Shown here piece by piece: positions 1-64,000 of a DNA stretch of 64,000 bases; position 1 is the stretch's first letter, and every line of letters begins with the position of its first letter. The stretch lies in assembly GCA_963924555.1 (NCBI GenBank), contig OZ004593.1, forward strand, positions 806,001-870,000, given 5' to 3'. The notes under the pieces are model-generated. The model was not told where the DNA came from and ran no database searches. It saw only the letters and a list, made by a program, of their open reading frames with translations. Origin of the DNA: Crambe crambe. Lineage: Eukaryota > Porifera > Demospongiae > Poecilosclerida > Crambeidae. The position numbers were made by a program, and so were the translations under genes.

Positions 1-1830
1 AGAACTTCTAATGTATGTTCCTTCTTCAAACCTCCTATTAGGTTCATGTTAACTCAATTTTCTACCCCCTTCTACTACTGCTGCTGTATGTAGAGATTTC
101 CCCATCAGCTATGAGGGTCCTCACGTCATCACGGAGCAGCAGATCTGGGTGGGTGTGGTCTCAAAGGGATGTGATGGCATAGCTCTCAACTCGTGTTATA
201 ACAACAGGTAACTAACTGGTTAACAATATCAATATGGTGGTATTATTCTTTCTCCTTTTCTTTCAAAGGACAAATCTCTCCTACCAGAGTAGCCTTGGAA
301 ACACTCTTGGTAAGTTTATGGATAAGAGTCATGTGCCAGTCACATGTGCATGGACGAGAGTCATGTGCCAGTCACGTTATGATTGTTCTATGCCTTTCAT
401 TATAGTGAACTTCTCTCGTTCTGTACCCCATGGTCTCCTTGTCTTCTTCCCCTCCTACCCAGTCATGCATGGCTGTGTGGAAAAGTGGCGGGTGAGCTCT
501 TGTATCACATGACCTTGTCACATGACCACATGCACCTGCGGCACCATCATCATGTGCTATGTACATTTTATCACATGACTTGATAGGAGAGTGGAAATAT
601 GCAAAGGATTGAGCAAAATAAATCTGTCTTCCTGGAACCAAGGAGAAAGGCTGAATTCAACCCAGTGAGTTGTTATTTGTGTTTGTTTGTTTTTTGTTTT
701 TTTTGTTTGTTTGTTTGTTCGTTTGTTTGTTTGTTTGTTTGTTCATTGTTTGTTGGTTGTGTTTCTAATTGCAGACGATGGATGCATTCTACGAGCATAT
801 CACTGACCCAGCTCAGTGTGTCGAGGGAAGGTGAGTTGGGCAAGTGTCATCATGTTTTTCATTCATAATGTTATCCTCTCTCTCTCTCTCTTGAAGGTGA
901 GTGAGGGTTTGGACTTTGCAGACATGAACGGAAGAGCAGTGGTGATCACTGGTCTCCCCTATCCTCCAAGAATGGACCCAAAGGCAAGTGTGTGTATCCA
1001 TCCTTACCAATCCTAGCCTCGTACCCAGGCTTTATCTTTTGTGTAGATAGACTACTAAAAAGTGTAATGGAGCCCAAGGCATACACATGCAATGTAAGCC
1101 ACACCCTTTTCCTCTTCCTGTTTGAGGAATACAAGCTAGCATTATGTAATCCATTCCCTATGGATGTAATACATGTCATGGTTTGAAACTCACTGGATTT
1201 TTTAAATTTTTGGCAGGTGATGTTGAAGATGGAATACTTGCAAGACAATAAGCATCAACTACCATTAACATACCACATCACACACTGTCCAGCAAAGCAC
1301 GTGTGATGATTGTTGACATCTCCTGTCTGAGGGTCTGAGTGGGGAGGAGTGGTACAAGCAGCAAGCATCCCGTGCAGTCAACCAAGCCGTGGGGAGAGTC
1401 ATTCGACATAAACATGACTATGGTGCCATCATACTCTGTGACGAAAGGTACTTGAAATTGAGAAGCAGAGAGAGAGAGAGAGAGACAGAGAGACTCACTT
1501 CTAGGTGTCATGGAAGTCCTGGATTCTATATTATGGGGAAACCCCTCTCTATTCATGCATGTAGATTTGGGTCGTCCAGTGCTGTGAAGCAGCTGCCTCA
1601 GTGGGTGAGACCTCATGTGAAGACCTACAGCAAGTTTGGAGTGGTGCAACGCGACCTCAACCTTTTCTTCAAGAATGCAGAAAAGGAGGTGAATTAGTGT
1701 CACTGTCCCTAATTAGGGGGACATCCTCATTGATTGTGGTAGCTTCTAAACACCTTTCATTTTGTTGTCGTTCAGTTTTGGTTCCAAAATTGCAAGTAGG
1801 AAGCTTCCAGCTGATATTACCCTTTATGAA
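1..1830 (+). pseudogene. RTEL1: RTEL1 helicase, 3'-half duplicate (copy 1), decayed
   Basis: The copy enters the window mid-gene. It carries exons matching 14 to 24 of the intact gene at 36134-42654: FPISYEG (about 92-207), [10 protein letters not shown] (270-310), [16 protein letters not shown] (404-489), the [16 protein letters not shown] exon, [19 protein letters not shown] (898-982) and helicase motif [21 protein letters not shown] (1332-1447). It is broken in at least three places. The exon at about 774-831 lacks 22 bp present at 39315-39336, which shifts the frame. The exon at about 1217 has lost the end of its coding part and its 5' splice site. One extra T follows the acceptor at about 1775. 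Homology stops inside exon 24 near 1825, where an upstream RTEL1 intron is joined. RTEL1 is an XPD-like Fe-S helicase that unwinds telomeric and recombination intermediates; this copy cannot encode it. Confidence 0.85.
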
Positions 1831-1834
1831 ATGC

Positions 1835-2805
1835 CTTGCCCTTTGACCCTTCATAGTATTACCCTTGCCCTTTGACCTTTTGACCCTTAATGATATCTGC
1901 AGAGTTTTTTTCTGGCCATCGAGAGGACACTCGATAAAGTCACTTTTCCTAGCGGCAAGAAACAGGAGGTAGTCATGCCTGGAGAGTGAGTGTTGGATAT
2001 GTATCTTTTGTCAGTTTGGACTCTGACTCCTTTCTCTAGTTACATCTTCAAGTTCTTTGGTTCTGCTGGTCTGAGACAGGACACATGCAGCATGTTGCTG
2101 GACCAGTGTGCCAAGGCCATCACTTTCCTCACCACCGACCCTCACTCCGTCCACAGAAATGGAAACAACATACAAAAGTTTGTGGATGCTGTCAAGGTAA
2201 GAAAAAGCTTAAAAATATTAGCATATCAATAACTGCCTTTTAGAGTTTTGGAATATTTGTTTCTTTTCTTAGATTGCGTTCAGCTCTGCCTCCACCCCCT
2301 CAGGCCAGAATTCCTCATAAAGTGTTTATCAAGTCTGAAGAGAATCTTTACAAGAACAAGAAGACTAACACATGGACTGTGTCTCCATCAGACACAGCAA
2401 AAAGAGAAAGTAAATCAAAATTTAAAAAAGATGTCTTATTGAAACTATTTCTTGTTGCAGTTCGTACCATTAGTTACTGGTGCTTTACTCCTGGACATAC
2501 CATGGCAGATTTAGTGAGACAAGGAGTACGATCCGTCATCCCTCAACTCCTTCTCCTCAGAGCTTCAAATGTATGTTCCTTCTTCAAACCTCCTCCTATT
2601 AGGTTCATGTTAACTCAATTTTCTACCCCCTTCTACTACTGCTGCTGTACGTAGAGATTTCCCCATTAGCTATGAGGGTCCTCACGTCATCACGGAGCAG
2701 CAGATCTGGGTGGGTGTTGGATGTGACGGCATAGCTCTCAACTCATGTTATAGCAACAGGTAACTAACTGGTTAACAATATCACATTTCTTCATGTGCTC
2801 TTTGT
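1835..2805 (+). pseudogene. RTEL1: RTEL1 internal fragment (copy 2)
   Basis: After the breakpoint near 1830 the order steps back to RTEL1 exon 11 ([15 protein letters not shown], 1904-1988). Exon 12 ([19 protein letters not shown], 2040-2192), exon 13 (2275-2410), exon 14 ([19 protein letters not shown], 2460-2570) and exon 15 (about 2655-2758) follow. Exon 14 lacks about 20 bp that encode the conserved [10 protein letters not shown] segment in the intact copy, and exon 15 has a small internal deletion before [10 protein letters not shown]; both shift the frame. Around 2805 the sequence switches to a proline-rich linker of the death-domain GTPase family, so this is an orphan internal block of a tandem duplication. 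Confidence 0.82.
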
Positions 2806-2810
2806 GTGAA

Positions 2811-3700
2811 TTGATTAGGAACTTCCACAACTCCTCACTCCACCTCAGTTCATCAAACAGGGGTCACCTCCTCTCATCCTCCACCCCCTGACTCCACCCC
2901 AGTCCCTCATATCCCATCTTCTTCTCATTACATAGTAAGTCTACAATAATGAGATGTTTAATAAGTGATTTAGTTCCATAGTAACCTTGTGCAAGGACTT
3001 TACTAAGTAATTATTAGCATAGAAAGTTAAAAGTCACTCTGTCTACACTTTCTCCAGTTGCTGACTATCCATCGTACGTATCCTCCCTCCCTGCCTGTGC
3101 CCACCCCCTCCTGGAGCGACAGTTGGACTGGGATCATGGTGGAATGGACCGAGACCTGAACACCATAGCAGATAACATGCTGGACTGGGAGACGAAACTC
3201 TCCACTCCTCTGAAACTGACTGCCATTGAAATACACGATATCAAATTTTTGCACTCTGACCCTGTTCTCCTGAGGTAAGAAGAGATACTGTACAGCAGGA
3301 AATCTCGTGGGGGAATTTTCGTGATTTTTACAAAAAAAATGGTCATTCACCTTCTTATTTTTTCGATCACAAATTCCCCATTCAATTTCCTACTGTGATT
3401 CATGCATGTCTACATGGTAGGACTTGATATTCTATTTTTGCGTGCAGGAGAGCAGTGTTGAGGAAATGGAAGGAGAAGGAAGGTCTGCGTGCCACCTACG
3501 GGAACCTGTTGAGGGTGTGTTGTGAGGGAGGAGACACAAGTACTGCTCAAGTCATCTGTCACACACTGAGGGAGAAGACAAAGGAGGAGGGTAAGTATTC
3601 AACCACTTGTATCCCAACCACACTACTTGTTGACCCTCGTAATCTATGTCCCATTCAGCGCCTCTTCATTGGGTAGAGGAGGCATCAGAGGAGGAGGGTA
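2811..3700 (+). pseudogene. Death-domain gene fragment (Pro-rich linker plus death domain)
   Basis: Three exon-like blocks are visible. At 2818-2935 is a linker repeating TSPHPPPPDSTP-like residues. At 3058-3275 is an exon reading YPSYVSSLPACAHPLLERQL and later TAIEIHDIKFLHSDPVLLR, with a splice donor after it. At 3449-3591 is an exon reading LRKWKEKEGLRATYGNLLRV followed by GGDTSTAQVICHTL. The last two together have the six-helix death-domain pattern (IHDI, then LRKWKE..GxxATYxxLL, then A..I). Death domains mediate homotypic assembly in apoptosis and innate immune signalling. No start or complete upstream gene is present. The 3449-3591 exon is repeated almost exactly at 5918-6061, so this block was copied locally. 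It could instead be part of an expressed chimera with the exons that follow. Confidence 0.6.
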
Positions 3701-3895
3701 AGTATATATGCAACCATGTGTATTCCCATTCAATCAGCATGCACCAGTCTCTTTATTGGCTAATTAAGGATTGAGAAGAATTTTCCTTTGAACAGTGGTG
3801 TACCCTAGCCCTCCCTAATTACAGCTAATAGTTTTCTAATCATTTATAAGTCTGGCATATCAATGCCAGCCTCTAATGAAGTTATAACTCATGTG

Positions 3896-5347
3896 TGATC
3901 AGGCAGTCTATTATTGTAGAAGTCCGAAATACTCCCGTCAAAGCCACAGAGAACCTAAATTACAGCCCCGAGGTGTGTGAGCAACATGAGGACCTTCCCC
4001 TCCATCCTGCCACAGTCTCCAAGATGGGAGATGAGTTGCTGTGTACCAAGAATAATAAAGGAGGGACTCTAACTGATCGGCACAGGATCTGGCTCAAAGG
4101 TGAGTGAAAACTAACTTCCTTCTTCATATTTATCAGATGCTGCTTCCTCTACTCCTGTACCTTCCCTCTCTACTTCAGTTCATCAGACGGGGGTCACCTC
4201 TCCTCATCCTCCACCCCCTGACTCCACACCAGTTCATCATGCAGGAGTCACCTCTCCTCATCCTCCACCCCCTGATTCCACACCAGTTCATCAAGCAGGA
4301 GTCACCTCTCCTCATCCTCCACCCCCTGACTCCACACCAGTTCATCAAACAGGAGTCACCTCCCCTCATCCTCCCCTTCCTCACAGTAAGAATTTTGATA
4401 TGCTTTGGTGTATCCCCTATGCCTACTGTCTTGCTGGCCTTCATTTCATGGTGATCACTGTCTTGCCCCCTATATGCTTTCAATTTGAATTCTGGCTTAA
4501 CTTATAGTGAATTTGATGGAATATGATTTTCACTCACAGATAAGCCCTGGTACTGGTCAAGAAAAAGTCTGTGCATAATTGCTTCTATTCTGATGACTCT
4601 ATTACTGATTTTCTTCATGTTTGGTTTCTTTTGTGAGTCCTTTAACATAACCAACTACATTATAACAGTTGATGTATGTACTGTGATTTTCATGTACAGG
4701 GATGCCTGACAATGCAGTGTTTCCAACATCATCAATCAAACTGAGTCTGAGTGAGTTTAGCATAGGCAAAGGCTACAGTAACCCAATCATCACTAACCAT
4801 GAGAAATCCAACCACTGAAATTCTAAATACTACACAATATTTTGTATTCATGCTGGCCAAATTTACTTTTAAAAATGCCAAACGTCATATTCCCAGACTT
4901 TTAGTGAAGCAGTTAGAAAGGAAGTATATGATACATAGTGTGGACCCATGGGATGTCTGTGCATAAAGAAGCTTCAGCCCCAACCCAGTATGCTAAATGA
5001 ACTAATTAATGACTGCAGGTGCCAAGCCAAAATTACTTGATCTCAGACACTTCCCCACGTGTGCTGGAAAAGCCATAGACTTTGCTTCAGAGATGGTCGA
5101 CTATGAGAAATTTGTTATATGCCTCTTGGAAGATGACACAGGTAACAAGATGAATATCATAAAGAAGGACAAATCAACAGTAGTCAGCGTATTGAATGAG
5201 GTGTTCATCCAATGGATCAACGGGAAAGGATTGCAGCCAGTGTCGCTGCAAACATTCATTAGCTGCTTGGAGAAAGCTGATTATCAGGAACTCATCAAGG
5301 ACATGAAGTGGAGTGAGAAAGACTGCAATCATAAAAGTGAACTATAA
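3896..5347 (+). CDS. GTPase C-terminal module, Pro-rich repeats, transmembrane segment and death domain (5' truncated)
   Basis: An exon ending near 4100 encodes LPLHPATVSKMGDELLCTK and GGTLTDRHRIWLKG, the conserved tail of the Roco-like genes at 23071-27602 and 54148-58173. Exon 4136-4385 holds four 60-bp repeats (about 20 residues each, SPHPPPPDSTPVHQ core). The exon from 4541 begins DKPWYWSRKSLCIIASILM and continues into a Leu/Ile/Phe-rich stretch (roughly 4570-4633) that is a strong membrane-segment candidate. A small exon (4700-4751) follows. The final exon 5020-5347 encodes a death-domain-like fold (KLLDLRHFPTCAGKAIDFAS ... VFIQWINGKGLQPVSLQTFI) and a stop. Splice signals are good for these exons, but the GTPase part and start are missing, so it is either a truncated gene or the end of a chimera with upstream exons. 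A membrane segment is absent from the two full relatives. Confidence 0.55.
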
Positions 5348-5394
5348 TTCCAACTCTCTTCATAGCAGTTGATCACTTCACCATTAGCGAATGC

Positions 5395-5800
5395 ACCTGT
5401 ACATGATCATAACTACCCTTCTCCCAGTTGTAATCCAGAATGCGAGACACAATCGGTCCCACCCATGGTCCTCCACTTTACTAGATGGTGTGCCGAGATA
5501 CGGAGTCACACGGAGTCTACTGTGGCACCATCTGCTATGTGATGACTGAAGCCAAGTGGAAGCTGTTAGAAGATCCCATGTCTGACAAGCCATTTTAAAT
5601 CACCAGAAATAGCGTCCATTTCTCTCTCCCACATGACCCAGTCAAGATCACCATCTACGACAGCCTCGACTCTTTCTTCTTGATCACTGTCCGCTTGCAT
5701 GTGTGCCATGATTCATAACACTCTGGTGAAGCCCTCCCTGCCTGTGCCCACCCCCTCCTGGAGCAACGGTTGGACTGGGAGCAAGAAATTTTGAAATGTA
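5395..5800 (+). pseudogene. Roco-like GTPase C-terminal fragment
   Basis: This block is closely related to 26280-26620 and 57180-57510. It reads CNPECETQSVPPMVLHFTR and then TKWKLL-like residues, but a short duplication near 5500 shifts the frame, a TAA stop replaces the FHITRNSVHF segment at about 5595, and about 40 bp are missing near 5695. Near 5730 it jumps to the PSLPACAHPLLE exon of the death-domain fragment also found at 3086. It is a dead piece of the same array. Confidence 0.75.
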
Positions 5801-5917
5801 AGTCATTTCATTATAAATTCTTTGATCAGAAAATCCACTAAAATTTTCCCATGGAATTTCTCACTGCGAATTCATGCATGTCTGGACTTGGTGATATATT
5901 TGTATTTTTGTGTGCAG

Positions 5918-6061
5918 GAGACCAGTGTTGAGGAAATGGAAGGAGAAGGAAGGTCTGCATGCCACCTACGGGAACCTGTTGAGGGTGTGTTGTGAGGGAG
6001 GAGACACAAGTACTGCTCAAGTCATCTGTCACACACTGAGGGAGAAGACAAAGGAGGAGGG
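5918..6061 (+). pseudogene. Duplicate death-domain exon
   Basis: This is a near-identical copy of the exon at 3449-3591, reading VLRKWKEKEGLHATYGNLLR, with a GTAAGT donor at the end and a GTGTGCAG acceptor before it. The flanking intron sequence is also copied (the first ~75 bp downstream match both places). No partner exons follow. 6062-6300 downstream shows only a diverged intron remnant and AT-rich sequence. Confidence 0.7.
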
Positions 6062-6309
6062 TAAGTATTCAACCACTTGTATCCCAACCACACTACTTGT
6101 TGACCCTCGTAATCTATGTCCCATTCAGCACCTCTTCATTGGAACTACTAACTAGTGAAGACATCAGATTTCTTTGGAATTTAAACCAGCACAAACTGAG
6201 GACCAGCATAAATGTATCAGTAGTAACACAACACAACACTCCACACCTTCCACATAATATTTTAATAATTGTTGAAATATATATATTTTTATGATGATAT
6301 TCATAACCT

Positions 6310-7026
6310 CATGAGAAAGACACGCTTTATTTGGAGGTTATAAACTGTACCAACAACCAAACATTTAGTCACTTCACGAATAGCATCTTGTAAGTCCAGG
6401 AGTACTTGAGGGTGGTGTTGCAGAGGGGAAGGAGATGTGGACTCCACCACTCTCTTGACTGGACTCCAAGACAGTGTCTTCATAGGGTCCCAGGAGGAAT
6501 ATACTAGTGTCACTTGTGGTGACCGACTGTTGCAGAACATCCTCACCTTTGGGATAACAACATGAAAGGAGTTGATTATTATGCACTTGTGTTAGGTCTT
6601 TATATACCTGGCACAGGAGGGACAAAGGTGATGGCATACACCCATCCTCCATCCTATAGCATCAAGAAACCAACTTGAATGAAAGTGAAGTCATTACTAG
6701 TTAACTCTAACTCACTTTTGAAGCAGTGTACCATGTCATCTGGTCTGGGTCTGCTGTATCATTCTGAACCCTCCATGGAATGCTATTGTAAATGGCCTCT
6801 CTCCATTAATCTATTTGTCAATAACTTCAGTTCAGTTAGAGACTTCAGTATTTCTATTTCAATCCTCATAATTTGATATTGTGTCTCCTATGCTCCCATC
6901 TGTAGAAATCTATGCTTGAAGGTGGGCAGGATCCTCCCATCTGCCGTGGTCCAGCAAGTTCCCATTGCTGGACGGAGGACACCAGTTGCATCAAAAGTTG
7001 GGTGACATTGGGTGAACAGACTAGCG
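6310..7026 (-). pseudogene. Alpha-L-fucosidase 3'-end fragment
   Basis: On the minus strand, 6310-6545 matches the last exon of the GH29 gene at 50764-54016 ([20 protein letters not shown] here against [20 protein letters not shown] there). 6590-6780 matches the preceding exons, and 6890-7000 corresponds to the [18 protein letters not shown] exon, here [17 protein letters not shown], with frameshifts before it. The stop region has lost its frame. The fragment ends abruptly at 7026 against the inverted-repeat element at 7027. Confidence 0.75.
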
Positions 7027-8870
7027 CCTAGGGAGAGGAACGTTGCCAGTTGACCTTCGACCCCTATAATTGGGTTCTCTATTATGCGCATGCGTATATT
7101 AACGTCATAATAAACTTTGGACTCTGCTCTTCCTACGTACAGTATAAAGTCCTACACAATCCCTGTTAGATATCTCTACTAACTGACCAGTGGCTCCATT
7201 TATCGCAGGAATCATATTCTTTTTGGGAGCACCTTGACTACAGGACAATGAGGTAAGGATAACTAGACCTTTTGCTGTTGGGATTTGAAGCAATACCCCT
7301 CTTTCCACCTGATAGTTGCCTACCTTTTTTCCACAGCTGCCCTGCTGTCTTAGGGAGAAGTGTGTCCTCCTCAGTGATCTCTGACCAGATGTTAGAAAGA
7401 TATCAGTTCCTGCCTGAGGAGAAGTCCTTGGACTGTCATCTTCTTGCAAAGCAGTAGAAGAGATTCCAATATAGAAAAAAGGTATGAAGTAGGTCAAGTA
7501 TACTTGATCTATTTTATAGGACACAGGATTGATTTTTGTGCTAGATTAGCATTGAGGATTCAGTTGGAAGGTTGGCTTTACAAGCCTGAGGTTTCCTTTT
7601 CTCAAAAAAGATCTCAGAGGGTCTTGTTTTGGTACTGGCAATACTGTGAGGGTGTTCTCTTTGGCTTTCAAGGCTGTATTGATCAGGGATTTGATGAGCA
7701 TGAGAGCTGTTGATGAATTCCTTCTCTGTAGGAGGTCAGTTTGAAAGGACTGCGTTCTGTCTTGTATAGGTTCTCCAGCAGCTCCGCCTGCTGGAGAACA
7801 ACGGGTGATTTTTTAAAGTTCCTGTTACAAGTCTTGTGCAGGGTAGAATCTCCCAGCATACCTTAGCCCACTATGCCATCTTCCCTTCTATGTGGTCAAT
7901 AGAATACTGCAAATACCCTTTGATGTGTGAAATCACCCCTATTCCTTCACTAATAGTTGGGGAGAACACTGCTAGTAGGTCCATGCCACTTACAAAAAAG
8001 AAAGAACAAAGTAAGCTCATTCTCAAAATAAGATTTGACTACTGTTGTCTGAATGAAGAAACTATAATTATTATAATAGTGTGCCTATACTTTAATGTAT
8101 AGCATGTGGAAGATACCACTACAATTAATCGGCAGAATTTAACAACTTACTTTTCTCTTCATACCCTTAAATCACTTTTATTTCATTGTTAAAATATTTT
8201 CGTATCATGTTAAATGACGAAAATTATTTACAAACGAAATGTGTAAGTAGTCAATTAGTAGATATGAAATTAATTCAACATGAAAATGGAAAGGTATATA
8301 GAATATGTACTTAGTCAAAAAAATCATTATTTTTCATTCCTATATACATGTACATACTTTTCATCAGACCTATATCAAATTTGCTTGCATCTGCTTGCTC
8401 TCCATAAGTTATCAAGGTTTCATGCAGCGGAGGGGGAAAGGGGGAGATCCCCTCTGATTAAAATCCCCCCTTAACCAATTACTGAAATCGAATGTATCTT
8501 TATATAGCACATTATTCTCACACAAGCACGTCCCCTGGTTATACTTGTATTAAAATGTATTATTCTGTCTAACCATCCAGGTGTTACTGAAGCAGTGGGC
8601 TCGAATCCAGAGTTCTTTCGTAACTATGCTTGGTTATGCCTCTGATGTTATAAAAGACAGCTACATCCTGGAATTGAATTTCTGTTCTAGCTATAATATG
8701 TACATATTGTAACTCATACACATTTAAATTTGGAGTGTTGATATACCTTCAATTTTGTACATAGCAATTGCAGCCATATATATATACTTTTGCATGTGTC
8801 ACTAGAGCATGCGCGATTACTTGGGGTCGAAGGTCGACTGGCAACGTTCCTCTCCCTAGCTAGGCGCTAG
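7027..8870. mobile_element. Non-autonomous element with ~50-bp terminal inverted repeats
   Basis: The left end (about 7027-7078, beginning CTAGCGCCTAGGGAGAGGAA) is an inverted copy of the right end (about 8822-8870), apart from a 4-bp indel and a few mismatches. The 1.84-kb interior is AT-rich with only short open frames and no transposase motif that I can see. The right end stops six bases before the ATG of an RTEL1 copy, so the element lies exactly where the 5' flank of that gene should be. A clean target-site duplication was not found. It could be a MITE relative or an inverted segmental duplication of a short sequence. Confidence 0.55.
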
Positions 8871-10554
8871 TACCTTATGGAGGATGGAGAGCACACAGTA
8901 TGTCACATTAGTGATGTGGTGGTAGAATTTCCCTTTCAGCCTTACTCCTGTCAGCTGGCCTACATGGAGAAAGTCATCCAGGCCCTGCAAAAGGCAAGTC
9001 CTCACACCTCCTGAACTAAACTAACCTCTTCCTTTCTAGAACACTAACGCCATTTTGGAGTCACCTACTGGGACTGGGAAGACACTGTGTCTGCTGTGTG
9101 CCACTCTTGGGTGGAGGGAGAACCTGGTGGAAAAACTGAGGCAGCAATCTGGGGATCCAGGGGACCTGGGAGGAGAAGGGGAGGAGCTAGATCCATGGGA
9201 CTGTCCCCTACCCTCAGGTGTGTGTGTGTGTGTGGGGTAGGTAGCAGGGATAGTCATCAACGGTGAGAAGGATTTTAATATCTTCTGATGCAGGTAGGAG
9301 TGGAGTAATATCCAACGTTCCAAAGATCATTTATGCCTCTAGAACTCACTCACAACTCTCACAAGTCATCCAAGAGCTCAAGAACACCAAATACAGGTAG
9401 CTATAGTAACAGGGTACAGATTGCCAAGTCCACTGCAAAGGATTCTCCTCTTGGAGATAAGAATGTCCCTTTACCTATTGGTTCCAGATATGGAACTGCT
9501 TTCTTTGTGTTCCATTCCCAGACCCAGAGTGGCCATCATTGGTTCCAGGGAGCAGCTATGTATCCATGGAGAAGTATCCAAGAAGGAGACTAATGCAGAG
9601 AAGGTACTCTCCTTTGAAGCCCCTCCCCCAATTACCTTCATAATTGATTTTTCTCTAAGATTCACTTATGCCGAGCAAAAGTGAAGAACCACAGCTGCTT
9701 CTATTACAACAACACTGATGGTGAGTTTTGCTGACTGGACACTTATCAGGCAGTGGATTATTTTGGCTGATATGCAATGCAGTAAGGAGATTGAGTGGGA
9801 TTGAACAGGTGATGGACGTGGAGGACCTGGTGCTAGTTGGTAACAGGCAAAAGTAGGTGTGGCCTCTGTGTTATACGATGAAATAACATAGTCATCCTCT
9901 TCCATATACAGAATGTGTCCTTATCTGGCAAAGGAGCTGAAATCCAATGCAGATGTGATATTCATGCCCTATAACTACATATTAGATTTAAAGGTCAGAA
10001 TAGAGTCATGTGACTGTCATATGATGTGGATTAGTCCTTTTTTTGTTTGTGTTTCGTTGTTGTTTTGCAGACTCGGCAGATGCATGGTGTGGATGTGGAA
10101 GGGACTGTGGTGATATTGGACGAGGCCCATAACATAGTGAGTATAAGATGTTGGGGTGACCTCTGTCTCGTTACATTCATATGTACGTAGGAGAGGGTGT
10201 GTGAGGACTCTGCATCCTTTGACCTCACCTCTAGTGACATTGCCCTGTGCATAGGGGACATCAGCCACATTCTCCTCAAGTACAAGCCGGACACTGATAA
10301 TCCCCAGGATGAAGATGGGTGTAGCCACAAGGGGCAGGCCCTCAGTTACTGTTGCTAGGAGAGGAGGAAGACATTAAAGATTATGTGAACTTAAAAGGTC
10401 AGTTGAATAGTGGTGTGTGATTGCTGATGCTATTAACCTGAATCTCTTTCAAGCCCTCCATGTTTGTGGCCTGACCTAGCATCCTTGCCCTTTATGATAT
10501 GCTTACCCTACCCTTGCCCTTTGACCCTTTGACCCTTCATCCTTGCCCTTTGAC

Positions 10555-10855
10555 TATGGCGGGGTATAAGCGTCTTAAACTCTGGGCGAATGTCCCAGTA
10601 ATCGCCCGGGCATATGTCCGGGCAAATGCCCGGGCAGTTGCCTGGGCACGGCACAAAAAAGGGGCGTGACGACCACACCTTACCTAAAAAGGGCGGGGCA
10701 GATCACAAGTGGGCGTAGCTGGACTGCAGACAGATGCCCAGGCAACTGCCCGGGCAACTGCCCGGGCAGATGTCTGGGCGAATGCTGGCGTTCAGTAAAG
10801 GGTTCAGGCCAGTCTAGCTTTATGCCCAGGCAGAATCGGAATCAGACTTTGTGTG
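10555..10855 (+). repeat. Left terminal inverted repeat with 12-bp-period subterminal motifs
   Basis: This is 301 bp matched by the right repeat. Two clusters of four GCCCGGGCA-like nonamers sit at 10604-10648 and 10736-10780, each nonamer separated by exactly three bases, giving a 12-bp period. Such iterated subterminal motifs are typical places for transposase binding; that function is inference. The integrase ATG follows the repeat by 22 bp, so the repeat probably also supplies its promoter. Confidence 0.9.
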
Positions 10856-10877
10856 CCCGTGTGTCTCTAGCACGTAA

Positions 10878-12423
10878 ATGGCAAGAAGAAGTAGGGCTGC
10901 TGTTTCATTCAGCTCTATAGAAGTTCTAGAGGGCGTAGGAAGACTTCTATCAGAGGTACAGCATTCTTGCAGGGATGGTAGCATCTTCCACGATAGAATT
11001 CATGGATTTCAACTGCGTCTAAGAGATTCCTTGAGGAATGTAGAACGTCTATCTCACTTGTTAGGAAGGGAGAACCATCAAAACATTATAGATGGTCTGC
11101 ATGAAGTGTTAAGATCTTTGGGACAAAGAGGAAGAAGAATAGGTTCCAATGATGATGCTTACATATCTCATCAGGATTTTGATGGTAAACATACCAATAG
11201 TAGCTACTTGGCAACATAGATATTAAATCAGGGTTCTTTATGGTACAGGTCAGCAGGGAAGGCCTCCTTTCTCCATACCACAAAATCAACTCGAGTACCT
11301 GGTTGGAATTAATTTTACTGTTCCTGAAATTGCAACTCTACTCGGTGTGTCTCAGGCAACAGTTCGAAGAAGAATGCAACTGTATGGACTGTCCATTCGA
11401 CAGACATACGCTCCCTTACCTGACACAGAGCTTGATGATTTAGTGGCAGAAATTGTAAGCGAACATCCCAATTCTGGATATAGAATGATCCGTAGCCACC
11501 TGCTTAATAGAGGACTCAGAATTCAGGAAAGAAGAGTCAGAGAATCACTTGCTCGCACTGATCCATTATCAGTAGCATACAGATGGAGTCGAAATGGCAG
11601 GATACATCGAAGACAATATTCGGTACCATATCCCAATGCCATTTGGCACATTGATGGCAACATGAGCCTGAACAGGTGGAGCTTTACTGTTCATGGGGCA
11701 GTGGATGGATACAGCCGCCTTGTGACTTACCTGCATTGTTCAACCTATAACAATTCTGAAACTGTTTTGGCTCAGTTTGTTAGAGGTGGTGAGAGATATG
11801 GTTTCCCATCTCGAGTGAGATCAGACTTTGGAGGAGAGAACATTTCTGTTGCTCACTTTATGACTCTTGTGAGAGGTACTGATCGGGGGAGCCATCTTAC
11901 GGGAAGATCAGTAAACAACCAGCGTATAGAACGCCTTTGGAGGGATGTATTCGCTGGATGCCTGAGTACTTACTACCACCTCTTTTATTTCATGGAAAAC
12001 AATGGCATTTTGGATATTGAAAATGACCTGCATATTTTTGCACTTCAGTATGTTTATAGACCTCGAATTAATCGATCTCTGGTTGCATTTCTTGGGGCCT
12101 GGAACAGGCATCCAATACGAACAGCTGGTAACCTAAGTCCAATTCAACTATGGGTTACTGGAATGCTTCAAAACTATCATTCAGCACATTTGCCTATCCA
12201 AGAGGTTTTCGCTTCTGAGGCTACAAGCATGACAGATTATGTACCTGATGTAGATAGGTCTAGAACCACAGAGTCAGAAGACAATGGATCATTACATGGA
12301 GTTCCCCTCCAAGACCTAGAACAGTCAATTGACCCATTGCAAGAAAGTTTCGTGTGGGGTATTGATATTTATGTTAGTGTTCTGGAATTTCTGATTGATG
12401 TGGCCAGTGAGTCCTCTGATTGA
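10878..12423 (+). CDS. DDE integrase-type transposase (493 aa, two exons)
   Basis: Exons 10878-11184 and 11249-12423 join in phase (GATG/GT) to give 493 residues. After an N-terminal region of unknown fold comes GRPPFSIPQNQLEYLV and a helix-turn-helix (TVPEIATLLGVSQATVRRRM, about 125-145). The integrase core has Asp in WHIDGN (about 238), Asp in RSDFGGEN (about 295) and Glu in NQRIERLWRD (about 330). The spacing is D-D-34-E, as in retroviral and IS3-type integrases. The protein should cut and join transposon ends in the nucleus. It matches the stand-alone putative integrase core family common in cnidarians, sponges, fish and fungi. The track-length alternative start at 11347 would lose part of the HTH, so the spliced start is preferred. 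Start ATG lies just inside the terminal repeat. Confidence 0.88.
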
Positions 12424-12726
12424 ATGACCTATTATAGCCAATAACCTGTATCAAAATAATATTATTGATGAAGTAATTGCACAAATCTTGTGAAGTTGAT
12501 TATGGGAGGAGTGACTGAGTTTAGAGTTATTGAGGTTCATGAGTGATTGTGAAAAAAAGAAAGAGGATAGCTAGCTATGAGTTTAGGTTCATGAGTGATC
12601 GTGAAAAAAAAAGACCATTATTCAAAGATTGTGACTGAATTTAGAGTTAAGGTTCATGAGTGATTATGAAAAAAATTGAGCATTGTTCAAAGAGTGATCA
12701 TGAGTGAGCAACTGTGAGAGAAGTTA
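12424..12726. other. Shared 3' region between the two convergent transposon genes
   Basis: The integrase stop and the HECT stop are about 300 bp apart and converge. The gap carries three to four degenerate copies of a unit around GGTTCATGAGTGATCGTG followed by an A-run (about 12530-12710). No open frame is seen. Overlapping 3' ends, and so antisense pairing of the two transcripts, are possible. Confidence 0.6.
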
Positions 12727-15700
12727 TCAAAATACATCGAAAAACCACATATTCCTGTTGTTTATAACAGATGTAAATTCATCAGAAAAGGTAGTGTATG
12801 ACTCATAAGATATGGGGAGGTGGAGAGTCATCGTGCATGTGTTTGCTGTGGGTCTTCTTTCGAAGCCTTCCATGGAATTAAATAACACTTTGATTTTCTT
12901 GTTGCTACAAACCGAAAATCCAGTAATGAAACTGAGAAATCTTACCAGCACTAGAGGAACTAGAGAATAAACAAAACGGCGTAGAAAGTCATATACGGCT
13001 TCTTCAGATTGATTCTTGAAGTCAGGTTCAGCTATCATCTCCCAGACTCGTGTGGTAGTTGGATGCAACATCTCATACATAGCATCAACCAGCAGTGTGT
13101 TGCCGGTACACCTATTCCAAAGTGTGGGATGGGAACTGAGCATACCCCTTCTCATTTCACTGAGGGCGTAAAATGGCTTTGCTATCAAGGCATATCTTGC
13201 AGCTTGGGTGACTAACTTAGAAAGGTTTTCACGTGTTGCTACAGCTGACACATAAAATCGGCTCAACATCGGGGTGATTACCCTAGCAATCAAGTCACTT
13301 GTTAGTGATTCACCTGTCTTTTCCAAAGCCGATCTTTCAAAGTCATCAATGTAGTCATAGAAGGAAGACACTATCTCACCATCAGATAAGGGAACATCCA
13401 CACCATTTATCAAAATCTTGGCACAAACAACAGATAAGTTAACGGGGAAATAGCCAGTGAGAATATATGCATGAGATACAAAGCGACCAATATGATAAAA
13501 CTGTGGGAGATAAGATGGAATTACTGGTGGCACCTTAGCACTGCTACCATCCATGACACGCTCGAACTCATCCCAGAAACAATTTACTACTTCACGACGT
13601 AGACCACCCATATCAATCCCACGTTCATCATTGAAGTGGACTTTAATCTCCTTCCAATGTAGATTTTGATCCGAAGCATATGCATCGATTATACAAGAAA
13701 CAACGTTAGAGCGATCCACATTTAATGTGGACACGCCATTTTGAATTAGCTTAGCACGAATATTTGCCCGCCCACCATCCATTTCCACGATATCTCGAAA
13801 AAATGACCTGAAATAGTAATAATTATGTATGTGGTTTCAGATGCATGCTTAACACTCTTAGCTAACCTTTCGCTTTCACTTGGAGATGCAGGCTCTACCT
13901 GTGTCAGATCTACAATTTCGACAGCTTCCTACAGTGCACGATATTAGTGAACTCATAGGTGTAAATACCGGGGGAGGGGGGCTTTGGGGGCTAAAAATCC
14001 CCTGAAATTATTTTATAACATAATAAATGAATGTGCTGACTCATGACTCATAACCACATTACATACATGCTGATAGAGGGCAGGCTAAAAATGAATTTAG
14101 AATCCCCCCCACTATAAAATTTATGCCTACACCCATTCCCACACTAGCAAAGAAGATGCCCTCATCAGTTGAACAAGTGTATGTACTAATAATGATACTT
14201 ACGTGAACATCTGGGGGGGTTTCCGGTACAGCAACTTCCTCATTCTGCATAAGGGTATTAATATTTATTATTGGACCTAAATTCTGCTATGTGCGTACTT
14301 ACCTGTTTATTCTCTCCAATTACAACACAGAATGGTGGTAGACCTGATTCAAAAAGTCTCATTTCTCTATTCGTGGTGAGAGGTACTGGTATTGTAGAAA
14401 ACCTTGCAAGCACTCGAAAATTTCGTGGGTTAATGGATTCGTGTGAACCAATTAATGCGTAAATGGCCTGTGTATACGTATAAAATAATTATGTACCTGT
14501 GATATACATGCATACGTACATCAACTCTGTCAGTCATCAGGAACCGTCTGGATATTCGGCTGCCGTCGGGAAAGAGAACTCGGACTTTCATTATGTTTGG
14601 CAATCCTATGGCAGGCTCTGGTGGTATCGTTAAGCTTAGATCAGAACGGATCTGCCGATGCCACTATTGTTGGTATTCAGAATGAAAGTGGCAACTTTTT
14701 TTTGCACAAGAACTAACCTCATTCATTCTTCTTTGTTGTTGTTGTTCATCCACTTCGTCTATCCTATTTTGAATTGCATCATCTTCAGTAATTTGTCTTG
14801 ATATAATACTATTCCTTTGCTGCAGCAGAACATAACATTTGCACTATTGTGGGATCACAGTTTTTAAGACATCACCTGCTCTCTGTCAATCTCTAGGCTT
14901 TGCTGGAAAGCTCTATCTTGCTCTGCTCGTATACGTCTAGACTGGAATGTGCATGTGCAAAATTATATTCAATAGCTTGCTAAGACATAATTAGTAGCTG
15001 ATACCTCTTCAAGTGATGCCCTCTCATTGATAGATCCAGCCTGTACTTCGACATCGGAGTGATTTGGTTCTTCGTTTTGACTGGGACTGCTAACACTAGA
15101 CTCAGCTTGAACTTCTTGGACAACCTCAGATAAAGTCAGTTCTTCATTTGGACTAGGCCTGGCACTGCTACCATCAGATCCATCAACAACCACCTCTTGG
15201 TTAGCTCCAAACTCATTCGGTTCTATGGCGTCATCAAGCTCATCAATAATTTGCTGCCCACCTCCAGCCTCTTGACTAAAGCTAGTGCTGTGTGTGCCAG
15301 CATCTCTGTGCATCGTTGCCATGCCACTACTATGTGAATTGCCACCATCGACTGGAGAATGAGTTAGCAAATCACGAAGAGTTGGTTCACCATGAAGTCC
15401 ACCTACTGAAGCCCGAGATTGAGGAGAACTATGGGTTGAGAAACCAAGGGATTCTTCAGGGGAATAGCGTGATGATCGAGGGGATCTGTTGTCAGTAGAG
15501 GTATGCCGAGTTCGAGGGGGTCTAAATAAATCACTATAGAACTCTGAAAATAAAATAAGTTATAAGTGTCATCTCCAGATATGAAATATGGTAAAAATGG
15601 CTGGTCATTGCTTGGTATTCGAGTTGGGTCATCGATGGACAGGGGAACGATAACTTGGTGCCCTGGACCCCCTGCTCTGCAAAACTCATATGACGTGTTC

Positions 15701-16278
15701 TTGAGCATAGGGTATAGCGATACAACAAGGTAGTGTAACTCAGTTGAGCTGAGAAGGTCAAGTTCTAATGGTTCCTCATCTCTGCTGAACCATAGAGTTC
15801 CCATACCATCTCTGCAGAGGTCGTCCATTGCTGATTTGGTGGGCACTCTGCTAATATCTGGCTTAGAGAGACAGCAGGGTATGGTTTTCCATTTTGAGAT
15901 CTTTCGTCTTTTTTGGCGTCTACCCCCCTGATTCAAGAATGGGAACCTGGTACCTAGCTCTGTTGGAAGAGGAGCAGTGGAGTTAAGGAGTGATAACCCA
16001 TGCTGTACTGCCCGGTACACTCTCTCTGTAGCACTGGCTATTGGTGCAGTACCTGTCACTGTTGCAGTACTACTTGATACAGCAGTTGCTGCTGGAGTGG
16101 AAGATCTGCTTCTACCTCGTCCTCGGCTCCTACTGAAAGATGATGGAGATGGCTCTATAAACTCTTCCGCAGAATCAGTTGTCGTTGTTGTATCTCTGCT
16201 GGAGAGACTCTGAGCTCGAATCCTAGACGAAGATAGTTGCAAACGGCGCCCTCTGGATCTTATAGGCCTTTCAATCAT
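12727..16278 (-). CDS. Transposon-borne UBX-HECT ubiquitin-ligase-like protein (~936 aa, 9 exons)
   Basis: Exons (minus): 16278-15655, 15541-15005, 14941-14876, 14819-14718, 14651-14520, 14467-14303, 14244-14203, 13928-13867, 13807-12727. Exons 2 to 9 join in phase with good splice sites. The first junction is uncertain: donor CAA/GTTATC and an AGAG acceptor restore the frame, but a frameshift is possible. Order: Arg/Ser-rich N-terminus, a conserved LVVSLYPMLKNTSYEF region (about 150-208), an acidic stretch, a FAF-type helix (RRIRAEQDRAFQQSLEIDRE), a UBX domain (KVRVLFPDGSRISRRFLM ... ESGLPPFCVVI, about 465-535), and a HECT domain with GIDMGGLRREVV and catalytic Cys in TANTCTMTLHLP (about 901). 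HECT enzymes form a ubiquitin thioester; UBX domains usually bind p97/VCP. The role in transposition is unknown; controlling transposase stability or host factors is speculation. Confidence 0.82.
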
Positions 16279-16340
16279 CTCTAGCTCTAGCTATATTACA
16301 CATGCATGCTCTACACCAGCTAGCCCATAAATCAGGCTGA

Positions 16341-16641
16341 CACACAAAGTCTGATTCCGATTCTGCCTGGGCATAAAGCTAGACTGGCCTGAACCCTTTA
16401 CTGAACGCCAGCATTCGCCCAGACATCTGCCCGGGCAGTTGCCCGGGCAGTTGCCTGGGCATCTGTCTGCAGTCCAGCTACACCCACTTGTGATCTGCCC
16501 CGCCCTTTTTAGGTAAGGTGTGGTCGTCACGCCCCTTTTTTGTGCCGTGCCCAGGCAACTGCCCGGGCATTTGCCCGGACATATGCCCGGGCGATTACTG
16601 GGACATTCGCCCAGAGTTTAAGACGCTTATACCCCGCCATA
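16341..16641 (-). repeat. Right terminal inverted repeat
   Basis: Reverse complement of 10555-10855, same length, with only scattered substitutions (for example the GGCGTAGCTG of the left repeat corresponds to GGTGTAGCTG here). It contains the same two clusters of GCCCGGGCA-like nonamers. The ATG of the UBX-HECT gene lies 63 bp inside it, so the repeat probably acts as that gene's promoter too. Confidence 0.9.
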
Positions 16642-18659
16642 TTTGACCCTTCATGCTTATCCTACCCTTGCCCTTTGACCCTTTGACCCATCATGATATC
16701 TGCAGAGTTTTTTCTGGCCATTGAGAGGACACTTGATAAAGTCACTTTTGCAAGAAACAGGAGGTAGTCATGCCTGGAGAGTGAGTGTTGGATGTGTATC
16801 TTATGTTAGTCATCAGTCTTGACTTCTTCCTCCAGTTACATCTTCAAGTTCTTTGGTTCTGCTGGTCTGAGACAGGACACATGCAGCATGTTGCTGGACC
16901 AGTGTACCAAGGCCATCACTTCCTCACCACCGACCCTCACTCTGTTCACAGAAATGGAAACAACATACAAAAGTTTGTGGATAAGAAAAAGCTTAAAAAT
17001 ATTAGCATATCAATAACTGCCTTGTAGAGTTTTGGAATATTTATTTCTTTTCTTAGATTGCGTTCAGCTCTGCCTCCACCCCCTCAGGCCAGAATGCCTC
17101 CCATCACTATAAAGTGTTCATCAAGTCTGAAGAGAATCTTTACAAGAACAAGAAGACTAACACATGGACTGTGTCTCCATCAGACACAACAAAAAGAGAA
17201 AGTAAATCAAAAAAATATTATGTCTTGTTGAAACTATTTCTTGTTGCAGTTCGTACCATTAGTTACTGGTGCTTTGGGCCGAATTGGATCGAGACACTCT
17301 GTGACGTGAGTCAATTGTAGTCCTTCATGGCTCTACTTACCTCCTTTCTTTTTAGTTCTTGCTGAAGGTCTCTCAGACTTATGGAGTGGGTAGACGTCAT
17401 GTCAGAAAGGTTAGTCATGGATGTGAAATCACATTACTGTCATATGAGTCATATGATCGTCACATGATAGTCACATTGTCTCTTTAGCTGTCGCTACAGA
17501 TTTGTGGTTCCAAGGACAACTATCGTCAGACCAGAGATGTCCATGCCCTCAAGACCTACATGAAAGTTGTCATGGATACATGCCAGGGGGCTGGGTTTGA
17601 TCCTGATGGGAGTTCGAATGGCAACGGTGTTACTTTGAACCTTGGCTACAAGGCCATGCTGAATTTGATAGAGCAGCTCAAGGCATGTGGTGAGGTTGCC
17701 TCCATGAGGACATGCAACTGGCAGGTTTACTGTCAGAGGGAGAAAAGTAAGATCGTTGGCATTATTCTATCATCTCGTTCATTTCCTTTCTGCTTTCTAG
17801 AAACACTTCCTTATCTCTTCCAAGCTCTGTTTGTTCTCGATGGAGGCCTTGCTCCCCTAATCCTCCAGTTGATTCACTCTGCCCTCTCGGGGACGCCACC
17901 CAGCAAGGAGGAGAGGTACAGTCCAGAGCCGGATGCTGGATCCAAGTCCCATATCTCTTCTAGGAACTCTCGTCGCAAGGAGATGGAGGAGCACAGGAAG
18001 TCCAAAGAGAAAGCTAAAGAGAAGGAGACCAAAGTGTCTGTTGTAGGTAAGTAAATCCTATGTAAAAATGCTTATCTTACCCTGCTCCTCCTCCTTGTCT
18101 CCACTCGGTCTCCCCTCCTCTTTCCACTACCCTCCTTTTCCTCCTCCTCTTCCCGTTCCTCTTCTTCACCTCCTTCTCCTCCTCCTCCCCTCCCCCTCCC
18201 CTCATTCTCCTCCTCTCCCCACATTCTCCTCCTCCTCTCCCTTCAGTGCCCAATAAAGAGCTTTGCAAAGCACTGGTCCAAATGTTTCTCTCTTTTGTCG
18301 ACAACCGCTCCTTGTCCCGCTTCTCCGAACTATTCCTCCTTCAGGCCAACTCCTCCCCCATTCGCTGGCAGGCCCATCGCCTCATCCATTGCCTGTATGA
18401 GTACTCCTCCACTCCCAAGCGAGTCTCCCTCATGGAGATCCTGTGGGGATTGTGGCCGAACATGCCCAATCACGGCCACAAGGCTGCCCAGTTTGTGGAT
18501 CTTCTTGGATACCTCACTATTTCCACCCCCCAAGTCCTAGAAAAGGTGGGGTTGTACTATATCTTGAAGTAATATAGAGATAATAGATTTTTTAACCAGG
18601 GTGATACCCATAATGTTATTCTATTATTATGGAGCTAATTGAAACAGGGTTATACCCAT

Positions 18660-18770
18660 AATGTTATCCTATGGTGAAGTTGTACTGTATTTGAAGTCCT
18701 TATTATAATTATTATTATTATAGTTATTAAAACAGGGTTTTACCCATAGTGTTGGCTATACAGTGCTGTG
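18660..18770. repeat. Short tandem repeat in UBR4 intron
   Basis: Three imperfect copies of an AACAGGGTTxTACCCATA-containing unit (starting about 18595, 18645 and 18730), separated by ATT-rich sequence. Each copy has a small inverted repeat (GGGTxxTACCC). Confidence 0.5.
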
Positions 18771-21700
18771 TTACTGCATAAGTTGAGTGATGAGTTTTCT
18801 CTGTACTTGCAGGATTCTCTGTGTCGGTCATATGTGGAAAGAGCTGTTTCCCTTTTGAAGAAGCAGAACTCGCTACTCAGCTCTCATCCTAACTCACATA
18901 TTTACTCCCAGCTCCGTTCGTTGGTTGATTTTGATGGTTTCTACCTGGAGAGTGAGCCATGTTTGGTATGCAATGACCCAGAGATCCAGTCCTCAGTAAG
19001 TATTCATGATTTACTAGTAGATTACTAGATGATTTACTAACTTTTGTTGTTTTATCAGATGCTGAAGCTCCAATCAGTGAAGTCCGAAATTCGTTACACA
19101 CCCGACATGATTCTAGTCAAACTGGTTGGCTCTCACTCCATCTCCCAGATACTGCTACGCATCTCAGACATCAAGAGAACAAAGATGGTGAGTGGTGGGC
19201 ATTAATTGGAAGAACATGCTTTTGATATTATATTTGCAGGTTCGTACAGTCAATGTTTACTATAGCAACAGAACTGTTCAAAATGTCATTGAACTGAAAA
19301 ACAAGTGAGTATTAAGTCGCTCCCCTCAATTGAAATTGATATCATTTCTCCACCTCTTAGGCGCAGTCTATGGCTGATGGCCAAGAGTTGTAGTCTCACA
19401 GCAGGTCAAAATGAGGTCAAGGTACGTTCATAGTTGTCATGAGGTGAATTATAATTTATAACTGGATATCTTAAACTTTCCTCTCTCTCTCTCTCTCAGA
19501 TCGACTTCCCCCTTCCTATAGTGGCCAGTAATATTATCATTCAGTTCTCTGATTTCTATGACAACCTCCAGGTATCCATGAATGTTACATAGTTTGCAAA
19601 ATATGTAGTTAATCATTACTTGACATGAGAAGGTGAATTTTCGAGTTAAGACCTTTTTTTGCGGTTAAAGTTCCAGTGGAGGGTGATTTGGTACTTCCCC
19701 TGGCGTTCCAATCGCAGACAGTAAATAGTTGTCACGGATCAAGGCACGAGTGGGGTTATTTATCTTGTCACGCCCCCTTCAATGGCATGGCAAGACGCTT
19801 GCTCACTTACATTGATTCTGATTCTGATATTCACCATAGCAGGGAGGGAGGGAGGGAGAGAGAGAGAGAGAGAGAATCATCTGTTAATCAATCAAAATTA
19901 TTCCAGGGAAGTTCTGAGATGCTTCAGTGTCCCCGTTGCCAGGCAACTGTTCCCGCTCACCCCGGGGTTTGTGGTACATGTGGTGAGAATGTGTACCAGT
20001 GCCACAAGTGTCGTGCCATCAACTACGACGAGAAGGACCCGTTCCTCTGTAATGCCTGTGGCTTCAGCAAGTATGCTAAGTTTGATATCTTCATGGAAGG
20101 AAAATCTTGCTCTGCTGTGGACCCTATTGAGTCAGAAGAAGACAGACTGAAGGTACATTTAGATAGTGATAGCAAATGGTGGGTGAATAGCTAAGCTGAA
20201 GTAGTATCAATCTCCAAATAATGCACACCATCATTAATTTTAAATAATGCACACCTATGATGAATTTAGAATTGCATTTCCACCACCTGCAGACCACAGC
20301 AAGTATCAACCAGCTGCTGGAGAAAGCTGACAAGATCTACAGACAGCAAGTCAGCCATCGGAATGAATTAGACCAGCTGCTACTTTATCTGGCCAGTGGT
20401 ACCCCCATTCCAGCCAGAAACGTGAGTAATCAGAGCTCATTTACATTGCATTAATGTTGATTTAAATGTCTTAGTGGAGTTCTCTTGCCAGTGGAGTTAA
20501 TAAGGGAATCCAGCTGGTTGCCCATCGCTACTGTGTGGAGTGCAAGGACATTTACTCTGAGCTGAGCAAGATCATCCAGAGTGTTCTTGCATCGAGGAAG
20601 GAGCTGGTGAAGTATGACACACACAAGGGAGAAATGGCTGACAAAGAGGTGGATCAAGAGGATGGTCCTCATCTCCTGTCCCCCACACCATCACCTTCTA
20701 TCACTCCATCTGTTATGAGAGTGAGTCCCTGTCATTATGTCATCATTATATCCATCCCTAAACTCTACTCGATTCCAGTTCCCTGTCCAATCGACCACAC
20801 CTCCAACCACACCCCTTCTTCCCTTCCAACCCCTGCACCACCAGGGGAGGTGTTATGGTTGTGCCTCTGCAGCTACCGAACACTGCATCACACTGCTCAA
20901 GGCCCTCACCTTCCAGACCAGCACCCGTTGTCCGCTGGTGCAAGAAAAACTCATACGAGAGTTGGTGGAGGTCAACTTGAGATCGGGAATCCTCTCATCT
21001 GTAGCTTGATGGTCCCCAGCATGCTGTGGTCCAGTCCTTGTTCCTCCACTCCTTGGCACAATGGAAGCAGCATCGACTCACTTTCCTTCGTCGTCTCCTT
21101 GTTCTAGCTCATTCACGCAGCATCAGTTCTGCTCCCATCAAAAAGTGAGTGATGATACACAGTAGTTGGGAAACTTGAAAGATGTACTTTTTATTTTCCT
21201 TTTAGCTTGCCCTCTTCTGATCCTGCTGACTTTGCAGTTTACAAGCCTTTCTTGATTCTATTCGGAATGGTTGATGGTCTTCAAAATGCCTTAAAGGTAA
21301 CAATGATGACCAGTCCTTCAGTCCCAAGTAGAATCTAATGTTACACATTCATTTTCGGCTACTCTTTAAACTTTGGTTCACCAACTCATGACTACTGGTG
21401 GCCATGGTCTAGACATTTGGTGGTAACCATTATAGAACACATGATGGAAGTTTGGAAGAAAACTGAGCAAATTGAATAAAGTTTCTATATATGATTGTAA
21501 TTTCCCCTCAGGAGGCCAGCCTGGAGGACTCTGTGTGTGGTGCTGACATTCCCCCTGCCATGCTGGAGTTTATTAGGAACAATGACGTAGCTGTGATGGA
21601 AGGATGTGACAAGGTAGAGTGAAATCTCCTGTCATCATTACACGATAATGATCCATTGATGTTCCAGGTGTTGACCCTTTACCAGGAAAAGTTACTAACT

Positions 21701-21796
21701 GTAGACTCCTTTGGGGTATTCTGTCAAGTTATAGGTAAGATACCTGCTGGATAGAAAGTGTGTGACTTGTGATGAGTGGTGCGCACTTACAGTGCA

Positions 21797-21973
21797 CAGT
21801 GGAACCTCCGAGTAAAGGACACTTTGGAATCAGCCACTTTGTCCTTTGTGGAGAGGTTGTCCTTTTCTCTCTTTTTTCAGAGATTAAAACTACTAAATGC
21901 TATGGGAAAGGGGCCCAAAAGCTTTGTTGGAAGGTCACCTTTCTTGGCAGGTCCTTTATCGGAGGTCACACAG
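21797..21973. mobile_element. Mariner-type MITE (CAGTGGAACCTCC family)
   Basis: The left end reads CAGTGGAACCTCCGAGTAAA and the right end, in reverse, CTACTGTGTGACCTCCGAT. The interior contains GGACACTTTG and TTGTCCTTT motifs that also occur at 41164-41331 and 59459-59566. It lies in the last intron of the UBR4 copy. There is no open frame, so it is non-autonomous. Confidence 0.6.
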
Positions 21974-22244
21974 TAGATCCATAAGTGAAATTTCTGTTTT
22001 ACGGTATATGCTTGGCATCCATTGGTCACCAGAGAGATGACTTGATTTGGACCAATCACCTTGATGAGTGTGTTTTGTATTACTGCAGGCATCGATGCTA
22101 TTGCTAACCAAGAGAACTTTATTATTGAACTGATAGAATCTTTAGTTTAGTGAGACATTCTTATTTAATGTTCCATTTTGTTGTGGCTTTCATGAGTGCA
22201 TAGAATTAGATGGAGATTGACTGTTAGTACAACTGCAGCAATGT

Positions 22245-22680
22245 GAAGGTTTTATAATGTGCAGTTGATACACCTGGGCACTGCACTGGGACCGAGGCAT
22301 CCACACAAGATGCAGACCTTGCATGTGGAAGATGAAGTGATGAACACCAGTGTGTATTCCCACCTGGTTCAGTTCAAACAGTGATAATACCTTGGGGCAT
22401 TGCCTCTGCAAATGAGCAGATCCTCTGTCAATGCATGCAAATGATTGTTTTGCAGACCCAAGGGGGTAGACATGTGAGGTTTATGTTTGTGGACACTCGT
22501 CGATCTGCACGGAATCAAGGGAGGAGAGATGGTGAGGTCCTACACTCCAAATAGCCCCAAGGTGGCCTTCCTGTGTGAACAGCATGTGGTCCCTAGATCC
22601 CACCAGTCTCCAAGATGGGAGATGAGCTGCTGTGTACCAGGAGGAACTCAACACAGGGTCTGGCTAGGAGTTGATCTTAT
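22245..22680 (+). pseudogene. Scrambled death-domain GTPase fragments
   Basis: Three pieces lie out of order. 22255-22385 resembles the death domain (LIHLGTALG-type segment, then a WSSL-type segment), with several frameshifts. 22405-22545 matches the GTPase segment LTNEQILCRCMQMIVSQSQG, here with substitutions and a deletion across the THRD motif. 22545-22680 matches the C-terminal module (SPKVAFLCEQH ... MGDELLCT). The order death domain, GTPase, tail is the reverse of the intact genes, so this is rearranged debris. Confidence 0.7.
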
Positions 22681-22754
22681 TGTTGTTGCTCTATTTGTGC
22701 CACTCAAGTTATAACAATACTTTACTCTACATATTAATAGGCTATAGCTTTTGG

Positions 22755-22950
22755 TACATGCAAATGCAAAGTTGTTGTACTGGTAGGCTACTGCAGGCCC
22801 TGAAGGCATTGCACTGTGCAGCATCTCGGGGTGGAGATCTTGTAGAGTCCACAAGAGACAGTCAGGAAGTAGTGGAGAGTGGCTCCGTGCCATATACATT
22901 ACATCCCCCAGCCACTTCCGCAGCACAGGATGCAATAATGGTGACGTAGC
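22755..22950 (-). pseudogene. Fucosidase/MRH exon fragment
   Basis: The minus strand matches the first exon of the fucosidase gene at 53700-53870 (AVAYQYN-type segment), with a large deletion between GPAVAYQYN and the KISTPEYS-type segment. The remainder up to 23070 is a short inverted repeat (CTAGCCTGGCGCGAGGCTA at about 23020) and the 5' leader of the next gene. Confidence 0.6.
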
Positions 22951-23070
22951 TACAGAAGTCACGTGATACTTACATATTTGTGGAGCCCCACCCACCAAGG
23001 GATAACTTCTGCACCACACCTAGCCTGGCGCGAGGCTAAGTCTGGCCTTAACGCCAGGCTATGCTTCACG

Positions 23071-26000
23071 ATGGCAAGTACGAAATTAAAGGAGGTAAGT
23101 TGTAATACTGGTTGATCATGTTAATGACGATTATGGATCCATGATCAACAGCTTGCTAGCTATAGGCGGTTAAACTTGCAGCTGCATACAGACAGGTAGC
23201 AACTAACTGTGGCAGCTGCCGGTCGTAGTTTTAGCTTTATTGAAACTTGTACTTGGTAGCTAGCATAGGTCTATAAAAACTGGATAGCAGCTATTTTAAC
23301 TTGCCTCTAGGCATAATTTTAGTGCCTATAGACTTTGTATTTGAAAATAGCTAGTTAGTTACTGTTTAGCTATTGTTAGTTGTATCAGGTGGTGAGTTAA
23401 TTTATCTATCCTCACAGATAAGGGAGGAAATTGAGAGAAAGAAATGGGTGAGTTAGTGCTGTGTGTGTGTGTGTGGTAACCTTCTAGAGACCAATATTCA
23501 TACCATGCCATATTTGGTTATTTCCCATAATTCATGGCACTAGAGTCATGTTATCATGTGTAGATAAGGACTTATGGTGAAAGGTTCATATCCTGCTATA
23601 CCGTCACTCTCATTCTATGCCCACTCATAACCCTGGGAGTGAAAGCAGGCTGTGTGCAGTGAGGGGTTGCTCATTAGCCCACTAAACTACATGACCTTCA
23701 AGTAGATGTTACCAGCATATTGTCCTCCATGTTTGGTGGACGTGCCTCATTCAGTGTCCATGCAGGACCCCTGCTTCAGTTTCGTCAAGAAATGCTGACT
23801 CAGCACTTAAAGATATACTCCCCAGCCGAGGGAATTGTGTGAGTCCTAGAGACTCATGGACCCCATGGCTGTATAGAGCATAGTTCACTCTATATATCCT
23901 CCATGTTTGGAATCTACAACTCAAATGCCTTGCATGCTAGACCCCTGCTCAATTTTCTGCAAGCCATTTTTGACATACAAATGTCCACTCAAGTGTGCCG
24001 AGGGAAGTGGGCGTGGTCTATTGAATCATAGACCCCTTGACCTTATAGAGCATGATTCACTCTACAAGTTCTCCAAGTTTGGAGGCCGTAGCTCACATGC
24101 TGTGCGTGTGGTGATTTTTTTTTGTGGTGCATGATGGCTGTCTTTGTGTGTTGGTTGTATGGTTGTCTCACCTTCTCTCTCTCACTCCTCACAGTTGAAG
24201 GCATCCTATCAGAGGGTGATAGAGGACTATGAACAGGTGAGTGATGAGTGTAGCAGTGGTGTGATGAGGGCGTGGCATGTGGCCCAGTCCATACCTGGTG
24301 TGTGTTCCATGTGTGCAGGAGATTCCTGGATGTCAGAAAAGCATCAATGACCCCTCCACTGATGAGAGTGAGAGGGAAAGGCTGAAGGGGGAGGTGGAGG
24401 AATATAAGGGATACATCCAGGCGATTAAACGAGAAATTAATAGATATGATAAAGCAATTATCACCTTAGGGGAAAAAGAAGGTAAGTCACAATAATAATT
24501 ATACAAAGTACAAAGAAGTCATGTAATAGTGATGTTGTGGTTAATTAATTTTAACATGATGATGTAATTAATGTAGAATTAAATTTAATACTCATGTCAC
24601 ACGTAAGTAAGGTTAATTAGTATGAAAATTAATTAATTAAAAGGAGGTGAAATTAATTAATAATGTCTCAGGCCATAACTTTAGAATGCAATGAGCTATC
24701 AACTTCAAACAAAGTGCATTCTGTTCTTAAAAATTATTCCCTTCTGTCTATGTGACTCAGTTGTGATGTAGTTGGAGAGAAATATGTGTACAGATAAACA
24801 GTTAGGTTTGTGAGCTAATGTATGTTATTATCATTGCACTCTTTCTTTTAGCTGCTATCTATGGTGTTGAAAACCGAGATCTCTTCAAAGAAGCCATGAT
24901 GAAAGGCTGCCTTGAATACCCGCAATTAAGAATAACGATATTTGGTTATGCTGGATCCGGGAAGAGCCACGTCCTTGCTCTCATGCTCGGGGAACCTCCT
25001 CCTGAAATACGCATCAGCACAACCTGTGCCAAGAAGCCGGTACGAACCATATCCCACAGTAGATTTGGTGTAGATGAGAAAGTATTAAAGAGAATAAGCG
25101 AAGAGGAGTATTCGCATATGATGATGAAGACAGCCAGGGATGGCATCTCAAAGTCCAAATTCCTAAATTTTAAAGGGATATTGTGCAAGGTTATTGGATA
25201 TGTGCCTTCTGAGCCAACCGATGAAGTGGAAAAGGATCTGATAGTTCAGTTCCACAAACACGAAGCTAGTGTGGAATCACTTGAAGGCCAGATTGTGGGG
25301 GAGGTGACTGACTGCGGTGGACAGCCTCAGTTCTTGGAAATACTTCCAAGGTTCATCGATAACCTCTCCCTCGGCATACTGGTGACCGACCTCAGCCAAC
25401 GTCTGGACGAGTGTCCCATGAATTACTACTACAACAGCCAGGGGGAGCCTATCGGGGAAGGAGTGAGATCGTTACTTACAAATGAGCAGATCCTCTGTCG
25501 ATGCATGCAAATGATCGTCTCGCAGTCCCAAGGGGGTAGACGTGTGAGGTTTGTGTTCGTGGGCACTCATCGTGATCTGGAGCACGAATGCACCGAGTCA
25601 AGGGAGGAAAAGAATCAGAAGCTAATAGAGATGGTGAAGTCCTTTGATCTGGAAGACAGCGTCATCTACAGCAACCAGCAGTTCAACGAGCTGATCTTTG
25701 CCCTCAATGCCAAGGAGCCCGAGGAAGCTGACTACCAAACAGCTGGTGTGCTGATAGAGCTGATGATGGACAGATCTGTAGCCAAGACTATTCGCATCCC
25801 AATCAACTACCATAGTGTGGAGCTGACTCTGAAGCAGAAGGTACAGAAGTCCAATCAGATTGCATTTCTGGAGTCTGAGATCTTGCAAGATGTGGCTCAC
25901 TTTCACTTGACAAAGGATACACTGAAGGGAGCTTTGAGATATCTGCACGACATTAAGCTTATCTTCTACTTCGAGGAGGATTTTCCTAGCGTGGTGATTG

Positions 26001-27602
26001 GAGAGCCTCAGGCCGTCCTCGATAAGCTGACTGAGTTGGTGGCATACCACATTGAGCTGACCACCAACCCCAAGAATCAGAAAGCAGTGGATGGGAAGTG
26101 GAAGAAGTTCAGTCAGTGTGGGATCCTCAACATCGACTGTCTGAAGAAGTTCCCAGGCCAGTACGTGGAGGGTGTGTTCTCTCCTGCCGACATGATGAAG
26201 TTGTTTGAGAAGCTGTTCATTGTGTCAGAGGTGAATCAGGGGGAGTATTTGATGCCGTGCGTCTTACCCATGGATCCTCGACCCAGCTGCAATCCAGAAT
26301 GTGAGACACAATCGGTCCCACCCATGGTCCTCAACTTTACCAGAGGCATGCCAAGACATGGAATCTACTGTGGCACCATCTGCCACGTGATGACTGAGAC
26401 CAAGTGGAAGTTGTTAGAAGATCCCACGACTGGCAAGCCATTCCACATCACCAGAAATAGCGTCCATTTCTCTCTCCCACGTGACCCAGTCAAGATCACC
26501 ATCAACGACAGCCTCGACTCTTTCTTCTTGATTACTGTCCATGTCTCTCCAGAAGCATCCTACGATGCTGAAAGTATCTCTTGCATGTGTACCATGATTC
26601 GCAACACTCTGGTGGAGGCCATCGCTGAAGTAACGAAGAAGCTGAATTACACTTCAGACAACCCCGAGGTTACCTTTCTCTGTGAGAAGCACAAGACCAC
26701 TTCCCTCCATCCCGCTGTGAGGTCTGAATATGGCAGTGATCTGACATGCACTAAACATCACATCAAAGGAGGGACTCTAACTGACCAGCACAGGGTCTGG
26801 CTCAAAGGTGAGTGAAGTTAGTTACATTCTTTTTGTAATTCATGTGCCTGAATTGATTAGGAGTTACTTCCTCTTCCACCCCTGTCCCTCAAACAGGGGT
26901 CACCTCCCCTCGTCCTCCACCCCCTGACTCCACCCCCGTTCATCATATCCAATCTTCCTCTTACAGTAAGTCTAGTTTGAGTGAAAAAAAGTCACGTGCT
27001 TCTTTTTACAGGTATTACTTCGTCTACATTCATACCTCCTGACTCTACCCAAACAGGCCCTCGTCCACCCCATGTTCCTCAAGCAGGGGTCACCTCCCCT
27101 CCCCCTGACTCTACCCCTGTTCATCATATCCCATCTTCCTCTGGTGGTAAGTCTAGTTTGGGTTGGATTAGGTGTTTGACTGTATCTTCACTCCAGATTA
27201 TGCACCTCCACAAACTACATCTGCTTCTTCCAAAAAAGCCACTTCCCATAACCTATCAACAGCTGACCACTTCAAAGTCGTTAAAGTCCTGAAAGCCCTT
27301 GATAATGAGCAGCTGATACACCTGGGCACTGCACTGGGGCTGGAGTATCCACATTTGAAGCGGATGCAGACCTTGCCTGACGATATGGTGTTTGCGTGGT
27401 TGAACATGGAAGATGAGGTGATGGACACCAGTGGTATTCCCACCTGGTCCAGTTTGATCAAAGCCCTAGAGGACACCGACCAGAAAGGGGTTGCTTCACG
27501 CATCAGGAACGGTAAGTTTGGACCACCCAATTGTGTTGATGATCATGTGATGTATTGTATCTATAATCCCTCACAGAGCAACACAGTAACCACCCCAAGT
27601 GA
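23071..27602 (+). CDS. Roco-like P-loop GTPase with C-terminal death domain (931 aa, gene 1)
   Basis: Nine exons sum to 2,796 nt: 23071-23094, 23418-23447, 24195-24236, 24319-24481, 24852-26807, 26861-26965, 27012-27146, 27197-27511, 27577-27602. A charged N-terminal coiled coil (to about residue 86) is followed by a GTPase-like domain: Walker A in GYAGSGKS, switch II DCGGQPQF, and G4-like GTHRD. Next come a COR-like helical/winged-helix region, a conserved tail (CETQSVPPMVL ... GGTLTDQHRVWLKG), two Pro-rich linker exons (SPRPPPPDSTP) and a death domain (LKALDNEQLIHLGTALGLEY ... WLNMEDEVMDTSG ... TWSSLIKAL). Architecture recalls DAPK1 (Roc-COR-death) and MFHAS1; a cytosolic nucleotide-controlled death-domain adaptor is inferred. 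No leucine-rich repeats or kinase are present. 5' exons were placed by phase and by matching the sister gene. Confidence 0.82.
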
Positions 27603-28009
27603 ACCATCATGACAGTTTGATCCACATAAACCTTTCTCTCTCTTTTTTTTTTTTTTTTTTTTTTTCATGTGTGTGTATATTTTGATTTTTCGTTGATGAC
27701 CTTGTACCAAATATTATTCCAATAACCCTTTTCCCTAGTCACATCAGGTTACCTTTCCCCAATAATCTTTCTGATCTGCCCACGAGATGAGAAGGTGGAG
27801 GAGAGTGTTGAGTTGTGTGTCTTTGAGTGTACTATAACTAGTGGTATTGATCCTCCTCCTGCACATTATCACTCAAAATCTTCTCCTCAAAGTAAGATGA
27901 CTGGAAATCTGTGGGTGTGCAGGAGGGGAAGTGGTATTGATCCTCTTCCTGCACATTATCACAGTCCATTCCTCATGACTGGAAACAGTCTGGGGGTGGA
28001 AGGAAATTA
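27603..28009 (+). other. 3' flank of gene 1
   Basis: Holds a T-run (about 27640-27665) and two copies of a short unit (AGTGGTATTGATCCTC, about 27838 and 27932), each followed by CTGCACATTATCAC. Part of 27715-27775 is also found downstream of the sister gene at 58225-58275, so it belongs to the ancestral duplication unit, possibly an untranslated or alternative last exon. No gene seen. Confidence 0.5.
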
Positions 28010-28128
28010 CTAGTCTGGCGTCGCCAACCCAGCTTTTCTTCTTTTTTTTTCTTTTTTTTTTTTTGGGGGGGGGGGGGGGGGGGGACGGGGAAGAAAAAAA
28101 AGAAGCTGGGCTGGCGACGCCAGACTAG
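28010..28128. repeat. Foldback element with T/G homopolymer loop
   Basis: CTAGTCTGGCGTCGCCAACC at 28010 is repeated in inverse at 28128, and the two arms extend about 45 bp through AGCTTTTCTTC. The loop is a run of T then about 20 G. A transcript or single strand would form a very stable hairpin. It looks like a palindromic MITE; the homopolymer length may be inaccurate in an assembly. Confidence 0.7.
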
Positions 28129-31100
28129 GAAATCACAACCTTGAGGCATAATTTACATGTTAAATACACAACTTGCACGATGTCTTTGATTAGAAATTAG
28201 TAGATCATTAATAGCTCAGCACTAATACAAAATCATGAAGTTTTCAACAGATCTATAACAGGTACAAAAAGCAAGTATAACTGCGCATGCCTATAGAATT
28301 ATGAGTCCATGGTTTGTGTTGTGATCGACCCCTTTCCTAAATCTGGGCGTGTGCTTTTAATACTTGCTATGGAGGAAGGAGAGCACACAGTATGTCACAT
28401 TAGTGATGTGGCGGTGGAATTTCCCTTTCAACCTTACTCCTGTCAGCTGGCCTACATGGAGAAAGTCATCCAGGCCCTGCAAAAGGCAAGTCCTCATGGA
28501 CACCTCCTGAACTAAACTAACCTCTTCCTTTCTAGAACACTAATCCATTTTGGAGTCACCTACAGGGACTGGGAAGACACTGTGTCTGCTGTGTGCCACT
28601 CTCGGGTGGAGGGAGAACCTGGTGGAAAAACTGAGGCAGCAATCTGGGGATCCAGGGGACTTGGGAGGAGAAGGGGAGGAGCTAGATCCATGGGACTGTC
28701 CCCTACCCTCAGGTGTGTGTGTGGGGTAGGTATCAGGGATAGTCATCAACAGTGAGAAGGATTTTCGATGCAGGTAGGAGTGGAGTAATGTCCAACGTTC
28801 CAAAGATCATTTATGCCTCTAGAACTCACTCACAACTCTCACAAGTCATCGAAGAGCTCAAGAACACCAAATACAGGTAGCTATAGTAACAGGGTACAGA
28901 TTGCCAAGTCCACTGTAAAGGATTCTCCTCTTGGAGATAAGGATTTCCCTTTACCTATTGGTTCCAGCTTTCTTTGTGTTCCATTCCCAGACCCAGAGTG
29001 GCCATCATTGGTTCCAGGGAGCAGCTATGTATCCATGGAGGAGTATCCAAGAAGGAGACTAATGCAGAGAAGGTACTCTCCTTTGAAGCCCCCCCCCCCC
29101 CAATTACCTTCATAATTGATTTTTCTCTGAGGTTCACTTATGCTGAGCAAAAATGAAGAACCACAGCTGCTTCTATTATAACAACACTGATAGTGAGTTT
29201 TGCTGATGTGGCACTTATTGGGTGGTCGATTATTTTGGCTGACATGCAATGCAGTGAGGATATTGAACAGGTTATGGACGTGGAGGACCTGGTGCTAGTT
29301 GGTAACAGGCAAAAGTAGGTGTGGCCTTCATATTACATGGAGGAGATGAAGTCCTCCTCTTCCATATACAGAATGTGTCCTTATTATCTGGCAAAGGAGC
29401 TGAAATCCAATGCAGATGTGATATTCATGCCCTATAACTACATACTAGATTTAAAGATCAGAATAGAGTCATGTGACTGTCATATGATGTGGATTAGTCC
29501 CTTTTTTGTTTGTTGTTTTGCAGACTCGGCAGATGCATGGTGTGGATGTGGAAGGGACTGTGGTGATATTAGACGAGGCTCACAACATAGTGAGTGAGAT
29601 GACGAGGAAGACCTCACAGTTATGATTGGTTACTCTCGTATGTACGTAGGAGAGGGTGTGTGAGGACTCTGCATCCTTTGACCTCACGTCTAGTGACATT
29701 GCCCTGTGCATAGGAGACATCAGCCACATTCTCCTCAAGTACAAGCCGGACACTGATAGTCCCCAGGATGAAGGTGGGGTGTAGCCACAAAGGGGCAGGC
29801 CCTTGGTTACTGTTGCTATGGATATTATTTCAGGAGAGGAGGAAGACAATCAAGACTATGTGAATTTAAAAGGTCAGGTGAATAGTGGTGTGTGGTGGTT
29901 GATGTTATTATCCAAATTTTGGATGCCTGTCTTACCCTTGCCCTTTGACCCTTCATGCTTGCCCTTTGACCCTTCATGATATCTGCAGAGTTTTTTCTGG
30001 CCATTGAGAGGACACTTGATAAAGTCACTTTTCCTAGTGGCAAGAAGCAGGAGGTAGTCATGCCTGGAGAGTGAGTGTTGGATGTGTATCTTATGTTAGT
30101 CATCAGTCTTGACTTCTTCCTCCAGTTACATCTTCAAGTTCTTCGGTTCTGCTGGTCTGAGACAGGACACATGCAGCATGTTGCTGGACCAGTGTGCCAA
30201 GGCCATCACTTTCCTCACCACCGACCCTCACTCTGTCCACAGAAATGGAAACAACATACAAAAGTTTGTGGATGCTGTCAAGTAAGAAGAAGCTTAAAAA
30301 TATTAGCATATCAATAACTGCCTTGTAGAGTGTTGGAATATTTGTTGTTGTTTTTTCTTAGATTGCGTTCAGCTCTGCCTCCCCCCCTCAGGCCAGAATG
30401 CCTCCCATCACTATAAAGTGTTCATCAAGTCTGAAGAGAATCCGTACAAGAACAAGAAGACTAACACATGGACTGTGTCTCCATCAGACAGCAAAAACAG
30501 AAAGTAAATCAAAAAAATATTATGTTTTGTTGAAACTATTTCTTGTTGCAGTTCGTACCATTAGTTACTGGTGCTTTAGTCCTGGACATGCCATGGCAGA
30601 TCTAGTGAGACAAGGAGTACGATCCGTCATCTTGACCTCAGGCACTCTCTCTCCCCTCAACTCAGAACTTCAAATGTATGTCAAAACTCCTCCTATTAGG
30701 TTCATGTTAACTCAATTTTCTACCCCCTTCTACTACTGCTGCTGTACGTAGAGATTTCCCCATCAGCTATGAGGGTCCTCACGTCATCACGGAACAGCAG
30801 ATCTGGGTGGGTGTGGTCTCAAAGGGATGTGACGGCATAGCTCTCAACTCGTGTTATAACAACAGGTAACTAACTGGTTAACAATATCAATATGCTGGTG
30901 TATTATTTCTCCTTTTCTTTCAAAGGACAAATCTCTCCTACCAGAGTAGCCTTGGAAACACTCTCGGTAAGTTTATGGATAAGAGTCATGTGCCAGTCAC
31001 ATGTGCATGGACGAGAGTCATGTGCCAGTCACGTTATGATTGTTCTATGTCTTTCATTATAGTGAACTTCTCTGGTTCTGTACCCCATGGTCTCCTTGTC

Positions 31101-32093
31101 TTCTTCCCCTCCTACCCAGTCATGCATGGCTGTGTGGAAAAGTGGCGGGTGAGCTCTTGTATCACATGACCCTGTCACATGACCACATGCACCTGAGGCA
31201 CCATCATCATGTGCTATGTACATAACTTGATAGGAGAGTGGAATTATGCAAATGATTGAGCAAAATAAATCTGTCTTCCTGGAGCCAAGGAGAAAGGCTG
31301 AATTCAACCCAGTGAGTTGTTATTTGTGTTTGTTTGTTTGTTTGTTTGTTTATTCATTGTTTGTTGGTTGTGTTTCTAATTGCAGATGATGGATGCATTC
31401 TACGAGCATATCACTGACCCAGCTCAGTGTGTCGAGGGAAGGTGAGTTGGGCAAGTGTCATCATATTTTTCATCCTCTCTCTTTCTCTCTTGAAGGTGAG
31501 TGAGGGTTTGGACTTTGCAGACATGAATGGAAGAGCAGTGGTGATCACTGGTCTCCCCTATCCTCCGAGAATGGACCCAAAGGCAAGTGTGTGTATCCAT
31601 CCTTACCCATCCTAGCCTCGTACCCAGGCTTTATCTTTTGTGGGGAGGAGGAAATTGTAGACTACTAAAAAGTGTAATGGAGCCCAAGGCATACACATGC
31701 AATGTATGCCACACCCTTTTCCTCTTCCTATTTGAGGAATACAAGCTAGCATTATGTAAATCCATTCCCTATGGATGTAATACATGTCATGGTTTGAAAC
31801 TCACTGGATTTTTTTAAATTTTTGGCAGGTGATGTTGAAGATGGAATACTTGCAGGACAATAAGCATTGTCATGATGTAAGTCTCTATCAACTACCATTA
31901 ACATACCACACCACACACTGTCCAGCAAAGCACGTGTGATGATTGTTGACATCTCCTGTCTCAGGGTCTGAGTGGGGAGGAGTGGTACAAGCAGCAAGCA
32001 TCCCGTGCAGTCAACCAAGCCGTGGGGAGAGTCATTCGACATAAACATGACTATGGTGCCATCATACTCTGTGACGAAAGGTACTTGAAATTG

Positions 32094-32097
32094 AGAA

Positions 32098-32151
<54 letters not shown>
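32094..32151 (+). repeat. (GA)n microsatellite in RTEL1 copy 4 intron
   Basis: About 58 bp of GA dinucleotide repeats. The same intron in copy 1 (1467-1493) and in the intact copy (40024-40061) has shorter runs, so the tract is length-variable between duplicates. Confidence 0.85.
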
Positions 32152-32154
<3 letters not shown>

Positions 32155-32636
32155 CACTTCTAGGTGTCATGGAAGTCCTGGATTCTATATTATGGGGAAA
32201 CCCCTCTCTATTCATGCATGTAGATTTGGGTCGTCCAGTACTGTGAAGCAGCTGCCTCAGTGGGTGAGACCTCATGTGAAGACCTTCAGCAAGTTTGGAG
32301 TGGTGCAACGCGACCTCAACCTTTTCTTCAAGAATGCAGAAAAGGAGGTGAATTAGTGTCACTGTCCCTAATTAGAGGGACAGCCTCATTGATTGTGGTA
32401 GCTTCTAAACACCTTTCATTTTGTTGTTGTTCAGTTTTGGTTCCAAAATTGCAAGTAGGAAGCTTCCAGCTGATACTTCAACAACAGTCACCAATGATAA
32501 AGGGTGTGGCAGTGGCCACGCCCCTCTCCGACTTCCTGTCATGCTGAGGGACTCCTCCCACAGTTATAGAGAGGCACTTGACAGTGCACAGTATGCCAGT
32601 GTGGTGGACGTCCATCTACCCAGCAAGGTCCCCAGA

Positions 32637-32708
32637 AGTATGTATGTATGTGTGTATGTATGTATGTATGTATGTATGTATGTATGTATGTATGTATGTA
32701 TGTATGTA
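32637..32708 (+). repeat. (GTAT)n microsatellite
   Basis: A tetranucleotide run just after RTEL1 exon 24. The intact gene has the same repeat at 40546-40597. It abuts the splice donor and is itself GTATG-rich, so it offers many alternative donor sites. Confidence 0.85.
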
Positions 32709-33010
32709 CAGTGGATTGCAGGTTGTGTGAGATGGAGTCCCACCAGTGACATATGGTGTTAATCCATTCTTTTCACCAGCATTATTTGCTAGTGAATATC
32801 CGTCAACACTCAATTTTTCATGTACATGGAGGATGGAGTCCTACCAGTGACGTCCATTCTTTTCTCACTACCATTAATTCCCCCCACATAATAATCATTG
32901 TGTTGTGTGTCCTCTATTAGAAGCTCCATTATAACTAATGTACCCAGAGACCCAGGACATACATCAAGCTGCCCTTCCACCAGCTCCTTCAACCTCAAGT
33001 ACAGGTCTCA

Positions 33011-33356
33011 AACGTTGAGTGCTGAGCATGCGCACATTGTTGTGAGAAGGGATAAGTTACTAGAAAATGCTCTACTTGAAGTCGATTTGATCCCACCAAA
33101 CTCCTGAATGTAAGTGATGTCCAATGTGTGCATGGTCTTGGGAGACTGGCTATAATTTACTGGCTTTCTCTACTATTTCGTTCTTCGATGCAGGTCCAGT
33201 TTGTAGAGGAGGAGGCAGTGGATATTGGAGGGCCCACCAGGGAATTTTGGAGACTCTTCATCCAGGAAGTGGTTAGGCATTACTGTGTTGGGGATTTGGG
33301 GATGTGCCTGTTTGTCAAGAACTTACCCGCATTGGAAGTGAGCGGCATGTGAAAGA
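33011..33356 (+). pseudogene. HECT N-lobe fragment
   Basis: Two pieces: VVRRDKLLENALLEVDLIPP (33037-33105), like the segment that opens a HECT domain, and after a GATGCAG acceptor VQFVEEEAVDIGGPTREFWR then LFVKNLPALE (33194-33335), the GG-P-REF motif of the HECT N-lobe. The C-lobe and catalytic cysteine are absent. It is not a copy of the transposon's HECT gene (GIDMGGLRREVV there) nor of HACE1. The origin gene lies outside this window. It is fused between RTEL1 copy 4 and a death-domain gene tail. Confidence 0.65.
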
Positions 33357-33364
33357 TCATTGAT

Positions 33365-33965
33365 GAAGAGCAGTGATCTGACGTGCACCAAGTACCACGT
33401 CAAAGGAGGGACTCTAACTGATCAGCACAGGGTCTGGCTCAAAGGTGAGTTGATGTTGATCATCAAATGCATACAAAGATCTCTCATAGTTTGTGCGTTA
33501 AAGTAATTTTCTTTACTTGCCCCTCAGGTTCCTACATGTAATTATTGATCTGTTTGATTGTATTAGATTATGCACCTCCACAAAGTGCATCTGCTTCTTC
33601 CAAAAAAGCCACTTCACATAGTCTCTCACCAGCTGACCACTTCAAAGTGTCTACAATCCTAAAAGATTTGAATAATGAGCAGCTGATACGCCTGGGGACT
33701 GCGCTGGGGCTGAGGTATCCACACTTGCAGAGGATGCATTCCTTGCCTGAGGACTTGGTATCTGCATGGTTGAACATGGAAGACGAGGTGATGGACACCA
33801 GTGGTATTCCCACCTGGTCCAGTTTGATCAAAGCCCTAGAGGACACCGACCAGAAAGGGGTTGCTTCACACATCAGGAAAGGTACATTTATATTACAAGG
33901 GACTCCTGTAGAATAATTATATTCTCATCACAGAACAACACAGTAGTCACCTCAAGTAAGCCACC
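33365..33965 (+). pseudogene. Death-domain GTPase 3'-end fragment
   Basis: 33365-33444 encodes the tail LTCTKYHVKGGTLTDQHRVW and ends in a GTGAG donor. 33567-33881 encodes a full death domain (LKDLNNEQLIRLGTALGLRY, WLNMEDEVMDTSG, TWSSLIKALEDT) in phase with it, with a GTACA donor. The region after 33935 resembles the short last exon of genes 1 and 2. The GTPase domain and start are missing. The death-domain exon itself is open, so a read-through chimera with upstream HECT/RTEL1 exons is conceivable. Confidence 0.7.
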
Positions 33966-34203
33966 AGACATCAAGTGGAACTTCTGAATAATGGACATTG
34001 GGACCACTGCCAGAATGAATTCTGTTTTTTACTTAACAATTATTATTGTTGCTAATATGAAATCATTGCGCCATGCGCTACTCTATTATTATGACGTAAT
34101 GTCAATAAATTGGGACCTGGGAAAATACCTATAATCACGGTTACTATAAAAGTGCTATCTTAATGCAATGCGCGAGCAAGTTCTTCAAAGCAGACTTTGA
34201 AGT

Positions 34204-35615
34204 ATGTGGCAGTTATTTATCAAAGGACTTGAAGGGAAAACTTACACAGTCAACATTGAAGGACCAAACCCTGAGGTTTGTATTGCATCAAGTTTAATTT
34301 TATTGCCTTTTCTAGCATTATGCTCTAATATCTTTCCATTCCATACTTGACTTTCTTTTCCATAAAAAACTGCATGCGCAGTTCTTCTCTCCCTTTCCAA
34401 AAATCCTTCTCTTAGACTTTCCATAGAAAACTTCTTCATTCTCTTTCCATATAGAAAACTACAGTTCTGCAACTGAAGAAGCTAGTTGAAGCTAAAACTG
34501 GAGTGGAGGCTTCATATCAACGTTTGATCTATACCTCCCGCAATATGGAGGACCAAAAAACATTGGGAAGTTACGAAACGCTGCGACATGGATCCAACAT
34601 CATGCTGGTTATGCGGCTCCCAGGAGGGAGCACTCACTTGCCTATCACTGAGTTTGAGCTCTTTGTGAAGGTAGAAATCCACAGGGTCATAAATCTCAGT
34701 GTGAAATCTACCAACACCATCAAAAGCATCAAATCCATGATTCAAAAAATGACAAAAATTCCTCCAAACCAACAGATGCTTCTCTTAGGAAAAGAGCAGC
34801 TCAGAGATGAACGCACTCTAAGAGACTACAATATTCTGAAAGAAATGGGACTTGATTTGCAGTTGAAGTGGAAAGTAGATCGTTCCCTTCCGAAAACCAA
34901 AGACTACTGTATGATTGCTGCTGTGAATTCAGAGGAAGATGGAGTTGAAGTCTTAAAGATGCCGTGTGGACATTCCATGTCATCAGAGGGACTGATGCAG
35001 TATGCCAAAAATGAAGTGTCTGCAGAGAAAAAGACTCAAATCAAGTGTCCCCAGTGCTCCAAGATCTGGTCATTGGCTACCATCCGTCGATACAGTGGTG
35101 CCACAGCATCAGAGTTAGATGAACTTGAAGAAAGCCTCTCTCGGAATTTTTGCATAAAGAGTGACGATATCAATCAATGCCCAAAGTGCCAGAGCTTCAT
35201 CACTCGTCAAAACCCCGAGGAGAATTCCGTCAAGTGCATCATTTGTTCCAAGAAGAGCTCTGATGCTTTCTACTTCTGCTGGTACTGTCTAAGAGACTGG
35301 AAGAGTCCCTCATTATCGGCCACCTCTTGTGGCAATCCAGGTTGCAACGACGCTGAGAAACTGGCCCAGTTGCGTGACTGTGGCACTGTGAAAGTTGCTT
35401 ATACTAGCACGACGGTCCCTCAATTCCGAGCCTGTCCTCACTGTGGTACTGTAATCGAGTTGGCTGGTGGATGCAAACAAATGAAATGCAAGTCGTGCCG
35501 GGAAGAGTTCTGCTTTATTTGTTTGAAAAAAAGGAGTCGGGGAAGCTGGGCATGTGGTCAGTACGATACAAAATGTCAAGTGGCACCAGTGCAGACTTCA
35601 ATCCCTCATAAATAG
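34204..35615 (+). CDS. Two-ubiquitin-like-domain RBR-type E3 ligase (410 aa)
   Basis: Exons 34204-34275 and 34455-35615 join in phase, giving 410 residues. The first ubiquitin-like domain (MWQLFIKGLEGKTYTVNIEG ... VLQLKKLVEAKTGVEASYQR) is followed by a second (about 85-155; IKSIKSMIQKMTKIPPNQQM). Then come cysteine-rich modules: a RING1-like MPCGHSMSSEGLMQY ... IKCPQCSKIW (about 193-225), an in-between-RING QCPKCQSFITRQ ... FCWYCLRDWK (about 265-305) and an Rcat-like ACPHCGTVIELAGGCKQMKC (about 358-378). The Cys after GG in Rcat is in the position of the catalytic Cys of Parkin-type RBR ligases. The RING1 module lacks a typical full set of ligands. Two tandem N-terminal Ubl domains differ from Parkin, which has one. 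Most of the protein is a single exon, which could reflect a retrogene that gained one intron. Confidence 0.75.
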
Positions 35616-36133
35616 ATATCATTATGATAGCTCTATCCGGTAGTCATAATATGCATGCATGGTCTCATTCCCACAGAAATTTTCTTTTCTTTTTTTACTC
35701 CACTCTTAAAATTCTAGGTATAAGTTTTTTTCTGTTTATTAATAATATGTCATGGTTGATTTCATTCTAAGCTTAGCTAAATTCAGCACAAATATAATGT
35801 CATGATGTGAAGTTTTTAGTTTCTTGACAGCTAAAAAATGCACGTCTGGACATAATTACATGTAACAATAGAACATGTAGTATATGAACAATGAATACCT
35901 GTTCATATTAAACTAATCACAACTGACTTATCACAACCTGACCTTAACTGGTAATATATGATAATAGCAGAAAATGATGCAGCAAAGAGAATTGTCTGCT
36001 TATGCATGTATGTGACGTTCCCATAAAGCAAAAGTAGACTACAGCGCATGCCCGGCCCCCCGCTCGGCTCGCGGTTGTTGTCGTCCCTTTCCCTGATAAT
36101 TCTGGACGTGAACTTTATTAGGAATAAATCACC
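35616..36133. other. Intergenic; 5' flank of intact RTEL1
   Basis: AT-rich sequence to about 36040, then a GC-rich stretch (36040-36085, CCGGCCCCCCGCTCGGCTCG) immediately before the RTEL1 ATG. The GC-rich part is a plausible promoter or 5'UTR and is missing upstream of the other RTEL1 copies. No gene seen. Confidence 0.4.
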
Positions 36134-39100
36134 ATGGAGGATAGAGAGCACACAGTATGTCACATTAGTGATGTGGTGGTGGAATTTCCCTTTCAACCTT
36201 ACTCCTGTCAGCTGGCCTACATGGAGAAAGTCATCCAGGCCCTGCAAAAGGCAAGTCCTCACACCTCCTGAACTAAACTAACCTCTTCCTTTCTAGAACA
36301 CTAACGCCATTTTGGAGTCACCTACAGGGACTGGGAAGACACTGTGTCTGCTGTGTGCCACTCTCGGGTGGAGGGAGAACCTGGTGGAAAAACTGAGGCA
36401 GCAATCTGGGGATCCAGGGGACCTGGGAGGAGAAGGGGAGGAGCTAGATCCATGGGACTGTCCCCTACCCTCAGGTGTGTGTGTGTGTGTGGGGTAGGTA
36501 GCAGGGATAGTCATCAACGGTGAGAAGGATTTTAATATCTTCTGATGCAGGTAGGAATGGAGTAATATCCAACGTTCCAAAGATCATTTATGCCTCTAGA
36601 ACTCACTCACAACTCTCACAAGTCATCCAAGAGCTCAAGAACACCAAATACAGGTAGCTATAGTAACAGGGTACAGATTGCCAAGCCCACTGCAAAGGAT
36701 TCTCCTCTTGGAGATAAGAATATCCCTTTACCTATTGGTTCCAGATATGGAACTGCTTTCTTTGTGTTCCATTCCCAGACCCAGAGTGGCCATCATTGGT
36801 TCCAGGGAGCAGCTATGTATCCATGGAGAAGTATCCAAGAAGGAGACTAATGCAGAGAAGGTACTCTCCTTTGAAGCCCCTCCCCCCAATTACCTTCATA
36901 ATTGATTTTTCTCTGAGGTTCACTTATGCCGAGCAAAAGTGAAGAACCACAGCTGCTTCTATTACAACAACACTGATGGTGAGTTTTGCTGACTGGACAC
37001 TTATCAGGCAGTGGATTATTTTGGCTGATATGCAATGCAGTGAGGAGATTGAGTGGGATTGAACAGGTGATGGACGTAGAGGACCTGGTGCTAGTTGGTA
37101 ACAGGCAAAAGTAGGTGTGGCCTGTATTATACGATGAAATAACATAGTCATCCTCTTCCATATACAGAATGTGTCCTTATTATCTGGCAAAGGAGCTGAA
37201 ATCCAATGCAGATGTGATATTCATGCCCTATAACTACATACTAGATTTAAAGGTCAGAATAGAGTCATGTGACTGTCATATGATGTGGATAAGTCCTTTT
37301 TTTGTTTGTTTGTTTCGTTGTTGTTGTTTTGCAGACTCGGCAGATGCATGGTGTGGATGTGGAAGGGACTGTGGTGATATTGGACGAGGCCCATAACATA
37401 GTGAGTATAAGATCCTCTGTCTCGTGATTGTTACTCTCGTATGTACGTAGGAGAGGGTGTGTGAGGACTCTGCATCCTTTGACCTCACGTCTAGTGACAT
37501 TGCCCTGTGCATAGGGGACATCAGCCACATCCTCCTCAAGTACAAGCCGGACACTGATAGTCCCCAGGAGGAAGGTGGGTGTGGCACAAAGGGGCAGGCC
37601 CTCGGTTACTGTTGCTATGCATATTGTTTTAGGAGAGGAGGAAGACATTCAAGATTATGTGAACTTAAAAGGTCAGTTGAATAATGGTGTGTGATTGCTG
37701 ATGCTGTTAACTTGAATCTCTTTCAAGCCCTCCATGTTTTTGGATACTTTTGTGGCCTGACCTAGCATCCTTGCCCTTTATGATATGCTTACCCTACTCT
37801 TGCCCTTTGACCCTTTGACCCTTCATGATATCTGCAGAGTTTTTTCTGGCCATTGAGAGGACACTTGATAAAGTCACTTTTCCTAGTGGCAAGAAACAGG
37901 AGGTAGTCATGCCTGGAGAGTGAGTGTTGGATGTGTATCTTATGTTAGTCATCAGTCTTGACTTCTTCCTCCAGTTACATCTTCAAGTTCTTTGGTTCTG
38001 CTGGTCTGAGACAGGACACATGCAGCATGTTGCTGGACCAGTGTGCCAAGGCCATCACTTTCCTCACCACCGACCCTCACTCTGTCCACAGAAATGGAAA
38101 CAACATACAAAAGTTTGTGGATGCTGTCAAGGTAAGAAAAAGCTTAAAAATTTTAGCATATCAATAACTGCCTTGTAGAGTTTTTGAATATTTGTTTCTT
38201 TTCTTAGATTGCATTCAGCTCTGCCTCCACCCCCTCAGGCCGGAATTCCTCCCATCACTATAAAGTGTTCATCAAGTCTGAAGAGAATCCGTACAAGAAC
38301 AAGAAGACTAACACATGGACTGTGTCTCCATCAGACACAACAAAAAGAGAAAGTAAATATAAATAAAAAAAGATATGTCTTGTTGAAACTATTTCTTGTT
38401 GCAGTTCGTACCATTAGTTACTGGTGCTTTAGTCCTGGACATGCCATGGCAGATCTAGTGAGACAAGGAGTACGATCCGTCATCTTGACCTCAGGCACTC
38501 TCTCTCCCCTCAACTCCTTCTCCTCAGAACTTCAAATGTATGTTCCTTCTTCAAACCTCCTCCTATTAGGTTCATGTTAACTCAATTTTCTACCCCCTTC
38601 TACTACTGCTGCTGTACGTAGAGATTTCCCCATCAGCTATGAGGGTCCTCACGTCATCACAGAGCAGCAGATCTGGGTGGGTGTGGTCTCAAAGGGATGT
38701 GACGGCATAGCTCTCAACTCGTGTTATAACAACAGGTAACTAACTGGTTAACAATATCAATATGGTGGTATTATTCTTTCTCCTTTTCTTTCAAAGGACA
38801 AATCTCTCCTACCAGAGTAGCCTTGGAAACACTCTTGGTAAGTTTATGGATAAGAGTCATGTGTCAGTCACATGTGCATGGACGAGAGTCATGTGCCAGT
38901 CACGTTATGATTGTTCTATCCCTTTCATTATAGTGAACTTCTCTCGTTCTGTACCCCATGGTCTCCTTGTCTTCTTCCCCTCCTACCCAGTCATGCATGG
39001 CTGTGTGGAAAAGTGGCGGGTGAGCTCTTGTATCACATGACCCTGTCACATGACCACATGCACCTGAGGCACCATCATCATGTGCTATGTATATTTTATC

Positions 39101-40021
39101 GCATAACTTGATAGGAGAGTGGAATTATGCAAAGGATTGAGCAAAATAAATCTGTCTTCCTGGAACCAAGGAGAAAGGCTGAATTCAACCCAGTGAGTTG
39201 TTATTTGTGTTTGTTTGTTTGTTTGTTTGTTTGTTTGTTTGTTCATTGTTTGTTGGTTGTGTTTCTAATTGCAGACGATGGATGCATTCTACGAGCATAT
39301 CACTGACCCAGCTCACAATGGTGCTGCCTTCTTTGCTGTGTGTCGAGGGAAGGTAAGTTGGGCAAGTGTCATCATGTTTTTCATTCATAATGTTATCCTC
39401 TCTCTCTCTCTCTCTCTTGAAGGTGAGTGAGGGTTTGGACTTTGCAGACATGAATGGAAGAGCAGTGGTGATCACTGGTCTCCCCTACCCTCCGAGAATG
39501 GACCCAAAGGCAAGTGTGTGTATCCATCCTTACCCATCCTAGCCTCGTACCCAGGCTTTATCTTTTGTTTGGAGGAGGAAATCGTAGACTACTAAAAAGT
39601 GTAATGGATCCCAAGGCATACACATGCAATGTATGCCACACCCTTTTCCTCTTCCTGTTTGAGGGATACAAGCTAGCATTATGTAATCCATTCCCTACGG
39701 ATGTAATACATGTCATGGTTTGAAACTCACTGGATTTTTTAATTTTTGGCAGGTGATGTTGAAGATGGAATACTTGCAGGACAATAAGCATTGTCATGAT
39801 GTAAGTCTCTATCAACTACCATTAACATACCACATCACACACTGTCCAGCAAAGCACGTGTGATGATTGTTGACATCCTCCTGTCAGGGTCTGAGTGGGG
39901 AGGAGTGGTACAAGCAGCAAGCATCCCGTGCAGTCAACCAAGCCGTGGGGAGAGTCATTCGACATAAACACGACTATGGCGCCATCATACTCTGTGACGA
40001 AAGGTACTTGAAATTGAGAAG

Positions 40022-40061
<40 letters not shown>

Positions 40062-41362
40062 CACTTCTAGGTGTCATGGAAGTCCTGGATTCTATATTAT
40101 GGGGAAACCCCTCTCTATTCATGCATGCAGATTTGGGTCGTCCAGTGCTGTGAAGCAGCTGCCTCAGTGGGTGAGACCTCATGTGAAGACCTACAGCAAA
40201 TTTGGAGTGGTGCAACGCGACCTCAACCTTTTCTTCAAGAATGCAGAAAAGGAGGTGAATTAGTGTCACTGTCCCTAATTAGAGGGACAGCCTCATTGAT
40301 TGTGGTAGCTTCTAAACACCTTTCATTTCGTTATTGTTCAGTTTGGTTCCAAAATTGCAAGTAGGAAGCTTCCAGCTGATACTTCAACAACAGTCACCAA
40401 TGATAAAGGGTGTGGCACTGGCCATGCCCCTATTCGACTTCCTGTCATGCTGAGGGACTCCTCCCACAGTTATAGAGAGGCACTTGACAGTGCACAGTGT
40501 GCCAGTGTGGTGGACGTCCATCTACCCAGCAAGGTCCCCAGAAGTATGTATGTATGTATGTATGTATGTATGTATGTATGTATGTATGTATGTATGTTGG
40601 AGTCACTGGTTCGGGCTTGTGAGTGGAAAACCATGAGATGGAGTCCCACCAATGACATATGGTGTTTATCCATTCTTTTCACCAGCTAGTGAATATCCAT
40701 GCCACCAGCTTATGATTTGCATTTTTCATGTACATGGAGTCATTGACAGTTGACAGTCTATGCATATAAGTGAGTGACTATGAGATGGAGTCCTACCAGT
40801 GACGTCCATTCTTTTCTCACTACCATTAATTCCCCCACATAATAATCATTGTGTTGTGTGTCCTCTATTAGAAGTTCCATTATAACTAATGTACTTACTT
40901 CCCATTCACTATTCAGTGTCTCTCATCAATATCAAGAAGGGAGAAGCCAAGGAAGCAGCTTCCAAGAACCTCTTTTCCTCCCTGAAGAAGTGTGAGGTGA
41001 ATGGGCAATGGATGTCCCACTCTCTCATATCACTCATTTATCCTATAGGACACGACAACGTCAAAGAAGAAGCTGATTGACCTGTTCACCCCACCTGAAC
41101 TAGTGGTATGTGAAACTTTAGAGACTAGAACTTAATCTCCTTTTGGTGAGTGTATCCTCTTACAGAGGAATCTCCAATGAAGGACACTCTGAAAGAGAAC
41201 AAACCTCTTAACAACGGACAGTCTAAAATTTTATACATTCCATACAAAATAACCTCCAAAAGAGGACAACCTCTCTACAAAGGATAAAAATACTGGCTCC
41301 CAAGTGTGTTCCTTATTTGGAGGTTCAACTATTATCACCTTCTGCTGTAACTAGCAAGTCAT

Positions 41363-41395
<33 letters not shown>

Positions 41396-42654
41396 CCCTC
41401 CCTCTCTCCATTTCTTGTACTCACAGCAAACCACTCTAACAGCTGGTCCCACTACAGAAGAGACCCAGGACAGACATCAAGCTGCCCTTCCACCAGCTCC
41501 TTCAATCTCAAGTACAGGTCTCAAAAAGAAGTTGGTAGTCTCCAAGGTCAGGTCAAAGACTGGTGGGGCATTGTGACTTCTATCTCATATATAATATGTG
41601 TGTAGGTGAAGAGTAAGCAGACATCTTCCAAGATGGCCACAGTGACTGGGTACGTGAAGGAAGTGCAGGACTGTCTCAGTGACGAAGGCTTCCAGAAGTT
41701 TAAAGGAATCATGTTCCACTACAAGAAAGTTAGTAGACAAAAAGACACTGAATATCTTTCTTCTGCCTGCTTCAATTCTTCCCCCTCCATGGGCCTTTCT
41801 CTCTGTCCTTGGCTTTGTAGAGACACTCTTGAATGGATTTTTACCTAGCTACTCCTCTTTTTTCTTTTTCTTCATCCTTGCTTCCTGTGCTACTCTTAAC
41901 CATCTTTAACTAAGTGCTTCTTTTTTCTTCCAAATCCCCATCAAGTCTTAGTACAAACTACTCTTATTATTTTAGAAAGAAGATATCTTCAAAATGTTTG
42001 ACTCACTGAAGGATCTCTTTGGCAGGCCATCTTTGTTTCACCTCTTGAAAGGCAAGACTTGTACATTACGTCTGCCCCCATCATGATGTCATAATTCCAG
42101 GAATGTACAATTTTGTGCTGGAGAAGCACAGAGAGGAGTATGGTGCTTTTTACCAAAAGCTCACTGGAAAGACCTTGGAGAGAGAATTTAGTAGTGCCAC
42201 CAAGAGGGAGGCCAAGGAAAGCACAATCTGCTGCAAGGATCAGCCAAAGGTCAAAGTGCAGAAGATGGACAACCCAATCAAAGATGTAAGTCACATGCAA
42301 TGACATAGCCTCATTCCCAGGCCTGTTTCTCTAGCAATGACACTGACACTATTAATATACACTAACACTAATTCATGACAATGCAAATCTTAATTCATCC
42401 TCTAACATTAATGCATTAATGCACAATATTAAAATACCCACTGTCTCTTATTGGTGACAAAGCTTAATTCATCCACTAACATTAATGCATTAATGCACAA
42501 TATTAAAATACCCACTGTCTCTTTTCAGAAACCATTGGTGACATTAAAGCATTCTGGAGCTACTGCTAGTGAACAACTGTCCACTGACCTTCTCTCCAGT
42601 GACAATCACTTAGATTCACAGTCACACTTGAACAGAGGAAGAACTACAAGTTAA
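36134..42654 (+). CDS. RTEL1: RTEL1 DNA helicase, intact copy (31 exons, ~1,060 aa)
   Basis: From ATG 36134 to TAA 42652-42654 every exon joins in phase by hand. Motifs in order: Q-like [20 protein letters not shown], Walker [20 protein letters not shown], motif Ia [15 protein letters not shown], Fe-S cysteines in CIHGE, HLCRAK, HSCFYYN and [14 protein letters not shown] in [46 protein letters not shown], and motif [21 protein letters not shown]. Near the C-terminus, [20 protein letters not shown] and [19 protein letters not shown] look like the harmonin-like helical module of RTEL1. RTEL1 is a nuclear Fe-S helicase of telomere maintenance and recombination control. Three introns begin with GC rather than GT (after exons 1, 20 and 29). 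No clear C-terminal C4C4 RING is present, so the protein is shorter than long vertebrate isoforms. The exon at 39274-39354 is full length only in this copy. Confidence 0.9.
40546..40597 (+). repeat. (GTAT)n microsatellite in RTEL1 intron 24
   Basis: Thirteen or so tandem tetranucleotides directly after the exon 24 donor; homologous to 32637-32708. Confidence 0.85.
41164..41331. mobile_element. Mariner-type MITE remnant
   Basis: Starts TACAGAGGAATCTCCAATGA and ends near TATTTGGAGGTTCAACTA, with internal copies of AAAGAGGACAA-type motifs facing both ways. Same family as 21797-21973 and 59459-59566. It lies within RTEL1 intron 26. Confidence 0.55.
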
Positions 42655-42786
42655 TATCCAGTGTTCACCATCTGCACCAGCCATGCAGCTGCTAATCAAT
42701 GATTTTAAGAAGTGGCTGTTCATTGTTTGGTTCTCCCTCATAAGATATTATACATGAAAATTAAAACTATCAACAAGCAACTGGTA

Positions 42787-43489
42787 CAGGGGTGGAGTTA
42801 GGGGTCAGGTTTTAAGGTTTCAACCTGACCACTTTTTCAGCCCTGCCACACCCCTGATTTTTTTAAACAGCAGCTTGGCAATCCATGCATGAAGCTATTG
42901 ATTGGCTGTAGATTTGATCAAAATTTTGTATCTACTCTAATATCGAACAACTTTTCTTTAAAGCAGCATCTGGACCATTTGAAAGTGAATTTTCTATTGT
43001 GTGTGACTTTTATAAGGAAGAATTTGATGTAAATGAATTTGAGGCACAGCTGAAAGTATTTCAGACCCTATGTAGAGGTAAATGAACGACCATCTATATA
43101 TAAAATCATTGAAAAAATTCTTCTCACTCTCAAAGAGCCATGATAAATTTTGTTGTCCTAGCTTTTCAGATGATAGCTATCATAGTAATTCCTGCAACAA
43201 ATGCAACATCGGAGCATTCATTTAGTGCTCTCAGGAGACTACTTGCACAGCACTATATGATTCAAAGTCGTCTCAATCACCTGATGTTGCTGTATTATCA
43301 CCAAGATTTGACTGATGAACTAAACAAGTTGCAAATGAATTTATATCTGCAAAGGAACAGCGTAATACTGTATTTGCTAAGTATTGATTATAAGTTACTA
43401 TTATTTTTTAAATTCCCCACATAGCTACATAGTTACTCACAAGTCCGAAGGTCAACCTGACCACTCAAAAATTCCTAACTCCACCCTTG
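42787..43489. mobile_element. hAT-type transposon remnant
   Basis: Ends CAGGGGTGGAGTTAGGGGTC (left) and, inverted, CAAGGGTGGAGTTAGGAATT (right), flanked by TGGTA on both sides (42782-42786 and 43490-43494), a possible 5-bp target duplication. Inside, FYKEEFDVNEFEAQLKVFQ (about 43007-43063) and PATNATSEHSFSALRRLL then RLNHLMLLYYHQDLTDEL (43190-43325) are the C-terminal part and dimerisation motif of a hAT transposase. The catalytic N-terminal two thirds are gone. The region lies just past the RTEL1 stop, so its insertion is after the gene. Confidence 0.75.
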
Positions 43490-43556
43490 TGGTAGCAATG
43501 GGTCATGGCTTTAAAGATTTAGGTCAACAATGGTCAACTTTGGCTTGGTCTTGAAT

Positions 43557-43724
43557 AGCCTCGTCCCCAGGCCTTATTAAAATAAGATCGAGTCATCTAA
43601 TTAGTACCGCCCACTCTACATCGTCATCGGCACATTATAATGAGATTCATAGATGCTGGGGTCGCGCACGCGCAAACAGTGGATACCAGGCCCTTATTTC
43701 AATAATAAGGCCTGGGTACGAGGC
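43557..43724. repeat. Foldback MITE
   Basis: TAGCCTCGTCCCCAGGCCTT at 43558 pairs with the inverted AATAAGGCCTGGGTACGAGG at about 43702. The arms are about 25 bp. The same arm sequence (TAGCCTCATTCCCAGGC) recurs alone at 42306, and as a minimal palindrome at 52437-52497, and related TAGCCTCGTACCCAGGC pieces sit in the RTEL1 intron at 1013, 31613 and 39541. Confidence 0.65.
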
Positions 43725-43737
43725 TAGGTCTTGAATA

Positions 43738-44150
43738 GCCTTAATCATTTTGTCGGAAGTCATAAATGTCTTGCAATCCACCAAACGTTTAACAAGATAC
43801 CCTATTCTTTACAGCTTGTTTTAAGGATGCTTGCTTGCTTGTGGTGTGCCTGTGGTGTGCCTGTGGTCAGCTGTTTTATTATGGTGGAGTAGCTAACAGC
43901 TTCTTGGATCTGGAGACTGACTGTCTGCTTCATCAAATCATTGACTTTGGTAATAGCTATCTCTAGCATAATTTTGGTTTGATCAGGTCGAGTCCTCATT
44001 CAGGAGCATCCCTATTTGTACCCCAACTCCAGCCAAGAGTGTACCATAAGCTGTTATCAGCATGGCAGAACCTGCAACTGTGGCTGCTAGTTCATCAAAC
44101 CCTTGGACTTGTGTCTCAAAATCTGGAACTGATGAAACCCTATCTAACCT
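43738..44150 (-). pseudogene. Decayed copy of the pore-forming-toxin-like gene
   Basis: The 3' part of the neighbouring gene is repeated here. The C-terminal GTCTTGAATAGCCTTAATCA stretch at 43727 matches 44663, the region at 43905-43965 matches the NDLMKQ segment, and 43985-44135 matches the hydrophobic hairpin region. Several deletions and frame changes break it, and much of the N-terminal half is absent. 44151-44650 beyond it shows no gene. Recorded only as a broken copy. Confidence 0.7.
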
Positions 44151-44650
44151 CATGAATCATGCGTAAGTAAATCACTGTCACATGATGAACTCTGGAGTTG
44201 ATAAAAAGAGAATGAACACCTGAACAATGGATTCAGACACTCTCCACACACCTGCTCCATAAAAGGCCATTGTTATGTTACCAGTAGCTTGGGAGCACTC
44301 ATGGTAGTGATGCTGTTATGGAGGTCATTTTGTGTCAGTTCACTACTTGGGAGTGTTCTACATGTAGTCAGCCCCAACAGCAGCTGTATTCACAACTCAA
44401 TGTAGTTACCAAAGGCTTCTCAGAAATTAGATCAGTTGTTCCATAAGTGGTGATGTCCTGTGCAGCATGCTCTCTCCTGAGGATTCATTGAGTATTCCAT
44501 TAGGAAAGCAACCGATAGTGGTCAGATCCTCCCAATTAACTAACTTGTGTGTGATAATTTAATTTGGAACAGTAATAAGATTTAAGGAGATTGGCTGTTT
44601 TTGCATCCACACTCTAGCTACAAAGTCACAAAATTAGAATTCTTAATTTC

Positions 44651-45715
44651 CTACTTGGCCTGGTCTTGAATAGCCTTAATCATTTCATCGGAAGTTGCAA
44701 AAACCCTCGAATCCACTATACCACTTTGTTGCAGTATCTTCAATTGGTCGATTAAGACGCCCCATTGGTCATTATCATCTGATAACTTTGTTTGGATGGT
44801 GGTTGCCACATCTTGTGGTGTGGAAGTGCTTGATTGTTTTATCAATTCATTCATTTCATCTATCAGAGCAGCCCATCCAGTGTTAACTTTCGAAAAGGCA
44901 GTAACAACATCTTCAGTGTTCCTCTGGAGACTAAATATCTGGTCCTCTACTGCGTAAAGCTGAGCGGCTTCAGATTTTACAGTGTTGATTTGCTTCATCA
45001 AGTCATTGACATTTGTGATGGCTTCGGAGTATTGCATTAAAATTGGTTTAATTGGAGTTAAGTCCCCGTCATTCAGGAGCATCCCACCGATAAGTACCCC
45101 AACCGTTCCAGCCGAGAGTGTACCATAAGCTGTTATCGGCATGGCAATAGCAGCTCTTGCAGCTGCTAATTCATCTGAGTCAGATAAACCCTTGGATGTG
45201 TTTTTCTGTGTCACCAGGTCATTCAGCTGGGTATTATCTGCACGTATTTTCGTATCTGCTGTTTGGAAATCGGTTGCAAATTCCTGATAGATTGGCTGGT
45301 ATTTATCATAGAATGCTTGGATTTTTTCTGCACTTGCAAGAAAACCTGCCTTCTTGTCTTGCAAGACTTTCAAAAAGAGCTCTTGCAGAGCAAGACTGTA
45401 CTCCTCCTTGGCTTTTGTATCTCCTCCTTCAAGTTTTGGAAGCAATGTCTGCAGCTCCTTATAACCAGATTGGAAGAGATTGGCATAATCGATAAAACCA
45501 GCTGTAGTGTCTGCCTGGATGGGAGACCAGACATTATCAATCCAGTCCTGAGAATGGTCTTGGGCAGCTTTCTGGTGAGTGGGGAGACTGGGGATTTCTG
45601 GTATGGTGGAGATTGCATCTTGTTGAACGATCATGCGAGCATTCTTCTTCACCAAAGTAGCAGCAGCTAGAGTATTGAGTACATTCTTTCCTTCAGACAC
45701 TGTAGGTGATGACAT
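44651..45715 (-). CDS. Intronless alpha-helical pore-forming-toxin-like protein (354 aa)
   Basis: A single uninterrupted frame of 354 residues. It is mostly predicted helix with heptad-like spacing, and has one strongly hydrophobic stretch at about residues 184-215 (AIAMPITAYGTLSAGTVGVL in its centre), flanked by long amphipathic helices. That plan, two long helical halves around a hydrophobic head, is that of the HBL/Nhe/ClyA/Cry6-like toxins, in which the hydrophobic segment enters the target membrane. There is no obvious signal peptide; the N-terminus begins SSPTVSEGKN. Lack of introns in an intron-rich neighbourhood suggests bacterial origin by transfer or a retrocopy. A decayed duplicate lies next to it. 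Family assignment is by architecture, not by a signature motif, so a non-toxin helical protein is possible. Confidence 0.6.
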   Translation of the reverse strand: MSSPTVSEGKNVLNTLAAATLVKKNARMIVQQDAISTIPEIPSLPTHQKAAQDHSQDWIDNVWSPIQADTTAGFIDYANLFQSGYKELQTLLPKLEGGDTKAKEEYSLALQELFLKVLQDKKAGFLASAEKIQAFYDKYQPIYQEFATDFQTADTKIRADNTQLNDLVTQKNTSKGLSDSDELAAARAAIAMPITAYGTLSAGTVGVLIGGMLLNDGDLTPIKPILMQYSEAITNVNDLMKQINTVKSEAAQLYAVEDQIFSLQRNTEDVVTAFSKVNTGWAALIDEMNELIKQSSTSTPQDVATTIQTKLSDDNDQWGVLIDQLKILQQSGIVDSRVFATSDEMIKAIQDQAK

Positions 45716-46328
45716 TTTGAGGCTGCAGATAAGCTGAGACTGCCTTGAATAAAACTCTTAGGAAAAGCTGAGAGAGGTGGAGTATGTATGATAAATAATT
45801 AGATCTAGTTATTCATGAGTTTAATTGGCAACTTCCTTCCTGTCTGAAGGGACATGCTTCTTTTATGTTTGTGAGTCATATGGGGCTATCCTGTACATAT
45901 GTGTCCCCTAGGGGAGACAAACATCTTCTATCTTTACCATGTTGGCCAGTCCTAGCTAGCTATACAAGTATAGGTCCAGTGTTTGACCACAGGGGCCGGT
46001 CCATGTCCGTGGGTCCATGATCCATGTGTCAATCGTACAGACACTGCATAATAATGAATAGTCAAAGGGGAAATGGAATTCCAGATAATTGCCTATAACT
46101 TCCCCTCTCCACTAGTAGAGCTAACTCAGAAGGTGTCAGTCTCCCATATCAACAGGTTTAGCCTAGCTCCCTACCTCATTCAGCTAGTTTGTCGATACAT
46201 TGTGGTCCAGAACATGCATGCGTACGCGTGTGTGCCCACGTGCTTCAGGAACTTTTCAACTCTTCTTGTGTTGGCAATAGCTTTTAAAAAATGAAAGACT
46301 ATAAATACTTTATAACTAGCTAAGATAG
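45716..46328. other. Intergenic region
   Basis: 5' flank of the toxin-like gene and 3' flank of the kinase-MATH gene. Contains GGTCCATGTCCGTGGGTCCA-type short repeats at about 46000 but no coding frame that I can support. Confidence 0.4.
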
Positions 46329-49300
46329 TCAGTTTCGAGAAAGTGCAGACACTTCTCTAACTTGTATGTGCACACAATCTTCTTGGATGTACTGGACACG
46401 ATGTGACACACCAAACATCTTTGCATGAGTGCAGAATCGAGGATATCCCCATGCGGTAGGTGCAGTCTGATCAGGCACACGTCTACGAGCGTCCAAACTT
46501 GCTTCTCCGAAACGGATTACGTTCAAGACATGAGATCTATCTCTCACCCAGTTGACCATCTCTACAGTAACTTCAACATTCATCGGCCATTTCAATAATG
46601 AATCATACTCCCCTGCCATGAGTCTGGCATATATCCCCATTTCTCCCTCTGAATCTCCCATTTCAACTTCCAGCCTCAACTTGTATCCTTTGGAGTGTGT
46701 GTAAAATGGAGGACTGTAGCATGTAGTTTTATTGGCCAGACGACTTGAGACGCCCGTGACTGTAAAATCCACCTTATTCCACCAGTTCTTCCAACTTGGA
46801 GTCTTGAATCTCAACGGTGTATTGTACATCACTATATCAGTGACACGCACGCGCATACAGTTGTCCTTGAGATACTTGGAGAAGAGAGTAGATGTTGGCA
46901 TGAACTTGCCCAAGCCATAACCGACAGGCTCTATCACTTCGGTAGTAACTCTGGAGTGACCCTCTGACGTGGAACAGTCCAGTGGAAGAACATTCTTATA
47001 GTGATCGCGATCTTCACACCAGTTCAAGACTTCTATGGTTAGGTCGCCACAGAATGGCCACTCGAGTGATCCATCCTTCTTCCCTTTGAGCAAGCAAGCA
47101 TACATGGACACATATCCACAATTTTCTCCCCCAGATCCACCGACATATATCTTGAGACACATTTTATACTTGGCAGCATGGAATGGTGGGCTGAAATAGA
47201 AGTTATCCATCTCCTTGCGTTCGGCAACATTGGTTATGGTGAAGCTGGCAGGTTCATTATACATTTGCCATCTTGGTGCCTTTGTGGAAAGTTTCGTAGA
47301 GTAAGTTGCTACCTTTCTGACCCTGACGCACAGACAATCATCTTGTAGGTACTCTGTATCGTTGAAAGAGAGCAAATGGTAAGGTATGAAGTTAGCAATG
47401 CCCCAACTTTTGCTCTCGCCAAATTCCACATGACTGTTACTTGCGAGGGGGATGCGTTCATGAAAGGCAATGTTGTAGCTGTGATGGTTGCTGTCCTGTC
47501 TCCAGTTAAGTAACTCTACGACTACATTGGCGTATAATGGCCAATCGAGTGAAGCATCATTTCCCCCATTTAGCAATGAAACGTAGAGACCAACATGCCC
47601 ATCTTCGCATGGTTCCACTCTAAGTTGCATCTTGTATCCATGAGTGTAAAAGGTCGGGCCCAAGCAACCACTACTCAAGGACTTTCGTTTGCTGAAGTTA
47701 TTCACTGTAAATTGAGGGGGAGGTTCGATTGATTGACGAGTTTGCCATGAAGGTTCTTTGTGAAGGGTTGGAGTTGAGTGTACAACGACTTCTTTAACCC
47801 TGAAGCGCAAGCAATTGTCCTTCAAGTATTCAGTACCCGTTGCAGCATTAAAGGGAAGAGTACTGTGACTAATCAGATCTTCATTGCACAGCAAGAAATA
47901 CGATGAGTTTGCAGTCATCATCCAACCCTTCGTTTGTGCAGATGAATTTCCTGTCAAGTTGCTCTTCATAATTCTGTTTCTCTTGTCTTGGTCACCGACA
48001 CTTAAGACCTTAGTGTGGTGATGTTTGTCACTTCGCCAGTTGACCAACTCCAATGCTACATTGCCATAAAAGGGCCACTGTAAGTGATCGTCATTTGGCC
48101 CGTTCATCAATTGGATGAAAAGACCAACATCACCATCCTTTGCAGCATACACACACAGCTGCATTTTATACCCATCACCATGGGAATAGAAAGGATCACT
48201 ATAATATATGCTCTTGGAGGTTTTACGCTCAGTGAAGTCGGATACAGTGAAGCAAGGATACAAAGAGCTTGTATTTGGATCTGAAACTTTTGGTGGTGTG
48301 GACTCATCAGTACATGACCCTGTATTTGGATCTGAAACTTTTGGTGGTGTGGACTCATCAGTACATGACCCTGTATTTGGATCTGAAGCTTTTGCTGGTG
48401 TGGACACCTGTCCATTGTTAATAGATGTCTCTTCTTCTAAGATCTCAAAATACACCAAGTACTTCATGTCATAATGAGGCTTATCCACAAAAAGTGTTTC
48501 ATTCTCTTTCTTGTTTGAAGAGGTCTCGTGTTCTTCATTCTCTTTCTTATTTGAAGAGGTCTCATGTTCTTCATTCTCTTTCTTATTTGAAGAGGTCTCA
48601 TGTTCTTCATTCTCTTTCTTATTTGAAGAGGTCTCATGTTCTTCATTCTCTTTCTTATTTGAAGAGGTCTCATGTTCTTCATTCTCTTTCTTGTTTGAAG
48701 AGGTCTCGTGTTCTTCATTCTCTTTCTTGTTTGAAGAAGTTTCATGTTTTTCATTCTCTTTCTTATTTGAAGAGGTCTCATGTTCTTCATTCTCTTTCTT
48801 ATTTGAAGAGGTCTCATGTTCTTCATTCTCTTTCTTATTTGAAGAGGTCTCATGTTCTTCATTCTCTTTCTTGTTTGAAGAGGTCTCGTGTTCTTCATTC
48901 TCTTTCTTGTTTGAAGAGGTCTCATGTTCTTCATTCTCTTTCTTATTTGAAGAGGTCTCATGTTCTTCATTCTCTTTCTTATTTGAAGAGGTCTCATGTT
49001 CTTCATTCTCTTTCTTATTTAAAGAGGTCTCATGTTCTTCATCTAATGATAAATTTCCTGTAAATAAAGTACCAGTGAGTCAACTACATCAACATAACAT
49101 CAATTTTTGTACATGAGGCATGTAACTAGCTGACTCCAGAAAACCTACCTTCAAAGTAATGTACCAATTCATCTGCTGTGGGACGATGATCGGGATTGTT
49201 GTCGAGACAGCGAATGATAAGATCCTTCTCCTTTGATTCTTGTATCTTAACCAATAGATCTGTACGTCGTTCCACCTCTGTCCTGTGTTTGCCGTTCTTG

Positions 49301-50469
49301 TCACGTTCAGAGGTAGCAACAGGAAACTCGCCTGTCAGTACATTTATCATGACATTTCCAAATGAGAATACATCCAGTTTTGTTGCTCTTTTGGTTGGCT
49401 GTATGAATGCTGTTCGGTCCATTAACTGAACCTCTGGTGCAACATGCGAGTATATTCTGGGGTTCAATGATACGTGATTAGTCAACAACCTAGATACACC
49501 CAGGTCGGATATCTTGGCATGAAAGTTGTCCATCAGAAGGACATTATTTGATGTGAGATTGCAATGTATCAGTGGCGGATCGAGTCCATGCAAATAATTC
49601 AGTCCTCGGGCAACGTCTATCAATATGCTTGTTCTCATACTATATGGAGGAATGCTTTCTTCCACACATAGCCTCAAGGATTGTGGTAAGTACTCCATCA
49701 CCAACATGGGAACGTTTGAATCACCTTCGAAGTAAAGTCCATGGAAAGACACTATGTTAGTGTGGCTTATTTCACTGAGCCTATAATATTCATGTACATT
49801 TCATTAATATCATTTAATATGGATTAACATTATAAACAATGTAGCTGTGGTTAGCTACACCTTAATTAAGAGTTCAGTGCCCCTGACTGCACAATAAGAA
49901 AAAGCTCACTTGGCACCTTGACCATTCAGTAAACTTTCTCAATTCCTAACCAAATTTCTAGTTTTAGCTAATACTGAAAAAACGAAGTGTGTACTGCACA
50001 CTAAATTGTCCCAATACACACACTGAAAACAAAAACAGTGTATGCATTGGGACAAAATGATATGCAGTAAACACTTTTGTTTTTACGGTGAATGCATCAA
50101 CAGAAAGCTGATTATATCCACTCTCTCTGCTAGTGTTTGAAATCTGGACAAGAATTGAGAAAATTATAGTGAAAGATCAAGGCCAGGTGAATGCAAATAG
50201 ACTTTAGCTTGCTATACTGCTGTAGCATACCTTACACAGTCTTCTTTGAACCTTGAGAAGTTAGCTTCCCAACTTCTCACACTTTGAAACCTCTTGTGCA
50301 CCTTCTTCACAGCCACCAGTTCTCCCTTCATCCTCATTTCAAGCACCTCACCATATACACCCTTGCCCAGCAAAACACCAGTCTCTTCCAGGAAAGGAAC
50401 AATGAATCGTTCCAGTTCTTCTCTCAGATCCTTCCTTCCAGTAGCCACATTCTTTGGTTGAGTTGCCAT
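46329..50469 (-). CDS. Pseudokinase, 12-residue repeat array and four MATH domains (1,199 aa)
   Basis: Exons 50469-50231, 49780-49149 and 49057-46329 sum to exactly 1,200 codons. Residues 1-290 form a TKL/RIPK-like kinase: glycine loop GKGVYGEV (35-42), VAVKK with Lys55, YLHGLDPPLIHCNLTSNNVL with HCN where HRD is expected (152-154), and SDLG (171-174). Asn replaces the catalytic Asp, so phosphotransfer is probably lost. Residues about 300-480 are 15 copies of EHETSSNKKENE. A 17-residue repeat (SDPNTGSCTDESTPPKV, about 2.6 copies) follows, then four MATH/TRAF-type domains starting near residues 560, 740, 900 and 1055 (FTVSDFTERK, FTVNNFSKRK, FTITNVAERK, FTVTGVSSRL), each with a YLKDNCLRxRVxEV-like end. 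MATH domains bind peptides and trimerise in TRAFs. An adaptor linking upstream signals to partners is inferred. Confidence 0.82.
48502..49045 (-). repeat. 36-bp minisatellite, 15 copies, coding
   Basis: Fifteen near-identical 36-bp units encoding EHETSSNKKENE in the kinase-MATH frame. Because 36 is a multiple of three and the unit lacks stops in other frames, long spurious open frames appear on both strands here. Variants (GTTT/ATTT and TCGTG/TCATG) recur in blocks, which suggests higher-order duplication and likely copy-number variation. Confidence 0.92.
49900..50215. repeat. Dispersed repeat with a nested foldback insertion
   Basis: This intron of the kinase-MATH gene shares blocks with 55449-55605 (TTTCTCAATTCCTAACCAAA-type start; CTGCTAGTGTTTGAAATCTG later). 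Between them, at about 49978-50092, the sequence is a palindrome (AAGTGTGTACTGCACACTAA paired with the inverted GTTTACTGCATATCATTTTG) that is absent from the other copy, so it inserted later. Confidence 0.6.
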
Positions 50470-50763
50470 GAATAGATAGCTCTATAGTTAATTGATATAT
50501 TTGCAGCTAGATCCAGATTGCTGGTAAGCTTGCATTTTGGACTTATCCTATGGACTACAGTAGACCCCAGCAGCTAGAATATGTGTATTGAGTGGAGGAG
50601 TAGCCAGTCAAGTATGCTTGGTCAGCTATGAAGAATTCATGGGTGGCTTGCATTACTCAATCACATATTTGGTCACTATAGCTACAATCAATGATTCTGA
50701 TTCAATTATTAAACTCTCATGATTACTAAAAATAACAAAAATGAAGTTTTGAAATAATTGTTA
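50470..50763. other. Intergenic between kinase-MATH 5' end and fucosidase 3' end
   Basis: AT-rich; presumably contains the promoter of the minus-strand kinase-MATH gene near 50470-50600. Nothing else recognised. Confidence 0.35.
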
Positions 50764-53700
50764 TCACTTTACAAATGCCATCTTGTAAGTCCAGGCATAC
50801 TTGAGGGTGGTGTTGTAAGGAACGGCAGAGGGGAAGGTGATGTGGACTCCATCACTCTCTTGACTGAACTTCAAGGCAGTGTTACCATAAGGTCCCAGGA
50901 GGAATATACTAGTGTCACTTGTGGTGACCGGCTGTCGCAGAATAACATCCTCACCTTTAGAACAGTACAGCTACATGACAAGTACACTACTGCTTCAACT
51001 TTAAACCCTAGCCCCTAGTCCTAGGCCAGCACATGAATTAACTTTAAACCCTAGCCCCTAGTCCTAGGCCAGCACATGAATTAACTTTAAACCCTAGCCC
51101 CTAGTCCTAGGCCAGCACATGAATTAACATTCCATGCCACTTAGTAAGTATTCAGGGAGGAATTCTGTGGCAATTGGCATTAGAAAAGGGAGGTTTCCCA
51201 TCCCTCCTCCATAATGAACTGAGCCACACAGCTGCATTGTATCCTACAGCCCCAATAACTACTTGATTTGATGATCATGCTCCAGTGGTGGTGGTTATAC
51301 CTGGCACAGGAGAGACGAAAGTAATGGCATATACCGATCCTCCATCCTACATTATTATTACAAAACAATTTAAACTAGTATAGTGTTTATGTGGGTGTGA
51401 CTTAGCTCACCTTTGAAGCAGTGTACCATGTCATCTGGTCTGCTGTATCATTCTGAACCCTCCATGGAGTGCTATTGTAAATGGCTTCTCCGTTGATCTA
51501 TGTATCAATACCATCATCAGTTCATAATAATAATTCGGGTCCCCTGCTAGTTAAAAATACTATTATTATGTCACCTCAAGCCATGCTCCCATCTCTAGAA
51601 GCCTCTCCTCGAAGGTGGGCAGGATCCTCCCATCCGATGTGGGTCCTACATTCAGCAGCAAGTTCCCATTGCAGCTGACAGAGGACACCAGTTGCATCAA
51701 AAGTTGTGTGACATTTTCAAAGCTCTCCAGTCCTTCTGTGCGGTCATAACCCCATGAGGACTTCTGGATAGTGTAACAACTCTCCCATTTGTAAGGAAGA
51801 AGTTTTCCTGGTGTAAACCTGCACACAGTTAGTGTCAGTATTGATTTCTATCATAGCTAATGTTGATACCTGTCTCCTCCAGTCTGATAGTCTCCAAGGG
51901 CGGAGTTTCCCCACCTACTGTTGACCAGCACTGTGTCCTTGACTGGACTGTCATTGTACAACCAACTCAGAAACTCTGGAGCCTTCCAGTACTTGACTGA
52001 ATCATGAGTGCAGGGGGCGTCACCTGCTCCATCTGCCCAAATGACCTCAGGCTATGTATATATAACAGTATCACCGTGGCATAACCTGTCAGCCATTATG
52101 GACATCTACACTATTATTTTACCTTGTAATTGTTCACTATCTCATGAAGGGTAGGTATAAGCACTTCATCTGGAAAGGCCGTTGTGTTGCACTGGTTCTC
52201 GTTATCCTTAATGTAGAGGGGGTTGTACCATTCCCTGAGGCTATGATAGAGTCCCATGTGCAGACCAGCTGCACGGACGCTCTTGGTGAGGTCTCCCGTC
52301 AGGTCCCTCTTCGGTCCCTCATCCACACTGTTCCAATTCCAGTGATAGGCACTGGGAAAGTTGCACCATCCCTCATGATGTTTTGATGTCAGTACCACAT
52401 CTGGAATGGAATGGAATGGGAGGCAGTTATAAGCTTAGCCTCATTCCCAGGCCCATTTCCCCCCTCCCCCCAAAATAGGCCTGGGAATGAGGCTATTGAT
52501 AATTGCCCATAAGTGAGATGGTATTTCTTGCGAGAGGAATAGCTCACATTTTGCACCAGCTCTCTTGAAGAGGTCAGCCCACTTGTCTGGGTCAAACATT
52601 TCAGCCTTGAACATTGGAGCAAAGTCTGCATATCTGCAGTGTCAAGGATATGGAGTCATAATGATCACACAGAGAGAATAAATGGATATGACCATCTCTT
52701 ACTTGAAAGGGGGTCCCTCACAAGGGTACTTATCAGGCATGACTCCCGAGCAACCAAAGACTCGGTTATGGAACTCAACGTAGTCAGCATCTCCACCCAT
52801 CAAACGCTTCCAGTACCACTCACTCTTGAAAGATGGGACACTGCAGAACAAGAAAAATATCGTAACGAAGATAGTGTTAATGAGGCAGGGGCTCACCTGA
52901 ATACCCCCCAGTGAACTGAAGGAAAGCAAAGGAGCAATTGGAGTGATGTTAAAGAGAGAAGAGTAGTGGTTGTATGTATAAAACATTTATGAAGAGAGGG
53001 AAAGTTGGTATAAAATTTAGTGAAGATCTTTTAAACTCACTGAAGATTCCAAACTTTGCATCGTCATACCACCTAGGCCTCGGTCTGAATCTTAGAGTCT
53101 TTTAATTGAAAAATATCAATGAAAATGATAATATAAATAATTATGCAACATACATCCCATGTGCCATCAAAGTGCCGGAGGGAACAGGCCTGGCCAGTTT
53201 TTGTAGAAGCAGTATGAGGAGTAGGCCACTGGGCTAAGGTCAGAACATAGTACAATATGAATTCTGAGTGATCTATCCATCATGTGTGAACAGTCAGTTT
53301 ATCAGGCCAGCATTTATCTGGTCTGGGACTGCATGACTGTTCTCACCTGTGTATGTGTAGGTTGGATATTCTGTGATACTAATGGGACCTTTGTTGATAG
53401 CTCCCTCTGCATAGGTGAAGTCCAACATGATGGCTCGAGGCCAGGTGGCTGATGTTCCCCCCACTACATGATACAAAGGAAAGAAATATTGTTGTCAACT
53501 GCAGTAAGCTGTACAACTCACTTCCATTGGAATAGACCACTCTAATACCTCCATTATTTTCTGAAGCAATAATTGGATACTACAAGAGAGAAAGATAGTA
53601 GAAATGATATTTACTGCTACAAATAAGAGAAATGATGCCCAGGTAGGCCGTATGTGACAGCTGTTTGATAATAAGTCCTGTCCCTGACTTACTACATAAG

Positions 53701-54016
53701 TCGACTCGTTGTTAGCTATGCCTAGAGCATAGCAACTAGTGCTGTTGTACTGGTAGGCAACTGCAGGTCCTGAGGCATTGCACTGTGCAGGCATAGCTGA
53801 AGAGCTGATGTTTCCACACAACCCAATGATGTAGCTGTACTCTGGGGTGGAGATCTTGTAGGGCCCAGCAGTAGCTATATCTTGAAAGTTGTACACAACG
53901 CAGCTGCTGTTGGTCAAGGGTAGGTAGAAAAGGCAGTCATCAGCTGAGAATGGTGGATGACTCTGTGCTAAGACGAACAGTGAGCTGATAACCAGTAGTT
54001 GCCTGAAGCACTTCAT
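50764..54016 (-). CDS. GH29 alpha-L-fucosidase with upstream MRH-like domain
   Basis: The minus strand begins [20 protein letters not shown], a signal peptide, then a cysteine-rich module ([20 protein letters not shown] ... IIGLCGN ... [14 protein letters not shown] ... [11 protein letters not shown]) like mannose-6-phosphate-receptor homology domains. The GH29 catalytic domain follows: [49 protein letters not shown] with the expected nucleophile Asp, [20 protein letters not shown], and a C-terminal beta domain ending at 50764. Alpha-L-fucosidases cut fucose from glycans in lysosomes or outside cells. One junction is unresolved: the exon ending HFDGTWD (about 53150) is out of phase with the exon carrying [10 protein letters not shown] (about 53090). 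Either there is a missing small exon, an assembly error, or the MRH part and the fucosidase are separate genes (an ATG giving MAHGIFRPRPRW is available). Pieces of this gene recur at 6310-7026 and 22755-22950. Confidence 0.75.
50997..51129. repeat. Three 44-bp tandem repeats
   Basis: Three identical copies of a 44-bp unit containing CCCTAGCCCCTAGTCCTAGG lie at about 50997-51129, in the fucosidase gene's last intron. Exact identity suggests recent expansion. Confidence 0.85.
52437..52497. repeat. Short palindrome (foldback) in fucosidase intron
   Basis: TAGCCTCATTCCCAGGCC and its inverted copy GGCCTGGGAATGAGGCTA flank a C-rich loop. Same arm family as 43557-43724. Confidence 0.75.
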
Positions 54017-54147
54017 AGTGGCTTGTACCAATGGCCAACTGGACTTTGTTATGTTTTGGGGAATATGGTAAAGGGACGACATCCCTACATTTTGCGGTTA
54101 TTAATGGGCATGCGCATAAGTACTTTCCTGATTCTTGAGAATTTTGA
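54017..54147. promoter_or_regulatory. Candidate bidirectional promoter
   Basis: The fucosidase ATG (minus, 54016) and the GTPase gene 2 ATG (plus, 54148) are 131 bp apart and point away from each other. The gap is moderately GC-rich with CGCATAAG and GGGCATGCGC near 54105 but no clear TATA box. A shared promoter is inferred from spacing only. Confidence 0.5.
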
Positions 54148-57100
54148 ATGGCGACGAGCGAGGTACGTTCAACTAGATCAGTCTACAGTAGATTTCAGGT
54201 TGCTTGACACTAGTACTGCAGCCACCGAGGTCACATGGACCAATCAGATTTGCAGGCAATGATGTTAGCATGAATCTGATTGGTCCATGTGACCTTGCTG
54301 ACTGAAGTACTGTGTCAAGCAACCTGCAAACCACTGTATGCCTAGAGCCTACATTATATTGAACTCTCCCTCTGACATAGATAAAGAAACACAGAAAGAA
54401 ACTTCAAGAATGGAACAAGGTGAGTGTAGCAGCTAGCTTGATTAATTGGAGCCCTAACTTAACTTCATAGCAAGTGGTGTCAATATACAAAGCCATGCAT
54501 TTCCTGAAACTTTACTCTGCCTGACGGTTATAGAAGCACACGATGTTTAGGTATCACTAGCTAGCTTATAACAAGGCCTACCCATTGCAGTGAGTTTCCC
54601 ATGAAGTGTATAAATGCTATAAAGATTTCCATAGAACTAATGCTGGATTCCCTAATGCTAACTGTGAACAGTTCATTTGGTGTTTGAGTAGTTAGATCTA
54701 GTACATTTATTAAGCTACTGCTGTGTATGAGTTTCATGTTCATGTTTTGATTGGTCTCTGAGATAGAGCTAGTTATAAATGTGGCTTCCGGAATCACTAC
54801 AGGATTAGGTTGGGAAGGGGAAAACCTTGATAAGTCCCAGCATATACAATAAAGTCAACACTTAGCTTAGTAGTGAATCCCAAAATAAAACAAACAAGCT
54901 TTGTAGCTGTTTCAGTTCAGTTTCAACATCAAGAGGTTTAATTACAATGCTATGTATGTTGTAGACTGTATGATGGCTCCATCCCATTGATTTCTTTTTA
55001 TTATATAACTCTCAGGATGTGGTTACTCATCAGAGATATATCGAGGAATGCGAAAAGGTGAGTAATTAATGGGTGGTTATATCAATTGCATTCCCATATC
55101 AGCCTGGATCGGTGTTCCATTCTCAAATTTCATTCTCATTCTCGTCAAGACATGATGGGTATATTCTTGGTGTACATAGGTGATTTCAAGTAGGCTGTGT
55201 ACTATTGACTCTCCCTCCACTGACGAGGGTGAGAGGGAGAAGCTTATAGAGGAAGTCGAGGAATATATCGAGAGCATCCATTGGCGAAGGCAATACCTTG
55301 ATGGCTATGAAAGGGAATCAAGGCAACTGGAAAATGAAATCAAGCAAATGCAAATCACCTTAGAGGAAAAGGAAGGTAAGTCAAGGATGGTAACTAACTG
55401 TTTTACATTATCAAGCACATTAACTGAAAAGTCTATTTTGCATTCCCTTGCCCCTTGATCATTCACTATAACTGCTATAACTTTCTCGATTCTTAACCAA
55501 ACTTCTAGTTTAATGCATCAATAGAGACCACTTGCTCTGCTAGTGTTTGAAATTTGGACAAGTGAATGGTACCAAGGTGAATGTAAATAAACTTTAGTTG
55601 GCAGAGATGTTCGCTTTGCTGCATGTAGTCAGGGATTACTGGATCATTAGTCAGGGTTCTGGTTATACTATGCACCCACCCATGCAGTTGTGTAGATGAC
55701 AACTTAGAGTTTATCACTTTCTAACTCTTTCTATCAGCTATCTCCAGCGTGGAGAATCGAGATCTCTTCAAAGAAGCCATGGAGAAATGCTGCCTCGAGT
55801 ACCCTCACTTAGGAGTGACAATATTCGGCTATGCTGGTTCTGGGAAGAGCCACGTCCTTGCTCTCTTGTTTGGGGAACCCCCTCCTTGCACACGCACCAG
55901 TACACCCTGTGCCAAGAAGCCGGTACGAGCCATATCCCACTGTAAATTTGGTGCAGATGAGAAGATATTGAAGAAGATTGGTGATGACGAGTATTCACGA
56001 ATGATGATGAAGACAGCCAGAGATGTTGTCAACAAACCTAAAAGTTTTATGCTGAGATTCAAAGGGATGCTGAGATCTGTTGTATGTTGTGTATGTACCT
56101 CCTCACCTGCTGATGAAGTGGAAAAGAATTTGATTGTGCAGTTTCACCAGCAAGAAGCGACTGTCGAACCACTTGAATACCAGACTGTGGGGGAGGTGAC
56201 TGACTGCGGTGGACAGCCTCAGTTCTTGGAAATACTTCCAAGGTTCATCGAGGATCTCTCCCTCGGCATACTGGTGACTGACCTCAGCCAACGTCTGGAC
56301 GAGTGTCCCATGAATTACTACTACAACAGCCAGGGGGAGCCTATCGGGGAAGGAGTGAGATCGTTACTTACAAATGAGCAGATACTCCGTCGTTGCATGC
56401 AAATGATCGTCTCACAGTCCCAAGGGGGCAGACGTGTGAGGTTCGTGTTCGTGGGCACTCATCGTGATCTGGAGCACGAATGCACCGAGTCAAGGGAGGA
56501 AAAGAATCAGAAGCTAATAGAGATGGTGAAGTCCTTTGATCTGGAAGACAGCGTCATCTACAGCAACCAGCAGTTCAACGAGCTGATCTTTGCCCTCAAT
56601 GCCAAGGAGCCCGAGGAAGCTGACTACCAAACAGCTGGGGTGCTGATAGAGCTGATGATGGACAGGTCTGTGGCCAAAACTATTTGCACCCCAGTCAACT
56701 ACCATGGTGTGGAACTGACTTTGAAGCAGAAGGTACAGAAGTCCAATCAGATCGCATTTCTGGAGTCCGAGATCTTGCAAGATGTGGCCCACTTTCACTT
56801 GACAAGGGACACGCTGAAGGGGGCTTTGAGGTATCTTCATAAAATGAGGCTTATCTTCTACTTTGAGGAGGATTTTCCTAATGTGGTGATTGGAGAGCCT
56901 CAGGCTGTTCTTGATAAGCTGTCTGAGTTGGTAGCGTACCACATCGAGCTGACCACCAACCCCAGGAAGCAGAGAGCACTGGATGGGAAGTGGAAGAAGT
57001 TCAGTCAGTGTGGGATCCTCAACATCGAGTGCCTGGAGAAGTTCCCAGGCCAGTACGTGGAGGGTGTGTTCTCTCCTGCCGACATGATGAAGTTGTTCGA

Positions 57101-58173
57101 GAAGCTGTTCATAGTGTCAGAGGTGAATCAGGGGGAGTATTTGATGCCGTGCGTCTTACCCACGGATCCTCAACCCAGCTGCAATCCAGAATGCGAAACA
57201 CAATCTGTCCCACCCATGGTCCTCCACTTTACCAGAGGTGTGCCAAGATACGGAGTATACTGTAGCACCATCTGCCACGTGATGACCGAAAGCAAGTGGA
57301 AGTTGGTAAAGGATCCCAAGACTGGCAAGCCATTCCACCTCTCCCGAAATAGTGTCCATTTTTCCATCCCTGGCTATCGGGGGGAGGTGACCATCAATGA
57401 TGTCCTTGACTCCTTCTTCCTGGTGTCTGTCCATGTTCCTTGTGATACAAAGTCATATTTCCAGACTGTATCTCACATGTGCTTGGAGGTCCGTGGCACC
57501 CTCCTCAAAGCAATTGATGTTGCCACAGATAAGCTGAATTACACTCCGGATAGCCCCGAGGTGGCCTTCCTGTGTGAGCAACACAAGGACCTTCCCCTCC
57601 ATCCTGCCACAGTCTCCAAGATGGGAGATGAGTTGCTGTGTACCAAGGACCATGTAGAAGGAGGGACTCTAACCAACCAGCACAAGGTCTGGCTAGAAGG
57701 TGAGTTGATCTTCTATTTGCCCCTTGATTTGTAACAAATAATCATGATCTCTGTTTGACATTTCCAGATTATGCACCTCCACAAACTGCATCTGCTTCTT
57801 CCAAAAAAGCCACTTCCCATAACCTATCAACAGCTGACCACTTCAAAGTCACTAAAGTCCTGAAAGCCCTTGATAATGAGCAGCTGATACACCTGGGCAC
57901 TGCACTGGGGCTGGAGTATCCACACTTGAAGAGGATGCAGACCTTGCCTGAGGACATGGTTGCTGCGTGGTTGAACATGGAAGACGAGGTGATGGACACC
58001 AGTGGTATTCCCACCTGGTCCAGTTTGATCAAAGCCCTAGAGGACACCAACCAGAAAGGGGTTGCTTCACGCATCAGGAACGGTAAGTTTGGACCACCCT
58101 ATTGTGCTGATGATCATGTGATGTATTGTATCTATAATCCCTCACAGAGCAACACAGTAACCACCCAAAGTGA
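54148..58173 (+). CDS. Roco-like P-loop GTPase with death domain (864 aa, gene 2)
   Basis: Exons 54148-54162, 54381-54419, 55016-55057, 55180-55375, 55738-57699, 57768-58082 and 58148-58173 sum to 2,595 nt. The small 5' exons (MATSE; IKKHRKKLQEWNK; DVVTHQRYIEECEK) were found by matching exon lengths and phases of gene 1. Domains: charged coiled coil (EREKLIEEVEEYIESIHWRR), P-loop GTPase (GYAGSGKS, DCGGQPQF, GTHRD), COR-like region, conserved tail (CNPECETQSVPPMVLHFTRG ... LCTKDHVEGGTLTNQHKVWL) and death domain (LKALDNEQLIHLGTALGLEY ... WLNMEDEVMDTSG). The two Pro-rich linker exons of gene 1 are absent. The middle of the large exon is almost identical to gene 1 while both flanks differ. A cytosolic death-domain signalling GTPase is inferred. 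A fucosidase gene is divergent upstream; HACE1 converges downstream. Confidence 0.83.
54184..54338. mobile_element. Tc1/mariner-type MITE
   Basis: A 155-bp palindrome with TACAGTAGATTTCAGGTTGC at the left and the inverted TACAGTGGTTTGCAGGTTGC at the right. The TA at each end fits a mariner TA target duplication. It lies in intron 1 of GTPase gene 2, 22 bp after exon 1. Confidence 0.75.
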
Positions 58174-58504
58174 ACCATCACGTGACAGTTTGATCCACAT
58201 AAACTTTTTGTGTACATTTTGACCTTGTACCAAATACCCTTTTCCTAATAACATCTTTCTGATCCTCACACAGTCCTCAGAGTAAGAGAACTGGAAACAA
58301 AAAATGGCAAAAATGTGAAGACTTCTCTACAGTTGAACCCCTAAACATAAAATACTTCTTGGACACTTAATACTGGTCCCAAAACTGTTCACACTGACAT
58401 GCTTGAGGCCGCATGATTCTATATACACATCTGGTAAAAATGAATACTAACTTGCATAATGTCTTTCTGAATGAATAAAATTAGAGAAATTATTTAAAAA
58501 AAGA
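58174..58504. other. Intergenic between convergent gene 2 and HACE1
   Basis: 3' flanks of both genes. AATAAA-like AT-rich signals occur (ATGAATAAAATTAG near 58472). Part resembles the 27715-27775 flank of gene 1. No gene seen. Confidence 0.5.
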
Positions 58505-61500
58505 CTATGTGATATCAATGATGCCACTCCCACATGCCAGGGACATGGTTAGTCGTTCTTTCAGGATCTCCTTGGACGGATACTCTGGCAACTTGAGCAG
58601 GTTAAAACTGCACAAGAAAACAACCACAATCAGCCATCAATCAATAATTGTATTCCATGCACAGTGCACCCTCAGGCTACATAATGCCTCAAGGTTTAGC
58701 CCGAGGGTGTGCCCTGAGGTTATATGCTCCCCTTTGAGGTTCTGTATCTCCATTGTGACTCACCATGTGCTAGCCATGGGCAACCTGTTGGGATTATTCA
58801 GTTGAGTGATGGTAAATTTAGTGAGACCTGTGGCACCGACCAAGTTAGCAAACCCTCCGAGAGGCACTCTGGAGCTAAATCAATAGAAGAGCAAGAGTAC
58901 AGAATAGTTGAGACCTATATACAGTCTTGTACCTTCCAGTGACAAACTGAAGCAGGATGGCTAGGTCCTTCTTCTCATAGTTCCTCACTATCTCCCAGAA
59001 CCACTATACAAGATAAAGGAAGATATGACCAGTTTCTGTCTCATTCCTGTTCCCCATCCCATTCCAGGAGGTTCTAGTCTTATTCCATTCCTGTTCCCCA
59101 TTCTAATAGGTCCCATTTCCATCCCCCATTCTGAATATACCTTAATGACAGGGGTATCCTCGTCGTAGCCAGAGGAATACTCTGAGTTCTTTTCCCAGTC
59201 GGTCACATCAATATCAGGCAAACCAGAAATGAGTAACTCCTGAAGAGAAAGAGAGAGAGTGCATAATGTGCATTACAAGGTCCCCCCACTGAGCATGCTC
59301 ACCAGTTCATATTCGTCAAAGAGGGAGATGAGCTTATGAGGGATGACTTCGTAGAAACCATCCAGAAAGCTTTGTATCTGCATCCCTATGGCCTGTGTCA
59401 TCCTCATCTCTGTCACCAACTGAACATACTCTTGCTAAGGAAGAAAAGTACAATATAATACAGAGGAACGTCCAATAAAGAACACTCTGAAAGAGGACAA
59501 ACCTCTCAACAAAGGACAAAAGGATGAGTCCAAAGTCTATTATTCGGAGGTTTCACTGGTGTGAATTTGGCACCTCTCACCTTTGATTTTTGTTGATATG
59601 CACATACCATACCTTATTGGAATCATTGACGGTGAGATTTGCTCCCCCCGGCTTCAACTCCAGCATCTCTGTGGCTCCAAAGGCATCCGTCTCCACGGAG
59701 AAGCTCAACTCCAGGCCCAGGTTGTCAATGGGGTTGTCAAGGATCCACTGGAGGTTGCTGGCATACTCGGGGTCAATGCATTCCACGTCCCGATAACTCA
59801 CTGGAACTCCTGTAGGAAGGGTAGGGGGAGACAAGTATCAGTAGTTGCCTTTTTCCCAACCCATCCGGGGGTTCAGGGGTCTATTTTTGGATCAGGGGTC
59901 TTATTAAATCACCTAATATGTGTTTGTAGAAGGAGCGTGTGAAGTAGACGTTGAGCAGCTGCTTGTGGTGGATGGCCAGACCCATCATTCTGCCGGCAAA
60001 CTTGAAGTAACTCAAGTGGTCAGGATTCACATCAGAGAGACTGTTAGGCTGAAATGTAGCACCTGAAAAATGAAAAGTTCAGCATCAAATAAAAGGTGGT
60101 TGGTTGTCATAAAGGAATTTTTAAAGTATTCTAGCTCACCATCTGCAGACTGAGTGAAGAGAGCGTAATCTGGGTTGAGTATCTCCCTGGAGAGGGTATC
60201 AAACCACTCCCTCTTGACCCCTGACCCCATTCCTGCTTCCCCAGAGAAGTGGATGCTTAGTCCACTCTTCAACACATCCACCGACACCTCTGATATCTTG
60301 TCACATGATGTAGTGAAAAGATTCTCTAAAGTAAAGAAACCCTTAATTAATTCTATTTCCTAGGATATGTAGTATTATGCGTTACAGTAAACTAGTTAGT
60401 GCTGGTTTGTATACTGGTTAGTATACTTACCTCTATCCACTTCAATGGCATTATTCTGGGTAGTGAGTGTCAATTCTGTTGAAGGAGGTTTGCCGTTGTA
60501 GAGGTTCTCGTAAAACCAGTTTTTCCTGTCTTCAAAGGGCTGAGCGTGGACGATGTGCATAAAGCGAGTCAAAAGTTCCATGTGCTCCAACAGAAAGTGG
60601 AAGTGAGCAAATATCAGCTTTGGACTCCTAAAAATCCCAGAAAGGGGGGAAGAGGGAGGGGGGAAAGAGGGAGGGGGGAAGAGGGAGGGGGGAGATAAGG
60701 ATCAGTAAAGGAGGAGGAGGAGCTGATCAGGTGTAAGGTACCTTGCCAAAAGAACCTTTAAAACTACTTCATACTTATCAATAAAGGTGGAGAATCTTGG
60801 ATAAAGACCAGGTCTGCAAAAAAAAAATAGATTCTTAGTTACATGATGTAATAGTGAACATGTTATATATCATACAGTGTAATCTCTGCATTACACAGTG
60901 TCATTCTCTGCATCATACAGTCTGTCTTACTTTCCATAGGACTTTTGTAGAGTGCTGCAACAGAGGGCAAAGGCATGGGTCACAGCACACAGTCTGTCGG
61001 CATACACCTCCACCAAATTATCATTCTCTTTCTTTTCCTCTTCTTCGCCCGAGGCCTCGGGGTCAGGAGTATTTTTCTCCTTGACTTGGCATGAGGTGGA
61101 CACCACAGCCAAAGGAGAAATTTCAGGGGAGGCAGACATTCCTAAAAAGATGTCATGATATGTTGAGTGGAATGTGGATGCAGAAACCTCATACAGTTCT
61201 TATCACTGCACAAAATAGCCAATTTTGGAGGACCCCTTTAATTAAGGCATGTTATCAAGGTCTCCACAATCAGAGAGATGTTTGATGAGGACATCCCTGT
61301 AATCAGAACTAGTCCCTTAATGTTCACAGTGAAAAGTATCAAAAAGATGCGCAAATTTTTATGCTCAACTATTTAAAGACAGGAATTAATCACATACCAT
61401 TAAAAGGAGTGACATCGGTGGATAAACTCCTATTGAGTGTGTGCAAGGCGGTGGGAGAGGCCCCACTCTCCTCGACGACTGTCATGATCCTTGCTGTCAC

Positions 61501-63321
61501 TCTTTCCATGTGCCAACTGCGTCGCTTCAGCCTGGAACTCATCATGGAGGAAGAGGTGGTCGTCGGGGAGAGAGGAGGGGATTGGTCAAAATTTTTGCTA
61601 TTAACAGGTTGCAGGAAGACACGTCTGCGATACATTGGAGCACTGTTGACGATGGCAGCTGCCAATGCACTTGATTGGTGGATATTGAGCACCGGCTTCT
61701 GTTTGACGGTGGGCGTCTCGTTGACATCTATACTTGGAACTGGTACAGAAGGCGTATCATGATATGTTCCAAATGGATCATCGAGTTCTTCCTTGGAATC
61801 TTCTTTGGTGGGATTTTGAGGTACATCTTTCTATAAACAAAAGAATTTCCCTAATTGAACATTGAATTAAAGGGTATTCCCCCATCAAGTATGACCAACC
61901 TTCTCCTGTACAGGTGTGGTTCCTTGGTCCTGCTGTTCCTGGTGCACTTTCTCCAACTCCACCTTCACTAAGTCGAACCAGCACTCCAACGACGCCCACA
62001 CTGTCTCCAGTGGCTCCAGAGGATCTGATAGGGAAGAGTCCTTCCTCTGTCTGAAGGGGAGAGGACTCAACTTTGAGTCCTGGGGAGTTGGAGGGGAACT
62101 GAAATCAGGATGGTTCTGAGTACTGGAATTGGACCGACGATGTCCAAATCGTAACATGGACCTCCCGCTTCTTTCCGAGCTGGGTGAGTCCAGAATGGAA
62201 CCAAAACTACCTACCCTGCGGACGGAGCTAGGGGCCACTGGTCCATTCCCACTCAGGAACCCAGGACTTGTCGGCAGAGAGGAAGGGACATGGGAGCTAC
62301 TGGGAGGAGAAGTGGGCAGGGTCTTCTCCATGTAGGAGTTGTAGAGGGCACAGAGCATTCGAATGGCTCGCAGAAACTGAGGCATCAGATTCTTGTAGCT
62401 ACTGCTCACACTGCAGGGGAAAGGGGAGGGGCTGGTGCATTGCAAGAGGAAAGGGGTGGGGCTAACAACTATTAGTTATGTGCTTATAGAAGAAAAGGGG
62501 AGGGGCTGCTCTGCATATTTAGTGAGAGGAGGAGGGGCTGAGCTGATTAAAAGAGGAAGGGGAGGGCTAACAGCTCTGCATAAGAGAGAGGAGGGGTTGA
62601 GGAAGGGAAGGGGCCGTCATCTGATGCATCACACAGACTGACCTGAGCAATTCCATTCCAGCAGAACTGGTATTGGACGCTAATCGTGTCATGACTTGTA
62701 CTAGAAGACCAGCACTGCTCCTGCTGATGTGTTCCATGAGTGCTTGCATCTTTCTCTCCTCGATGCAATTGCTAAAGATGAGGGAGAGGAGAAGGTCGAT
62801 CTGACTGCTTGGAAGTTTCAGCAGGATCAACACTGCACACTCATAGTAATTGTTCTGGACAACAACAACAACAACAACAACAATAAATAAACAGTAAATA
62901 GTACTGTTAAAGTAACTTAATAAGCCCCCCTTTTTATTTCCCCCTCTCACCTGTGCACATAACTCCAGCGTGGAGACACCACTGTTGTCTGATATCACTG
63001 CTGACCCTTTACTCAACAGCAGGTCCACACACTTCAACTGACCGTGTCTGCCGATCAGAGATAAACAGTAATGTGATCCAGGTTTAAGAGTCACATGGTC
63101 TTACCGACAGGCAAAGTAGAGGGCATTACCACCAGTTTCATTGGTCTTATGGATGTCAGCATTGTGGTTGAGCAGCTGCACCACACACTGAAGGGTCAAA
63201 AGGTCAATTAAAGAGGAACCTATTCTCTAGCACAGTCTCACTTCATAATGTCCATTCTGACAGGCCACATGCAAGGAGGTGTGTCCATGGACATCCTAAT
63301 TAAAGGAAAACGAAGATAATT

Positions 63322-63365
<44 letters not shown>

Positions 63366-64000
63366 GCTCAAGGGACTTACCTCCACATCAACATACTCTC
63401 CCCTCTGGAGAATAGTGACTAGGAGCTCTGTCCGACCGTTGCAAGCCAACCAATGAAGCTACAGAAATCAAATCATAACCTTCCATCAGTCGGGAAAGTT
63501 TTCAAACTTCCTTATTAGGGGAGAGGGTTCTTCCACATAACATTACTTAATATGCACTGGTCCAAAATGACTATGAAACTCCAGGAAAAGAAAGAGTAGA
63601 ACCCTTACCACTTTTGCTAATAAAGGGGAGGGAGAGGGAGCATTAGAAAGCTTCTGCTATCTCAACAATACCTACAACAGACTAAGGCTTCAATCTACTT
63701 ATTAAGTACAGGGGGAATTCTTTTAAACAGGAAATACTGCCACAATTAACACTTACAGCTGTGAGTCCCTCGTTGTCATGGATACTGATATCTGCACCTG
63801 CTTCCACCAGCTTCTGAACACATTTCTTGTGCCTAAAAAAAAAAAGAAGTTTCCCTCTAGTATCAGGAAATCAATGATATCACACAATAGTCCTTTTGAA
63901 GCAAATAACTTGATGAGCCTATTAAGACAAGTGATTTAACACATACACCTCAATCATCATACACTTGGCCTGCAGCTATAGCATACTTAGCAGGTTGCTT
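58505..64000 (-). CDS. HACE1: HACE1: ankyrin-repeat HECT E3 ubiquitin ligase (5' end beyond window)
   Basis: Minus strand, stop at 58505. From the 5' side, ankyrin exons read [19 protein letters not shown] (63757-63834), [17 protein letters not shown] (63380-63465), [17 protein letters not shown] (63236), [20 protein letters not shown] (63110-63190) and [20 protein letters not shown] (62950-63105). A Ser-rich middle follows (61800-62450). The HECT domain: [91 protein letters not shown] and [20 protein letters not shown]. The catalytic Cys codon is split TG/T across the last intron (58764 and 58607). HACE1 is a tumour-suppressor E3 that targets active RAC1 in vertebrates and associates with Golgi membranes. 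The first ankyrin exons lie to the right of this window. Confidence 0.9.
59459..59566. mobile_element. Mariner-type MITE remnant
   Basis: TACAGAGGAACGTCCAATAA at the left and TATTCGGAGGTTTCACTGGT at the right, with AAAGAGGACAAACCTCTCAA inside. Third member of the family at 21797 and 41164. Located in a HACE1 intron. Confidence 0.6.
60640..60700. repeat. GGGGGAAGAGGGAG minisatellite in HACE1 intron
   Basis: About four purine-only tandem units (AGGGAGGGGGGAA core). The purine strand could form a triplex or quadruplex. Another G-rich repeat series (AAAGGGGAGGGGCT type) covers about 62410-62610 in a neighbouring intron. Confidence 0.8.
63321..63366 (+). repeat. (TTG)n microsatellite
   Basis: About 15 TTG/GTT trinucleotides in a HACE1 intron; a shorter complementary CAA run lies at about 62860-62884. 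Confidence 0.9.

Follow-up and report, generated by a model that had tools for sequence, protein, structure and literature searches.

The window analysed here, a stretch of 64,000 nucleotides from the sponge Crambe crambe (contig OZ004593.1, positions 806,001 to 870,000), contains a transposon of 6,087 bp (10555–16641; positions are those of the window) in which a DDE integrase gene is paired with an oppositely oriented gene for a HECT ubiquitin ligase. The element is almost certainly a two-gene DNA transposon of the IS3EU/GingerRoot kind. To judge from the sequences compared, HECT is very probably a conserved gene of this element, as the first-pass annotation had proposed: it is present in all six full copies of the family, and the same pairing is found in distantly related families.

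Structure and copies of the element

The element is bounded by the inverted repeats of 301 nt that had been reported before, at 10555–10855 (+) and 16341–16641 (−). Left and right repeat of the window copy differ by one mismatch in 300 aligned columns. The left repeat starts with TATGGCGGGG and contains GCCCGGGCA sub-repeats, and the right repeat has CCCCGCCATA at its end; the termini read TATGG..CCATA in all six full copies. The proposed target-site duplication (TSD) TTTGAC does flank both ends (10549–10554 and 16642–16647). However, the target in the window is a short repeat that contains TTTGAC several times of its own, so that the left duplication is ambiguous and the pair is by itself no proof of a 6 bp TSD. 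A clear 6 bp TSD is observed in four of the five other full copies, C1a, C5, C8 and C9 (CCCGGA, ATCTGT, CCAGAG and ATTGAT, in no stated order). The fifth, C1b, shows no 6 bp duplication; the spacing from C1a to C1b is 132 bp.

When the left repeat was searched against the genome of 143 Mb in 119 contigs, both ends were found at six places and the left end alone at two. The five full copies outside the window are 6,412–6,425 bp long, and pairwise identities among the six amount to 99.3–99.8%. The ends and these near-identical copies confirm the earlier view of a complete-ended DNA transposon that was amplified recently. Copies of the repeat family without a HECT gene were sought and none was found, the integrase and the HECT gene being present in six of six full copies. 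C1a carries a stop within HECT, C9 a HECT frameshift and C8 an integrase stop; both frames are open in the remaining two copies besides the window. Damaged HECT genes hence occur in three of the six full copies (the window deletion described below, one stop, one frameshift) compared to one damaged integrase. Within the family, 9 synonymous and 16 nonsynonymous changes were counted in HECT (pN/pS 0.53, p 0.10) and 8 and 11 in the integrase (pN/pS 0.41, p 0.05). In this comparison of selection between copies, which had been suggested before, the changes are too few to be decisive, and the nonsynonymous share lies under the neutral one in both genes, strongly in neither.

The integrase gene comprises two exons on the plus strand, the first with the N-terminal part (10878–11184) and the second with a helix-turn-helix, the rva_4 core and the stop (11249–12423), together a spliced frame of 493 aa that is open in the window copy. 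Exon borders of both genes were read from splice signals and frames. The open reading frame 11227–12423 matches Pfam rva_4 (PF24764) with E 8.6e-84. In an alignment of 13 integrases, of which the other 12 are 35–51% identical to that of the window, D143, D200 and E235 (ORF numbering; codons starting at 11653, 11824 and 11929) are invariant, and the 34 residues between the last two correspond to the D-D(34)E signature noticed from the start. With one Cys only ahead of the first catalytic D, no HHCC zinc motif can be read in the window integrase.

According to the main text of PMC10045372, IS3EU/GingerRoot elements have TA..TA termini, usually a 6 bp TSD and a DDE integrase-like transposase without an HHCC motif. 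The window element shares the TA..TA ends, the 6 bp TSD and the integrase without HHCC with this description, and differs from the published elements in its HECT gene, neither HECT nor ubiquitin being mentioned in that main text (PMC10045372). IS481EU, with TSDs of about 4, 15 or 25 bp in the same text (PMC10045372), was considered and rejected, the TSD here being 6 bp.

The HECT gene lies convergently on the minus strand. It is complete in the sister copy C1b, where nine exons with compatible phases throughout encode 985 aa in the order N-terminal domain, low-complexity linker, UBX domain of the p97-adaptor type, HECT domain. In the window, exon 1 (15582–16278, ATG at 16276–16278) contains the N-terminal domain and is truncated at its 3' end; exon 2 (15005–15541) encodes the linker and exon 3 (14876–14941) the EQDRAFQQSLEIDREQ motif. 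Exon 4 (14718–14819) is followed by exons 5 (14520–14651) and 6 (14303–14467) with the first and second half of the UBX domain, exons 7 (14203–14244) and 8 (13867–13928), and exon 9 (12727–13807) with the HECT domain, the catalytic Cys codon at 12835–12837 and a C-terminal FFDVF. The N-terminal domain resembles that of another family, L058 (26% identity over 114 columns, E 8e-5).

That this gene encodes a true HECT domain with its catalytic Cys, as had been claimed, was substantiated by the Pfam HECT match of the open reading frame 12727–13836 (−; E 1.6e-9) and by a profile of eight HECT relatives, which aligned to a NEDD4 chain over nearly the whole length, catalytic-Cys motif included (E 1.3e-11). 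The catalytic TC motif is kept in all seven of the eight aligned rows that reach it, and the DxGGVxR motif of the N-lobe reads DMGGLRR in the window HECT domain, in which the catalytic Cys is also present. HECT domains of the T1 group in other families (T1–T3 are our labels for HECT query groups) are 26–35% identical to that of the window and retain the N-lobe and catalytic motifs. The protein is similar to host HECT ligases of the NEDD4 type, with which most of the HECT domain can be aligned, the catalytic Cys included; it differs from them in being transposon-encoded and in possessing a UBX domain, and Pfam found UBX and HECT in the 985 aa protein and no C2 or WW domain.

The UBX domain was absent from the first account of the element. 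In the window family it exceeds the Pfam cut-off (24.5 bits compared to 21; residues 513–577 of the C1b protein). Two other families scored 20.5 and 15.1 bits against the same cut-off of 21, and one tested piece of family L060 gave no UBX match. A six-frame scan of the genome with the UBX profile yielded six places, none of them at these elements, whose UBX domain is split by an intron.

In the window copy, about 330 bp are missing at a junction at 15571–15590 in comparison to the five other full copies. The lost segment includes the end of exon 1, where GRVYIRPLKE is encoded (L058 has a similar GRIFIRPIQ), as well as the donor site and the greater part of intron 1, and exon 1 runs on into exon 2 out of frame and then meets a stop; the HECT domain itself is undamaged. 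The annotation had described both genes as open, spliced and convergent, which holds for the orientation and for the integrase over its two exons. The ligase gene of the window did not turn out to be intact. With the exon 1 end and the donor deleted, it is probably broken, and a HECT protein is unlikely to be made from it; an unseen alternative splicing could possibly rescue the gene.

Pairing of integrase and HECT genes in the genome

The integrase search gave 111 matches. Pairing in the Crambe crambe genome was evaluated at 72 loci, namely those among the listed matches of a separate PF24764 profile search that cover at least 100 profile positions with E up to 3e-33. Shorter matches were excluded, as were four more listed ones, all from contig C3, that are long enough but have a weaker E. 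With a single HECT query and the Pfam HECT profile, a convergent HECT match within 2.3 kb was found at 33 of the 72 listed loci and another arrangement within 12 kb at eight, and 31 had none. Further HECT-family queries raised the number of listed loci with a HECT-family match within 9 kb to 60 of 72, a figure helped by the choice of queries since the later ones came from integrase-adjacent loci, so that 33 to 41 of the 72 is the less query-dependent measure. The 60 pairs are convergent in 45 cases, divergent in 11 and on the same strand in four. No HECT-family match within 9 kb was detected at the other 12 listed loci, three of which have a divergent match slightly farther away (about 9.5, 9.8 and 14 kb). 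Inclusion of the four C3 loci leads to 61 of 76 listed loci, C3:891314 having a HECT match about 1 kb off and the other three none. After 500 random shifts along the contigs, the sizes of three of them being estimated, 1.5 loci were paired on average and 16 at most, compared to the 60 observed.

In total, 127 HECT features were considered (45 from the first search, 28 weak ones judged not host-type, 27 after repeat removal and a further 27 of 28). Fifty of these 127 matches have none of the 72 listed integrases within 9 kb. Contig C3, on which 24 of the 50 lie, is rich in fragments, and several unpaired HECT matches are located near shorter integrase pieces that had been left out. As controls, 28 host-type HECT matches were chosen by hand, one piece per stronger host-type gene; none of the 72 listed integrases has a control within 9 kb.

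The 20 best loci among the 111 integrase matches were grouped by hand into 11 families, and a HECT-family gene occurs in at least one copy of each of the 11. Two of them, L025 and L028, were counted through homology to the HECT of other families without a Pfam match of their own, the call in L025 being based on the middle region alone by its likeness to families with a C-lobe match. The recurrence of the pairing in widely diverged families suggests that HECT has long been kept by the element lineage. L060 is a second family with defined ends: according to the coordinates, a perfect terminal inverted repeat of 115 bp with TATGG and the TSD GGCTCG enclose both genes. An element of about 10.1 kb on C17 has TATGGGGTGC ends, imperfect repeats, CACTAG/CACTTG and a divergent HECT-type gene. 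A family of five copies (C11/C21/C9/C17/C9) was considered as a HECT-less one and rejected as such: the next 6.6 kb hold a divergent HECT-type gene in five of five copies. At E up to 1, none of these pieces matched Pfam directly; they were called HECT via the homologous piece C9:7610288, 0.7 kb downstream of which lies a PF00632 C-lobe (38.7 bits). An automatic search for terminal inverted repeats at six other loci found none, the stretches being short or decayed. Short integrase pieces of two recurrent sizes were also observed on many contigs, one set of 165 bp (profile 28–82) and one of about 135 bp (profile 141–185); examples are C8:8568999 and C10:2283962, perhaps deleted or intron-rich elements.

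In a tree of 17 integrases the HECT types do not form single clades. T1 and T2 need three changes each, and two changes of HECT type are forced by strongly supported branches. The integrase of C1:7034 groups with two T2-bearing integrases (100/99), and by distance, rather than by a HECT tree, its HECT is closest to those of C6b and C12. Across nine T1 families, no correlation is seen between HECT and integrase distances (Mantel r 0.15, p 0.25); with C1:7034 left out, they are correlated (r 0.60, p 0.016, n=8). HECT and integrase therefore seem to have moved mostly as a pair and to have been exchanged between lineages at least once. A nested insertion behind the mismatch at C1:7034, one single-copy locus, is possible.

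Outside this genome, protein searches returned 61 proteins with the HECT query and 3007 with the integrase, the 120 listed of the latter including proteins from Halichondria panicea and Ptychodera flava, in both cases as matches without genomic context; a combined UBX and HECT search gave none. Viral contigs contained no match to the integrase profile. Among prokaryote genomes, the integrase is encoded on three contigs (L063–L065) of one bacterial MAG, a symbiont of a sponge of the order Poecilosclerida. Two HECT profiles gave no match on the three short contigs, which are probably host DNA in the MAG.

In the open-licence literature searched, IS3EU/GingerRoot is a known kind of element and its pairing with HECT is not in print. 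No link between IS3EU and HECT, nor between a HECT domain, a DDE transposase and a ubiquitin ligase, was found there, and IS3EU with ubiquitin gave only work that is unrelated by title; among the papers listed, none came closer than those cited here. The main text of PMC12730594 describes fungal TET+ IS3EU elements in which an alpha-kinase gene lies opposite the transposase, with a TET/JBP dioxygenase gene in between that is thought to aid escape from methylation. The window element resembles these in its 6 bp TSD, in the TAYGG..CCRTA ends and in the oppositely oriented gene for a protein-modifying enzyme; unlike it, their second genes are alpha-kinase and TET/JBP, and HECT and ubiquitin are absent from that main text (PMC12730594). 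By analogy, a ligase in a position like that of the fungal enzymes fits the pattern of host-directed enzymes. To our knowledge, cut-and-paste transposons with a host-directed enzyme are few, and the roles of such enzymes are mostly untested. In Cottus fish, a passage of PMC5638112 reports an unclassified multicopy repeat candidate whose translation matches the ubiquitin-protein ligase G2E3. No classification, integrase or ends comparable to those of the window element are described in this passage (PMC5638112). The Cottus repeat may be a hint at such elements elsewhere. G2E3 is a HECT protein.

Possible role of the ligase

Judged from anatomy and not from an assay, the D-D-E integrase would perform cut-and-paste transposition into 6 bp targets. 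The encoded HECT protein is predicted to be an active ligase, and we consider this likely. Supplied in trans, the HECT-UBX protein would ubiquitinate a host protein, for which a silencing or a repair factor would be a candidate. UBX domains recruit p97, and the two together might strip the ubiquitinated host protein from chromatin or send it to the proteasome, resulting in better expression or integration of the element. Damaged copies such as that in the window could then be mobilised by sister copies. To the chain as a whole, a two-gene IS3EU/GingerRoot transposon whose ligase acts in trans on a host protein via UBX and p97, we would give an even chance. Since HECT types have apparently been exchanged between integrase lineages, a host target appears likelier than the cognate integrase, and the swap makes it less likely that the target is strictly the cognate transposase; this step is based on a single presumed exchange, at a locus with one copy, and the arguments for the host rather than the element itself as the target are finely balanced in our judgement.

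An action of the ligase on its own integrase would be the nearest alternative: the protein would mark the integrase, and UBX with p97 would dismantle the strand-transfer complex or cap the transposase level. ClpX carries out such a disassembly for phage Mu, and the frequent pairing with an integrase and the union of UBX and HECT in one protein would suit a role of this kind. A cognate substrate should, however, keep the partners together, and the HECT type at C1:7034 departs from the integrase tree; we regard this self-regulation as rather unlikely. Still less probable is a protein that serves mainly as a chromatin-bound scaffold or as a dominant-negative decoy of the host ubiquitin system, with ligase activity secondary. 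The distance of the HECT domain from host HECTs (Pfam 36–38 bits) and the long low-complexity linker would be consistent with it, and the retention of the catalytic TC and of a DxGGVxR-like N-lobe motif across families argues against it. The Phe four positions from the C-terminus of HECT domains matters as well, and it is kept in two of seven rows.

A HECT gene that is captured host DNA without any role would agree with the damage in half of the full copies and with pN/pS values not significantly below 1. This passenger capture was nevertheless rejected as very improbable and is largely refuted by the gene's presence in six of six copies, by its recurrence in 11 of 11 families among the best 20 integrase loci, mostly tail-to-tail, by the conserved catalytic motif, and by the absence of the 28 host-type controls from the 9 kb around any of the 72 listed integrases.

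The occurrence of a ligase gene next to the transposase in many diverged families and in two gene orders, together with its apparent swapping between transposase lineages, suggests that ubiquitin transfer aids the spread of these elements. They would offer a testable system for how a transposon influences silencing, repair or complex disassembly in its host, and may account for HECT gene families that recur in annotated animal genomes. More speculatively, and with considerable doubt, HECT, fused to UBX in some families at least, could be an ancestral part of the core of animal IS3EU elements, as a ubiquitin/p97 module that removes host silencing or repair factors or spent integrase complexes from chromatin; the multicopy G2E3-like HECT genes of other animal genomes would then stem from these elements.

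Genomic setting

According to the flanking frames, the element is probably located within an intron of an RTEL1-like helicase gene, between putative RTEL1-like exons (10000–17400). The Pfam ARCH_RTEL1 match at 17057–17320 reaches 27.3 bits with a cut-off of 27. Several ubiquitin-pathway genes were also observed in the window: a host-type HECT gene at 59129–60063 (−; PF00632 pieces at C16:865129-866063, one of them among the controls), an open reading frame with ubiquitin-like domains and IBR zinc fingers at 34455–35615 (+), and a UBR4-like piece at 19637–20194 slightly below the cut-off. Two similar open reading frames of 669 aa at 24806–26815 and 55725–57734 (+) share a GYAGSGKS stretch, presumably a P-loop; a Pfam search with one of the two gave no match at E 0.01. 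A further open reading frame of 916 aa (46329–49079, −) combines a long tandem repeat of NKKENEEHETSS with four MATH domains.
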